64,000 bases of DNA from positions 518,678 through 582,677 of the forward strand of contig NW_003101666.1 in the NCBI RefSeq assembly GCF_000003855.2. Reading direction: 5' to 3'. Source of the DNA: Blastomyces gilchristii SLH14081. Taxonomy: Eukaryota; Ascomycota; Eurotiomycetes; Onygenales; Ajellomycetaceae. The notes under the pieces are model-generated. The model did not search any database. It saw nothing but the letters and a program-made list of their open reading frames with translations, and had not been told where the DNA came from. A program made the position numbers and the translations under genes. The stretch's first letter is position 1, and each line of letters starts with the position of its first letter. Of the stretch, positions 1 to 64,000 are shown piece after piece.

Positions 1-1138
1 AAGCAAATGATTTCATTTCTTGGAAATTCCCCCGCGTGTCCTTGCCCGAAGAAGTGCTCCACCAAGGCGATCAACCGGCGCTCTTTTTAAGGTGCAATAA
101 TGGGGTAAAAGTCACCCCGCACGCCGAGTCCAAGTATCCGAGTTGCCAACATCAGGTCGCACATGAAAAAGGAAGAAAGATATTAGTTAACTACCCGGAA
201 GGTCGGCGAGTAAGAGGGGAAAAAACCGCGGATATTTTCTAGTTTCGCAGTCAGAATGCTAGGCTTAGAGGCTATTCTTGGATAGTTATCCCTTTTAACG
301 ATGGAACCTCGGTTTCAAGGGAACACGATCGGGAGAGCTCTTTGCTCATTTTGATACGATGCTCTCGTTATGCAACCGTTAGTTGATGTGTGAATCGAGC
401 AATAGGAGAACACATCTCGCTCATCCACACGATTCACGAGAGGTTAAGCTTAACCCAGCCAAGCCACTACCGCTAACAGCATAGTTACGCTAACTCTATT
501 CCCAAATTACCGGGGCTGTAACTACAGACTGTACAACGAGTATCTCCGTGAAGAGGGCATAAAATTCCCTGACAGGATTGACGCTTGTCTGGGGGCTATG
601 TCGAACTAGCTAGCTACCATTGGTTGAGAACCCTCCTGAATAACTACCCCGAATCAGTTCAAACCATGCAAGTTTCAGCGGTTGACACGATCGTTCAAAT
701 AATTATGTGCATATTTAACTCCTCATCTACCTCGGCCCACCAGCTCAACAGCTGCGGGATGGCCAACTGACTGGATTTACGCTGCGTATGGGGTCACCTA
801 TTGGATAGGCATCTTTACATCAGGGTTGCGTTGGATCTGGTTCTTTGGGAATAATGCGCCTGCTAGCGAACCCAGGAGCCTGGGGAACCTTTCTTTCGAG
901 ATTGCGGACTCTCCCGAACCGGAGGCGCCGACTGGGCTTCCTACAATGGTTTGATCTTGCACAAAGATACTCTGTTCTCTGATGAGTCGTTAATGAAAGG
1001 AACACATCATCAAGAGCGTCGATTACCCTCTAAAACGGAGTTAAGGAAACATGGGAATCGAATAGGTTAAGGATGGAGTACCAATACAGTCATCCCCAAA
1101 ACCTAATCATCCTTGAAGAATGCTCTTTTCTAAAAAAA

Positions 1139-1176
1139 AAAGAGAGAGAGAGAGAGAGAGAAAGAAAGAAAGAAAG
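1139..1176. repeat. (GA)n / GAAA microsatellite
   Basis: An A run is followed by about ten GA units and then four GAAA-like units. It is a simple sequence repeat with no coding sense. A similar shorter (GA)n run lies at about 2637-2657. Confidence 0.9.
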
Positions 1177-1330
1177 AAATATAGCGCCTTTGGTTCGACC
1201 TAGACTTGAGATATGTTTCATTTTTCCGAATACGAATCTATTACGGATAACTACAAGCCAGCACTTGCTAACCTTCTACTTTTCTTCTCGTGAGGTTCTG
1301 TTGGGGACGGCTTTGGGTTGTTAGCATTTT

Positions 1331-1349
1331 ACTCACTCGGTGAGTGAGT
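1331..1349. other. perfect inverted repeat (8-bp arms)
   Basis: ACTCACTC is followed by a GGT loop and then GAGTGAGT, giving a perfect 8-bp hairpin. It is not followed by a T run, so it does not look like a terminator. It could be a protein-binding palindrome or a scar of a transposon end. No function can be assigned. Confidence 0.5.
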
Positions 1350-3001
1350 CGGTGGCCGACGCATTTTCTCTTTACGTAAATAATGAGGTTATCTGGCTCA
1401 GGGCTGGTTAAAAAGTTGTGTTTGACCAGCTACTTGAGCTAATTATGAGCAGTATAAATCTGGCACAGTCAACGATATATTGTATCTGGCTGAGGTTGAG
1501 GTATGTCATCATTCTTTCTAATCATGATCAATCTGCCCCTTCATAAGCACGAAACATTTATCTCTCGATTTCTAATAAGTAATAACGACGTGCGAACTAC
1601 CTATTTTCGGTTTCCTGTGGCTTAACTACGAGAAACTACTGGTTGAAATACACCCTGAGCTTACATCTTCTCGTGGGGCTCAATGGATCAATTGTATTTT
1701 TGGCTGAAAAGAGAAAGCTGACCTCTATCTAGTTAAGTGTTTTACCACCCTCGATTTTTGGATCCTGTTCTCTCCGATATCAGCCCTAAAAACAATGGGA
1801 CTTTCTCCTCTGTTACGGTCGGACTCACTGTCGTCTAGCTGACTGCAGCAGAAAAGGCGGAGCCATTGGCCACCTACAAGCAGCCCTCTGCTACATGTCG
1901 ATGCGTAGGCTCATGGGCCGGATGGCTGGATACCAGAAGCCGGAGAGTATTGGGAATTTGGAATGCACAAGTAGGTAGAGCGTGACCGCAATTTCACAGA
2001 AATGTGCCCGATTTCCAATGACTTTTAGGCAACAGGCATTAGACAGTGTGGAATTGTACTGGGTGTCTAGGTTAAGGCATGCTGACACGTCGTTGTCGCT
2101 TTTAAACCCCTACACCTGGAAACTTTCTCAAATGGATTTCTGGAATGAGATGTTATTAACATTGGACCCTGGTGAGCGCCTGAATGATGGCGCGAAACTT
2201 GACCAGGGTCTGCTGGATATGGGTGTATGCTATTTAGCTGTACAACTCATGGGACTTTGGTGTAATATAAGGAGAACACAGGTTGGTATATAACTTGACC
2301 TAGAGACTTTTACGGAAAGATTTTCTATCCTACGCAACATCCTCCCGAACACCTTCAAGATATGGAAAGCGGCTAATGAAGACTGCACGGAAGACGGTTT
2401 TAAAGATGAATGCCGGCTCATTAGATGCCAACTAAGCAGTGCTACCCGCCAATTGCACTGACAGGCCCAGGCAACATTATGAACAGGATGCCTATTAGAG
2501 CTGTGCATCTTCCCTTGTTCTTGTTCCCTATGTGAGATGTTAACTTAGCTCTTTTTATCATTCTATCAATTGTTATTCCATCTAACCAGCCCAACTGTCA
2601 TTGACCGGTGAGACCCGCAGATATTTGCTGATTTGCAGAGAGAGAGAGAGAGAGAGAAATTCCTCACAGCGCCCTGAATGGTAATTTCAAGGGTTAGAAA
2701 ACCAGCTGTCTCATTGCTGGACAAGGTCCGTTTTGGCATAAGGAGGACCCCAACTGAAGGTGACTCAGTTCAAGGGGCTCACACAGTATATATGTTGGAC
2801 AGACCCATGTCCAGTTCAGGACCCCGCATTTCAGCTTCATACTCTACAACAGACATTGCTCAAGGCGGGTTTTTACCCATCCTTCCCTCGGCAACGTTCG
2901 GCCATTTGACCTTGACTTGCTGCCCCACTCGAGCTGGACTTCGACAGGAGGACAACGAGCAGAAACGGGCCCAACTATCGAGCCTTTCAGCAAGGCAAAC
3001 A

Positions 3002-4338
3002 TGCCCGGATATACTCACTCGACATACTTACTCGGCCTCGCAAGTGTTGTGCTGGTGGGGCTAGCAATCGTCATTGGCACTTTCTTTGTGAAGCTGTACC
3101 ATGCGCGCATGCTGCTAATTGACCGTCGAAGAAGCAGTCTGGTAAACTCCCACCCGTTGATTTTCATGTTCATATTTTCTGCTACTCAAGAGCATAGCTA
3201 AACTACTCTAAGCCCGTGGTTCCAGGCCATTCGTTTCGATTTGGCCATCTCTTTTTATCTCAAAGACATTTTTGACCGGCTTGCCAAGAGATGCCCACTA
3301 TCAGTTTGGCCTCGCAACGATTGCTCGAGAGCAATTCTACGAGACGGGGGGCTTCTACATGGACCGCTGGCCGATGAGCGGTTTGTTCGTTATTGTAGTC
3401 TCACCTACGATCGGTATGGAGATTACCCAACAAAACCCCAGGCTTACATCTAACCGTCCTAAACAACTGTGTCGTTACCTCAAACCTACTACCGGCGGTC
3501 CCACCATTTTAGACATGGATGAAAAAGAATGGAAGCCATGGCGTGGAATCTATAACAAAGCATTTCACCGTGACCGAGTCATCTCTCTTGTGCCTTGCAT
3601 GGTGGAAGAGGTATTAGTCTACGCCGAAACCTTTAGCGGAGACCGGAGATATGTGCTTTTTGGATCCGATCACGCTTCGTTTCACGATCGATATAATTGG
3701 GAAAACAAGCCTGTAGGCGTGTTTTTATTTATCCATTCATATCTTCCTCGAACTTAGCAGTGTCTAGGGATTTGCAAGAAACTGAAAGCTTCCTTATCGT
3801 TAGGTACTCAAGGAGGCTATAATGCTCTAACAGACGGCATGCTAAGGCAGATCTAGTGGCACTAGGTCCCAATGCAGCTGCTACAGCCATCGTCATCAGG
3901 GGAAATCCTCGCGTGATAAACAGCCTACAATACACACTTGCCGTCATTAGAGAATCGAGGCGTCTTTTCCCACCTGCAGGTGCTACCCGTGCGTGTAAGC
4001 GGGGCATCAGTGTAACAGATGATGCAGGCAACGTTTGCTCAACCGACGATGCTATCCTATAGATCCTGCACGTCGAAATGCAAACTTCAGAAAGTACTGG
4101 GTGAAACCCGGTGCTTTCTTACCGGAACGTTGGCTCGTTCTCCCTGACCATGAGTTACACCCTTCACCCGGCGCCTGGCGTCCCTTTAGAACACGGGCCG
4201 AGAAACTGCGTTGCCCGAACCCTAACACTTGTTGAAATGAGCATCATACTTGCATGTTTTTAGCTATGATGAGTGGGACGTCAAACATCCGGTGAGAGGG
4301 GGAAAGCACTACCAGGGTGAACGGGCGGAATCTAGTTG
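3002..4338 (+). pseudogene. cytochrome P450 pseudogene
   Basis: This is a broken microsomal cytochrome P450, a heme-thiolate monooxygenase of the secondary-metabolism type. The pieces lie in order on the plus strand. An N-terminal membrane anchor starts at the ATG at 3002 (MPGYTHSTYLLGLASVVLVG, then a basic stretch), with a possible donor at 3142. A catalytic-domain piece runs from about 3272 to 3640, including the segment with EWKPWRGIYNKAFHRDR. A K-helix piece with the ExxR motif (ESRR) lies at about 3950-3962. The PERW motif lies at about 4119-4130, and the heme-binding cysteine loop at about 4185-4215. Reading is interrupted by frameshifts near 3265-3280, between about 3640 and 3670, and by one extra base near 4190, just before the heme loop. 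The middle, including the I-helix, is missing or unreadable between about 3720 and 3850. The gene cannot make a working enzyme. Its substrate is unknown. I see no partner biosynthesis genes beside it. Confidence 0.85.
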
Positions 4339-5545
4339 AAAGCGGAGCTGCACATCCAGCGAAGCAATATCCTTCTCATATTAAGCTAGCAAAATAGCAT
4401 ACCTGGTTTGCTCTCTTTAAATGTTGCTTTCCTACACGCGTCGCAGAGAGTTTTCTTACAGATTCACTCTGCCAAGGCTCATATATGGTAGAGCATTTCT
4501 CCCTTATTCATCCCACTCCAAAGACCTGAAACCGGACCTCCTCCAGTTATGTGATTTGGCCAACAAAGTTCAACATTTACTCATATCTCCAGTGCGCCTG
4601 TTCTTGTTTTAGTTCGCTACGTAGGGCTTGTCTTAGCACTTCCGATACAAACCTCTCTCCATATAGCCTGTGTGCAATGAAGACAACCATGAATTTTAAG
4701 AATTCTAAGAATTCCGTATTGGCGATTTATTCTCTAGCCTCTTCCGGCCTTCAAGACCCTCGCAGAGCGTAGAGTTGGTTGCGCCTGAGTATTCCTTACA
4801 CTCTAGTTCTGAAACAGGTCAATCAGGACAGCAATGGGTGAACCCGGTCGTCACCGCGGCCTTGGGATACCGCGTGTGTTGTTCTAAACCTTGACATGAC
4901 AAATTCATCTGAGAACCTGTTGCATAGGTTTTGAGCAGTATCATATAGTGCAGTAGAAGAATAGGTTGCACCATTCTCAACTAAAAGCATGTATCACAGG
5001 TCGACAGTCTCGCTACATCGAGTACACAGGCTCAATTAACTCAAACAATTAATTCCCTATAAATGAGCAATAATAGCGGACATTTCCACATGGATCCGAG
5101 TTATCTGACTAGAGTTGAGTTGCGAGGTTCCGCCCTAAACACCATTCGCCACACCAAGACACAGGGAGTGATTGCAGTAAGGGCTCAAATCGCGGATAAA
5201 CGCCAAGTGAAATTCAGAGTTTCTGCAACTCTGTATATCTATATTCCGAGGAGATGGGTGCGAGAGATGATCGTACATAATGGAGAGGAAAATAGCAATA
5301 TGTATTCACCAAAGAACACCTGAAAATGGCCCCAAAAATAAGACAATGCTGATAAAATGTACAGTGAAGATTCCATCCCAATGAGACCAGGTGGAAGAGA
5401 AAGGCCAAGTAAAACAGGTATATAACACATGCAAATAAATGGAAAAATGAAAGTATAAATTGAGGAAGATCTGCCTTCTCATGTCGCAATTTGGGCTGGA
5501 AAATTGCTGAAAGATGGCGACTTCGCACTGGGTTTCACACCGTTT
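4339..5545. other. intergenic, nothing recognised
   Basis: Small open frames at 4421-4772 and 5063-5323 show no domain, no splice continuity and no similarity I recognise. The right part (from about 5330) is probably the 3' untranslated region of the minus-strand gene that ends at 5546. Confidence 0.5.
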
Positions 5546-6519
5546 CTACCGTCCTGTTATCCAGCTCGTCCAACTCTTCTTCGGTTGGTTTGACGCTTCA
5601 TCTACCTTCGGTTCTAATTGGCCGGGCTCACCGGGGTTGGGACCTTGCTCGAATGGCGCAGCGTTTTCCACTCTGCTAGCATTCACAGCTTCAAGCACGC
5701 TTGGTCTCGCATTGGCAACTTCGTCGTTACCTTTGAGTTCAGCACTTGTACCGTCTTCATTTTTAAGTCCTCCGAATAGCCATTCCTTTCCCTTGTAAAA
5801 CATCGTTTGCTTTTTCAATTCCTCCTTTTGTCTCCTTTCCATATCCGCCTGCTTCTCTTGTTCCAATAATTTAAGCTGCTCTACTGTGGGATTGCCTGCG
5901 ACATATGCTTTTTTTGCCTCCAGGAGCTTGTCTAATTCTTTATCAATCCACAGTTGCTTTTGGCGGCGATTGTAAAGTATCAGCGAGGTTGCTGAGTAGA
6001 TGGTGAGGGCGGCAGCGAGACCTAAATTTGATAGATAACCGTCGAGTTAGAACCCTGCATCCAAGGATAGAGAACAAGTGAACGGGAGTAGCAAATGAAG
6101 TATCATTCCAATTTCCCATTTTCCAATCCTGATAAAAACCATCCATCATGGAAACGGTAAAATTTAAATCACGCGACCGGTTGATCGGGGAAAAAGGAAA
6201 TTAACCTACCAGATGCAGTTATAAGAGTATAAACTGTAACCTTGTGTGCACGGTCGGCCCATACCCGCCCCTTTGACATAACCCGATCCATCGGGGTAAA
6301 GGCCTTCGCATATCGCGCCGCACGAGCCTGAGCGCGTAGCCGTTCGACTTTCTGCTTGGGAGTCTCTTGTTTGCCCCCGGGGCCCGATCCGGTCGTCGTA
6401 GATGAGCTAGTTCCTGCGCCCGCCGACCTTGAAGTGCCGGAGTTTGCTACTGACGGTTTCGAGGACGCATAGGGGCCCGTCGCTGTGAAACGGGTTGCGT
6501 CTGCTGCGGAACGAGACAT
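5546..6519 (-). CDS. COX14-domain mitochondrial protein
   Basis: The product is a predicted 261-aa mitochondrial inner-membrane protein of the fungal 'cytochrome oxidase c assembly' (COX14-domain) type, tied to assembly of respiratory complex IV. There are two exons: 6519-6210 and 6021-5546. The 188-bp intron has a GTAGGT donor, and its TTTAG acceptor joins a glycine codon. Residues 1-50 are Ser/Thr/Gly-rich and basic, which suits a targeting region. The core is DRAHKVTVYTLITASG followed by a hydrophobic span (about residues 94-120) that is completed only by splicing. After it comes a charged, probably coiled-coil segment (about 125-175) and an acidic tail ending TSWITGR. The ATG at 6519 is chosen because the in-frame extension upstream lacks another ATG. 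The gene is divergent from the DUF2458-type gene, and the two share a 435-bp intergenic promoter. The family assignment rests on the HKVTVYTL motif plus a single membrane span. Yeast Cox14 is much shorter, so the exact function is inferred. Confidence 0.8.
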
Positions 6520-6954
6520 GGTCAAAGGAGGGGTAGCTAGGCCAATTGGCCCGTGGGAGGGGGATATGGAGCTTTCAAAATAACACTGGCAATGCAGACT
6601 ACGGCAGAGTATATCCCATTGAGTAGTGATAAAGGCTGGGCTCGTAGCTGTCTAGGGTTGTTGATCTGAGGTGTCTGGATGTTGTTCGCAGCTTAGGGAA
6701 ATTTTTCGCATGAGAACGCACGGTCAGCCAAGACTCGGGACCAAATAGGGACTAGCGCGTAAACTGCCATTGAAACCTAGAGGTACTCCGTACACTTATC
6801 TAAGTTATAGTTAGGACGACACGAGTTCTACAAGCAACATAAGAGAAAGCGCAAAGTAGAGATACAAGGGAGCGATTTTGAGGAGCGGTTGAGGGATCTT
6901 ATCTGATTTGCTCTGCTATAGTTTTTATCATCACAACAACTACCATCACATGCA
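6520..6954. promoter_or_regulatory. shared divergent promoter region
   Basis: These 435 bases separate two genes transcribed away from each other (COX14-domain protein, minus; DUF2458-type protein, plus). No clear TATA box is visible. The region just before the plus-strand ATG is rich in CA and CT, as is common in fungal 5' leaders. Confidence 0.5.
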
Positions 6955-7864
6955 ATGGCAGCTCCATCAAACGACGTTGTCCCGGATCTCGCTTCAGTTC
7001 TGAGGACACTTTCAGCCTATGCGCCAGGTACTGTCGATCAATCTAGAGTTCATAATCCTCCAGTCGGGAGCTCGAATCATAGCCTGAATGCTAGAGCAAT
7101 TCCAACCTCTAGACATTCTCCCCTGGAACAGAACCCTTTTCATCCGAACCAGCCGCCCAATCTACCTGACCCGTCCACAATAACCACCTGGCCCGCGGCA
7201 TTGAAATATGTCATGAAAACCGTGGCGCAAAATGAAGCAACCCAGTCCAAGATTAAGAAGATGATTCGCACGCAGCATGACCATGAGAAACAATGGTGGG
7301 AGGGCAGGCAGGCATTGCTATCAAAGCAGGCAGGCCGGGAAGCGAAGAGGAAACAGCTTGATGATGTCTTGTAAGCTCAGGAATTCTAATCCACTCCGCT
7401 TTATTGAAATGATGCTTCTGAGAATAGTTTGATAACTCTCGTTCCTAGACGTTCAGTTGGCGGGGCTGTGTCGAAAGACTCTAATCCTCCTGTATGTCCA
7501 TACCCCGATCATGCCCACAAAACGCGATGCTCCTTTTTGCAGGTAAAACCGTGCTTTGGGCTTTCTTTGAAGGAGTTTCTAATGCTGATTCCTCCTTCTT
7601 TCTATGTAGAGCGCTGAAGATGATAAAATCGAACTTGACACCTACGATAAAAAGGTATACAGGGCCCTAACAACCATGTCGAAAGCTCTTGACATGGAAC
7701 TGCACGACCTGGGTATACCTTTCTTTACTACTCCGCACAAGCTAGTCACTTCGTCATCCAATCATGTTTCGGATTCACATTCAAGTGAACCTCTCAAGCC
7801 GGAAGAACTCAAGGCTCTACAACTGCGAATGCTGCAGCTCTTGGAAGATCTTTGTAAAGATTGA
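6955..7864 (+). CDS. DUF2458-type conserved fungal protein
   Basis: This is a predicted 237-aa protein in three exons: 6955-7370, 7449-7491 and 7610-7864. Donors are GTAAGC and GTATGT; acceptors are CCTAG and TGTAG. All junctions keep frame, and the 43-base middle exon is recovered only by splicing. The middle of the protein carries a conserved-looking block, TTWPAALKYVMKTVAQNE, followed by a basic helix with HDHEKQWWEGRQAL and QAGREAKRKQ. That pattern matches, from memory, the uncharacterised fungal family DUF2458. The N-terminal 60 residues are Pro/Ser/Asn-rich and probably disordered. The C-terminal exon is a Leu-rich acidic helix region (LKALQLRMLQLLEDL). There is no signal peptide or membrane span, so it is likely soluble. 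No molecular function is known to me. Confidence 0.8.
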
Positions 7865-8137
7865 GACTTGAAATATCCCAGGGAAATCTGTGTCCACCCA
7901 TAGCCCTCTTGAAATTTAAGAGCTACAACCATACGGTGCCTCTACCGGGAAGCAGTTTACATATGCATATGTCAGAAATTTTTGATCTCGCCAAAATAAA
8001 AATTCTTGGCATTGTTTATATCATCTCTCAGGTTCGAAGTCGTGGATTGGATTCGAGGCCCATTGGATGTGTCCCCAGAGCGCAAACTGCGTTGTGTAAC
8101 TTGAATAATCGATCCGCTTGGCGCATTGCATTGGCCG

Positions 8138-9017
8138 ACACACTCCATTCGAACGAATGTATCAAACACAACTTGAACCACTCAGCTCTCACTCTTCTCA
8201 GGTCTCTATACCCAACTGCGGTGAAAACACCCTGCTTGTCTTTGAAGAAAGATACTTGACATGATTAGTGAAGGAGTTCCTTTTACTTGTAATGTGCTAT
8301 CTATGACAGGTCTACACACTTCATTCAAATGAATGTATTAAACACAACTTGAATCACTCAGCTCTCACTCTTCTCAGGTCTCTATACCCAACTGCAGTGA
8401 AAACACCCTGCTTGTCTTTGAAGAAAGATACTTGACATGATTAGTGAAGAAGTTCCTTTTACTCATAATGTGCTATCTATGGCAGGTCTACACACTTCAT
8501 TCAAACAAATGTATCAAACACAACTTGAATCACTCAGCTCTCACTCTTCTCAGGTCTCTATACTCAACTGTGGTGAAAACACCCTGCTTGTCTTTGAAGA
8601 AAGATACTTGATATGATTAGTGAAGAAGTTTCTTTTACTTGTAATATGCTATCTATGGCAGGTCTACACACTCCATTTGAATGAATGTATTAAACACAAC
8701 TTGAACTACTCAGCTCTCACTCTTCTCAGGTCTCTATACTCAACTGTGATGGAAACACCCTGCTTGTCTTTGAAGAAAGATACTTGATATGATTAGTGAA
8801 GAAGTTTCTTTTACTCATAATATGCTATCTATGACAGGTCTACACACTTCATTCAAATAAATGTATTAAATACAACTTGAATCACTCAGCTCTCACTCTT
8901 CTCAGGTCTCTATGCCCAACTGCAGTGGAAACACCCTGCTTGTCTTTGAAGAAAGATACTTGACATGATTAGTGAAGGAGTTCCTTTTACTCGTAATGTG
9001 CTATCTATGGCAGGTCT
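8138..9017. repeat. five tandem copies of a 176-bp repeat
   Basis: A 176-bp unit is repeated exactly five times, with copy starts at 8138, 8314, 8490, 8666 and 8842 and the last copy ending at 9017. The unit includes the phrases CACTCAGCTCTCACTCTTCT and CACCCTGCTTGTCTTTGAAG. There are essentially no insertions or deletions between copies. The differences are C/T or G/A transitions, for example GCGGTG, GCAGTG, GTGGTG and GTGATG at the same site. That is what repeat-induced C-to-T mutation acting on a tandem duplication would leave. Open frames crossing it (7861-8259) are not coding. Confidence 0.95.
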
Positions 9018-9956
9018 ACGAGGAATTGGATGGCCATATTTTAGTGGTTAACCAGATATAAAGAGGGGAGATGGGCTTACTCACTTCCACCCAGGAAAAG
9101 AATTATTTTTTCAGCAATGTACCATCGAGTTTTACGTGATAGAGGTTTGGTGGGTTCGATTCAGCAAACTAACCAGCAAACTAAAAATTAATCTTTCGCC
9201 TTTTTCCCCCTGGACATCATTTCTTGTCTTGTATAATTGACCTTTTCTCCGTTATTGTGGCTGTTAAATCTAAAGGAGCGTCAGTGTACTTTTTAATTTC
9301 CGGAAAAATGCGGTCCGCGCGAAATGCTATACGAAACGTATCGCCGTTAATACATCAAAGACGGATATCGAGTAAGCCTCTCCAAGAACCAGCACAGCTG
9401 GGTTTCGCCTACACTTGGCTCGAAACTACCCGATAGCTACTTAGAGACGTTTGGACAGCAAGCATTTTTGAATTTCTAGTTGAAGAGCCGACGATGACTC
9501 CCATTGTCTCCAAGGTCACGCTTGGTCCCGAGCAAAGACGCCAAAGGCATTGCGAAGATTTGAGTTTATTTGTTATGCCGGCTACGAACCTTATCAGGAC
9601 ACCAGAAAGGGGAGTTATCCATTGTTTCTCGTCACAGTGACATATTTTCTACACGAAACAGCACCGAATCTGAAAGACGAAAAACCATACTCCGAGATTC
9701 TCCAGTGTTTTATACTCCTATATCGTCAGGAATCCGGCATCACCTTTAACCCTATGCGCTCGGGATGCAACGTTTCTTAGATGCTTCGAGGGCTGATACA
9801 AAAGGAAGCTTGCGTCGAGAGAAGAGTTTCTTTCTTCCTCGTAGAAGAAAACTGCTAGATAGCTAGAGGCCTTGCTTTCATGGAAGGTCCCGTGCAGAAC
9901 GACAAACTCTCAAGGCTCGGGATGACTTCCAGACCAGAAGTTAATCCTCCGTTTGG
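9018..9956. other. intergenic, possible relic reading frames
   Basis: Two open frames (9224-9436 and 9550-9780, plus) have plausible amino-acid composition but no domain I recognise, and no splice pair joins them cleanly. They may be remnants of a dead gene. A GGTTCGATTC sequence near 9150 looks like a tRNA T-loop, but its flanks do not pair. Confidence 0.4.
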
Positions 9957-9965
9957 TATATAAAA
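9957..9965 (+). promoter_or_regulatory. TATA box
   Basis: TATATAAAA lies about 190 bp upstream of the ATG at 10148, followed by a CA- and CT-rich leader. It fits as the core promoter of the two-exon gene that follows. Confidence 0.6.
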
Positions 9966-10147
9966 ACTATGATAAAATCAGCCCTATCACCTCTCCAAGC
10001 TGTGCTTGTACATTTCCTCAATCTTTACTTCACAAGAAATCTTGCACATACTCATCTTCAATACAACCAACCCTTAATCCTGAAAACCAAGACAAGAGAG
10101 AAAAAGCTAGATGCAAGAGAATAGGAGTGAACGGATAACCAGCAGTC

Positions 10148-10801
10148 ATGGCATCTGGCAAAATCGCTTACAGCCCCTTCAACGACAATACTCCAGTCAT
10201 CCGCATCCGGATCGTCGCTCATTACAACCTCAGCCAAGTCTCCTCCGCCAGTTACGGCCACTGGTCCATCTACCTATGCAAGCCGAACAACCTTGGCTCC
10301 ACGCGCATAAACATGCGAGCCATATGGGGTGAGCCAGAGGGTATCCTAGACTGGACCAAACACCCCTACGAGATGCCAATTCCTAAAACAATGCATTGGG
10401 ACTGGCCTGTTTCTCGCGGCTCTGAAGTTCGACATTTTGCTAATTATATCACTACTCTGGGACGGGATAAGTATACATTTTCGGTGAATAATGGCGGGTG
10501 TCGGTATTGGATGTAAGTCGGGTTGGGTTCATTTCATCTATATCTCCTCTCTTTCCGTTCTCCAATTGTTCTATAGATATTCTTTGTCTTATTATTATTC
10601 TCGACATATTTGTTAACCATCTTCCTTTATAGAGCCACGGTTTTATCGGACTTCGCCAACGCTGAGTTCATTCAGTACAGCGTTTTTCAGACCATGCTTG
10701 GAAATCTAAGATATCGGTATTATGCAAACGCGCCCCCTGCCTGGATAGATATCATTCCAGGTACCTTTGCTAGTGGTTACGTGTTACCGGAATTCCGGTG
10801 A
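10148..10801 (+). CDS. conserved fungal protein, DUF7770-like (tentative)
   Basis: This is a predicted 177-aa soluble protein. Exons are 10148-10512 and 10633-10801. The 120-bp intron has donor GTAAGT and acceptor TTATAG, and it rejoins an ATA codon. The N-terminal half has VIRIRIVAHY followed by GHWSIYLCKPNN and INMRAIWGEPEGILDW. The exon junction falls in GGCRYW/ATVLSDFANAEFI. This order (an 'RIVAH' strand, a 'HWSIYL' strand, then 'GCRYWxxTVxxDL' near the middle) resembles, from memory, a fungal family of unknown function, DUF7770. I am not certain of that name. There is no signal peptide, membrane span or catalytic motif. A TATA box at 9957 supports expression. Confidence 0.75.
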
Positions 10802-10811
10802 ATTGAATCAG

Positions 10812-11240
10812 TTATCTGGGGCTTTTTCTTGTCGTTTGGCCTATCATAATAGTTTTCAAAGGCATATAATATAAATCAAGGTAGATATCGATTGCCCGGT
10901 GCGTATCACTTGATTTTGTATAGGATATATCATGTATAATATACAATCTCCCAGGTGTTGTATTGGCTGCCTGATTTAGAATAGGGATAGCATTCGCTCT
11001 CATATTCTCGAGCTGTTTTCCGGCCCATATAGTGATGTATAAATAGCGATCCAATGCAACAATTGTAAGTCTTCTTTCACCCGCATCGCCAAGTTCCGTA
11101 CATAGATATTCGCTGTTGATTTCCCGGCCATTTCCGCTTACTTCGGAGGGCTTAGTGGCGAAGACCACTCCAAGCAAGTAGCCGTGAAATGAATGGGGTA
11201 ACTGCATGAGGATTTCGCCTTGGAATTCATGTGAGGTCAT
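10812..11240 (-). CDS. unidentified open frame, 142 aa
   Basis: An ATG-initiated frame of 142 codons runs convergent to the gene ending at 10801, with only 10 bases between stop codons. The product starts MTSHEFQGEILMQLPHSFHG and has normal globular composition, with no motif I know. Another frame (11227-11499, minus) overlaps its start in a different phase and could belong to an upstream exon, but I found no donor/acceptor pair that joins them well. It could be a real small gene, the last exon of a longer one, or chance. Confidence 0.3.
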   Translation of the reverse strand: MTSHEFQGEILMQLPHSFHGYLLGVVFATKPSEVSGNGREINSEYLCTELGDAGERRLTIVALDRYLYITIWAGKQLENMRANAIPILNQAANTTPGRLYIIHDISYTKSSDTHRAIDIYLDLYYMPLKTIMIGQTTRKSPR

Positions 11241-12210
11241 ATCGAGGTGAGTTAATAAACGCTAAACTAGAACCGGAGTTCCCCAATATGGCCTGTGTTG
11301 GCGTAGCAAGGTCATTGAAGAACGGTTGAATCCGAAGGTGATGACTTAGGCTGTGCTGGGCGCTGGAAGAGGAATGAAAAATCTCAGCACTAGAGTACTC
11401 AGCTGCATAGATATATGCATTTATGTCCCTTCTAGGATTCTCAAGGTAGCACACACAGCCCGGCAAATTTAGTATTTCGTAGCTTCTGTAGACACCCAAC
11501 GTTAAAACCGTAGAGGGGCCGCGACTGGAAACGCGACTTCACTTCTCCTTCCAGCATGACAGGAGCATTTTTTTCCGATAACGTGAGTCCGAGGATTGCT
11601 CAGGGAACATACAGATTGGAGTTTGATTGCCAACTAAATGTTGAAACTCTGCTCTACCCACCACTGCCTTCTGACTATCTAAAACCCGAGAAATTCTCAT
11701 TACATGTTTCGTTTGAGAGTGTGCGGAGGGAACGGAGGAGATAACGAAAGGGACAAAAAAGAAAGGGAAAAGCAAAAATAGTAATCGGAGGCGAGTCATG
11801 AGCGGAGGTTGGGTTGCAAGGCGAAAATATTGTAAAAGGAAAAAGGAGATTAAATTAAGATTCGCTATATATAGCACAACAGATTACAATGAAAATGTTC
11901 TCCCTAATAACCTCTTTGTACCCAAGATCGTGTTTTGTATCACCCCATGCCTTGGCCGATTTGATTTCGATGCAACCTGATTTTTGAAGAACGAAATGCA
12001 CCGGATGGAACCGAAGGAAACTTTTGATAAATGATCAAAATGATTAAGTGACAAACAAAAGATGGTTTAGGAGAGTTGAACAGGGAAATTATAAATTGAG
12101 AGTGAACATGAAGTGCAGCAAAAGTCATTCCCGTTTTATTTTGTTCTAGAAATGGATGAAAGCAAAGGAGAAAAAAAAAAAAAAAAAGGACAACAGAAGA
12201 GAAAAGAAAC

Positions 12211-13553
<1,343 letters not shown>

Positions 13554-13844
13554 TGTGAGGGTATGCGAATGGGTCACAGAAGAAGTAAAATTAGCGCTCT
13601 GGAGAGGGGGAGGGAGGGTCGGGGAGCGGCAGGGGTTTTTAAAACTCTGGCAGAAGTAATCAAACAGGGAGCACAAAAAAGAAAAGAAACACAGCTAACT
13701 TGCAGGGCAGCGTGGTATTTAAGAAGCAAAATGGTAAGACACAAAATTGAGCTTCGTTTCTTGTCCTGTCGTCACTCTTCCCTTGCTGCGGTGTTTGTTA
13801 CGTAGAAGAAGTTCTGTTCTGGCCGTCGGTGATGCGGGACCGAA

Positions 13845-13851
13845 TGACTCA
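13845..13851. promoter_or_regulatory. Gcn4/CpcA-type site (TGACTCA)
   Basis: TGACTCA lies 292 bp upstream of the DAHP synthase ATG. This heptamer is the known binding site of the amino-acid-starvation regulator Gcn4 (CpcA in filamentous fungi), which controls aromatic amino-acid genes. Function here is inferred from position. Confidence 0.6.
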
Positions 13852-13901
13852 GCGTTTTTTTTTTTTTTTTTTTTTCTTCTTTTTTTAGCCTCCAGTGTCA
13901 C

Positions 13902-13911
13902 ATCACGTGAT
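13902..13911. promoter_or_regulatory. palindromic ATCACGTGAT (E-box / Cbf1 type)
   Basis: A 10-bp perfect palindrome around CACGTG lies about 350 bp upstream of DAHP synthase. The same 10-mer recurs at 22116-22125, upstream of the mL50 gene. bHLH factors of the Cbf1 type recognise TCACGTGA. Confidence 0.5.
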
Positions 13912-16088
13912 ATGCACCATCCCGCCATTTTTTTGCTGTTCGCGAGTACAAAAGCCTTTTCAGACCAGCCAGCTGCGAAACCCACACTCTCCGACTGGTC
14001 AGATTCACTCAGCGAGCAGAACGATCTTCAGGCCAGCCCCCCACAAAAGCCAGCCAGCCGTAAGAACTTAGACAAGTCCATAATTTCAAGTTGGGATGTG
14101 TCGGATCCGCATTTCTGATGGGTTGGGATAACAGGCAGCTGGACAAGGTTTGGGCTTGCAGTTGTCTCCCGGGATCCATCTGCCCATGCCATTGTTACAG
14201 AGCATTCAATTGCCTTTCTCAAAGGAGGTCTTCGGAGCTCAACGATTTCATTGGCTCTGCAGCTCAAGGTTGAAAATTTCTGGCGCCGTCCGATTCGCGA
14301 TCCGCCTGCAGGATTGAGCTCGCCCTTCGTCAAACCAAAAATAGGGATCTCCTGGGGTGCCGGGTGTGGTGCTACGGCCCCACCACCGAGCAATCGCCGC
14401 CCCAGAATTGCCCCGGTAAGATTTATTACTGTCATGCTTGAGTTGTCGCTGGGCAGCCAATGGAACTAGCGCCCAACTTTGGGTTTTATGCTGATGCACC
14501 TTGCCCAGCTCCTTGATCTACAGGGACGACCACCCTCTTTTCCGGACTAGGGACATCCACATCTTCTTCTCAAAATTGGACTTCTCAGCACCCAGTTTAG
14601 GAGGCGGAGCTGTGTAGTTGCTTGTGGGTTGAATCATCCTGCAGTGATGGTGCCAGCTCGTCCAACTCTGCCTTCTTTGGTGGGTAATACAAAGCGATGA
14701 GGTGGGGTGTTGCGAAGAATGAACAGAAGCAGAGACAGCTAGCAAGCTGCAAACGAAGGATACGAATCAAGTAGCATGCCGTGTTTCGGTCGGCACTGCC
14801 GGAACCTTTCACTTGCATTTGTTTGGCTTCAAGGGTTTGGCAGGTCGATTTCGGAAATGTATCCGTTCGGGGAGCTATTGTGATTGATTGATTACTCGGT
14901 TATGATTTCCGACGGCGCCTCCATTTTAAAGAACACTTGCACAAGAAATTCAAGGCGTCAACCAGAGCGGTCCGTGAAGCCCACTTTTATAGGTACGTAG
15001 TACTAACTGAACCCGTCTACTTAGACTCTTCAGTTCATATGACTGTAACAGGAGGGCGTGTTTTATCGCCAGTCCGCAAATGAGTGTTTGATGATGTCAA
15101 CTCAACCTACCAAGCCCCACATTGATGTACGACATTCGTTGCACTGGTTAAGAATAAAAGGTCAGTACGGGCCAGAATGCGATCTGATTCCCCAATCTTC
15201 AGCCTTGGGAAGTCATGAGGGCCAAATCGACGATCAACAGCTTCTTCCAATCAGCTTTTGCCCAAATCCAATTTCAGAGAGCTTGATAATTACATTACTC
15301 TTTTAGTTTGTTAATTGCTAGTTCGAGCCAATTATATGACTCTATCTTTCTAGGCGGTTTAAGTTTAATATACGGAGTAGATACTTTTCGGAAAGCAGCT
15401 GAGAGACAGTTTTGGCTCGGAAACTCAAGCGTCGACGGCAAAAACATTTGCGTGCCCGATGGAGGACAAACAAATCCCAACAGGAAAACAATGCCTTGTT
15501 TAGAACAATTCCTGGTGTATAACATGAAACCAATTCGTTAAGAAATAATACTTGAGCTAGTTCTTGAAAAATTTATGCACTAAGCTGAAAGTAGTTAAAT
15601 CAAAACAAGACTTGAAAGTAAGCAATGGATTAATGTTTCTCCATCTCCGCCAGCCCCGGCTTTATTTTACACTAGTGACACATTAGGGCTAGCGTTTACT
15701 TTTGGCCGCAAGCCCATACAATATGATTGGTCAATTCTGACTTGAACCCCTTATGTAAGCGCCGATCATCAGCCCGACGCTTCAGGATGAGCCGCAACCG
15801 GTTCCAACAACATCCAAGCCGACATCTTCAAACAACTATCTCGAAGGATCAGACAGGAGCAGTATCATGCTCACTGAAACCTCACGTCATGTAGCGCTCA
15901 TTTCTCCTTGGCTCGTCGTCGTTTGCCACGCTCATTAATACCCCGATCTTTGTTTGGATTGACTCCTTCTCTTCCTTTAACTCCCTACAGATACAGCGTC
16001 AAACAGATGTTGTTGGGACGTCTACCGCTCCCATACACTGTTCTATATTTTTCGAGCCTTCGTAGTCACTCCTGGTGAAGAGGTGGAA

Positions 16089-17397
16089 ATGATGTCGGGC
16101 ATATCTGCCAAACGCCAGCGGGAAGATGACTTTGAGAAGGCGGAGTTGGATTGGGAGCGGGGTCGCAAGGTATGTGTTGTTGGACACAAGCCCCATTTGC
16201 TTCTCTCTAAACACGGAGGGCTCTTCATTTAGAATATAACGACCATTCCCACTGTGGATTGTTCTTTAACTTTCTAATACTAATACTTCTCTCTAGAAAC
16301 CGCGACCACTGCCATTCCGAACCTCTCTCACATCAAAACATACCACCCTATTCTCTCAAACTCACCACTTCTTCCCCTCCGCCGATATTTCTCCCCCAAC
16401 CATCACCCCTGTCGAATCTTCAGATGATGACGATAATGGAACGGCATCATACATGGTCATGCCCCCTCAAGGCCAGATGGCGAAAAAAGATGACATACCA
16501 TTCCTTACGATCAGAGTCCATCCATGCCACGACGCCGACTCAGATCTTGAGATGACCGACCCGCCCCGTACCTCTTCGAACCCCATTACCCCATACTCAG
16601 CGATCTTGTCACCAATCCCGCAGAGTTTGATTGTCCAATCTCTCAATATCAGTGGTGGCCGCACTGCAACACCCATTTATGGGCATTTCACTGCGAATAT
16701 GAGCCTCAATACTATGAGAGAGGATTCCAATATTGCAAATGATACCTCTGCATTCATACCTTGCCCCGCTACCGTTTCCGCTAGAGCTGATGTCGTTATT
16801 CCTATTTCTTCTTCCTCTGCTAGTTCGTTACCAGCGTTGACTGATGGAGAGGACTGGTGGCGTCGTCGGAGACTTCCAAGCCCAATCAGCGAAGATGAAG
16901 TCTCTCCCACGACCACATTCCCCCCAATTAATCGGGACTTGAAATCCAATATCTCAACCACCACCGATGATACCTCAACATCTTCATTCCTCACTCTCCC
17001 CTGGGAACGGAAGCCCTCAGCCACGGCGGAACTGGAGCAACAGACTTGGGCACAGCACGACCCCTTAAATCACATCGCGGCACATGCTGCCGCTGCCGCT
17101 GGGAATAGTAAATTTCCCGAACGTAACCACCAACCCATGATCGCTCAAGATAACAGTTGGCAAATCGCAAGTAACCCAGCCATTCGTACTTGGACCCCCC
17201 AACAATCTACAACAACGACAACCACCTTTCCGCAATGCAACGGCATTTTCCCTTTCTCAAATAACGATATATTCCCTCTCCAGAGAGACAAAGCCAGCCG
17301 CCCGCCAAAAGTAAGCATTGCGATGGGTTACCGTGCTGATTGCGATAAGTGCCAGAGACGTGTGCCGGGGCATTATAGCCATATCATTCGTGGGTGA
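16089..17397 (+). CDS. unknown 393-aa fungal protein, C-terminal CCHH motif
   Basis: There are two exons: 16089-16169 and 16297-17397. The donor is GTATGT. The acceptor is CTCTCTAG, preceded by a CTAATAC-like branch site. The first exon gives a charged start (KRQREDDFEKAELDWERGRK) that joins in frame to a Pro/Ser/Thr-rich, mostly disordered body of about 340 residues. The body has an acidic patch (SSDDDDNG), a WWRRRRLPSPISEDE segment and a run of Thr. The last 25 residues are different: an ordered-looking segment MGYRADCDKCQRRVPGHYSH with Cys376, Cys379, His386 and His389 spaced C-x2-C-x6-H-x2-H. That spacing could bind one zinc. The low-complexity body plus a conserved terminal tag suggests a scaffold or regulatory protein. 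I do not recognise a named family. There are two adjacent in-frame ATGs, and the first is used. Confidence 0.8.
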
Positions 17398-18317
17398 TTT
17401 GGAACTTTCCTTTTTCCTTTGGGGAAAGAGGAGGGCGGCCTGATTTGTCCCTTTCTTTTTTCTTTCTCTTTGCTTCTTGCTTTTCCTTTTCTCCATGTAT
17501 TAGAGATTAAAAGCTTTGATGATAAATGACCCCCTCTGTTTTACTTTTGTTTTTTTTTTTTTGGTTCTTTTCTATCATGATTTATGAAGTTGAGTATATT
17601 TGCTTGTCTGTTTCATTTCTTGTTTACAGCTCTCTATTCCCCCCATTTTGTAACAAGAGGTATCATAATTGTTTTTATATGCACATCAAAAAACCTGTGT
17701 TCCTGTTCCTGTGAGTGTCTATAACCTCTAGCTATACATGTATATAGTTCATGATGGTTTTTTTGATTCATGCACGCATGTGATGTTTTTATTTGTGATT
17801 CAGCTGATTGTAACTGTTATTTTATGAGTGAGCATAGCAGTGGATAGGATATATAAACAGGTATATATATACCTAAATGTAATCTGCAAATGAAGGAAAT
17901 TTCTGAATCATCATTGAAAGTATCAGTTGTAGTAATTAATTAATTAAGTTAAGATTAATAAAATTGATAAGAAAGCTGAGGTAAAAAAGATGAATGTTAG
18001 AGACATTTGATGATAAAAACACTGTATGAGAATGATATATAAGAAAATGCCAACAGAAATGCGTAAGGGAAAACAGATAATCAATAAAACAGGCAGTGTA
18101 CATCAAAATCCAACAATAATGGACCATAATCAATGCTCCAGTCCTTGCCCTCCATAATTCCATAATAAACCCACTTCATAAATATCATCGTCATGATCGT
18201 TACCGTTTGTAATATCAAAGTCAAAAACCTTCATACACCACCTCGTCTTCACAATAGAATGGCTTGTAGTCCCCCCTCCCCCGTCTCAATCCCCTGAACC
18301 CACCTCCCTAAACAAAG
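17398..18317. other. convergent intergenic / 3' UTR region
   Basis: This AT-rich stretch lies between a plus-strand gene ending at 17397 and a minus-strand gene ending at 18318, so it should hold both 3' UTRs. It includes CT-rich and T-rich runs at about 17405-17495 and 17540-17565, and short AT repeats. No gene is seen. Confidence 0.6.
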
Positions 18318-18527
18318 TCAACATCCACCTCCATCGCCACCTCCACCACCATCACCACCGCTATACCCGCCGCCCCCTCCTCCACCTCCGCCGTCGTACC
18401 TCGACTTCTTCTTCTTCTTCTTTTTGGCTGGCGGGTTGTATGTGATGGGGTCGCCTGTTTTCGGATCGTAACAGACAGGGCGGTAGGGCTCCGTGTTGTT
18501 ATCTCTGTCCGAGGAGGAGAAGCACAT
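18318..18527 (-). CDS. small Lys/Gly-rich protein, 69 aa
   Basis: This is an intronless 69-codon gene read from the ATG at 18527. The product begins MCFSSSDRDNNTEPYRPVCY, continues DPKTGDPITYNPPA, then has seven consecutive lysines, SRYD, and a glycine-rich tail with single Tyr and Asp residues that ends in Cys. The layout (an N-terminal Met-Cys, a Pro/Tyr stretch, a poly-basic patch and a poly-Gly tail) resembles short uncharacterised fungal proteins, but I cannot name a family. There is no signal peptide. The Cys2 and terminal Cys69 could be modified, but nothing shows it. An in-frame extension upstream to 18809 exists but reads through an AT microsatellite (about 18530-18547), so I prefer the internal ATG. 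Confidence 0.6.
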   Translation of the reverse strand: MCFSSSDRDNNTEPYRPVCYDPKTGDPITYNPPAKKKKKKKSRYDGGGGGGGGGYSGGDGGGGGDGGGC

Positions 18528-20515
18528 CGTATATATATATATATATATTTTCCCTTCTTTTCTTTGCCTGGTGGTGTTTTTTTGTTGATGTAGGTTTGTT
18601 GTTTTTAGCCGAGGGGCTGAGGGGGAGTATTCTTGTGTTTTGGTTTGAGGGGCTGTTAGGTCTGGTGTAGACGGGCAAAAACAGGTTGAATGAAAAGTAA
18701 ACTCTGAAGGTTGATATGTGGTTTTTGACATCGAATCACACAGAAGACGGATTTTGAAGACTTGTGCTAAGGAGACGAAGTAAACAACTCTGTAAGTCCT
18801 GGGGTGCATCCCATATATATATATAGATATGATATTTCAGCGACCAAGGGAGGTTGAGAGGGAAAATCCGCAAAACATCCCCTACTTGATTGATATATTT
18901 AGCATCGAGCTTCACAGCCCAAAAGAAAGAAAAGAGAAAGGAATTTTGCACTAACTACCTGTTAGTCCAGCTAGTTGTATTGTTTCTGCCTTGCTTTTCG
19001 TCTGTGTGACAAACATGACATGCATAGCCCCCTCTCAAGTTGAAAGATTTCTCACATCTTACTTCAATGAAGAAGAGTTTGGAGAAGTAGAATTTGCTTG
19101 TGAAGCAATATGAAAATGCTTATGATAGAAGAAATACGGATCTGCCATGGCCCTTGAGTGAATCGTATCCACCGGCTAGTCAGATGACAAGTAGGGGTAC
19201 GCGACAAGCGTTGCGGCATCCCGGCCCTCCGGCCCTCGAGGCAGATCGACGACGCGATGGAGTCAGAAATATATTTTTAACATTGCAGCCTCATTCTTCT
19301 TCTTCCATGATGATAATTGATCCCTCCGAGGAGTCATTCTTTAAGCGGGGTATGCGCATAGAAGCCGCTTGCTGGATACAGCCTCGCTAAACACTTCGGC
19401 GGTTGCCTGGAAGACGTCGTCGTATCGAGACAGCCACAAAATAGAAAGGCAAACTCGGGAGGCAGACTCCGGGGAAAGTAATTCTCTGAGAGGGGCAAAC
19501 CGCTTGAGTGTGAAGTTTCAGCAATTCTTTTTTATTCATGGATATTGTTTGATATTGAAAGAACCTAGGAAGGTTGTTGAGGTTGAAGGGGTGAAAACCG
19601 ACAAAAAGGTAACTAAATATAGATCAGGGGCGGCGTGAGACGCGCTCTCATTTCTGCATGCCAGCTTCGATCGGCCCATGTTATTATTTCATTTGCTCAT
19701 GACATCTCCGTGTATCTATTTCGTTAACTTATCACTGGAAGGACAAACTAGAAATGTCTAGAGATTTGCATCCGCCTTTTGCTGTCTTTTATTTCTTCCC
19801 CAGCCTCAAGATATCTCGGCCACATAGACACATATCGGGCGGGCTGGAAGGGAAACCGGGACGCTTGCTTATGGCTCCGAAGATGCGATGTACTGTGCAC
19901 GACGAATATCCAATGATAGCAGTTGCCATAATGAGGATACATAAAACGTGATGCATACAATGGAGGTTTATCTTCTAGAAAAGAGGCACATTTTACCGGC
20001 AGAGAAGGTATGCCCTGAGGGCGATTGCCGAGATTTGAGCCGAAACTCTAATTCTCCACAACGATCCAGCTCACGTGGTTTTGCTATCACCAACATCTGA
20101 AGTTGATAATTTTCCCAACCAGATACCAACAAACGACAGCGAGGGATGGGATGGGTGAAGGATTGTAGTCATTGTGAGCGGGCCTTTGGATTGAGTGCGC
20201 TGATCCCTCTTAATGATGATTTCTTTGCTCCATCCATTAATGAATGAATGTTGGGTTGCATGAAACAAATCAGCCAGAGCAGCGGATGTTCTTGCTCTCG
20301 GTTGAGAGCTTAGTCGCCGTCGGCAGCCCGGCGGGGACCCGATCTACACAGCTGCAGGAGTTCAGCTGTTAGCAACACCAAATGATTTCTAGCTTTCCTT
20401 CCTCTCACTGGGCTATACATTATTTCTTCCTCCCAGCATCCAATTTTGATCCCCTCCGTGAACTACCTTGTTTTCCGTTTAATCGCAAATTGGCTTGAAC
20501 AGAGTCACAGCCATC
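18528..20515. other. long intergenic region
   Basis: This is upstream DNA of both the minus-strand small gene and the thiolase. It contains (AT)n runs at about 18530-18547 and 18813-18824. The open frames 19094-19390 and 19369-19638 lack any domain. I see no gene I can support. Confidence 0.5.
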
Positions 20516-21757
20516 ATGTCAGGAAGGGCTCAGAAAGGCCTGCGGCAAATCCTCCAAAAATCCCCCTCCGATGTCGTCATCCTCTCCTCATTGCGAACAG
20601 CAGTCACCCGGGCCAAAAAGGGCGGGTTTAAAGATGCCTGCCCCGAAGAACTGATTTCCCACATTCTTCGCGCCACACTCGCAGCAAACCCGAAGCTTGA
20701 CCCCGCATTGATCGACGACGTAGCCATTGGAAGTGTTCTACAGGAGTTGGGTGGCACAAAGGCAGCTCGAATGGCTCAAATACACGCCGGCTTCCCTCAC
20801 ACCGTTCCTTTCCATACCGTCAGCAGGCAATGCAGCTCTGGATTGGCTGCTATCACTGCCATTGCACACTCGATTTCCGTGGGCGCGATATCAGTTGGAA
20901 TTGGCGGGGGCATGGAATCTATGACGCGCAATTATGGTTCTCGGGGTCTTCCTACAGTTCTGTGGCCGGAGCTGCGCGACTCGCCGTCTAAGGATGCGAG
21001 AGATTGCATTATGCCCATGGGAATAACGTCCGAGAATGTTGCGGAGCGGTATGGAATATCGCGCAAGGACCAAGACTTATTTTCTGCGGAGTCTCATAAG
21101 AAAGCCGCAGCAGCGCAGGAGAAGGGACTATTCGGTACCGAAATTGTACCCGTTACGACTAAAATCTTCCCTGAAGGTCAGACGGATGGCCCGGCGACGG
21201 AAATCACAGTCACTAAAGATGACGGCGTCCGAGCGTCGATCTCTCTTGAGAAACTAGCTGCTCTTAAACCAGCGTTCTCAGCAACGGGATCAAGCACCGC
21301 TGGAAATAGTTCTCAGGTCAGCGATGGGGCCGCTGCCACGTTGCTTATGCGTCGCTCCACAGCAGCTGAACTTGGCCTCACGTCCAGCATCATCGGAAAA
21401 TGGGTGTCCACGCAAGTAGCCGGCTGCGCTCCTGATGAGATGGGTATCGGTCCTTCTGTTGCTATCCCAAAAGTCCTCTCCCACACCGGTCTCTCGATTT
21501 CCGACATTGGAATCTGGGAAATCAATGAGGCTTTCGCTAGCCAGGCTGTGTACTGCATTCGGAAACTTGGCATCGATGAAAGTAAAGTTAATCCCAATGG
21601 CGGAGCAATTGCATTGGGGCACCCGCTGGGAGCAACGGGTGCGAGGCAGCTTGCGACTCTGCTTCCCGAGATGGAGAGGCATGGGGAGCAGGTTGGAGTA
21701 GTAAGTATGTGCATAGGAACCGGTATGGGGATGGCAAGTGTATTTGTCCGGGAATAG
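20516..21757 (+). CDS. 3-ketoacyl-CoA thiolase (acetyl-CoA C-acyltransferase)
   Basis: The product catalyses the last step of fatty-acid beta-oxidation, releasing acetyl-CoA from 3-ketoacyl-CoA. It is a 413-aa, single-exon protein, the usual length for a peroxisomal thiolase. Thiolase signatures are all present: the nucleophile in RQCSSGLAAI (Cys106), the acceptor loop GGGMESMT, NEAFASQ (337-343), GHPLGATGARQ with His369, and the C-terminal CIGTGMGMA with Cys399. The ATG at 20516 is used because the in-frame extension upstream has no ATG. The N-terminus SGRAQKGLRQILQ contains a loose match to a PTS2 signal (R-A-x5-Q-I at 4-12). The C-terminus VRE is not PTS1. Peroxisomal placement therefore rests on family resemblance and this weak signal. 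The absence of a clear amphipathic Arg-rich leader argues against mitochondria. No beta-oxidation partner gene lies next to it. Confidence 0.95.
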   Translation: MSGRAQKGLRQILQKSPSDVVILSSLRTAVTRAKKGGFKDACPEELISHILRATLAANPKLDPALIDDVAIGSVLQELGGTKAARMAQIHAGFPHTVPFHTVSRQCSSGLAAITAIAHSISVGAISVGIGGGMESMTRNYGSRGLPTVLWPELRDSPSKDARDCIMPMGITSENVAERYGISRKDQDLFSAESHKKAAAAQEKGLFGTEIVPVTTKIFPEGQTDGPATEITVTKDDGVRASISLEKLAALKPAFSATGSSTAGNSSQVSDGAAATLLMRRSTAAELGLTSSIIGKWVSTQVAGCAPDEMGIGPSVAIPKVLSHTGLSISDIGIWEINEAFASQAVYCIRKLGIDESKVNPNGGAIALGHPLGATGARQLATLLPEMERHGEQVGVVSMCIGTGMGMASVFVRE

Positions 21758-22115
21758 AGTTTTGGCTGGATTGTGTCATTTTCGGGTTATCCTTTTCATT
21801 TCAACCTTTTTCTTTGTATCCTGAGTTGCAGTCAATTTTCTTCACCTTGCGATACACCAGACTCCTACCCCGAGCAATCTGGATCTGTTGCTTGCTGGCT
21901 CTTGAAATGCGGTTAGATAGTCGGGAGGGAGTGTGCGACGCTATCAAAGTTCTATAGTTGGCGTAATAAAGAACATTGGTTGAAGACGTATGAAAGGATA
22001 TATATAGTTCTATAATCATATTTAAGCAATTTACTTCCTTTATTACCGGATTATCCCTCCAATATCTTTCTGTAGTTTCGGTTCTTCCGCAGTAGAGTAG
22101 TGCTTTTAGGAGAGA
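21758..22115. other. intergenic between thiolase and mL50
   Basis: This holds the thiolase 3' UTR and the start of the mL50 promoter. An open frame at 21801-22019 (minus) is short and AT-rich, with no support. Confidence 0.5.
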
Positions 22116-22125
22116 ATCACGTGAT
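22116..22125. promoter_or_regulatory. palindromic ATCACGTGAT upstream of mL50
   Basis: A perfect 10-bp palindrome lies 86 bp before the mL50 ATG, identical to the one at 13902. In yeasts and filamentous fungi TCACGTGA-type sites are bound by Cbf1-like bHLH factors and are common in promoters of mitochondrial genes. Its role here is inferred. Confidence 0.5.
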
Positions 22126-22210
22126 CCATGTCATTTTCAGCAGCTCCGTTTTCTCTTGCGGAGAAAAATCGAAAAAACCTTCAACGACGAAGTCAACGAA
22201 AACGCCAACA

Positions 22211-23725
22211 ATGTCACTACCAGCACGCCTGTTGGCTCCATTAGAGGGGGCGCCCTCTAGAATATCTAGTGCGTTATACGTCTGTTCGACCTGCAGACGC
22301 CAATGCCTGCCCCAGTCCTTTCGATCTATCAACCACCGATTCCAATTTCGCCAGTACACCCCATCAAACAGCAGCCAAAGTAACGGTAACGGCGACCTTC
22401 CTGTGACTGAAAAACTGCGGAGGAAGCTATGGGGAACCGACAATCCCCCGGGAGTCAAGGATCCGTACGGAAGTGAAAGCCAGCTAGACTATGTCGAACC
22501 AGAAGAACTGTCAAAGGCGGACCCTTACCTCGCATCTGAGTTGGGAGAGGATGAGCAGGGAGTGCGTATTGCCACTGCTGAAGAAAAAGAACGAGCGGAA
22601 TATAAGAGTGCGGATACCTGGGATGGTTTAAGACAGGTTGGCGCGGAGCAATGGTGGGAGAATCCTCCTAAGGCCGAGGATTTTTTTGCACCGTACGTTT
22701 ACTATACATGTCAATCCCTCTATGCTATCGTCGTGTTCAACAATGCACACGGAGCGATGCATTTTCCACTTGCTTCTGAAGATCCCCTTCGGTCGAATGG
22801 GAAAGCATGCCTCCAGTTGTATTCTAACTGCCTCTTACAGATTTATGAGCATCGAGAAAGTCACCTCCCGCACCAAATTCTACCAAATCCTCCACCAAAC
22901 CATGGTCGAAATACTCATCTTGAAAACCATGAACAAGCCTCTCACAGACGGCTGCAATATCATGGGCTACGAAGATGAGATCCTCTCTATCATTAACCAG
23001 GCGGAGGTGACGCCAACTACCGATTTCGCTACTGCATCCCTGACTTTCCCTAGCGAGGAAGCGAAGAAAACTATATATGAATGGTTTTCACAACTTTATG
23101 AACCAGTAGAAGATAGCGCTGAAGCGGGAGCGGAAGAAGTCGACTTTGCTGCGGAATCCACCCAGGCGGACGAGACTCTGCCTGAGGAGGCCAGACAAGA
23201 CGAAATGGATACTAATGACCCAAGACCCTACCGTCCTACGAATCTCGGGTTCCTCGGCATGCCTCTTTCAGACCCCGAGTTCAAATTTGCTGTAAGCTCG
23301 TCCATCTCCCGGCTGTTGTAAATAATACATATGACAATCACAGGGATTTATTCTCGTCCCCTCCTTTTTCGCCCCTCCTCATCTCCCCACCCAACATTAG
23401 CAGAACTGACACAAAAACAAAACAAAAATAGTATCTCAAACGCGCCAGCCAATTAGCCGGCTACCGCATCCCAGACCCAGAAGTGGCCAAAATCACCAAA
23501 CCATCACGACTTATGAGCTTCCTCTCTGAAGTCTCGAAGCCGAAGCCGAAGAAGCTGGCAGAGCACCTCCTTAAGGATAAACGTCTTACCAGCCTGCCCA
23601 ACGTCAAGATCATGGATAGGAGATACACGCCGATCGATAAGGAGAAGGAGATTGGGCGCTGGAAGATTATTGAGGAGGAGTTGACGAGGAGGGGTTTGCC
23701 GGTTACTGGTCGGGCGAGGGCTTGA
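22211..23725 (+). CDS. mitochondrial large-subunit ribosomal protein mL50
   Basis: This is a component of the mitochondrial 54S large ribosomal subunit (yeast MRPL13 is the mL50 counterpart). There are three exons: 22211-22692, 22841-23291 and 23432-23725. Introns are 148 and 140 bp with donors GTACGT and GTAAGC. The product is 408 aa. Residues 1-50 form a basic, acid-free leader (MSLPARLLAPLEGAPSRISS...) suited to mitochondrial import. The ribosomal L50 core follows from about residue 100 and runs across exon 2 (TKFYQILHQTMVEIL ... YEWFSQLYEP). It is broken by an acidic Glu/Ala-rich insert at about 265-300, then continues into exon 3 (KRASQLAGYRIPDPEVAKIT) and ends in a basic helix. An upstream in-frame ATG at 22100 would add a non-leader segment and is not used. 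Assignment rests on the conserved core and tail as I remember them. Confidence 0.88.
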
Positions 23726-24933
23726 GGGACGTGGTGATGAGAAAGAGAGCGGTGAAGATTGGCGGGTTTGGTTAATCCGTTGGCTATTAAGGGGAACCTG
23801 ATCATAGATTGATTGGAGTGCGGTGATGTGAAGAGTGGCGGGGAATTGTGTACCACTTTTCAGTTGGCGGGCGCATGTAGACTATTGCTTTGGATTTGTT
23901 CTATCTACGTTCGGAACTTCCTGCTTTTCCTTTCTGGTTATTTTTTTTGTCATGCTAATCTGTATGAATATATCTGTAGGTCTGGTTTAAAAACTTAGAA
24001 GTTGTCTATGAACTATGAAATGGGTGAAAGCGCTTGCGCACTTTGAGTATTTCTTACCACGCTCGCTATATTCTAGGGGAATAATTACAGCTTCACTCAA
24101 GAGTCCAAAAATTCAACTCAAAGATGGTTATTCAATATATTGAATTCTATCTGTCCAATCCTACAAAGAACATAACATGGACCACAGTATCGGCTCCGCA
24201 CAAGTTTCCCACTGTTGCCTGCCCGTTGTTGAGTTTGATTCCTTTCCGTATACTGTTTATTCATGACACTCTAAGCCCACCGCAATTTTGTTGGACAAGC
24301 ATTTCAAAAGTTCGCACGCCATTTACAAGCCACATTGCGGTCGTAATCGCATGGTGCTGCTAGCCGTACAAATTCATATGCGAATGCAGTGTCAGAAAGA
24401 CGGGTAATGCTGGTATGAGAGGGTTTCCACAGCTCAGGTTCCGCAAAATTCGGCTCCGCCCCCGGAAATTACAGATGTCGACTTTCCGAACCTCTGCAAC
24501 TGCTAGAGAGACCATTTATAAAGTTTCTCTCTAATGTCACCGTCAAACCGTCACAAGAAGGTTTGTTTTGTCTCTCGAAGAGCCCGACATCTAGACCTTA
24601 TATAGAGTGCTGATGGCTGCTAGATGATATCACCAGTCACTTGTATTTATGTAGCCGACGGGCTAAGACCCAGATTAACTTCGACGGGACAATCGTGGAT
24701 CTTGCTACAAATTTATGAACGAAGGGCGATATGTTTTTCTTAAGCGTGGTGGGCCATCCAAAGCGCCGAAGCTTGGAATGTAGTGTGTGGCCCATGCAGT
24801 TTTCTGAGGCTCAAGCTCAAATACATCAGCACGGGCAGGAGTTGAGGAAACCCGATTGGTGCTGCTGGTGCAGGTGGTAGTCTTCTGGCAAGTGTGGAGT
24901 GACCGGTTGAAGGTTTGAACGTGTTTCAGAACC
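23726..24933. other. convergent intergenic region
   Basis: This lies between mL50 (plus) and Rtf2 (minus), so it should contain both 3' UTRs. Short frames such as 24124-24363 show no domain. I see nothing else. Confidence 0.5.
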
Positions 24934-26028
24934 TCATCTTTTCGCCCCTGCTGGTATTGAATAGCCTCTGGTCATGAAATCTGTGTCCTTTCCGCGCTCT
25001 CTCGTTGAGTCGGATGTGAAGAGGCTTCGTATGGTTTCGTTGTCGCCCATCATTTTTCGGCGTTTATTGCGTTCCCTCTCTTCCTCTAGTACTCGTGCTG
25101 TTAATCTCGCTGTTGCAGCGTTCTTAATTCCCGAAGGTACTGGTGTGGAGGTCCTGCTATCAGGCCTAATATTAGGTGCAGATGGAGGTTTGGCTGTATT
25201 TGTTGTGCCATCGACGCCAGGACGTGCGTCAAAATCGGTAGCTGTGGCACCCGACTCAGCGCTACTCCCGTTCTTCTTCCGTTTCTTTTTAGAGCCAGGG
25301 GCCTTCTTAAGTGAGTGTGTCAAACCCCGGCTATTTAAATCTTGCACACGAGATATCAACCGCTTCTTTTCAGCGTCTTGTGACGGGAGAATTGGAATGA
25401 TGTTCTCGAGAAGGTAGGGCTCGTTACACTAAAAAATCTCATAGGTTAATGACCGTCTAGGAGAACAGGAAAAAAAAAAAAGAAAAAGGATAACATATAT
25501 ACGAACCTGTAAGCAGTTGTCGGATTTCATTTCTCGGATCGCCTCTTCGGAGAACGCATGGCCGCAGGGAACAATGTATACAGCCTTCACATTTGGACCC
25601 AGCTCTTTACGAGTGATCGGGCAGACCTTGCGCTTTTTACCGTTTGCATCATCGTCGATCTCGAACTTTACCTCAACAATATCGCGGAGTCCCTTGACTC
25701 TTCCTTTCAATATCTCTTCGCAGTCGTCTTTCGAGCTGATATCTTCGGCGTCATCTGCTGGCATGAGGAACTTTAATATAGCGTCCTTGTTATAAAGATT
25801 TCCAGCGGAATCGGATACTATAGGCGCAAGTAGCTGTTTATGCGAGAGAGGACAAGTCGACCAGTAATGCTCTAAGTGTTCGCGTAGGGTTTCTTTAAGC
25901 TCAGCGGCTGTGGGGTTGCGAGCGGCAGACTTGACCAGTTCGCATCGCTTCGGAATACTATATGCGAGTAAGAATATGAAGTCTCTTTCTGGGCGCATGC
26001 AAACTTACCTCCCGCCATCATTACCCAT
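24934..26028 (-). CDS. replication termination factor 2 (Rtf2)
   Basis: This is an Rtf2-family nuclear protein. In fission yeast Rtf2 acts at programmed replication-fork barriers and in splicing. There are three exons: 26028-26009 (20 bp), 25957-25507 and 25428-24934. Introns are 51 and 78 bp. The first exon encodes only MGNDGG plus part of a codon, and splicing gives the hallmark N-terminus MGNDGGSIPKRCELVK. The product is 321 aa. It carries two degenerate RING/U-box-like modules: CPLSHKQLLAPIVSD (from Cys42), then CPITRKELG ... CGHAFSEEAI ... NCLQCNEPY, with Cys119, Cys138, His140, Cys155 and Cys158. The Cys155-Cys158 pair is formed across an intron. The C-terminal half is basic and disordered (KKAPGSKKKRKKNGS), then conserved again near the end (NETIRSLFTS ... 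DFMTRGYSIP). Neighbouring introns hold a short A/T run only. Confidence 0.95.
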
Positions 26029-26322
26029 GATTTCTAGCTTGGTTATGATTCTCCAGTAGCAATGAAATAGTTGGCGGTTGACGTTGGGAAGAGTTCGCGA
26101 TTTCGGCGGCAAATTCAAGACACCGGTTGGGTAGAGGGAGATCGGCTAATAGTTTTTAAGCTCCGAGAACTAATAGTTATTGATTAATAATGTTATTATA
26201 TATGACTAAGCCGCCAAGCATGTATGTGATAGGCCAGAAGTGTGAAGAGCTCCAACTTGGTCTGATATCAACGACAGTGTTGGAACCGTGAGCGGCTTCA
26301 CAGTAGACCCAATGCTGCCATC

Positions 26323-28231
26323 ATGAAACACTCCGGCAATCTCTTCGTTGCTTTGGGCGTAACCATATGTTCTGCCATTGGTGTGGTGGGAAGTGATGCC
26401 TCCGCACGCCCTCGAGGAGTAGGTCCTGAGTGTAAGTGTATACAAGACTGTGCTTGAATTGCCTGCAGCTATATTTCACTTCTCTTCACAAACTATGACA
26501 CTCCACATTACAATTAGTTAGCTAACATTTGATTAACTAAAAACACTAGTTGCCAAATACTACAAGGACACTTCCACATTCGCCTGCATTTCCAACCCCT
26601 CTGTTCAAATCCCCTTCTCCACAGTGAACGATGATTACTGCGACTGTCCTGATGGCAGTGACGAACCGGGCACCTCAGCATGCGCCTATATATCAAATTT
26701 CTCTCCATCTGGCCTTAGAGACGATGGGGCCAATCGTGCCCCAGCTCTCCCCGGTTTCTACTGCATAAATAAAGGCCACAGACCATCATTCATATCATTC
26801 CAGCGAGTCAATGATGGCGTTTGCGACTATGACGTCTGCTGCGACGGTAGCGATGAATGGGCCCGGGTTGGTGGTGTAAAATGCGAAAACAGGTGCAAGG
26901 AGATTGGAAAGGAATGGCGAAAGAATGAAGAAAAGAGACAAAAATCTCTGACTGCTGCAGTGAGGAAGAGGGGAGAGCTTGTTAAAGCTGCAGCTAGATT
27001 ACGAAAGGAGGTAGAAGATCGCATCTCAGATCTTGAGGTGGAAATTAAAGCTTCAGAGATGAAGGTGCAGAACCTCAAAGACGCGCTCGAAGCAGTCCGG
27101 GCCAAGGAAAGGGGTAAAGTGGTGAAGGGGCAAAAGAAGGGCAAAGTTAACGTTCTTGCTGGACTGGCCAAGGAGAGGGTTGAAGAGTTGCGAGGAGCAT
27201 TGGTGGAGGTTCTCCGTGAAAGGGATGAGAATTTGGCGCGAGTTAACCAACTTGAGGCTATCCTATCAAAATTCAAGGAAGAATACAATCCCAACTTTAA
27301 CGATGAAGGAGTAAAGCGTGCTGTCCGCGCCTGGGAGGATTACGCTGCGCGTGACGACAAAGGTAGCCACGGTGACGAAACTCTTAATCGAGACTTGGAT
27401 GAAATATGCAAGCCGGACAGTGAAAATTCAGGTATCAACTGGGATCATTGGGAAAATGAACAAGATGGGGAGTCTGAAATTAGCCTTCGTGAGTTTCTTT
27501 TTATTTTCATCTATTTTTGAAGCATCCTGTTCTATTTAAAGCCACCGGATGATGCTAATACAAGTTCTCCAGTCTACAAAGTCGCCGCCTATTTTCCCGA
27601 TTCATTGGTTAACTACTTGGAAGACAAAGCTCTCCAACTCCGGTCGATTTTGGTATCGAATGGCATCGTTGCCGATACCAGTAGCGACTCAGATGCCACA
27701 GAGCCCAGAGCCGTGACAGAAGCCCGGAATGCGGTTTCCGCTGAAGAATCATCCTTGAATAATATTCGCTCTCAGCTAGACGACCACAAATTAGACCTGG
27801 ACAAGGACTATGGACGGGATTCCGTATTTCGCTCGATGAAAGGCTCATGCATATCTAAAGACTCGGGTGAATATACATATGAACTCTGTTGGCTGGAGAA
27901 AACCAAGCAGATACCCAAAAAAGGTGGATCCTACACGACTATGGGCACGTTTTCTGCGTTTACAACCGTGACTGTCGACGAGCAGAACGCAGCTGGCAAA
28001 GTCGTTCCTCAGGAAAAGATAGCTCTGGAATACACCAATGGACAAACATGCTGGAACGGCCCTGCGCGTTCAACAAAGATTGTTTTGGAGTGTGGAGAGC
28101 AGGATGAGATCTCGAAAGTCACGGAAGACGAAAAATGTGTATACAGTATGTTTGTGACGACCCCAGCGGCCTGTGAAGGACCTTCCAGGAACGGAAATAA
28201 CGTCCGTGATGGTCGCAAAGATGAGCTTTGA
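26323..28231 (+). CDS. glucosidase II beta subunit (PRKCSH / Gtb1)
   Basis: This is the non-catalytic subunit of ER glucosidase II, which trims glucose from N-glycans and holds the alpha subunit in the ER. There are three exons: 26323-26431, 26550-27488 and 27573-28231. The product is 568 aa. A signal peptide covers about residues 1-23 (FVALGVTICSAIGVVG). Two LDL-receptor-A-like modules follow: DDYCDCPDGSDEPGTSAC, then FYCINKG with DGVCDYDVCCDGSDEW. A long charged coiled coil runs from about 130 to 260. An acidic middle comes next, then a C-terminal mannose-6-phosphate-receptor-homology domain with paired cysteines (GSCISKDSGEYTYELCWLEK ... CWNGPARSTKIVLECG ... CVYSMFVTTPAAC). The protein ends exactly in KDEL, the ER-retrieval signal. 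Both splice junctions preserve frame and restore conserved text (GVGPE/FAKYYKD). All expected parts are present, and it looks intact. Confidence 0.97.
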
Positions 28232-30552
28232 AGGATTGAGCGTACAGCAGAATGGTTTGATAGTGCTTGGTTAGTTACACTGGATTGTTACAAACTTGAC
28301 AGGATTCCATTCTTCTCTTTTCTTCCTTTTCTTTGCTTCTCCTTTCTGCTTCTTGCCATGCTGAACACAATTTCAAACATAGAATATATCGTCTTATGAT
28401 TACCCCTTTTCTCCATCATCTGTTTTTGGGTCATTTTATCCTGAATTTTTCCATTCCTCGCCTCAGCTATATTGTACTCCCATTTGGGAATATTCCGCTA
28501 CTTTTGACTTCCTGTGCGTGTTTTGCCTTTCTTCTCGGGCTACCTATGTGTTCAGTTTGATATACTGTACATCACAGTATTGCTATGGAAAAATGTACGA
28601 CTTACAACAACACGCCAGGGGCAAAAACACTACCGATTCCACCATCCCACATGAAAATAAGGGGGGAAAAAAGCATCTTCCCACTCAAAGCCTCTTCCGT
28701 AACTAACTTACTCGAAATGTTCAATCTGATTGAGACCTCATCATGCCAATAGACCTTGTCAGCAGAATTCACCTATATTAGCGAACTTATCGTTTAATAT
28801 GCAGGACCAACGACAAGGATAAAGTGAGAAAACGAAGCGAACAATGTATGGAATCAACTAATCAACCGTCCTGGCGTCTCGCTTTTCAACATTCTGTTTC
28901 TCTTTGCAGAATCCTGCCTCGGACAAGGGTCTGTCTCTCGCCAAGTACCGTATATGCTAATGTCGAAGTTAAAAATTTTTGGTATATTTTTTGTCTCCTA
29001 TTCTGATTTTTCTCTCTATTCTTTTACGTGTTTGAAGCCTTTTTCTTTTTATTTCTTTTGTCCCCTTTTTCACTCACCTTCCTGACGCCCTATCCGCCCA
29101 AATGCGGTCTCCTCAGACCCAAAACATGATCCTTGAACTTTCTACAGCTGTGAAACTGTTGGGGTTTAGCAGAAGGAAAAGAAGTGATTTTTTCCTCGCA
29201 CTTGCGGATTGAAAATGTCATGGTTTTGATACTCCCAAGGAAGGGATAGGTGGCGGGTACTCTCATCCCCATGCATGCCTTGCTCGTATTTACATGCCTT
29301 GTCAGTCTAACGCCCGTTGTGTGGCCCTGATTCTATTCTAAACTCGATCTTTTGCGCTCATGTTACCCCACACTCCCCCCCTCCGGGCCCTACCCCTGCC
29401 CTCCTACCTACTCCAATCCCAACCCAAGCACGTCGCTATATCGACGATTCAAGGCTCAACAATAACACCAATAAAGTAGAGTTACTGGCATTCACTAGAT
29501 AACGTAATAATTTGACTCAGAACGAGGACGAGGGTGCGCATCATATACACCACTATCGTAGCGACGTCGGGGCTAGGGTATATTTTGTTTTCTTTATATT
29601 GCCCCTCCCCCCACGCTCCAACCCACTAGTAGGTCCTAGGCCTTTGGTCTTAAGCAGGGGGAGATTAGTGATAACAGAAATCACCACTGCTTAGATTTGG
29701 AAGTCCCCGGTTATTAGATGGTTAGATTCGACTTTGAGCAAGGTTCGGTGTGGATATTATTGGTTCCTATTCTTTGGTGATGATTGGGGGTAGCTGAAGA
29801 AGAGCAAAAGAGTGGTGCTCATCCCACGAAACTCTCGTGTATGACCCGCTGTATCATGAGCTCTGACAAGATCTACATATCTATTTATCCAGCGCCGGAA
29901 GGGCAGGGAATGTGACGTGGAAAATAACCGAGATGCTCAAAGAAGGTTGCGTGCTTGAGCCGACCTTTCAGCCCTTGTTGTATTCTAATTTAGGCTGATT
30001 TGCGGGGGAAGAAAAGTACCCCGATAATCTATAATGGATGAAGATTAAAGGTTGTTTCAGAGTATGTAACTAATAGTAGTTGAGATCTCATTGTTTTAAT
30101 GAAAGTGTATCTCTGCAACTTCGCTACGTCTCAGTACCAACACAGCCCAGACACCAACATGCCCACTTCTTTGCTCCTCAGAACTTCCCTGGCCCATTTC
30201 GGAAAAGGACTGGGTAAGCTCAAATAACATAAAAAATAACAACAATAACATACGTCGAATTGAAGGAACAAAGGAAAGCAAGAAATGCTAATTTCCGAGA
30301 GCTAGAGGTATTTCTTCCGTAGTTTGAACATATTTTCCTCCTCTAATTCGCGGTCACGAATCCAAGTGGAGTGGACGCAGGTGGAAACGTTTAGGATAGA
30401 GCGCCTTTCCCGTCCTACGGTAGTGGTGGACTGAATGAACGTATCGAGTAGGGAGAGTTCGGATACGTTAAGGTACCTTTTCAGCGGCAGGGAATGGCGG
30501 TGTATAAGGGAAGAGAAAGGCGGAAGAGAGAGGCTAGCTCATCGGGAGCTGC
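28232..30552. other. 2.3-kb intergenic region, no gene seen
   Basis: Apart from the 3' UTR of the glucosidase subunit, I see only short frames (28333-28706, 28824-29006, 29317-29694) with biased CT-rich composition. No domain, tRNA or tandem repeat is visible. It could hold a non-coding RNA, but nothing in the sequence demonstrates it. Confidence 0.5.
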
Positions 30553-30683
30553 TTAGTGCTGTTAAAATGGTCAGATGAGTGTACAAAAGAGTAAACCCTG
30601 TTTTTATATCAACTCACAGAGCAGCTGGTGCAGCTGCAGGAGTTGCAGTCGCCGGCACAGCAGTTGCAGTTGCAGGGAGACAT
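30553..30683 (-). CDS. copper-type metallothionein, 23 aa
   Basis: This is a very short metal-binding protein of the fungal metallothionein type, which chelates Cu(I) or other soft metals in the cytosol. Exon 1 (30683-30618) encodes MSPCNCNCCAGDCNSCSCTS plus Cys-Ser. A 59-bp intron (donor GTGAGT, acceptor AACAG) follows. Exon 2 (30558-30553) adds only His and the stop. Without splicing the frame would end two codons later (VS, then stop), so either way the protein is 23-24 aa. It contains eight cysteines at 4, 6, 8, 9, 13, 16, 18 and 21 in C-x-C, CC and C-x2-C spacing, with no aromatic residues. Neurospora copper metallothionein has a similar size (about 26 aa) and Cys/Gly/Ser makeup. An ATG with eight Cys in 23 codons is very unlikely by chance. 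Confidence 0.85.
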
Positions 30684-31859
30684 TTTTGGATGGGTAGATG
30701 GGTGATGAATTTGTTTTGAAATTCGGTAAGATTTTTGGATTGCCTTTAAATGTATTATTGTCAACGAAGCTAGTCTTGAGAATAGTGAAGGGAAAGATTT
30801 CTAGAGGAAGAGGGGGAAACGAACCGCTTTTTTATATTCCAGGTGCCCTTCCCTTTCCATATGTTTCGCCCACCTGATTGCACGTGCGCGGACCCAACCG
30901 GACGCTAGCGGGGCGGAGAAGAGGTGTGATGATGCAGACTGTGGTAAACAACCCTTCTTCAGGCTGCTTGGGTTATAATTTATAAATCACGATGAGAGAA
31001 AGACTGTTGGGAATGGTAAGTGTGGGGAGAGATTTGCTGGCCCCTGTTCCTTGTCTCACCATTGCCTCACCGTTGCCTGCGCTCATTGGAAATGATATCG
31101 AATTAAAATGCCTCCAAGGGGAGGGAATCAAAAAGCAAAAAGTTGATGTGTGGAGTTTCGGCCTTCCAACTTCCACAATATCACATTTCTATTTCCCGGT
31201 ACCGCTGAGATCATGAGCCGCCCACTTTGAACAGTGCCGAATGCAATTCTAGTGCTTCCACGCCACTAGGTTCCAACTCCCTCTCTGAGAGTCTGTGCAG
31301 CGCCCACACCTTCGTTTAGATCCTAGGGAATCAAAAGGATGAATCAGAAATCAAGATATTTAATTTTACCTGGCAGGCCCCTGTAGGTTAGCGCTCCATG
31401 CTGGATTCTGACGATTCTCCATGCTAGTAGGCATATTTCTAGCATCCCGTGATGGGAAATAGCATCGCAATTCCTATCGCGTGTCAACCAGGCTAAGCGA
31501 GCAAAAAACAGCGCATTTTCCGCAAACAGCCCACGGAGTGGGACTTGTGATCCACGTTTAGGCCTCCATCTCCCAAATGCTTATTGGGCTGCCGGGAGGT
31601 TGAGATTGGCATCGGAATACCATTATCTCATAGCCCAATGAGAGTACACCGAAGAGGAGAACCAGAAGCGTTGGTTGGGATGTCACATCCGTGGCGGGAC
31701 AGGGTCTGCTTTGACAAAACTAGGTGCTTCTCCTTTTATCCGGGCCATTTACGATTGTGTGTGGCATAACCGGGCTGGTAGCTTGGAGAGTGATGTCGTT
31801 TGATGCTGAATGATGTCAGTCCAGCCCGGGCAAGTTTACCAAGAGTGTTCGCATATGCT
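30684..31859. other. intergenic, upstream of metallothionein
   Basis: This contains the metallothionein promoter on the minus strand (an AT-rich TTTTTTATATT stretch near 30829) and short frames at 30973-31216 and 31584-31769 with no support. Confidence 0.5.
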
Positions 31860-31867
31860 TATATAAG
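31860..31867 (+). promoter_or_regulatory. TATA box of a possible small gene
   Basis: TATATAAG is followed by a pyrimidine-rich leader (CAACCCCCCTTCC) and an ATG-free stretch of about 155 bases up to the ATG at 32025. This is a typical fungal core-promoter layout. Confidence 0.45.
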
Positions 31868-32024
31868 CAGACTTCCTCGATCAACCCCCCTTCCTTCGTT
31901 CCAGCAAGCTCCCGTCAAAAACTTGAAACACACTCTCTCTGCACACGACTTATTACAGACCCTCTAGAGAGCTCCACCTGTGTCGTGGCAGCCTGCAGCT
32001 GCGGAATCGAGAAGAAGCTTTGGC

Positions 32025-32162
32025 ATGCACAAGTCCAAAAAGGCGTCCGCCCTGGGAGCCCCTCAAGTCGCCGCTATTGGCCATATTATTCGAGCCGTTT
32101 TGCCTGTTGACGAGGCGTATTTTCTTTTGAGTACTCCCGTTGGGAATTCTCGATATTTCTGA
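32025..32162 (+). CDS. possible 45-aa small protein
   Basis: This is the first ATG after a good TATA box and leader. The 45-codon frame begins MHKSKKASALGAPQVAAIGH, has a short hydrophobic helix (IIRAVLPVDEAYFLL), and has no known motif. Its support is positional only. Later introns could extend it, or the transcript could be non-coding. Confidence 0.3.
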   Translation: MHKSKKASALGAPQVAAIGHIIRAVLPVDEAYFLLSTPVGNSRYF

Positions 32163-32653
32163 TGCTTGTATGGGCAATTCAAGCATTACTAAATCTGTGA
32201 TGGATGATGATTTCATATCTTTTTCGACCAAGGAACTTCCTGCCCCCCTGTTCTTTATCCGCTTAAAACATCAAGCTGTGTAAATACGTGGCACACTTGA
32301 GTCCACTTCTCTCGCTTGCCGTGGTTTCCCGGCCATTGGCAGTTAATGGGGCCGCGAACCACCGCCCTGGCCTTGAAGGATTGTTTTGAAGCCTCCCCAC
32401 AATGACTTGGAGGGAAATTGACTGAAAATATCAACGGATCAGGGAGTAGATTATCATGAAAAGGCCCAAATCTTTGCATTTTACTTGGCCAACAATGTTG
32501 GGTTTGCATGCGAATGTCAAGAACAGTTGACATAAGGGACTTCGAAATCAGCTTGTGTTAATCATTTTATTGAAAGCTAAAGCCGTTTTTACGGATCATG
32601 CTTGGGTTGAAATCCCATCAAACCAACTATCCCCATGTCATCCTGCAGGCCTC

Positions 32654-33065
32654 TCACCAATCCAGCGTCCCTTCAATAACTGTCTCTCCAGCCTCTATCG
32701 CAGCATTTTCGTCCAAACCCACAGACAACTTCTCATAAATCTTCTTCGTGACCTCATTATGCAGCTCCATCATCGCGTCATCGATATGCTCCTTGGGAGT
32801 ACCAACAAGGTGCGTTCGGAAGGTTCCAGCGTCCGCGTCTGTCGTTACAAGAATTGCATTGCTTGCTTGAATGTTTCCGTACATGCCGAGGAACACGAGC
32901 CCGGTTATGATCTCAAACTTCTTCTCTGGGCCATAGAGGAATTTGGCATTTGCTTCATAATTCAAGAGTTAGTAGTCTGTAAAGCAATCGGTGACGCACG
33001 AGGTGGCTTCCAAAGGGTGCGATGAACTCACCAAGAATTTGCGTCCGAAGATATGCAGCACTCAT
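32654..33065 (-). CDS. orphan 110-aa protein at repeat border
   Basis: Two exons, 33065-33032 and 32952-32654, are joined by a 79-bp intron with donor GTGAGT, a CTAAC branch site and an AG 14 bases later. The join restores an Ala codon. The product starts MSAAYLRTQILANAKFLYGP and continues with a helix-rich acidic body (MELHNEVTKKIYEKLSVG), ending GTLDW. I do not recognise the family. It has no signal peptide or membrane span, though GLVFLGMYGN is mildly hydrophobic. A second minus-strand frame, 33276-33028, overlaps the start in another phase. Its peptide also looks protein-like, so the locus may once have been a longer gene. It is the last gene-like feature before the AT-rich block. Confidence 0.5.
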
Positions 33066-33722
33066 GCTGGATGAAGACCCGATTTATCTCGAGGGATATA
33101 GGTATGCGAATCTGGGAAATTGATATTTTGAAGGCGGTTGCTTTAAATTGACGTCCTCCCAGGAAAGGGCTGATTCCACCCTGTTTAAATATCCATGAGA
33201 TCGCTCCAGACTCCAACTCTTCGATTTTTAGAACGTATGGGGTTCGTTTAGTTCCAGCACTATCGGAGAGAGTCAATCCTTCTCAAGCCTTCGGTCAGAG
33301 AGCTCATATCTTACACGGCGAGGCTCTGCTGTTGAGGAATCCACTATCACGAACTTGGGGTTTGAAATGTGCGAAGATTTGGCAGCGGACCTCCGTTGTC
33401 AAATATTCTAGTGCAGAAACCTCGTGTTTCCACGGGCCTTCATCTTGTCACCAATGAACATGACTCCAGAGCTCACCGCTTCCCTTGTTCATCCATATCG
33501 AGAACTGAGGAATCTACAGTTCCGAGGCTGAATGGCTAGACTTGTTTTTATATTTTTAGCACTACAAGCCACCGATCTTCTTCTAGCGGATGAGTCCTTG
33601 AGGAACGGAATCAATGAAGGAGAAAATAAAATGCTAACACTGATATGAGCCCATGCTGGTGCTGGTGTTGCCCCAACAGCAAAGCCAAAGCCACGCCAAC
33701 GGTCACGTGGATTGGAGAATTG
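33066..33722. other. border region with possible relic exons
   Basis: On the minus strand, frames at 33276-33028 and about 33430-33290 read like protein (for example FVIVDSSTAEPRRVRYELSD), but I cannot connect them without crossing stops. This suggests decayed upstream exons of the neighbouring gene. Confidence 0.35.
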
Positions 33723-34487
33723 TGTTGGGGGTCCCGCGGTTGGTCGGCCCTTCTACCAGCAGTGCGCTGGTGGTGACTGAGCTCTTTTGCCCCAGTAGCC
33801 TACAGGTTATGAGACTGTTAAGCGTGAGCCCCACTGTGATCAACATGTATGAGTTCAATCCCAGAATGAACTTAAAAATTCCTAACAAATACTCTGGACA
33901 TTTTAACAGTGTTAAGAGACATCTCAGAAGTGTGCTCTAGAAGTTCTGTGAGCTCTAAAACTGACTGAGTTCACTATTAAAAAGAAGCCATTGTGAGAAG
34001 ATCACTGAAGAGAGTTACTAAGAGAAAGTACTGTACTCTGTAATAGCTGATCTGAGAGAAGATGTTAAGAGTTCTGCAGTTAATCAGCTCTTCTATCAGC
34101 AGTATACTGATGATAACTGAGCTCTTTTACCTCAGTAGTCTACAGATTATGAGACTGTTAAGTGTGAGTCTCACTATGATCAACATGCATGAGTTCAATC
34201 TCAGAATAAACTTAAAAATTTCTAATAAATACTCTGAACATTTTAACAGTGTTAAGAGACATTTTAGAAGTATGTCTTAGAAGTTTCATAAGCTCTAGAA
34301 CTGACTGAGTTCACTATTAAAAGAAGTTATTATAAGAAGTTACTAAAGAGAGTTACTGAGAGAAAGTACTATACTCTGTAATAGCTGATTTAAGAAGAAA
34401 TATTAAGAGTTCTGTGATTAATTAACTCTTCTATCAGCAGTGTACTAATAATAACTAAGCTCTTTTATCTTAGTAGTCTATAAATTA
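33723..34487. repeat. tandem 340-bp LTR-like repeat (2 full + 1 partial copy)
   Basis: Copies start with TGTT at 33723, 34063 and (as TATT) 34401; spacing is 340 and 338. The third copy stops at about 34487, where the copia LTR begins. The start TGTTGGGGGTCCCGCGGTTG is typical of fungal LTRs, so these may be tandem solo LTRs. Differences are transitions, and mutation load rises left to right: TTGGTCGGCCC in copy 1 becomes TTAATCAGCTC in copy 2 and TTAATTAACTC in copy 3. Confidence 0.85.
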
Positions 34488-34702
34488 TTAATGATTACTA
34501 TATCTACTATTTATAATTACTACATCTACTGTTAATAATTACTACATCTACTCTAATCACGTGTTACTTCAATCTATTTAGTGTAACTCACATAGTTAGA
34601 TTATAATATAATAATATTATTCTTTAAGAAATTATAAAACTCTTTATAAGTAATAAATAACTGTAATAATATGCTAAATTAATATCTTTATATATTATTA
34701 TA
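34486..34702 (+). repeat. 5' LTR of copia C1
   Basis: It matches the sequence at 53543-54323 (for example ATAATATTATTCTTTAAG and AATAACTGTAATAATATG). It opens with three copies of a 22-bp unit ending ACTACATCTAC. The right end is set by comparison with the equivalent TTATTACA end at 54323. Confidence 0.65.
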
Positions 34703-35471
34703 AGCATGTCTAAATAATTTATTAATTAATTAAACTTATAATTAGTTTAAGATTTAGAAAGATATCTGACTTAATAAAAAAATACATATTTTCAAGATAA
34801 AGAAATGAGAAAATATCAGAGTAGTAAATACAAGATTATAGATTACTATTAATATTAATAATAAATTAAAAGACAGCTTCTGAAATATTTAAGTCAGATA
34901 AAACTATTACAGAGAAACAGTTTAATAAGTTTAATAAATATAAAGACTTAGTTAAAGATATCAGTGAGATATCAGATAATATAGAGAGCTTAAGTAACTG
35001 AAATAATAATAGCTTAGTAAGTAAGAAGACTTATATAAAACTAGAAATTACAAGACTTCAGTATAAGATTGAGTAAATAAAGATCAGTAGAGATGACTCT
35101 ATAAATAATAAAATAAAAGCAGATCTGATAGAATATCTTTAATAGAAAGAGAAGATATCTATTATAATAAAAGTTTTTAAAGAATTCAGAAGCTAAGTAA
35201 GACTTATTAAAAAATTAATAGTTCTTATTAAATTTATTAACTACTTAATATAAAGAGAGGAAATTCTTTTAACTACAGAACAGTCTAAAACTGATAATAT
35301 TCTTAAAGATAATAATCTTAATAAGAATGTTACTATAAATATACAATATTTCTGCCCTGGTGACTGAATAGTTAATACAGTTATCTGATAGTGCCTTGAT
35401 ATGAGAAATCAAGGCATGTGGGTTTGAAACCCGCAGGGAATACATTAAATTCAGAACTCAAGCATCTCAGA

Positions 35472-35977
35472 TAAACTGGCCGCTGGGACTATGAATTTCA
35501 CATTTGATCTCATTTGATCTGGTCTCATACATTTCTTGGCGTGAATCCCGCTGGGACTGACTATCAAAAAAACATGTAAAGTGACTATATATCAGATCTT
35601 AAAATGAAATCATGACTTGAAAAAAATGAGAAAGTGATCTCATTTGGTCTCATTTAGTCTCATTCTTAGCATAAAGTTACTATTTTTAGACATTTTAAGG
35701 TTTTTTTTAGACTATTTTTAATTTTTTAAAAAGTAACACTTTTTGATAACACTCAAATGAGATTTAAAGTCATTTAAAGCAATAAAAATAATTTAAATTG
35801 AGAAGTGAAAATCATGGTCTCATTTGAAAAATGTGACAAGAGTAGACAGTAAGTCTCACTGAAACAGTATGAGACTACTATCTAATGTTAAAACTGTGTA
35901 ATGGGATCAGTTGAATTGGTAATGAAACTATCAAAAAATCTGGTCCTGGTCTCAGACACGGTCACACGGTCAGTTTA
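35472..35977 (+). mobile_element. 506-bp MITE copy A
   Basis: Starts TAAACTGGCCGC and ends GGTCAGTTTA. It is inserted in the SINE body. Target duplication ATCTCAGA / ATCTCAGG (8 bp, one transition). It is lightly mutated. Confidence 0.95.
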
Positions 35978-36219
35978 ATCTCAGGTTTCTAATAAATACA
36001 GAGATATACAAATTACTTCAATGAATCACTCTATGTTTCTGAGCTGGGAAGTTATTATCACATGTATTTAATTGTTACTTCTTTGTATTTTTCTATGTTC
36101 TTATTATCTTGATGTGATCTTAATATCTGTATTTCCTTCTGTATAATTAACACTTGACCTGTATTTAACATCACGCAAGGACTCATCATAAGCTCCGCTT
36201 GCATATAAGTGTAATGAAA

Positions 36220-36250
<31 letters not shown>
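36220..36250. repeat. (TAA)n microsatellite
   Basis: About ten AAT/TAA units at the 3' end of the SINE-like element. This serves as its tail, and the target duplication follows directly. Confidence 0.9.
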
Positions 36251-36251
<1 letters not shown>

Positions 36252-37831
36252 TAATATTTCTGAAAAGAATATAATCTTTAATTATATAATTATATATAAT
36301 CTGCAATTACTCTGCAGATCAAAACTTATTTTACTATACTTAAGAAGTTTAAATTATCAGCTTATACTTTATAAACTATTATAGAGAATAACTTTTCTGA
36401 GAAGCCTGCTATATACAGAACTTGTTTATTTAAAGAGCTTATTAAAATAATTTTTAAAAGTAAAGAATCTAACAGAGCTTTTATTAAATAATTAATTACT
36501 ATAAGAACTGACTACATACATCTAGAATATAAGATCTCAGATGTCATGTTTTTCAACAGACTACTTACAGAAGTTAATAGAGATTAAGTCTCATTTATAA
36601 GAAATTAAATAAATCAAATTGATAAGAATAATACTCAACTCTTAAAGAATGATTTTATAAGCCTGTGTTATAATATTCTTTTACAGCTCTCTACTGCTAA
36701 TAAGATAAGTACTGATATATCTAAAAACTCTATCAACAACGCGCAAGACAAGAATAAGAAAGATAAGAATAAAGAGAAAGATAAGAATAAAAATGTTAAA
36801 TTTAAATCTGAATATAGAGATAATAATATAAAGACATGTCATATACTATTATTATCAAAAGATTAATTATATTCAGACTGACTGTTGAAAGAAATTCTTT
36901 AAGAAACATTCTTTGAATTTGAATTTCAATATCAATAGAAATAAGAATAAAGATAAGAATGCAGAGAATATAGATTTAACTTCTGTTTATAATATTATAA
37001 AGTAAGTATTTTATATTAAAGAAAAAATCTATATAAGTAATTAGATAGAAAAAGATATCTAAATTCTAGACTCTGAATCAGATACTCATATCATATCTCA
37101 CAGAGATCTTATTATAGTAAAATCTCAGAAGATGAAAGTAATGTTGAAAATAATAGATAAAACAGTGATCTCTGCTACAGCTATAGAAGATACAAAGATT
37201 TCAGTGAAAGAAGTGAATATACTGTTAAGTAATATCTACTATATTCTGAAGTTAGAAGTGAATCTTATGAGTATAAGTAAGCTTATACATCAGAGTTATA
37301 TCTATAAGCAGTTAATATATAAGAATAATTATACTATGTTTATTATATCTTCTGACTGTATATTCTCATTTATAGCAAGATTAAATAAGAATGATATCTA
37401 TAAGATGAAAAGACTGATTATATACAGAGACTTAATTTGATTTATTATACTCAATGATGATTTTAAACCTGTAAATACATTATAAGTAAAAGATGACACA
37501 ATATTAACACTATCTGATAGAAATAATATAAAGATTATAGAACTTGTAATAATGTAATAATATTAAAAGCTAGAACATTTAAAGTCTGTGAATATTATAA
37601 AAATAATGATAGATTCATATTTAGAGATAAGAATTATTAATTAATGAGCTTTATCATTCTGCAAAGTCTATATTCAGATAAAAATAATACATTCTGTGAT
37701 AAGCTATATCTGATCAATTATATAGACTATTTCATTACACTTCACAGATTTCACTGAAAGCTTCAATTCTCAGTCACTGATTCTCAGTTAAAAAACTCAT
37801 GAAATTTCTATTCTTTCACTCTGAAGCTTTA

Positions 37832-38140
37832 TGTGACGGGCTGCGCCTGATCAATGATATAGACTATTTCATTACACTTCACAGATTTCAATCACTTCAT
37901 TCTCAAACATATACACTTCAATTCTCAGTCATTCTTGATCACTGATTCTCAGCCGTCATGAACGCGTATAGATTCTTCCGCTCTGAAGCTTCATTATATA
38001 CATCATTATATACACATATAAATATTCACTTCAATCACTGATTCTTACACTTTCTCTTTCTTTTCTTCTCTAACATTTTTCTCTTTGTTATATAAGATCT
38101 ATCAGTATTATATCAATCTATTCAGTGTAGGTCTCTTATA
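37832..38140 (+). repeat. 5' LTR of G1
   Basis: 309 bp, starting TGTGACGGGCTGCGCCTGAT and ending CTCTTATA (mutated from TTACA). It includes a TATA-like TATAAATATTCAC. Confidence 0.9.
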
Positions 38141-41100
38141 CTAGAAAAATGTTCATCATCTTCTTATTAGAAATGATTATTCACACATTATCTTCTTATT
38201 AGAAATGATTATTCATTGAGATATCTGAACATGTAACAACATGTAAGAAATAGAGAAACAGTCAAATAGTTAAGTAGACACTGAGTTCTCGGATAGAAGC
38301 TTGCTTACCAGTCACTCTGACCCTGTAATAAGATTTTACAAGAGAATGTTAGTGAAAGACCTGAGAGTTCTGACACTCAGATGTATGAGATATTCATATA
38401 ATTATACTTCTTCAGATTTCACAGATATCACATATCTGATAAATAATATAATCATGTCTAATGATAATATGAGAGAACCCTTGAGTGTGAGCATAGATAT
38501 AATATCACAGTGACTTTAAGTAATGTTGAAACTATAATAACAATAGATAGCTGATATGCATGCCACTCAACAGCTTCAATATAAAGAAATTCAATGATTA
38601 ACTCATACAACTTCAGCATCTATAAAAGCACTGAAAGAATGCTTAGATGTTTCTGTATATTTTAATACTTCTGATCTCACTCTCTACTCATTATGAAGAA
38701 TGAAAATGCTCACAAAACTGAGTATGAATAAAGATGTTATTAGTTCACTAATCAATCAAGATTGATATATCAATGAATAATTGAAGAATTATATGAAACA
38801 GAAGTTTCATTCATGAATGAAAGTATGTAAATCAGTATTACAAAAATCTGATAATATCATGAAACATCTTAATATTCTGTTCTGAGACACTGTCATACAA
38901 CAGAAGATATTAGATTGATTATAGAGTGTCTGATAGAGAAACACTTCTCTTATAACATTCATTTCTGACTTCAATATCAAGATTCTAGAAGCAGGTGATC
39001 AATCTTGAGAGAATCAAATAAAGATTAGTATGCTTAAAAAGACATTAACTTTCAAACTCTTACAGGCTCTTGTAAGTGTAGATAAAGATCAGACTTATAA
39101 AGATTTCTGCACACAGCTCTGAATATTGAATGACTGTCTTATCAAGCTTAAGAGTATACAGAACAGTGACAGAAGATATTACATCTCAGTCACTTATACA
39201 TCTGTGCTGAAAAACAGCAATGATACAGATGCTATGAACTGAATAGATTCAAATGTCTATGCATAAGCAAGAGTTTCTGCTGTTCAAACAGGCTTTTAAG
39301 TCTCTGAGATCACTCTCAAGAAAGTCACTAATTGATGTCAACATGAAGTATACATCAACTGTAACTGATTAGAACACATTGCTTTCAACTACTGATCAAT
39401 CTATGTGCCTTCACACTTAAGAGAAAGATCAGCATCTTCTTAATTGAGAGAAAGATTAGTGTCTTCTCATTTGAAGAATGAATCAGCACCTGTTCATGTC
39501 AATCACATTGCAGTGAAGAAAGATTCAGAAGATAACTACAAGAATACTCTGATGAAACAGGGAAAAGATTAGCTTCTGTTCAAATTCACAAACAGAAGCT
39601 TGAAGAGATCAGATAATAATAATTTAAAGAGAAAATAACAATGAATGTGATTCTTGTATCTACTGTGATCAATAACATATATAATATATAATATGAAAGT
39701 CATGATAGATAGCAGTCTATATCACTATACAATGATAAAATCTTCAGTCATAAGATATTATAATCTTCAGTGTATCTTCTTATCAAAACCCTGACTTCTT
39801 ACAGAATTTAATAATTTAAAAGATGTTTGTATCTGTTACATGATGAAACTAAACATAGATGTGAAAGAACATTAACATGAAGATATCTACACATATGAAG
39901 TTGATAATCTTGATTATAATCTTATGTTAGAACTTGTCTGACTATCTGAATAAGACATTTTATTGAATGCTTGAAACAGGAGCTTGATATTCTCTAATGA
40001 TGATAGAATTCATGAAGATGATATTCACAAGACTATGAATCTTACACAGATCTCTGTCAATACTTATGAAATACTCTGAAAAAGAAGTTGTCATCAAAAC
40101 TGTTAACAGAGTCACTGACAAGATCACTGATAACAGAATTATATATCAATCTATTTCACCAGTCTGATCAATATTAAAAAGACTCTAGAAAAGTTATATC
40201 ATGTTATAATAACAGATTCTTATACAAAACTCTCTTAATAATATCATGAATATCTAGATATCTTCTGATAAGATAATAATATTACAAATCTATCTCTCTT
40301 ACAAGACTCAGAAGTGAATCACAGTATTAAGTTAGAAAAGATGAACAGTAAGAACTCTGAATCATTATAAGACTCTCTTTATAATATGTTCTGAGATGAA
40401 CTTCTTCTTCTTCAAAAGACACTCAATGATCTGTTAAATAAAGAATTTATATATATTAGTAACTCTTTCATCACAGTCTCTATTCTCTTTGCAAAGAAAC
40501 CAGGTGAAGAACTCTGATTCTGTGTGAATTATCAAGAATTGAACAGATTAATAAGAAAGAACTATTATTCTTTATCTCTTATCAATGAAACTCTAGCCTG
40601 TATTGAACAAGCTCAATAGTTTATAAAGTTAGATGTCATTACTGTGTTTTATAAAATTCACATCACTGAAGAAGATAAGTGACTTACAGTATTCTGAACA
40701 CAATATGATCTCTTGAAATGAGTAGTCACATCTTTTGAACTGACTAATACTCTCAGTACATTTCAGAAGTATATCAACTGAGCACTCTGAGACTTTCTTA
40801 ATAAATTCATATCTGCATATTTCAATGATATTCTCATCTTCACTGATGAATTCAGGAAAGAATATCAAGAACATATGTGAAAGATATTATAATAACTACA
40901 GAAAGCAGAACTGCTGATAGACATAGATAAGTATGATTTTAAAATTAAAAGTACAAAATATCTAGACTTTATTATAGAAGCTGATAAGGAAATCTGAATG
41001 AATTCTGAGAAGATCTCTGCTATTCTTGAATGAAAGACTCTGTACACTATGAAAGATGTACAAAGCTTCATTGAATTTACTAACTTCTATCAGTGATTTA

Positions 41101-41766
41101 TATGAAACTTCTCAGATATCACAAGATTACTTACAGAACTTACTAAGAAAGACTCAGTATTTCAATGATCAGCAGACACTGAAGCTGCATTTACACAGAT
41201 GAAGAAGATGTTCATTAATATCTCTCTACTGATAATATTCAATTCTGATCATAAGATTGTTATTGAAGCTGATTTCTCTGACTATGTCATAGAAGAAGCT
41301 ATATTGTAATATGATAATGAAAATGTCTTATAATCATGTATCTTCATATCTAAGAAACTAAGTCTCACTGAATGCAACTATGAGATCTATGATAAGAAAC
41401 TTCTTATAATTGTACACTATCTAGAAGAATGAGACTCTGAATTTTAAAGCATCTCTGAATTTGAGATAATCACAGATCATAAGAATCTCAAGCACTTCAC
41501 AACTATCTGTAAACTTATTAAATAACAGATACAATGATCTGAGTTCTTAAACTACTTTCATTTTACAATACACTACTGTTCTGACAGTCAGAACTCGATG
41601 ACAGATGCCCTCTCATAATGAGAGCAAGATATATCATTCAATATAACAGATACTCACTGAATGAACTAAGAGCACTGACTCTTGAATCTGAAGATATTAG
41701 TTAATTAAGATGAAACAGCTCATGACACTATATATACTTCTCTGATTAGAACAGTCTCTCTCTGAA

Positions 41767-41801
41767 CTGTCACTGACACTGACACTGACACTGATACTGA
41801 T
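41767..41801 (+). repeat. (CACTGA)n microsatellite in G1 pol
   Basis: Four to five imperfect hexamer units lie in G1 between RNase H and integrase. The matching site in G2 is shorter, and G3 lacks most of it. Confidence 0.75.
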
Positions 41802-43304
41802 ATCTCAACTTCTTCTGAATCTACACTGAATGAATTATAGCATGTAACAGCTTAAACTGATAAACTTCTTTAAGCACTCACTGAAGCAGTATATCAAGAA
41901 GCACTCTAATTCCTCTCAGAACTACATATAAGAACTGACATCTCAGAATACTCAATCAATGATAATAACACTCTGCAGTTTCATGAATAATGTTGAGTTC
42001 TCTACTCTGAATTCTTATACACTCAGATAATGCAAGAGATGTATGATTTATATATAACTGATCACTCAGATTGTGAATAATTGTACTGAATAGTCTCTTA
42101 AGAGTTCTACTGATCTGAGATATTAAACAGCATCAGATGTTTCATTTGAAACTGTAACTGTTATTCTTTTATCATCTTATAAAAGAACTGTAGAAAAGAT
42201 CTACTGAAATCACTTGATATTTCTGATAGAATCTGATGAGATGTGATAATTAACTTCACTATTGATCTCTCTGAGAGTAAGAGTTGTACAAACATTCTGA
42301 TCATTGTGAACTGATTGAGCAAGAGTGTAATATTGAAACCTTGTAATAAGATGAATACTGAACAAGTCACTGAAGCTTTTCTATAGAGCTTATTCTATCA
42401 GATATATAAATTGCTGAGATTCATAGTATTGAATTAAGATCATCAATTCATGAGTACTCTCTGAACAAGAATCTGTCAAGTTCTCAAGATTATACATTAT
42501 CTGTCAACTGCCTATCACTTTGAGACTGATGATGCATCAAAACAGATAATTCAGACTGTAAAGAATTATCTTCATAAGTTCTGCAATTACTTATAAGATA
42601 ATTGACATGATCTGCTTCTACACACAGAGATTGCTATCAATGAATGAGATGCTGTTTCAACAGATATAAGCCTGTTCTTTCTTATACACAGTTATCACAT
42701 GAAAGTGTTGAATCTTCTAGAGATTACACAGTTCACACTGAACCTCTGCAGTTCAATTCAGATCACTGATAATATAGTAATGAAACTCTGAGATGCCTGT
42801 GATTAAGCAGAAGTCTCTATAATAAGTACTAAACAGAATTAAGAAGATTAAATCAATGTTCACTGAGACCTTGCTGAATAATATAAGATAGAAAATCTGA
42901 TATAATTGAATCTTAAGAATATATGAATTACATGTTCATCTTGCACACTAGATTACTGTCATATCAGATATAAAGTGATAGAAGTTCTAGATAGTCACAA
43001 CTATTATCTTGACATATCATCAGAAATTCATAATGTCTTTCACACAAGCTTGCTCTGCTGCACTGTCACTGACTCATTCTCTTCTTAACTGACTTCTGAC
43101 TGACAGCTGTCAGACATCATAGAAGAAGATAATGAGCTTGAATGAGAGATTGAGAATATTCTCAATAAGAGACTCTGTAACTGTAGCTGATAATATCTTA
43201 TGAAATGAATTGAGTATAATTATCTGATCTGAACTTCAAGTTTCACATTATCTGAAACAGCGGCTCTTGATCAATGAGAACTGCTTCTGAAAAGAGAGAA
43301 CTAA

Positions 43305-43613
43305 TGTGACAGACTGTGTCTGATTAATGATATAGACTATTTCATTACACTTTACAGATTTCAATCACTTCATTCTTGAATACATACACTCTGATTCTCA
43401 GTCATTCTTGATCACTGATTCTCAGCTGTTACAGACACATATAGATTCTTTCACTCTGAAGCTTCACTGTGTACATTACTACATATGTGTATAAATATTC
43501 ACTCTGATCACTGATTTTCACACTTTCTCTTTCTTTCCTTCTCTAATGTTTTTCTCTTTGTTATATAAGACCTATCAGTATCATACCGATCTATTCGGCG
43601 TAGACCTCTTACA
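43305..43613 (+). repeat. 3' LTR of G1
   Basis: 309 bp, same length as the 5' LTR. It starts TGTGACAGACTGTGTC and ends CTCTTACA. It differs from the 5' copy mainly by transitions. Confidence 0.9.
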
Positions 43614-46600
43614 CTTTATTATATACATATATAAATATTCACTCTGATTGCTGATTCTCACACTTTCTCTTTCTTTTCTTCTCTAATGTTTTTCACTTTG
43701 TTATATAAGATCTATATATTATACTGATCTATTCAGTGTAAGTCTCTTATACTTGAAAAATATTTATTATCTTTTTATTAGAAATAATTATTTATCAAGA
43801 AGATATCTGAATATGTAATAATATGTAAGAAATAGAGAAATAGTTAAACAGTTAAGCAGATACTGAGTCTCAATCAGTTAAGCAGACACTGAGTTCTCAG
43901 ATAGAAGCTTACTTATCAGTCACTCTGATCTCATAATAAGATCTTATGAAGAGAATAAAATCTTATAAAGAGAATATCAGTGAAAGATCTGAGAGTTCTG
44001 ATACTACAGATATATAAGATATTTATATAATTATACTTCTTCTGATTTCACAGATATCACACATTTGATGATTAATATAATCATGTCTAATGATAATATG
44101 AGAGAACTCTTAAATGTAAGTATAGATATAATATCACAGTGACTCTGAGTAATATTAAAATTACAATAGTAATAGATAGCTGATATACATGTAACTTAAC
44201 AACTTTAATATAAGGAAATTCAACAATTAACTTAATAAGAAACTCATGCAATTTCAACATCTACAGAATCAAATATAAAAGTACTGAAAGAATGCTTAAA
44301 TGCTTCTGTATATTTCAATACTTCTAATCTCACTCTCTACTTATTATAAAGAATGAAAATGCTTACAAAACTGAATATAGATGAAGATATTATCAGTTCA
44401 CTAATTAATCAAGATTGATATATCAATGAATAATTAAAGAATTACATAAAACAGAAGTTTCATTCATAAATGAAAGTATATGAATCAGTGTTGTAAACAT
44501 CTGACAATATTATCAAATATCTTGATATTCTATTCTAAGACACTGTCATGTAACAGAAAGTATTAGATTGATTACAGAATACTTAACAGAGAGATACTTC
44601 TCTTATAACATTTATCTCTGACTTCAATATCAAGATTCTAAAAGCAGATGATTAATCTTGAGAGAATTAAATGAAGATTAGCATGCTTAAGAAGATATTA
44701 ACTTTCAAACTCTTACAGACTCTTATAAGTGTAAATAAAGACTTAACTTATAAAGGCTTTTACACACAGCTTTGAACATTGAATGATCATCTTATCAAGC
44801 TCAAGAGTATACAGAACAGTAATAGAAGATATTACATCTCAGTTACTTATACATCTGTGCTGAAGAATAACAGTAATGATACAGATATTATGAACTGAAT
44901 AGATTTAAATATTTATACACAAGTAAGAGTCTCTGTTATCTAAACAGACTTCTGAGTTTCTGAGATTACTTCTGAAGAAGTCACTGACTAACATCAACAT
45001 GAAGTATGTATTAACTGTAACTAATCAGAATATATTACTTTCAACTATCAATTAATCTATATATCTTCTCACTTAAAGAATGAATCAGCATCTGTTCATA
45101 TCAATCACATTGCAGTGAAGAAAGATTCAGAAGATAACTATAAAAACACTCTGATAAGACAGAAAAAAGATTAACTTCTGTTCAAATTTATAAACAGAAG
45201 CTTGAAGAGATTGAACAATAATAATTTAAAGAGAAAATGATAATGAATGCAATTCTTATATCTACTGTAATTGATAATATATATAATATAAAAGCTATGA
45301 TAGACAGTGATCTATGTTATTATATAATGATTAAATCTTCAGTTATAAGATATTATAATCTTCAGTGTATTCTCTTATTAAAACTCTGACTTCTTATAGA
45401 ATTTAATAATTTAAAAGATATTCAGATCTGTTACATGATAAAACTAAACATAGATATCAGAGAATATTAACATGAAGATATCTATGTATATAAAGTTAAT
45501 AATCTTGATTATAATCTTATACTAGAACTTGTCTAGCTATCTAAATAAGACATCTTATTAAATGCTTAAAACAGAAGTTTAATATTCTCTAACAATAATA
45601 GAATTCATGAAGATGATATTTATAAGACTATAAATCTTACATAGATCTCTGTCAACACTTATGAAATGCTCTGAAAAAGAAGTTATTAGTAAGACTGCTG
45701 ATAAGATTATTAATAGTAGAATTATATATCAATCTATTTCATCAGTCTGACTGATATTAAGAAGACTCTAGAGAAGTTATCTCATACTATAATAACAGAT
45801 TCTCACATAAAACTCTCTTAATAATATTATGAATATCTAGATATCTTCTAATAAGATAACATTATAAATATACTCTCTTTACAAGACTTAGAAGTGAATT
45901 ACAGTATTAAGTTAGAAAAGAAGAATGATAAGAATCTCAAGCTATTATAAGACTCTCTCTATAATATGTCTTAAGATAAACTTCTTCTTCTTTAAAAGAC
46001 ACTTAATAATCTATTAAATAAGAAATTTATATATATTAGTAACTCTTTCACTGCAGCTTCTATTCTCTTTACAAAGAAATCAGATAAAGAACTTCAATTC
46101 TATATAAACTATCAAGATCTGAACAGATTGATAAAAAAAGATTATTATTTCTTATCTTTTATCAATGAAACTCTAGTATATATCAGATAAGTCTGATAAT
46201 TTATAAAACTAGATATTATTACTATGTTTTATAAAATTTGTATTACTGAAGAAGATAAATAGCTTACAGTATTCTGAACATATTATAATCTCTTTGAATA
46301 AGTAGTTACACTCTTTAAACTGACTAATACTTTTAGTATATTTCAGAAGTATATTAACTGAGCACTCTGAGATTTTCTTAATAAGTTTATATCTGTATAT
46401 TTAGATAACATTCTCATCTTCACTGATGAATTCAGAAAGAAATATCAAGAATATATATAAAGAGTACTATAATAATTACAAGAGATAGAACTACTGATAG
46501 ATATTAACAAGTATGATTTCAAAGTCAAGAGTATAAAATATCTAGGTTTTATCATAGAAGTTGATAAGAGAATTCAAATGAATTCTGAGAAGATCTCTAC

Positions 46601-48736
46601 TATTCTTGAGTAAGAAGCTTCATATACTGTGAAAGATGTATAAAGCTTTATCAGATTTACTAACTTCTATCAGTAATTTATACAAAACTTCTCAGATATT
46701 ATGAGATTACTCACAGAACTTATTAAGAAGAATTCAGTATTTCAGTAATTAGTAGATACTGAAGCTGCATTCACACAGATGAAGAAGATATTCATTAATA
46801 TTTCTTTACTAATAATATTCAATTCTGATTATAAGATAGTTGTTAAGACTGATTTCTCTGACTATATTACAGAAGAAGCTATATTATAATATAATAATAA
46901 AGATGTCTTACAATTATATATTTTTATATCTAAAAAACTGAGTTCTGCTGAATGCAATTACAAGATCTATAATAAGAAACTTCTTATAATTGTATACTAT
47001 CTAGAAGAATAAGACTCTGAACTTCAAAGTATCTTTAAATTTAAAATAATCATAGATTATAAGAATCTTAAGTATTTTACAATCATCTACAAGCTTACTG
47101 AATATCAGATATGATGATTCAAGCTATTAAGTTATTTTCATTTCACTATACACTATTATCTCAGTAGTTAGAACTTAATAACAGATACTCTCTTATAATA
47201 AGAGTAAGATATACCTTTTAATATAACAGATATCTGTTAAATAAACTGAGAATATTAACTCTTAGATCTGAAGATATTAGTTGATTAAGATAAAACAACT
47301 TATAATATTATACATACTTCTTTGATTAGAATATCTTCTCTCTGAACTATTACTGATACTGATATTAATATCTCAACTTCTCTCACACTGAATGAACTAT
47401 AGTATATAACAGCTCAAGCTAATAAACTTCTTCAGACTCTCACTGAAGCAGTATAATAAGAAGTATTTCAATTTTCTTCATAACTATATATAAAGACTGA
47501 TATCTCAGAATATTTAATTAATGATAATAATACTCTATAATTCTGTGAATAATATTAAGTTTCTCAGTCTAAATCTCTACATATCTGAATAATGCAAGAG
47601 ATATATGATTCATATATAATCAGTTATTCAGATTATAAATAACTGTATTAAATAATCTCTTAAGAATTCTACTAATCTGAGATATTAAACAGTATCAGAC
47701 ACTTTATCTGAAACTATAACTATTATTTCTCTATCACTTTATGAAAGAATTATAGAAAAGATCTGCTTAAATTACTTAATATCTCTAATAGAATCTGATA
47801 AGATATAATAATTAACTTCACTGTTAATCTCTCTAAGAGTAAGAATTATAGAAATATTCTGATCATTATAAATCAATTGAGTAAAAATATAATATTAGAA
47901 TCTTATAATAAGATAAATACTGAATAAGTCACTGAAGTCTTTCTACAGAGCTTATTCTATCAGATGTATAAATTACTGAGATTTATAGTATTAGATTAGA
48001 GCTGTTAATTTATAAGTACTTTCTGAACAGGAATCTGTTAAGTTCTTAAGATTATACACTGTTTATTAACTATCTATCACTCTGAGACTGATGATGTATC
48101 AGAATGAACAATTCAGATTATAAAGAATTATCTTTATAAGTTCTATAATTACTTATAAGATGATTAATATGATCTTCTTCTATATATAAAGATCACTATC
48201 AATGATTAAGATGCTGTTTCAACAGATGTAAGTCTGTTCTTTCTTATATATAATTATCATATGAAAAGTGTTAAATCTTCTAAAAGATTACACAGTTCAT
48301 ACTGAACTCTTACAGTCTGATTCAGATCACTGATAATATAGTAATAAAGCTCTGAGATGTCTGTGACTAAGCAGAAGCCTTTATAATAAGTGTTAAATAA
48401 AATCAAGAAAATTAAACTAATATTCACTGAGATCTCACTGAGTAATATAAGATAGAAGATCTGATATAATTAAATCTTAAGAATATACAGATTACACACT
48501 CATCTTACACACTGAATTACTATTATATAAAGTATAAAGTGATAGAAGTTCTAGACAGTTATAACTACTATCTTGACACATTATCAGAGATTCATAATAT
48601 CTTTTATATAAGCTTACTTCACTGCACTGTCACTGATCTGTTTCCTTCTCAACTGACTTTTAACTGACAGCCGCCAGGGATCATAGAAGAAGATAACGAA
48701 CTTGAATGAGAGATTGAAGATATTCTTGATAAGAGA

Positions 48737-48756
48737 CCCCGCGGCCGCGGCCGCGG
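48737..48756. other. 20-bp GC-only island in G2 chromodomain
   Basis: CCCCGCGGCCGCGGCCGCGG sits in DNA that is otherwise very AT-rich. In the same place G1 has CTCTGTAACTGTAGCTG and G3 has TCTCACAGCTGCAGCTG. In frame it would encode an Arg/Gly run within the chromodomain. Confidence 0.9.
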
Positions 48757-48895
48757 TTAATAATATCTTGTGAAATGAGTCAGCTATGATTATCTGACCT
48801 GAACTCTGAGCTCCGTGTTATTCAAGACAGCAGCTCTTGACTGATGAGAACTATATACTCACAACTCTATATCACTTCTGAAAAGAGGAGGCTAA

Positions 48896-49679
48896 TGTGA
48901 TGAGCTGCGCCTGATCAATTATATAGACTATTTCATTACACTTCACAGATTTCATTAAAAGCTCTGATTCTCAGTTATTGATTCTTGGTTAAAAAACTCA
49001 TGAAATTTCTATTCTTCCATCTCAAAGCTTTACTATGTATGCATATAAATATTCACTCTGATCACTGATTTCTAGACTGACCATGTGACCATGTCTGAGA
49101 TCAGAATCAGATTTTTTGATAGTTTCATTATCAATTTAACTGATCTCATTACACAGTTTTAACATTAGATAGTAGTCTCATACTGTTTCAGTGAGACTTA
49201 CTGTCTACTCTCATCACATTTTTCAATTGAAACCATGATTTTCACTTCTCAATTTAAATTATTTTTATTGCTTTAAATGACTTTAAATCTCATTTGAGTA
49301 TTATCAAAAAGTGTTACTTTTTAAAAAATTAAAAATAGTTTAAAAAAAACCTTAAAATGTCTAAAAATAGTAATTTTATACTAAGAATGAGACTAAATAA
49401 GATTAAATGAAATCACTTTCTTATTTTTTTCAAGTTATGATTTCATTTTAAGATCTCATATATAGTCACTTTACATGTTTTTTTAATGACTAGTCTCAGC
49501 AGAATTCATGCTAAGAAATGTATGAGATCAGACTAAATGAGATCAAATGTGAAATTTATGATCTTAGTGACTAGTCTACTGATTCCCGCACTTTCTCTTT
49601 CTTTTCTTCTCTAATGTTTTTCACTTTGTTATATAAGATCTATATATTATATCAATCTATTCAGTGTAGATCTCTTACA
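48896..49679 (+). repeat. 3' LTR of G2 (interrupted by MITE B)
   Basis: Starts TGTGATGAGCTGCGCC and ends CTCTTACA at 49679. MITE B and its 8-bp duplication account for 514 bp, leaving 270 bp, the same as the reassembled 5' LTR length. Confidence 0.85.
49073..49578 (-). mobile_element. 506-bp MITE copy B
   Basis: Reverse orientation, TAGACTGACC to TAGTCTA. It is inserted in the 3' LTR of G2. Duplication CTGATTTC / CTGATTCC. Heavily mutated (TGAGATCAGAATCAG for TGGGACCAGGACCAG). Confidence 0.95.
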
Positions 49680-50981
49680 AATTCAATCTTTATATCTATG
49701 ATATGAGTTATTAAGCTGATAATAAGATTCTTTATTAATCTAGTAGAAGATGAAACAACACTTTTCAATGAAAATAACACACTCACTAGAGAGAGTGTAA
49801 GTTATTGATTAAGTATAACAGATAATACAATCTGTTATAGATAAGTAATTCTTATAATAGAAAAGAGAGAATCTACTGTAAGATTAATAAATTTCATTAT
49901 AGATATTAAGATAACTACACAATATTAAGTTAAAACTCTATACTCAGATAATGAAGAAGAGTTCAAAAGTCAAGAACTTAAGACCTACTATCAGAATAAA
50001 GAAATAGTGTATGAAATAACTACATCTGACACATCATAATTAAATAACTCAGTGAAATATGTAAATTGAATAGTTGTAGAAAAGACATAAAGTCTACTAT
50101 TTAATAGTGAATTAGAAAGAGAACTTTAAGATGAAGTAATATAAGCTGTGATTATAATAATTAACACATTCTCAATATTAATGAAGATATTTGAATATAA
50201 GAAAGAAATATTATTTATATCTTTTAAAGCTTGAACTGAGATGTAATCTTCTGTTCATTGAATACAGAGATGAGAATGCAAGGTCTATAAGAAGAATTTA
50301 AAAGTATTGAATAAGCTCATGAATAGAACTAATAGTAAGAAATAATAGCTAGTTGAATATTAAGAATTATATTAATATTATGTATGAGATTCTGTTGCAC
50401 ACTGTCTTGAGATTGTATGAGATGTCATATATTTAATGAAGCTCTTGACATGAGTGTAAATACATCTGTAAATATAATGAGAGAATTCAATGAATTGTCT
50501 AATAAATTGAACATTCTGAATGTTAGAAAGAGATGATAACACTGTTCTCTAAGAAGACTTATAAAGAAAAAGTCAGATATTTTAAAAATGATTATTAATA
50601 AGAACTTAGAGAATGTAATTGATTCAATCTATCTTCTAGATAATGAGACACAGCTTGTCATGAATAAAGAGTCTGAAGACTCTGTTAATAAGAATAATTC
50701 TATTCTAAGTATTCTGACAGACTGATTAACTACACTGATAGAAGTTAAAAGAAGCTCAGACTGAGACTATTAACATAAGATAATGAAAAAGAAGATTAAG
50801 ATATTTGAACAGAAGAAGATATATATTATTATTAAGAAGATCTCAGAAATGAATATTCTTACAGATAAATAAGTATATAATCAGAAATTTAATAATAAGA
50901 GAGAAATCATCTGTTTTAAAGCTTACTGAGTGATTAGAGAGTTTTTATAATAGCAGAGTATTCATTATATAAGATTATATA

Positions 50982-51487
50982 TAGACTGGCCGCTGAAATT
51001 ATGAATTTCATATTTAATCTTATTTAATCTGATCTTATACATTTCTTGATGTGAATCCCGCTGGGACTAGTCATTAAAAAAACATGTAAAGTGACTATAT
51101 ATGAGATCTTAAAATGAAACCATGACTTGAAAAAAATGAGAAAGTGATTTCATTTGATTTCATTTAGTCTCATTCTTAGCATGAAGTTACTATTTTTAGA
51201 CATTTTAAGGTTTTTTTTAGACTATTTTTAATTTTTTAAAAAGTAACACTTTTTGATAACACTCAAATGAGATTTAAAGTCATTTAAAGCAATAAAAATA
51301 ATTTAAATTGAGAAGTGAAAATCATGATCTTATTTGAAAAATGTAATAAGAGTAGACAGTAAGTCTCACTGAAACAGTATGAAACTACTATCTAATGTTA
51401 AAACTGTGTAATGAGATTAATTGAATTGATAATGAGACTATCAAAAAATCTGATTCTAATCTCAGACACGGTCACACAGTCAGTCTA
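50982..51487 (+). mobile_element. 506-bp MITE copy C
   Basis: Forward orientation, TAGACTGGCC to CAGTCTA, in copia C1 pol. Perfect duplication ATTATATA on both sides. Heavily mutated. Confidence 0.95.
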
Positions 51488-51872
51488 ATTATATACTGTA
51501 GTAGTATCAGAGTCTATATTGCGTAGCCTATTCACTATATCAACTGTTAAAGAATGAAAGGTTAAATCAATTGACTATATATCTGTGTTTTTGAACAATA
51601 TATTATCTCAGAATGAGATAATCTATATACAACTACTTACAGATATTAAATATAACAGAGAGAACTTGATAAGACTACTTCATCAGAGTCTATATAAAAT
51701 AAAGTAAGCTGTAAGAGTATGATATTTTCTCACAATAAAGTATCTGACTATATTAAAGTTTAAGATATCATCTTATAACAGTGAATTTCTATATCACTCT
51801 ATTCATAAGATTTATCTGATATTGCATGTTAATAATTGTCAGATGACAGAATCTTAAGAACAGTAATTAAAC

Positions 51873-52378
51873 TAGACTGACTGTGTGACCGTGTCTAAGA
51901 TCAGAACCAGATTTTTTGATAGTCTCATTATCAATTCAACTGATTTCATTACACAGTTTTAACATTAAATAGTAGTTTTATACTGTCTCAGTAAGACTTA
52001 CTGTCTACTCTTATCACATTTTTCAAATAAGATTATGATTTTCACTTCTCAATTTAAATTATTTTTATTGCTTTAAATGACTTTAAATCTCATTTGAGTG
52101 TTATCAAAAAGCATTACTTTTTAAAAAATTAAAAATAGTCTAAAAAAAACCTTAAAATGTCTAAAAATAGTAACTTTGTATCAAGAATGAAACTAAATGA
52201 GATCAAATGAGATCACTTTCTCATTTTTTTCAAGTCATGGTTTCATTTTAAGATCTCATATATAGTCACTTTGCATGTTTTTTTAATGACTAGTCCCAGC
52301 GGGATTCACATCAAGAAATGTATAAGATCAGATCAAATGAGATCAAATGTGAAATTCATAATCTCAGCGGCCAGTCTA
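51873..52378 (-). mobile_element. 506-bp MITE copy D
   Basis: Reverse orientation, TAGACTGACTG to GGCCAGTCTA, in copia C1 pol between RT and RNase H. Duplication AATTAAAC / AATTAGAC. Confidence 0.95.
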
Positions 52379-53542
52379 AATTAGACTGAGTATTAAGAGA
52401 GATTGCAAAGAGATTTAAGACAAAGAATATCAAAGAGATCAAGTTATATCTTGAAATAAAGATTAAATGTCAGAGAAATAATAATCTAGTGATTATACAG
52501 AGCTGCTATATTGAGAAGATTCTTAAAGATTTCAGTATAAATAAGATAAATTCAGCTGATACTCTGATAATAGCTGATATATAACTGAAATTCTTATCTG
52601 ATGAGAGAAGAGAATTAAATAATAACTTTACAGCTATAAGATATTATCAAGAATTGAAATCATTGCAATATTTAATCTCAAGCAGTCAGTCAGATCTGAT
52701 GTTTATAGTCAACTATCTCTTGTATTTTAACTTGTATTTATATAAAGTATGTTGAGCAGTGTTGAAGCATATTCTACATTATATTAAGAAGATAAAAAAC
52801 TATGATATATTATACAGAAAGAAGATTAGTGATGAGAATCTAAGTTCTGTAATATACTATAATTCAGACTAAGCAGAGGTAGATTCTTAATACAAATCAA
52901 CTATTAGCTATATTATATTAATTAATAAGTCACTGATCTCATAGCAGTTACAGAGACAGATATCTATCATTAAATCAATCACAGAAGCTGAATATATTGC
53001 AGTTAGTAAGACAGCTTATAAGATAATCTGATTGAATAATATGTTATATAACACTAAGTTAATGAATGATGAAAAAGTGAAAATATACTTATATCTATAA
53101 GTTGATAATAAGAGAGTAATTGATCTAGCAAAGAAGAAATTCTTAACATGAAGATTATATCATATCAAGATTAGATATCATATTCTTCACAATTTAATTG
53201 AAAAAGAGAAAATTATGATAAAACATGTTAATTCTATAGTGAATATAGCTGACAGTCTTACTAAGTCACTGATAAAGCCTGCATTTAAATATTTTATCAA
53301 AAGAATTGATATTTAGAAAATTGAGAAGAAGAAATGATTAAATGATAATAATAATACAGCAGATCAATGAATTTTGTATGTATTTCTTAATTTTTACAGT
53401 TATTACTATACAGATATCTTTTCTAATGAGAAAATCAGAGTCTAATTGATATAATTAATTATTATTACATTTTTGAAAGAGTTGAGAATGAAGAAGGCTC
53501 TGAGTGACAGCTTATTATAGATCATAGTGTAGTAAGAAGAGA

Positions 53543-54323
53543 TGTTAATAATTACTACATCTATTCTAGTTATATACTATCTCAATCTATTTAGTGTAAC
53601 TCGCGTAGTTAGATTATAACATAATAATATTATTCTTTAAGATCTACTCTAGTCACGTGCCATCTCAATCTATTCATTTAGTGTAACTCGTGTAGATAGA
53701 TTACATATATATAACTAAACTGACCGTGTGACTGTGTCTGAGATCAGAATCAGATTTTTTGATAGTCTTATTATTAATTTAACTGATCTCATTACACAGT
53801 TTTAACATTAGATAGTAGTCTTATACTGTCTCAGTAAGACTTACTGTCTACTCTTATTACATTTTTCAAATAAGATTATGATTTTCACTTCTCAATTTAA
53901 ATTATTTTTATTGCTTTAAATGACTTTAAATCTTATTTAAGTGTTATCAAAAAGTGTTACTTTTTAAAAAATTAAAAATAGTCTAAAAAAAACCTTAAAA
54001 TGTTTAAAAATAGTAACTTTATACTAAGAATAAGACTAAATGAAATTAAATGAGATTACTTTCTCATTTTTTTCAAGTCATGATTTCATTTTAAGATCTC
54101 ATATATAATCACTTTACATGTTTTTTTAATAACTAGTCTCAGTGGGATTCACACTAAGAAATGTATGAGATCAGATCAAATGAAATTAAACATGAAATTC
54201 ATGATCTCAGCGGTCAGTTTACATACAATATAATAATATTATTCTTCAAGAGATTATAAAGCTCTTCATAAGTAATGAATAACTGTAATAATATGTAAAT
54301 TGACATCTTCACACATTATTACA
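53543..54323 (+). repeat. central LTR apparently shared by copia C1 and C2
   Basis: This follows a purine tract (AAGAAGAGA) at the end of C1 and precedes C2 gag. About 98 bp of LTR (53543-53640) is followed by a second LTR start (ATCTACTCTAGTCACGTGCC) and, after MITE E, the remaining LTR to TTATTACA at 54323. Only one LTR lies between the two internal regions, as expected after LTR-LTR recombination, with an internal duplication of roughly 90 bp. Confidence 0.7.
53716..54221 (-). mobile_element. 506-bp MITE copy E
   Basis: Reverse orientation, TAAACTGACC to GGTCAGTTTA, inside the central copia LTR. Duplication TATATAAC / CATACAAT; all three differences are C/T transitions. Confidence 0.9.
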
Positions 54324-55383
54324 AGTGTGTCTAGATAATTTATTAAGTGATTGAACTTATGATTAATCTAAGATCTGAGAAAATGTCTGATTTAATAAAA
54401 GAATATATATCTTCAAGATAAAGAAATAAGAAAACATCAGAGCAGTAAATACAAGATCACAGATCACTGCTAATATTAATAATAAATTAGAAGATAACTC
54501 TCAAAGTATTTAAACTGAATAAAATTATTGCAGAGAAACAGTCTAATAAGTTCAATAAATATGAAAACTCAGTTGAAGATATCAGTGAGATATTAGATAA
54601 TATAGAGAGCTTAAGTAATTAGAATAATAATAGTTCTATAAGTAAGAAGACTTGTATAAGACTTGAAATTGCAAGACTTCAGCATGAGATTAAGTGAATA
54701 AAGATTAGTAGAGATAAGACTCTTATAGATAATAAGATAAAAGTAGATCTGATAAAATATTTTCAATGAAAAGAGAAGATATCTGTTATAATAAAAGTTC
54801 TTAAAGAATTTAGAAGTTAAGTAAGACTTATTAAAAGATTAATAGTTCTCACTGAATTCATTAACTACTTAATATAAAGAGAGGAAATTCTTTTAACTAT
54901 AGAGTAGTCTGAAACTGATAATATTCTTAAAGATAATAATCTTGATAAGAATATTACTATAAATATATAATATTTCTGAAAAGAATACAATTTTTGATTA
55001 TATAATTATATATAATCTGTAATTGTTCTGCAGATCAAGATCTATTTTACTATACTTAAGAAATTCAAATTATTTACTTATACTCTATAAACTATTATAG
55101 AGAATAACTTTTCTAAAAGATTTACTATCTGCAGAACTTATCTATTTAAAAAACTGATTAGTATAACTACTGAGTTAAAAGACTTAGATTATACTTTTAT
55201 TAAATATCTGATTATTATAAGAACTGATTATATTTATCTAGAATATAAGATTTCAGATATTATATTTTTCAACAGACTGCTTACAGAAGTTAACAGAGAT
55301 TAAGTCTCATTTATAAGAAATTAAATAAATTAAATTGATAAGAATAATACTTAACTCTTAGAGAATAATTTTATAAGTCTATA

Positions 55384-55689
55384 TATGACGGGCTGCGCCT
55401 GATCAATTATATAGACTATTCCGCTCCACTTCATAGATTCTTTCACTTCACTCTCGAACACATACACTCCGATCCTCGGTCACTCTTGATCACTGATTCT
55501 CAGCTGCTACAAACATGTATAGATTCTTCTGCTCTGAAGCTTCATTACATACATCATCATATACATGTATAAATATTCACTCTGATCACTGATTTCTACA
55601 CTTTCTCTTTCTTTTCTTCTCTAATGTTTTTCTCTTTGTTATATAAGAGCTATATATTATACTAATCTATTCAGCGTAGGCCTCTTACA
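55384..55689 (+). repeat. 5' LTR of G3
   Basis: 306 bp, starting TATGACGGGCTGCGCC (TG mutated to TA) and ending CTCTTACA. Confidence 0.88.
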
Positions 55690-57433
55690 CTAGAAAAACA
55701 TTCATCATCTTCTTATTAGAAATAATTATTCATATATCATCTTCTCATCAGAAACAATTATTTATTGAGAGATATCTGAACATGTAATAACATGTAAGAA
55801 AGAGAAACACAGTTAAGTGAACACTGAGTTCTCAGATAGAAGCTTGCTCATCAGTCACTCTGACCCTGTAATAAGATCTTACAAAGAGAATGTCAGTGAA
55901 AGATTCAAGAGTTCTGATACTCAGATATATAAGATATTCATACAATTACACTTCTTCAGATTTCACAGATATCACATATCTGATAAATGATATAATCATA
56001 TCTAATAATAATATGAGAGAATTTCTGAACATGAGTATAGACACAGTGTCACAGTGACTCTAAGTAATGTTGAAACTATAATAACAATAAATAGCTGATA
56101 TACATGCAACTCAATAACATCAATATAAAGAGATTCAATAATTATTATAACAAGAAACTCATGCAATTTTAACATCTACAGAATTGAATATAAAAGCACT
56201 GAAAGAACACTTAGATGCTCTTATATATTTCAATACTTTCAATCTCACTCTCTACTCATTATGAAGAATGAAAATACTCATAAAACTGAGTATAGATGAA
56301 GATGCTATTGATTTGCTAATCAATCAAGATTGATATATCAATGAACAATTGAAGAATTGTGTGAAACAGAAGTTTCATTCATGAATGAAAGCATATGAAT
56401 CAGTGTTGTGAATACCTGATAATATCATGAAATATCTTGATATTCTGTTTCAAGACACTGTTATGCAACAGAAGACATTAGATTGATTACAGAGTGTCTG
56501 ACAGAGAAACACTTCTCTTACAACATTCATTTCTGACTTCAATACTAAGATTCTAGAAGCAGATGATCAATCTTGAGAGAATCAAATAAAGATTAGCATG
56601 CTTAAGAAGACATTAACTTTCAAACTCTTACAGAGTCTTGTAAGTGTAGATAAAGATCAGACTTATAAAGACTTCTGCACATAGCTTCAGATATTGAATG
56701 ACTGTCTTATCAAGCTCAAGAGTATACAGAACAGTGATAGAAGACATTACATCTCAGTCACTTATATACTTACACTGAAGAGAAGTAACAGCAATGATAC
56801 AGATGTTATGAACTGAATAGATTCAAATATCTATATACAAGCAAGAGTCTTCACTGTTCAAACAGACTTTCAAGTTTCTAAGATCACTCTCAAAGAAGTC
56901 ACTGATCAATATTAATAAGAAGTGTACATTAACTGTAATCAATCAGAACACATTGCTTTCAACTGTCAATCAATCTATATATCTTCATACTTGAGAGAAA
57001 GATCAGTGTCTTCTCATTTGAAGAAGAGATCAGCATCTGTTCACATCAACCACATTACATTAAAGAAAGATTCAGAAGATAACTATGAGAATATCTCAGT
57101 GAAACAGAGAAAAGATTAGCTTCTGTTCAAATTTGTAAACAGAAGCTTGAAGAGATTGAATAATAATAATTTAAAGAGAAAATAACAATGAATGCAATTC
57201 TTGTATCTACTGTGATTGATAATATATATAATATGAAAGCTATGATAGACAGTGGTCTATGTTACTATATAATGATAAAATCTTCAGTTGTAAGATATTA
57301 TAATCTTCAGTGTATCTCTTTATCAAAATCTTGACTTCTTGCAGGATTTGATGATCTGAAAGATGTTTGTATCTATTATATGATGAAACTAAATATAGAT
57401 GTGAGAGAATATCAATATGAAGATGTCTATGCA

Positions 57434-57939
57434 TAGACTGGCCACCGGGACCATGAATTTCACATTTGATCTCATTTGGTCTGGTCTCATACATTTCTTG
57501 GCGTGAATCCCGCTGGGACTGGCTATCAAAAAAACATGTAAAGTGACTATATATCAGATCTTAAAATGGAACCATGACTTGAAAAAAATGAGAAAGTGGT
57601 CTCATTTGGTCCCATTTAGTCCCATTCTTGGCATAAAGTTACTATTTTTAGACATTTTAAGGTTTTTTTTAGACTATTTTTAATTTTTTAAAAAGTAACA
57701 CTTTTTGATAACGCTCAAATGAGATTTAAAGTCATTTAAAGCAATAAAAATAATTTAAATTGAGAAGTGAAAATCATGGTCTCATTTGGAAAATGTGACA
57801 AGAGTAGACAGTAAGTTCCACTGGGACAGTATGAGACTACTATCTAATGTTAAAACTGTGTAATGAGATCAGTCGAATTGGTAATGAGACTATCAAAAAA
57901 TCTGGTCCTGGTCTCAGACACGGTCACACGGTCAGTCTA
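57434..57939 (+). mobile_element. 506-bp MITE copy F (least mutated class)
   Basis: Forward orientation, TAGACTGGCCACCGGGACC to GGTCAGTCTA, in G3. Perfect duplication TCTATGCA. It keeps CC and GG pairs (CCCGCTGGGACTGG) although its host is mutated, so it probably arrived after the host's mutation. Confidence 0.95.
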
Positions 57940-58975
57940 TCTATGCATATAAAGTTGATAATCTCAATTATAATCTTATGTTAGAACTTATCTGACTATC
58001 TGAATAACATATCTTACTGAATGCTTAAAACAGAAGCTTGATATTCTCTAATGATGATAGAATTCACAAAGATAATATTCATAAGACTATGAATCTTACA
58101 CAGATCTCTGTCAATACTTACAAAATACTCTGAAAAAGAAGTTATTATCAAAATCATTAACAGAGTCACTAACAAGTTTACTGATAGCAGAATCATATAT
58201 CAATCTATTTCATCAGTCTGGTCAATATCAAAAAGGCTCTAGAAAAGTTATCTCATATTACAATAACAGATTCTTGTACAAAACTCTCTCAATAATATCA
58301 TGAATATCTAGATGTTTTCTGATAAGATAATATTACAAACATACTCTTCTTACAAGATTCTGAAGTGAATCACAGTATCAAGTTGAAGAAAAAGAATGAT
58401 AAGAACTCTGAATCATCATGAAACTCTCTTTATAATATATCTCAAGATGAACTTCTTCTTCTTCAAAAGACACTTAATGATCTGTTGAATAAAGAATTCA
58501 TATATATTAGCAACTCTTCTGCTGCAGCCTCTATTCTCTTTGCAAAGAAATCAGATAAAGAACTTCAGTTCTGTGTAAATTATTGAGAATTGAACAGATT
58601 AACAAAGAAAGATTATTATTCTTTATCTCTTATCAATGAAACTCTAGCTTGCATTGAATAGGCTCAATAATTTACAAAGTTAGATATCATCACTGTATTT
58701 CATAAGATTCACATCACTGAAGAAGATGAGTGACTTACAGTATTTTAAACACAATATAATCTCTTTGAATAAGTAGTCACACTCTTTGAACTGATCAATA
58801 CTCTTAGTACATTTCAGAAGTATATTAACTGAGTACTTTGAGACTTTCTTAATAAATTTATATCTACTTATCTAGATAACATTCTCATCTTCACTGATGA
58901 ATTCAGAAAGAAATATTAAGAGCATATACAAAGAGTATTACAATAACTATAAGAAGCAGAACTATCAATTGATAT

Positions 58976-59481
58976 TAGACTGACCGTGTGACCGTGTCTG
59001 GGACCAGGACCAGATTTTTTGATAGTCTCATTACCAATTCGACTGATCCCATTACACGGTTTTAACATTAGATAGTAGTCCCATACTGTCCCAGTGGGAC
59101 TTACTGTCTACTCTTGTCACATTTTCCAAATGGGACCATGATTTTCACTTCTCAATTTAAATTATTTTTATTGCTTTAAATGACTTTAAATCTCATTTGA
59201 GCATTACCAAAAAGTGTTACTTTTTAAAAAATTAAAAATAGTCTAAAAAAAACCTTAAAATGTCTAAAAATAGTAACTTTATGCCAAGAATGAGACTAAA
59301 TGGGACCAAATGAAACCACTTTCTCATTTTTTTCAAGTCATGGTTTCATTTTAAGATCTGATATATAGTCACTTTACATGTTTTTTTGATAGCCAGTCCC
59401 AGCAGGATTCACGTCAAGAAATGTATGAGACCAGATCAAATGAGATCAAATGTGAAATTCATGGTCCCAGCGGCCAGTCTA
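58976..59481 (-). mobile_element. 506-bp MITE copy G (least mutated class)
   Basis: Reverse orientation, TAGACTGACCGTGTGACC to GGCCAGTCTA, in G3. Perfect duplication ATTGATAT. It retains CTGGGACCAGGACCAG, so it serves as the best reference for the family. Confidence 0.95.
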
Positions 59482-61830
59482 ATTGATATTGACAAGTGTG
59501 ATTTCAAAGTCAAGAGTACTAAATACTTAGATTTCATTATAGAAGCTGATAAGAGAATCTAAATGAATTCTGAGAAGATCTCTGCTATTCTTAAATGAGA
59601 GACTCTGTGTACTGTGAAAGATATACAAAGCTTCATCAGATTTACTAACTTCTATCAGTGATTTATATAAAACTTCTCAGATATTACAAGATCACTTACA
59701 GAACTCACTAAGAAAGACTTAGTATTTTAATAATCAGCAGACACTGAAGCTGTATTTATACAGATGAAGAAAATATTCATTAATACCTCTCTACTGATAA
59801 CATTCAATTCTAATTATAAGACAGTTGTTAAAGATAATTTCTCTGACTATATAACAGAAGAAGTGATATTATAATATAATGATGAAGATATTCTATGATT
59901 ATATATTTTCATATTTAAGAAACTGAGTTCTGCTGAATACAATTATGAGATCTATGATAAGAAACTTCTCACAATTATATACTGTTTAGAAGAATGAAAC
60001 TCTGAACTCTGAAGTATCTCTGAATTTAAGATAGTCACAGATTATAAGAATCTCAAATACTTCATAACTATCTATAAACTCACTGAATGATAGATGCAAT
60101 GATCTGAGTTCTTAAGTCACTTTCATTTTATAATACACTATCATTCTGACAGTCAGAACTTGATGACAGATGCTCTCTCATAATAAGAGTAAGATATATC
60201 ATTCAATATAACAGATACTCACTGAATGAATCAAGAGTATCAGCTCTTGAATCTGAAGATACTAGTTAATCAAGATGAAACAGCTCATGACACTATACAT
60301 ACTTCTCTGATTAGAACTGTTACTGATATCTCAACTTCTTCTGAACCTATATTAGATAAGCTATGATATACAGCAGCTCAAACTGATGAACTTCTCTAAA
60401 CACTCACTAAAGAAGTATAACAAGAAGTACTCTGATTTCCTTCAGAATTATATATAAGAACTGACATCTCAGAATGTTTAATTAATGATAATAACACTCT
60501 ACAATTCTATGAGTAACACTGAATTTCCCACTCTGAATTCTTACACACTCAGATAATATAAGAGATACATAATTCATATATAACTGATTATTCAGGCTGT
60601 GAACAACTGTATAGAATAATCTCTCAAGAGTTCTATTAACCTGAGATATTAAACAGCATCAGACACTTCATTTGAAACTGTAACTACTGTTCTTTCATTA
60701 TCTTATGAAAGAACTGTAGAAAAGATCTACTGAAATCACTCAATGTTTCTAATAGAATCTGATGAGATATAGTGATTGACTTCACTATTGATTTATCTAA
60801 GAGTAAGAGTTATAGAAACATTCTGATCATCATTGACTGACTAAGTAAAGATATAATATTAAAATCTTGTAATAAGATAAATGCTAAACAAGTCACTGAA
60901 GCCTTCTTACAGAGTTCATTCTATCAGATGCATGAATTATCAAGATCAATAGTATCAGATTAAGACTGTTAATTTGTAAGTACTCTCTGAACAAGAATCT
61001 GTCAAGTTTTTAAGATTATACACTGTCTGTCAACTATCTATCACTCTGAGACTGATAATGCATCAGAATTAATAATTCAGACTGTAAAGAACTATCTCTG
61101 TAAGTTCTGTAATCACTTATAAGATGATTGACATGATCTGCTTCTACATATAGAGGTCACTATCAATGAATGAGATATCATTTCAACAGATATAAGCCTG
61201 TTCTTTCTTATATACAGTTATCACATGAAGGTGTTGAATCTTCTAGAGATCACACAGTTTATATCAGACCTTTGCAGTCTGATTCAGATTGCTGATAATA
61301 TAGTAATGAAGCTTCAAGATACCTGTGATTGAGCAGAGGCCTTCATAATAACTGTAAAACAAGATCAAGAGAATTAAATCAATATTCACTAAGACTCTGC
61401 TGAATAATATAAGATAGAAGATCTGATATAATTGAATCTTAAGAATATATAAATCACACATTCATCTCATACACTAGATTATCGCCATGTCAGGTATAAA
61501 GTGATAGAAGTTCTAGATAGTCACAACTACTGTCTTGACACATTATCAGAAATTCATAATGTATTTCACACAAGCTTGCTCTGCTGTGCTATCACTGATC
61601 TGTTCTCTTCTCAACTGACTTCTGACTGACAGTTATCAGACATCATAGAAGAAGATAATGAGCTTGAGTGAGAGATTGAAAATATTCTCAATGAGAGATC
61701 TCACAGCTGCAGCTGATAATATCTTATGAAATAAGTCAGCTATAATCAACTGATCTGAACTCTGAGTTCTGTGTTATCTGAAACAGCAATTCTTGACTGA
61801 TGAGAACTGCTTCTGAAAGAGAGAAACTAA

Positions 61831-62136
61831 TGTAATAAGCTGTACTCAATCAATCATATAGACTATTTCACTTCACTTCATAGATTCTTTCACTTCACTC
61901 TTGAATATGTATGCTCTGATTCTCAGCTATTCTCAATCACTGATTCTCAGCTGCTATAAATGTGTATAGATTCTTCCGCTCTGAAGCTTCACTGTGTATA
62001 TTATCACATATGTGTATAAATATTCACTCTGATCACTGATTTCTACACTTTCTCTTTCTTTTCTTCTCTAACGTTTTTCTCTTTATTATATAAGATCTAT
62101 ATATTATACCGATCTATTCAGCGTAGGCCTCTTACA
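61831..62136 (+). repeat. 3' LTR of G3
   Basis: 306 bp, starting TGTAATAAGCTGTACTC after a purine tract (AAAGAGAGAAACTAA) and ending CTCTTACA. Confidence 0.88.
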
Positions 62137-63090
62137 CTATACTATAATATTCTTTTACAGCTTTCTACTGTTAATAAGATAAGTACTGATATATCTAGAA
62201 ACTCTATTAATAATATATAAGACAAGAATAAGAAAGATAAGAATAAAGAGAAAGACAAGAATAAGAATATTAAATCTAAACTTAAATATAGAAATAATAA
62301 TATAAAGACATACTATTATTATCAAAAGATTGATTATATTCAGACTAACTATTGAAAGAAATACTCTGAGAAATATTCTTCAAATTTGAATTTCAATATT
62401 AATAGAAACAAGAATAAAGATAAGAATGCAGAGAATACAGATACTACTTCTATTCACAATATTATAAAACAAGTATTTTATATCAAAGAAAAGATCTATA
62501 TAAGTGATTAGATAGAAAAAAATATCTGAATTCTAGACTTTGAATCAGATACTCATATCACACTTCACAGAGATCTTATTATAATAAAATCTTAAAAGAT
62601 AAAAGTAATATTGAAAATAATAGATAAAACAGTAATCTCTACTGCAGCTATAGAAGATATAAAGATTTCAGTGAAAGAAGTGAATATACTGTTAAATAAT
62701 ATTTACTATGTTCTAAAGTTAGAAGTGAACTTTATAAGTATAAGTAAGCTTATATATCAGAGTTATATCTATAAGTAGTTAATATATGAAAATAATTATA
62801 TTATGTTAATTATATCTCTTAATTACATATTCTTATTTATAGTAAGATTAAATAAGAATAAGATCTATGAGATGAAAAGATCAGTTATATACAGAGACTT
62901 AATTCAGTTTACTATACTTAATAATAATTTTAAATCTGTGAATATATTACAAGTGAAAGATGATACAATATTAACACTATCTAATAGAAATAATATAAAG
63001 ATTATAGAACTTATAATAATATAATAATATTAAAAGTTAGAATATCTGAATTCTGTAAATATTATAAAAATGACAGTAGATTCATATCTA

Positions 63091-64000
63091 TGTGATTCGG
63101 AAGAATGTATGACTGTTAAATAATAACGCGGCCGCTTCCGAACTTGCTTACAAATGTAAAGAGGTCATAGCGGCCATCAATTAATTTAATGTACAGTATA
63201 TAAGAAGCCGGTGTACATCTGTAATCATACACTGACTCAAGCAATCTTTGAATCACATCTGATAGCATGTCTAAAAACTGGTGAGAAGTACAGACTTCTT
63301 CAGAGCATGATAATTTTATTTACAAAGTGATTTGTAGTTATCATGTCAGTGTGGTTGTAAAAATGCCTCAAAAGATAGTGTATAAAGAGTAGTGAGTGAA
63401 AGAGCATCTGATTAATACTGCTTCACTTATTGAGGAAAAACTTCACACTCAGATGAATGCCATGTATCATATATGAACAGATGAGATGTGAGAAAGAAAA
63501 TGTAAGTAATGAATCAGATTCAAAGAAGACCACTCTCTACTCAGAAGAATAAAAGAAGAGATGACTATTATCAGAGTTGTATAATAATAACAGAAATCAT
63601 ATAATGATATAGTGATATAATGATAAACATTGTATAATCAATAAGAAATCACTGAAATGAATATCTTTTCTAGTTAATATAAACATTCTTCTCTGCTACC
63701 TGAATCAGAAGATATGCAGAATCTCTCAGAGAGTTTACTCAAAGCAGTAAGAAAAGCAGTTAAGACTACTGAACTGAAATTAAAGCTCTGTATACATATG
63801 AGAATTCTAAATGAAATTGAGGTCTTGCATACACAGTGACAGACTGAGATAGAAGTCAAATAACAATTAATATTCACTGCAGATCAAGTATTCACTATAA
63901 AGAGCTTCACTGATGCAATTGTCATTATTAATAAGAATAGAGAAAACCAGGTCTTAGACCTGCAGTGAGAGATTGAATGTTTATACAGATAAATAACTAC
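63091..64000 (+). mobile_element. start of a further LTR retrotransposon (runs off window)
   Basis: C2 sequence stops matching C1 after TTCATATCTA. A new LTR begins TGTGATTCGG at 63091 and ends GAATCACA at 63257 (167 bp), with perfect 8-bp inverted ends (TGTGATTC / GAATCACA). A TATA-like GTATATAAG lies at about 63196. The LTR contains an unmutated GCGGCCGC. The following DNA is unlike C1 or G1-G3. It has gag-like open stretches at about 63700-63960 (for example QNLSESLLKAVRKAVKTTEL). The other LTR is beyond the window. Confidence 0.65.

Follow-up and report, generated by a model that had tools for sequence, protein, structure and literature searches.

A hAT-ended 506-bp MITE family in Blastomyces gilchristii and the directional C-to-T mutation of its copies

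Seven copies of a 506-bp sequence within a single 64,000-nucleotide stretch of the Blastomyces gilchristii genome (hereafter the window) raise the question of what this sequence is, how it was multiplied and what has made its copies diverge. We regard it as highly probable that the seven belong to a non-autonomous hAT MITE family, that a ~5.75-kb hAT family supplied the transposase which mobilised them in trans, and that they were later mutated from C to T.

The 506-bp family in the window and in the genome

The preliminary description had reported seven copies of exactly 506 bp, in both orientations and flanked by 8-bp repeats, and its coordinates, lengths and strands proved right for all seven; the repeats are perfect in three copies and differ by transitions only in the other four. 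On the plus strand stand copies B (49073..49578, flanks CTGATTTC / CTGATTCC), D (51873..52378, flanks AATTAAAC / AATTAGAC), E (53716..54221) and G (58976..59481, flank ATTGATAT), and on the minus strand copies A (35472..35977, flanks ATCTCAGA / ATCTCAGG), whose reverse complement is 95% identical to G, C (50982..51487, flank ATTATATA) and F (57434..57939, flank TCTATGCA). The flanks of C, F and G are perfect, those of A, B and D are one transition apart, and those of E, which has the lowest GC content of the seven (24%), are three transitions apart. Six of the copies lie in a GC-poor repeat block (36001..64000) and copy A just before it. The sequence TARACTGRCC, given for both ends, is exact at 11 of the 14, while two deviate by one transition and one by more; the MITE termini, TAGACTGRCC, form imperfect inverted repeats of ~11 bp. 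The claim that the element lacks coding capacity is borne out by 52 copies of 506 bp, in which the longest ATG-initiated open frame spans 39 aa.

Across the genome, a transition-tolerant search with an interior 35-mer returned 2,218 matches at no more than one mismatch (reversed-pattern control, 0), and the right end that the MITE has in common with the hAT family returned 3,019 at the same tolerance (control, 0); we put the family, amplified in this genome, at about 2,200 copies. A genome search with copy G as query, proposed in the preliminary description, yielded 40 scored best matches that are all 506 bp long, a uniformity biased by their selection for similarity, and in the 20 fetched matches the target-site duplications (TSDs) are perfect in 18, with one mismatch in one copy and six in another. 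A second sample was taken by position and comprises 40 copies on contig C1, drawn from the exact interior 35-mer matches among those listed. Copies of continuously variable length without duplications, named beforehand as the finding that would speak against a MITE, are for the most part not what this sample holds: 25 of the 40 are exactly 506 bp and 10 more measure 501-513 bp, the exceptions being three outliers of 418, 468 and 565 bp, all without a matching TSD. The measurement of length and TSD covers 38 of these 40 copies (L082 and L076 excluded), with 25 TSDs perfect, six with one mismatch, two with two and five with three to eight. The five position-sampled copies out of 40 that have no matching TSD (at least three mismatches) are counted against the explanation we prefer.

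Identical 8-mers flank 43 of the 58 usable copies among 60 fetched loci (20 + 40, with L082 and L076 left out), which is more than chance, given that shuffled pairing of left and right flanks produced 0.7 on average and never more than 5. With orientations pooled, 46 MITE TSDs show a preference for nTnnnnAn, in which the second base is T and the seventh A, each at a frequency of 0.60; this is the hAT TSD consensus, and the preference fits hAT. Short, uniform in length, non-coding, bounded by terminal inverted repeats, present in high copy number and sharing its ends with a transposase-bearing element, the 506-bp element has the features of a MITE.

Direction and context of the mutations

The divergence between copies is as heavy as the preliminary description had stated, but it is not ordinary drift, being directed from C to T at CpG and CpC. 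Counted over 25 hAT copies (L001, which is another hAT, L011, L024, L027 and L028 having been left out), and with C or G taken as ancestral wherever a column holds C/T or G/A, the C-to-T rate by next base is 0.515 for CpG, 0.495 for CpC, 0.157 for CpA and 0.049 for CpT. CGA and TGG sites are near-saturated across the hAT copies. The mutation affects both strands and is tied to GC-poor DNA: it marks the GC-poor samples, 11 of the 20 spaced through the genome, and on the plus strand of the block 36001..64000 observed-to-expected ratios in 4-kb bins run at 0.00-0.23 for CpG, 0.01-0.44 for CpC and 0.95-1.23 for CpA.

Classical RIP, which converts CpA to TpA, or simply age, might be held responsible. 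Almost all differences between copies are C/T or G/A, TpA/ApT is raised in GC-poor relative to GC-rich samples (0.84 vs 0.63), and the genome seems to contain methyltransferase genes whose sub-types we take to be RID-like and DIM-2-like. On the other side stand the CpA rate, well below those of CpG and CpC, and eight codons where TGA and CAA coexist, the outcome to be expected if the original codon was CGA, and where a single CGA remains in 200 cells; moreover, CpA is undepleted in GC-poor DNA, (CpA+TpG)/(ApC+GpT) is not lowered there (1.45 vs 1.36 in GC-rich samples), and in 25 position-sampled copies transversions (0.0074 per site) are about elevenfold rarer than transitions (0.085). The pattern of classical RIP, with CpA preferred, TpA/ApT raised and the other index lowered, is thus not found overall, and although the authors of one genome study mention that RIP might have affected LTR ages (PMC11540331), we consider classical RIP or age an improbable source of these mutations.

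Directional mutation at CpG and CpC, which the standard RIP indices barely register, is a less expected result than the MITE itself. The chances are about even, in our estimation, that the GC-poor DNA owes its AT-richness mainly to a RIP-like hypermutation whose order is nearly the reverse of that in Neurospora, with CpG and CpC about equal and CpA largely spared, and to which indices based on TpA and CpA respond weakly. A strong loss of C to T in repeats with so little sign in classical indices would bias their molecular dating; if such hypermutation is real, published Blastomyces repeat ages derived from total divergence would be too old, and the genome-defence methyltransferases would have an unusual target preference.

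The hAT family and the transposition of the MITE

A hAT-like autonomous partner had been expected elsewhere in the genome. The partner is there, as a ~5.75-kb family with the Pfam hAT dimerisation domain, the ends of the MITE and 8-bp duplications, but no autonomous copy was seen, all 150 scored copies being broken. Transition-tolerant searches at no more than one mismatch gave 628 matches to a right-end and 620 to a left-end 35-mer, with reversed-pattern controls at 0. The terminal sequence of the MITE closes the right ends of all 29 hAT loci compared (L002-L030), and both ends with matching 8-bp flanks, perfect in eight cases, were recovered in nine of 12 extended loci with full lengths of 5,605-5,891 bp; for L055, L061 and L062 the left end was not found in the stretch examined. 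When the 62 hAT right ends on contig C1 were paired using, as for the C1 sample of MITEs, zero-mismatch matches among those listed, a left end lay 5.1-5.7 kb away for 28 of them and 6-14 kb away for 15, and 19 had none, a procedure in which partner ends bearing a mismatch would be missed. The ends of the hAT correspond in alignments to MITE positions 1-43 and ~382/430-506 (the last ~77-125 bp), and the ~340-bp middle, in two MITE copies, shows no alignment to hAT beyond one 39-bp match at 79%; because this middle does not match, we have discarded the idea that the MITE arose from the 5.75-kb hAT seen here by internal deletion alone.

Superfamilies other than hAT also leave 8-bp duplications, and P, MULE, Merlin, Zisupton or KDZ might have produced those seen here, the ends in common with the hAT-domain element being secondary, as in a composite element, and the transposase evidence does consist of the C-terminal hAT dimerisation domain only (PF05699, matched by all 18 aligned copies and 37 times in the genome). 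That reading is largely refuted, because the hAT-domain element itself bears the terminal 43 and 77 or more bp of the MITE and, at ~5.75 kb, has TSDs of its own, and the nTnnnnAn logo also speaks against it; we give it very little probability.

PF05699 is one short domain, with modest scores, and is the sole Pfam support for the hAT assignment. No further Pfam match was obtained from the hypermutated frames of one hAT copy, nor any from two minus-strand hAT ORFs; the transposase, queried as one copy with X at stops and as an 18-copy alignment, found no protein relative at E <= 0.001, and the one weak match from a PDB profile search, to an RNA helicase (E 0.52), was of no use. With regard to a DDE/RNase H-like catalytic core, motifs such as TTDN and CIAHVIQL were noticed by eye in the translations.

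No intact transposase occurs among the 150 copies scored out of 816 candidates (666 unscored), each having at least eight stops over a match of at most 247 aa, so that the active source would be extinct, missing from the assembly, among the unscored candidates or in other isolates. Codons with stops in all 25 copies had suggested that the hAT master was already dead when its copies were amplified, an idea we dropped, as near-saturated CGA and TGG sites explain them equally. The subterminal motif ATGRRAYYA occurs 10 times in each of three MITE copies checked and near both ends in the five hAT copies checked, whereas 30 kb of genic DNA, used as a control but unmatched for base composition, contains it nine times.

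In the mechanism we favour, the transposase of the ~5.75-kb family would recognise the ~11-bp terminal repeats, and probably also ATGRRAYYA, and would cut, move and insert the MITE in trans at nTnnnnAn-like sites, leaving the 8-bp duplication and amplifying the element to ~2,200 copies. Afterwards a process that was RIP-like or linked to methylation would have turned C into T in both families, with CpG and CpC as its favoured sites, and would have broken every scored transposase copy.

That the MITE has transposed is demonstrated by empty sites. Among 57 joined-flank queries, 21 match an unoccupied copy gaplessly across the insertion point and 20 span it with gaps, the remaining 16 having no spanning match among the sequences compared; the gapless cases include MITEs within hAT copies (L084, L089) and within another MITE (L095). 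Within the window, the host repeat of copy F has two uninterrupted counterparts, one at 39744..40043 (plus strand; joined flanks aligned gaplessly over all 300 bases at 88% identity) and one at 45339-45638 (two gaps), and copy G likewise has counterparts at 46355..46654 (plus strand; 300 of 300 bases, no gap, 84% identity) and 40776-41071 (two gaps).

The single recent master copy deduced in the preliminary description is too simple, because a diagnostic transversion at column 385 splits the family, which comprises at least two subfamilies: exact 35-mers match the genome 1,254 times in the G/A variant and 183 times in the C variant. In the window the C variant characterises the neighbouring copies B, C, D and E, whose flanks are unrelated to one another; its genome-wide frequency makes it a subfamily marker, and local hopping of these four, which we tried as an explanation, is only suggested. 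The copying of a larger repeat, by segmental duplication or by gene conversion, for which one might cite the repeat-dense block and the sharing by these four neighbours of a column-385 C absent from the 48 other copies compared, is refuted by the empty sites and, given also the individual TSDs, the unrelated flanks of B-E and the spread of the C variant over nine contigs (C1 to C9) among the matches listed, has next to no probability as a substitute for transposition.

By extrapolation, the MITE would occupy ~1.1 Mb provided that the 2,218 matches are all full length, and the hAT family ~1.6 Mb provided that the 628 right ends are all paired at the C1 rate of 28/62. A published table assigns 0.35 Mb to DNA transposons in B. 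gilchristii (PMC11540331), and another study describes the Blastomyces genome expansion as almost entirely Gypsy (PMC4595289); such is the genome in which this pair resides, the MITE in ~2,200 copies and the hAT in several hundred.

Comparison with known systems

Among ascomycetes, Restless and the Tan1/Vader pair of Aspergillus niger are hAT elements with an 8-bp TSD, Vader being a hAT MITE, and the Blastomyces pair is likewise an ascomycete hAT system with an 8-bp TSD; its 5.75-kb member, for which the protein searches gave no homologue, is longer than Restless. hAT-derived MITEs in general are short and non-coding, with short terminal inverted repeats and ends in common with a hAT element. 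The Blastomyces MITE shares these traits with the mar family of Drosophila (PMC3517528) and the BniHAT MITEs of Brassica nigra (PMC7385995), but unlike them it resides in a fungus, numbers ~2,200 copies, has an interior that does not derive from the hAT seen here and is heavily hypermutated. The 506-bp MITE is a new example of a familiar class.

As in the RIP of Neurospora crassa, repeats are mutated from C to T on both strands in a genome with genes presumably of RID-like and DIM-2-like sub-type. The Neurospora preference is reported as CpA>CpT>CpG>CpC (PMC5496416), whereas in Blastomyces CpG and CpC are the most mutated, CpA less and CpT least. CpG-biased repeat mutation has been described in Tuber melanosporum and basidiomycetes in a survey that names CpA, CpT and CpG signatures, CpC being absent from its main text (PMC4352252); CpG is targeted in Blastomyces too, but CpC is mutated as strongly as CpG. 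In a table for Rhizoctonia solani AG8 that compares SNP spacing among the four CpN classes, SNPs at CpC lie closest together (PMC4014442).

Fixed-length MITEs in the window and across the genome

The seven MITE copies of the window, which begin at 35472, 49073, 50982, 51873, 53716, 57434 and 58976 (A to G, respectively; A, C and F on the minus strand, the other four on the plus strand), all measure exactly 506 bp, and their 8-bp flanks are perfect duplications in three cases and carry one to three transitions in the other four, as the preliminary description had reported. The remaining six copies are 88-97% identical to copy G (58976-59481), whose single-stranded DNA fold is better than those of 100 shuffles (z -4.7), and pairwise-summed differences amount to 18 transversions versus 894 C/T or A/G exchanges. 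The window also holds an Rfam match to Afu_254 (30601-30757, minus strand, 119.6 bits) and encodes a thiolase that shares 94% identity with a protein cluster from Histoplasma, 93% with Emmonsia crescens and 89% with Paracoccidioides lutzii; of the 120 matches listed, which are clusters at 90% identity, none is named Blastomyces.

Across the genome assembly (75 contigs, 74.8 Mb, with the window at C17:518678-582677), an interior MITE 35-mer, searched with C/T and A/G exchanges tolerated and at most one mismatch, occurs in 2,218 places and its reversed control in none. For 40 copies on contig C1, chosen by position from the exact 35-mer matches listed, the length is exactly 506 bp in 25 and between 501 and 513 bp in 35 (these 25 included), and perfect 8-bp duplications flank 25. 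Position 2 of the target sites, orientations pooled, is preferentially T and position 7 preferentially A (0.60 each), with weaker preferences for A at position 4 and T at position 5 (0.48 each); nTnnnnAn is the known target of Ac-type hAT elements. The claim of a single recent master copy is an oversimplification, since a transversion at column 385 of the copy alignment splits the family into 183 C and 1,254 G/A exact matches, so that the MITEs probably derive from two or more active source copies. Four neighboring copies (49073-54221), all with C at column 385, have unrelated flanks, and this cluster gives a hint of local hopping.

Empty sites show that the elements have moved. At 57 insertions the flanks were joined minus one duplication and aligned across the junction to the sequences compared: 21 aligned without gaps to an unoccupied copy, 20 had the junction spanned with gaps, and for 16 a spanning match was absent among those sequences. 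Within the window, joined-flank alignment places the empty counterpart of the copy F site at 39744-40043, and 46355-46654 is the corresponding stretch for copy G. One repeat unit is present in the window in three related copies (39744-41071, 45339-46654 and at 57-59 kb), the last of which holds MITE copies F and G while the other two are uninterrupted. MITEs are also nested inside hAT copies (loci L084 and L089) and, at L095, inside another MITE.

The hAT partner and its shared anatomy

The longer partner anticipated for the MITE is present, with the same ends, a hAT dimerisation domain and 8-bp duplications. A genome search with the Pfam domain, in which 150 of 259 candidates were scored, returned 37 matches; among the best 30, 29 loci belong to a single family that shares its right end with the MITE, and L001 does not align to these 29. 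L001 (C18:546843-549980) is a separate hAT locus; it scores highest against the Pfam domain, and its matched stretch contains a single stop. Extension of 12 family loci recovered both ends in nine, with lengths of 5,605-5,891 bp and duplications perfect in eight and bearing one transition in the ninth; the length differences are likely due to the poly-A and microsatellite tracts found inside the copies. In one hAT copy, L052, a short tandem duplication lies within the terminal region at the left end.

Subterminal 35-mers specific to the hAT element occur in 620 (left) and 628 (right) places, and a right-end 34-mer common to both elements occurs in 3,019, of which the MITE and hAT counts sum to 94%. 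For 62 exact right-end matches on C1, a correctly oriented left end lies at 5.1-5.7 kb in 28, at 6-14 kb in 15, which suggests nested insertions, and is lacking in 19. All 150 matches to a 247-aa transposase piece that were scored, of 816 candidates, carry at least eight stop codons, and in almost all of them TGA is the most frequent stop; since an intact copy should rank high in this list, the assembly likely contains none.

The two elements have about 43 bp in common at the left and 77-125 bp at the right, and the middle of the MITE does not align to the hAT element. The motif ATGRRAYYA (both strands), a putative transposase binding site, occurs 10 times per copy in each of three MITE copies and, in five hAT copies, close to both ends and at a few interior sites, versus nine occurrences in a 30-kb genic control, a rough contrast because that control is richer in GC.

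C-to-T hypermutation and its sequence context

The heavy point mutation noted in the preliminary description consists mostly of C/T or A/G differences, concentrated at CpG and CpC in MITE and hAT copies alike. If columns with C/T or G/A are assumed to have started as C or G, T stands in place of C across 25 hAT copies (1,600 bp) at 51.5% of CpG, 49.5% of CpC, 15.7% of CpA and 4.9% of CpT, and 27 MITE copies give the identical order at lower rates (27.4, 21.6, 8.0 and 0.8%). At eight codons of the hAT element TGA stands beside CAA, as expected from CGA mutated on either strand, with CGA left in only 1/200 cells. Among 150 reverse-transcriptase matches scored of 3,909, the majority of rows have more TGA than TAA or TAG stops, and at least two rows have no stops.

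Twenty spaced genome samples of 1.5 kb gave observed/expected ratios for CpG, CpC, CpA and CpT of 0.07, 0.29, 1.23 and 1.59 where GC was under 38% (n=11), versus 0.87, 1.08, 1.09 and 0.96 in GC-rich samples (n=9). TpA/ApT (0.84 GC-poor versus 0.63 GC-rich) moves in the direction of repeat-induced point mutation (RIP), whereas (CpA+TpG)/(ApC+GpT) (1.45 versus 1.36) does not. Four Pfam matches to cytosine methyltransferases indicate three genes (L103, L104 with L106, and L105), one with a BAH domain; we label them provisionally as DIM-2-like (the one with the BAH domain), RID-like and DNMT5-like, from motifs beyond the BAH match.

In published accounts, Gypsy elements make up nearly all repeats (PMC4595289, whose main text has no word starting with transposon or CpG), and B. 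gilchristii SLH14081 is described as 75.40 Mb in 100 scaffolds (N50 2.44 Mb), with 0.35 Mb of DNA transposons and RIP named once as a possible bias (PMC11540331). Among the matches listed for MITEs, hAT elements or RIP in Blastomyces, for fungal hAT/MITE, and for RIP at CpC or in genera of Onygenales, titles and abstract openings mention neither this MITE family nor a CpG/CpC context; novelty of either is not established on titles and abstract openings.

The loss of CpG and CpC, and not of CpA, in GC-poor DNA (the genome samples and window 36001-64000) corresponds to a C-to-T hypermutation context unlike that of classical RIP. The related Coccidioides has hAT elements and low-GC repeats interpreted as RIP (PMC5872316), and CpA, CpT and CpG mutation signatures have been surveyed (PMC4352252); the preference given for Neurospora RIP is CpA>CpT>CpG>CpC (PMC5496416), whereas here CpG and CpC are affected most and CpT least.
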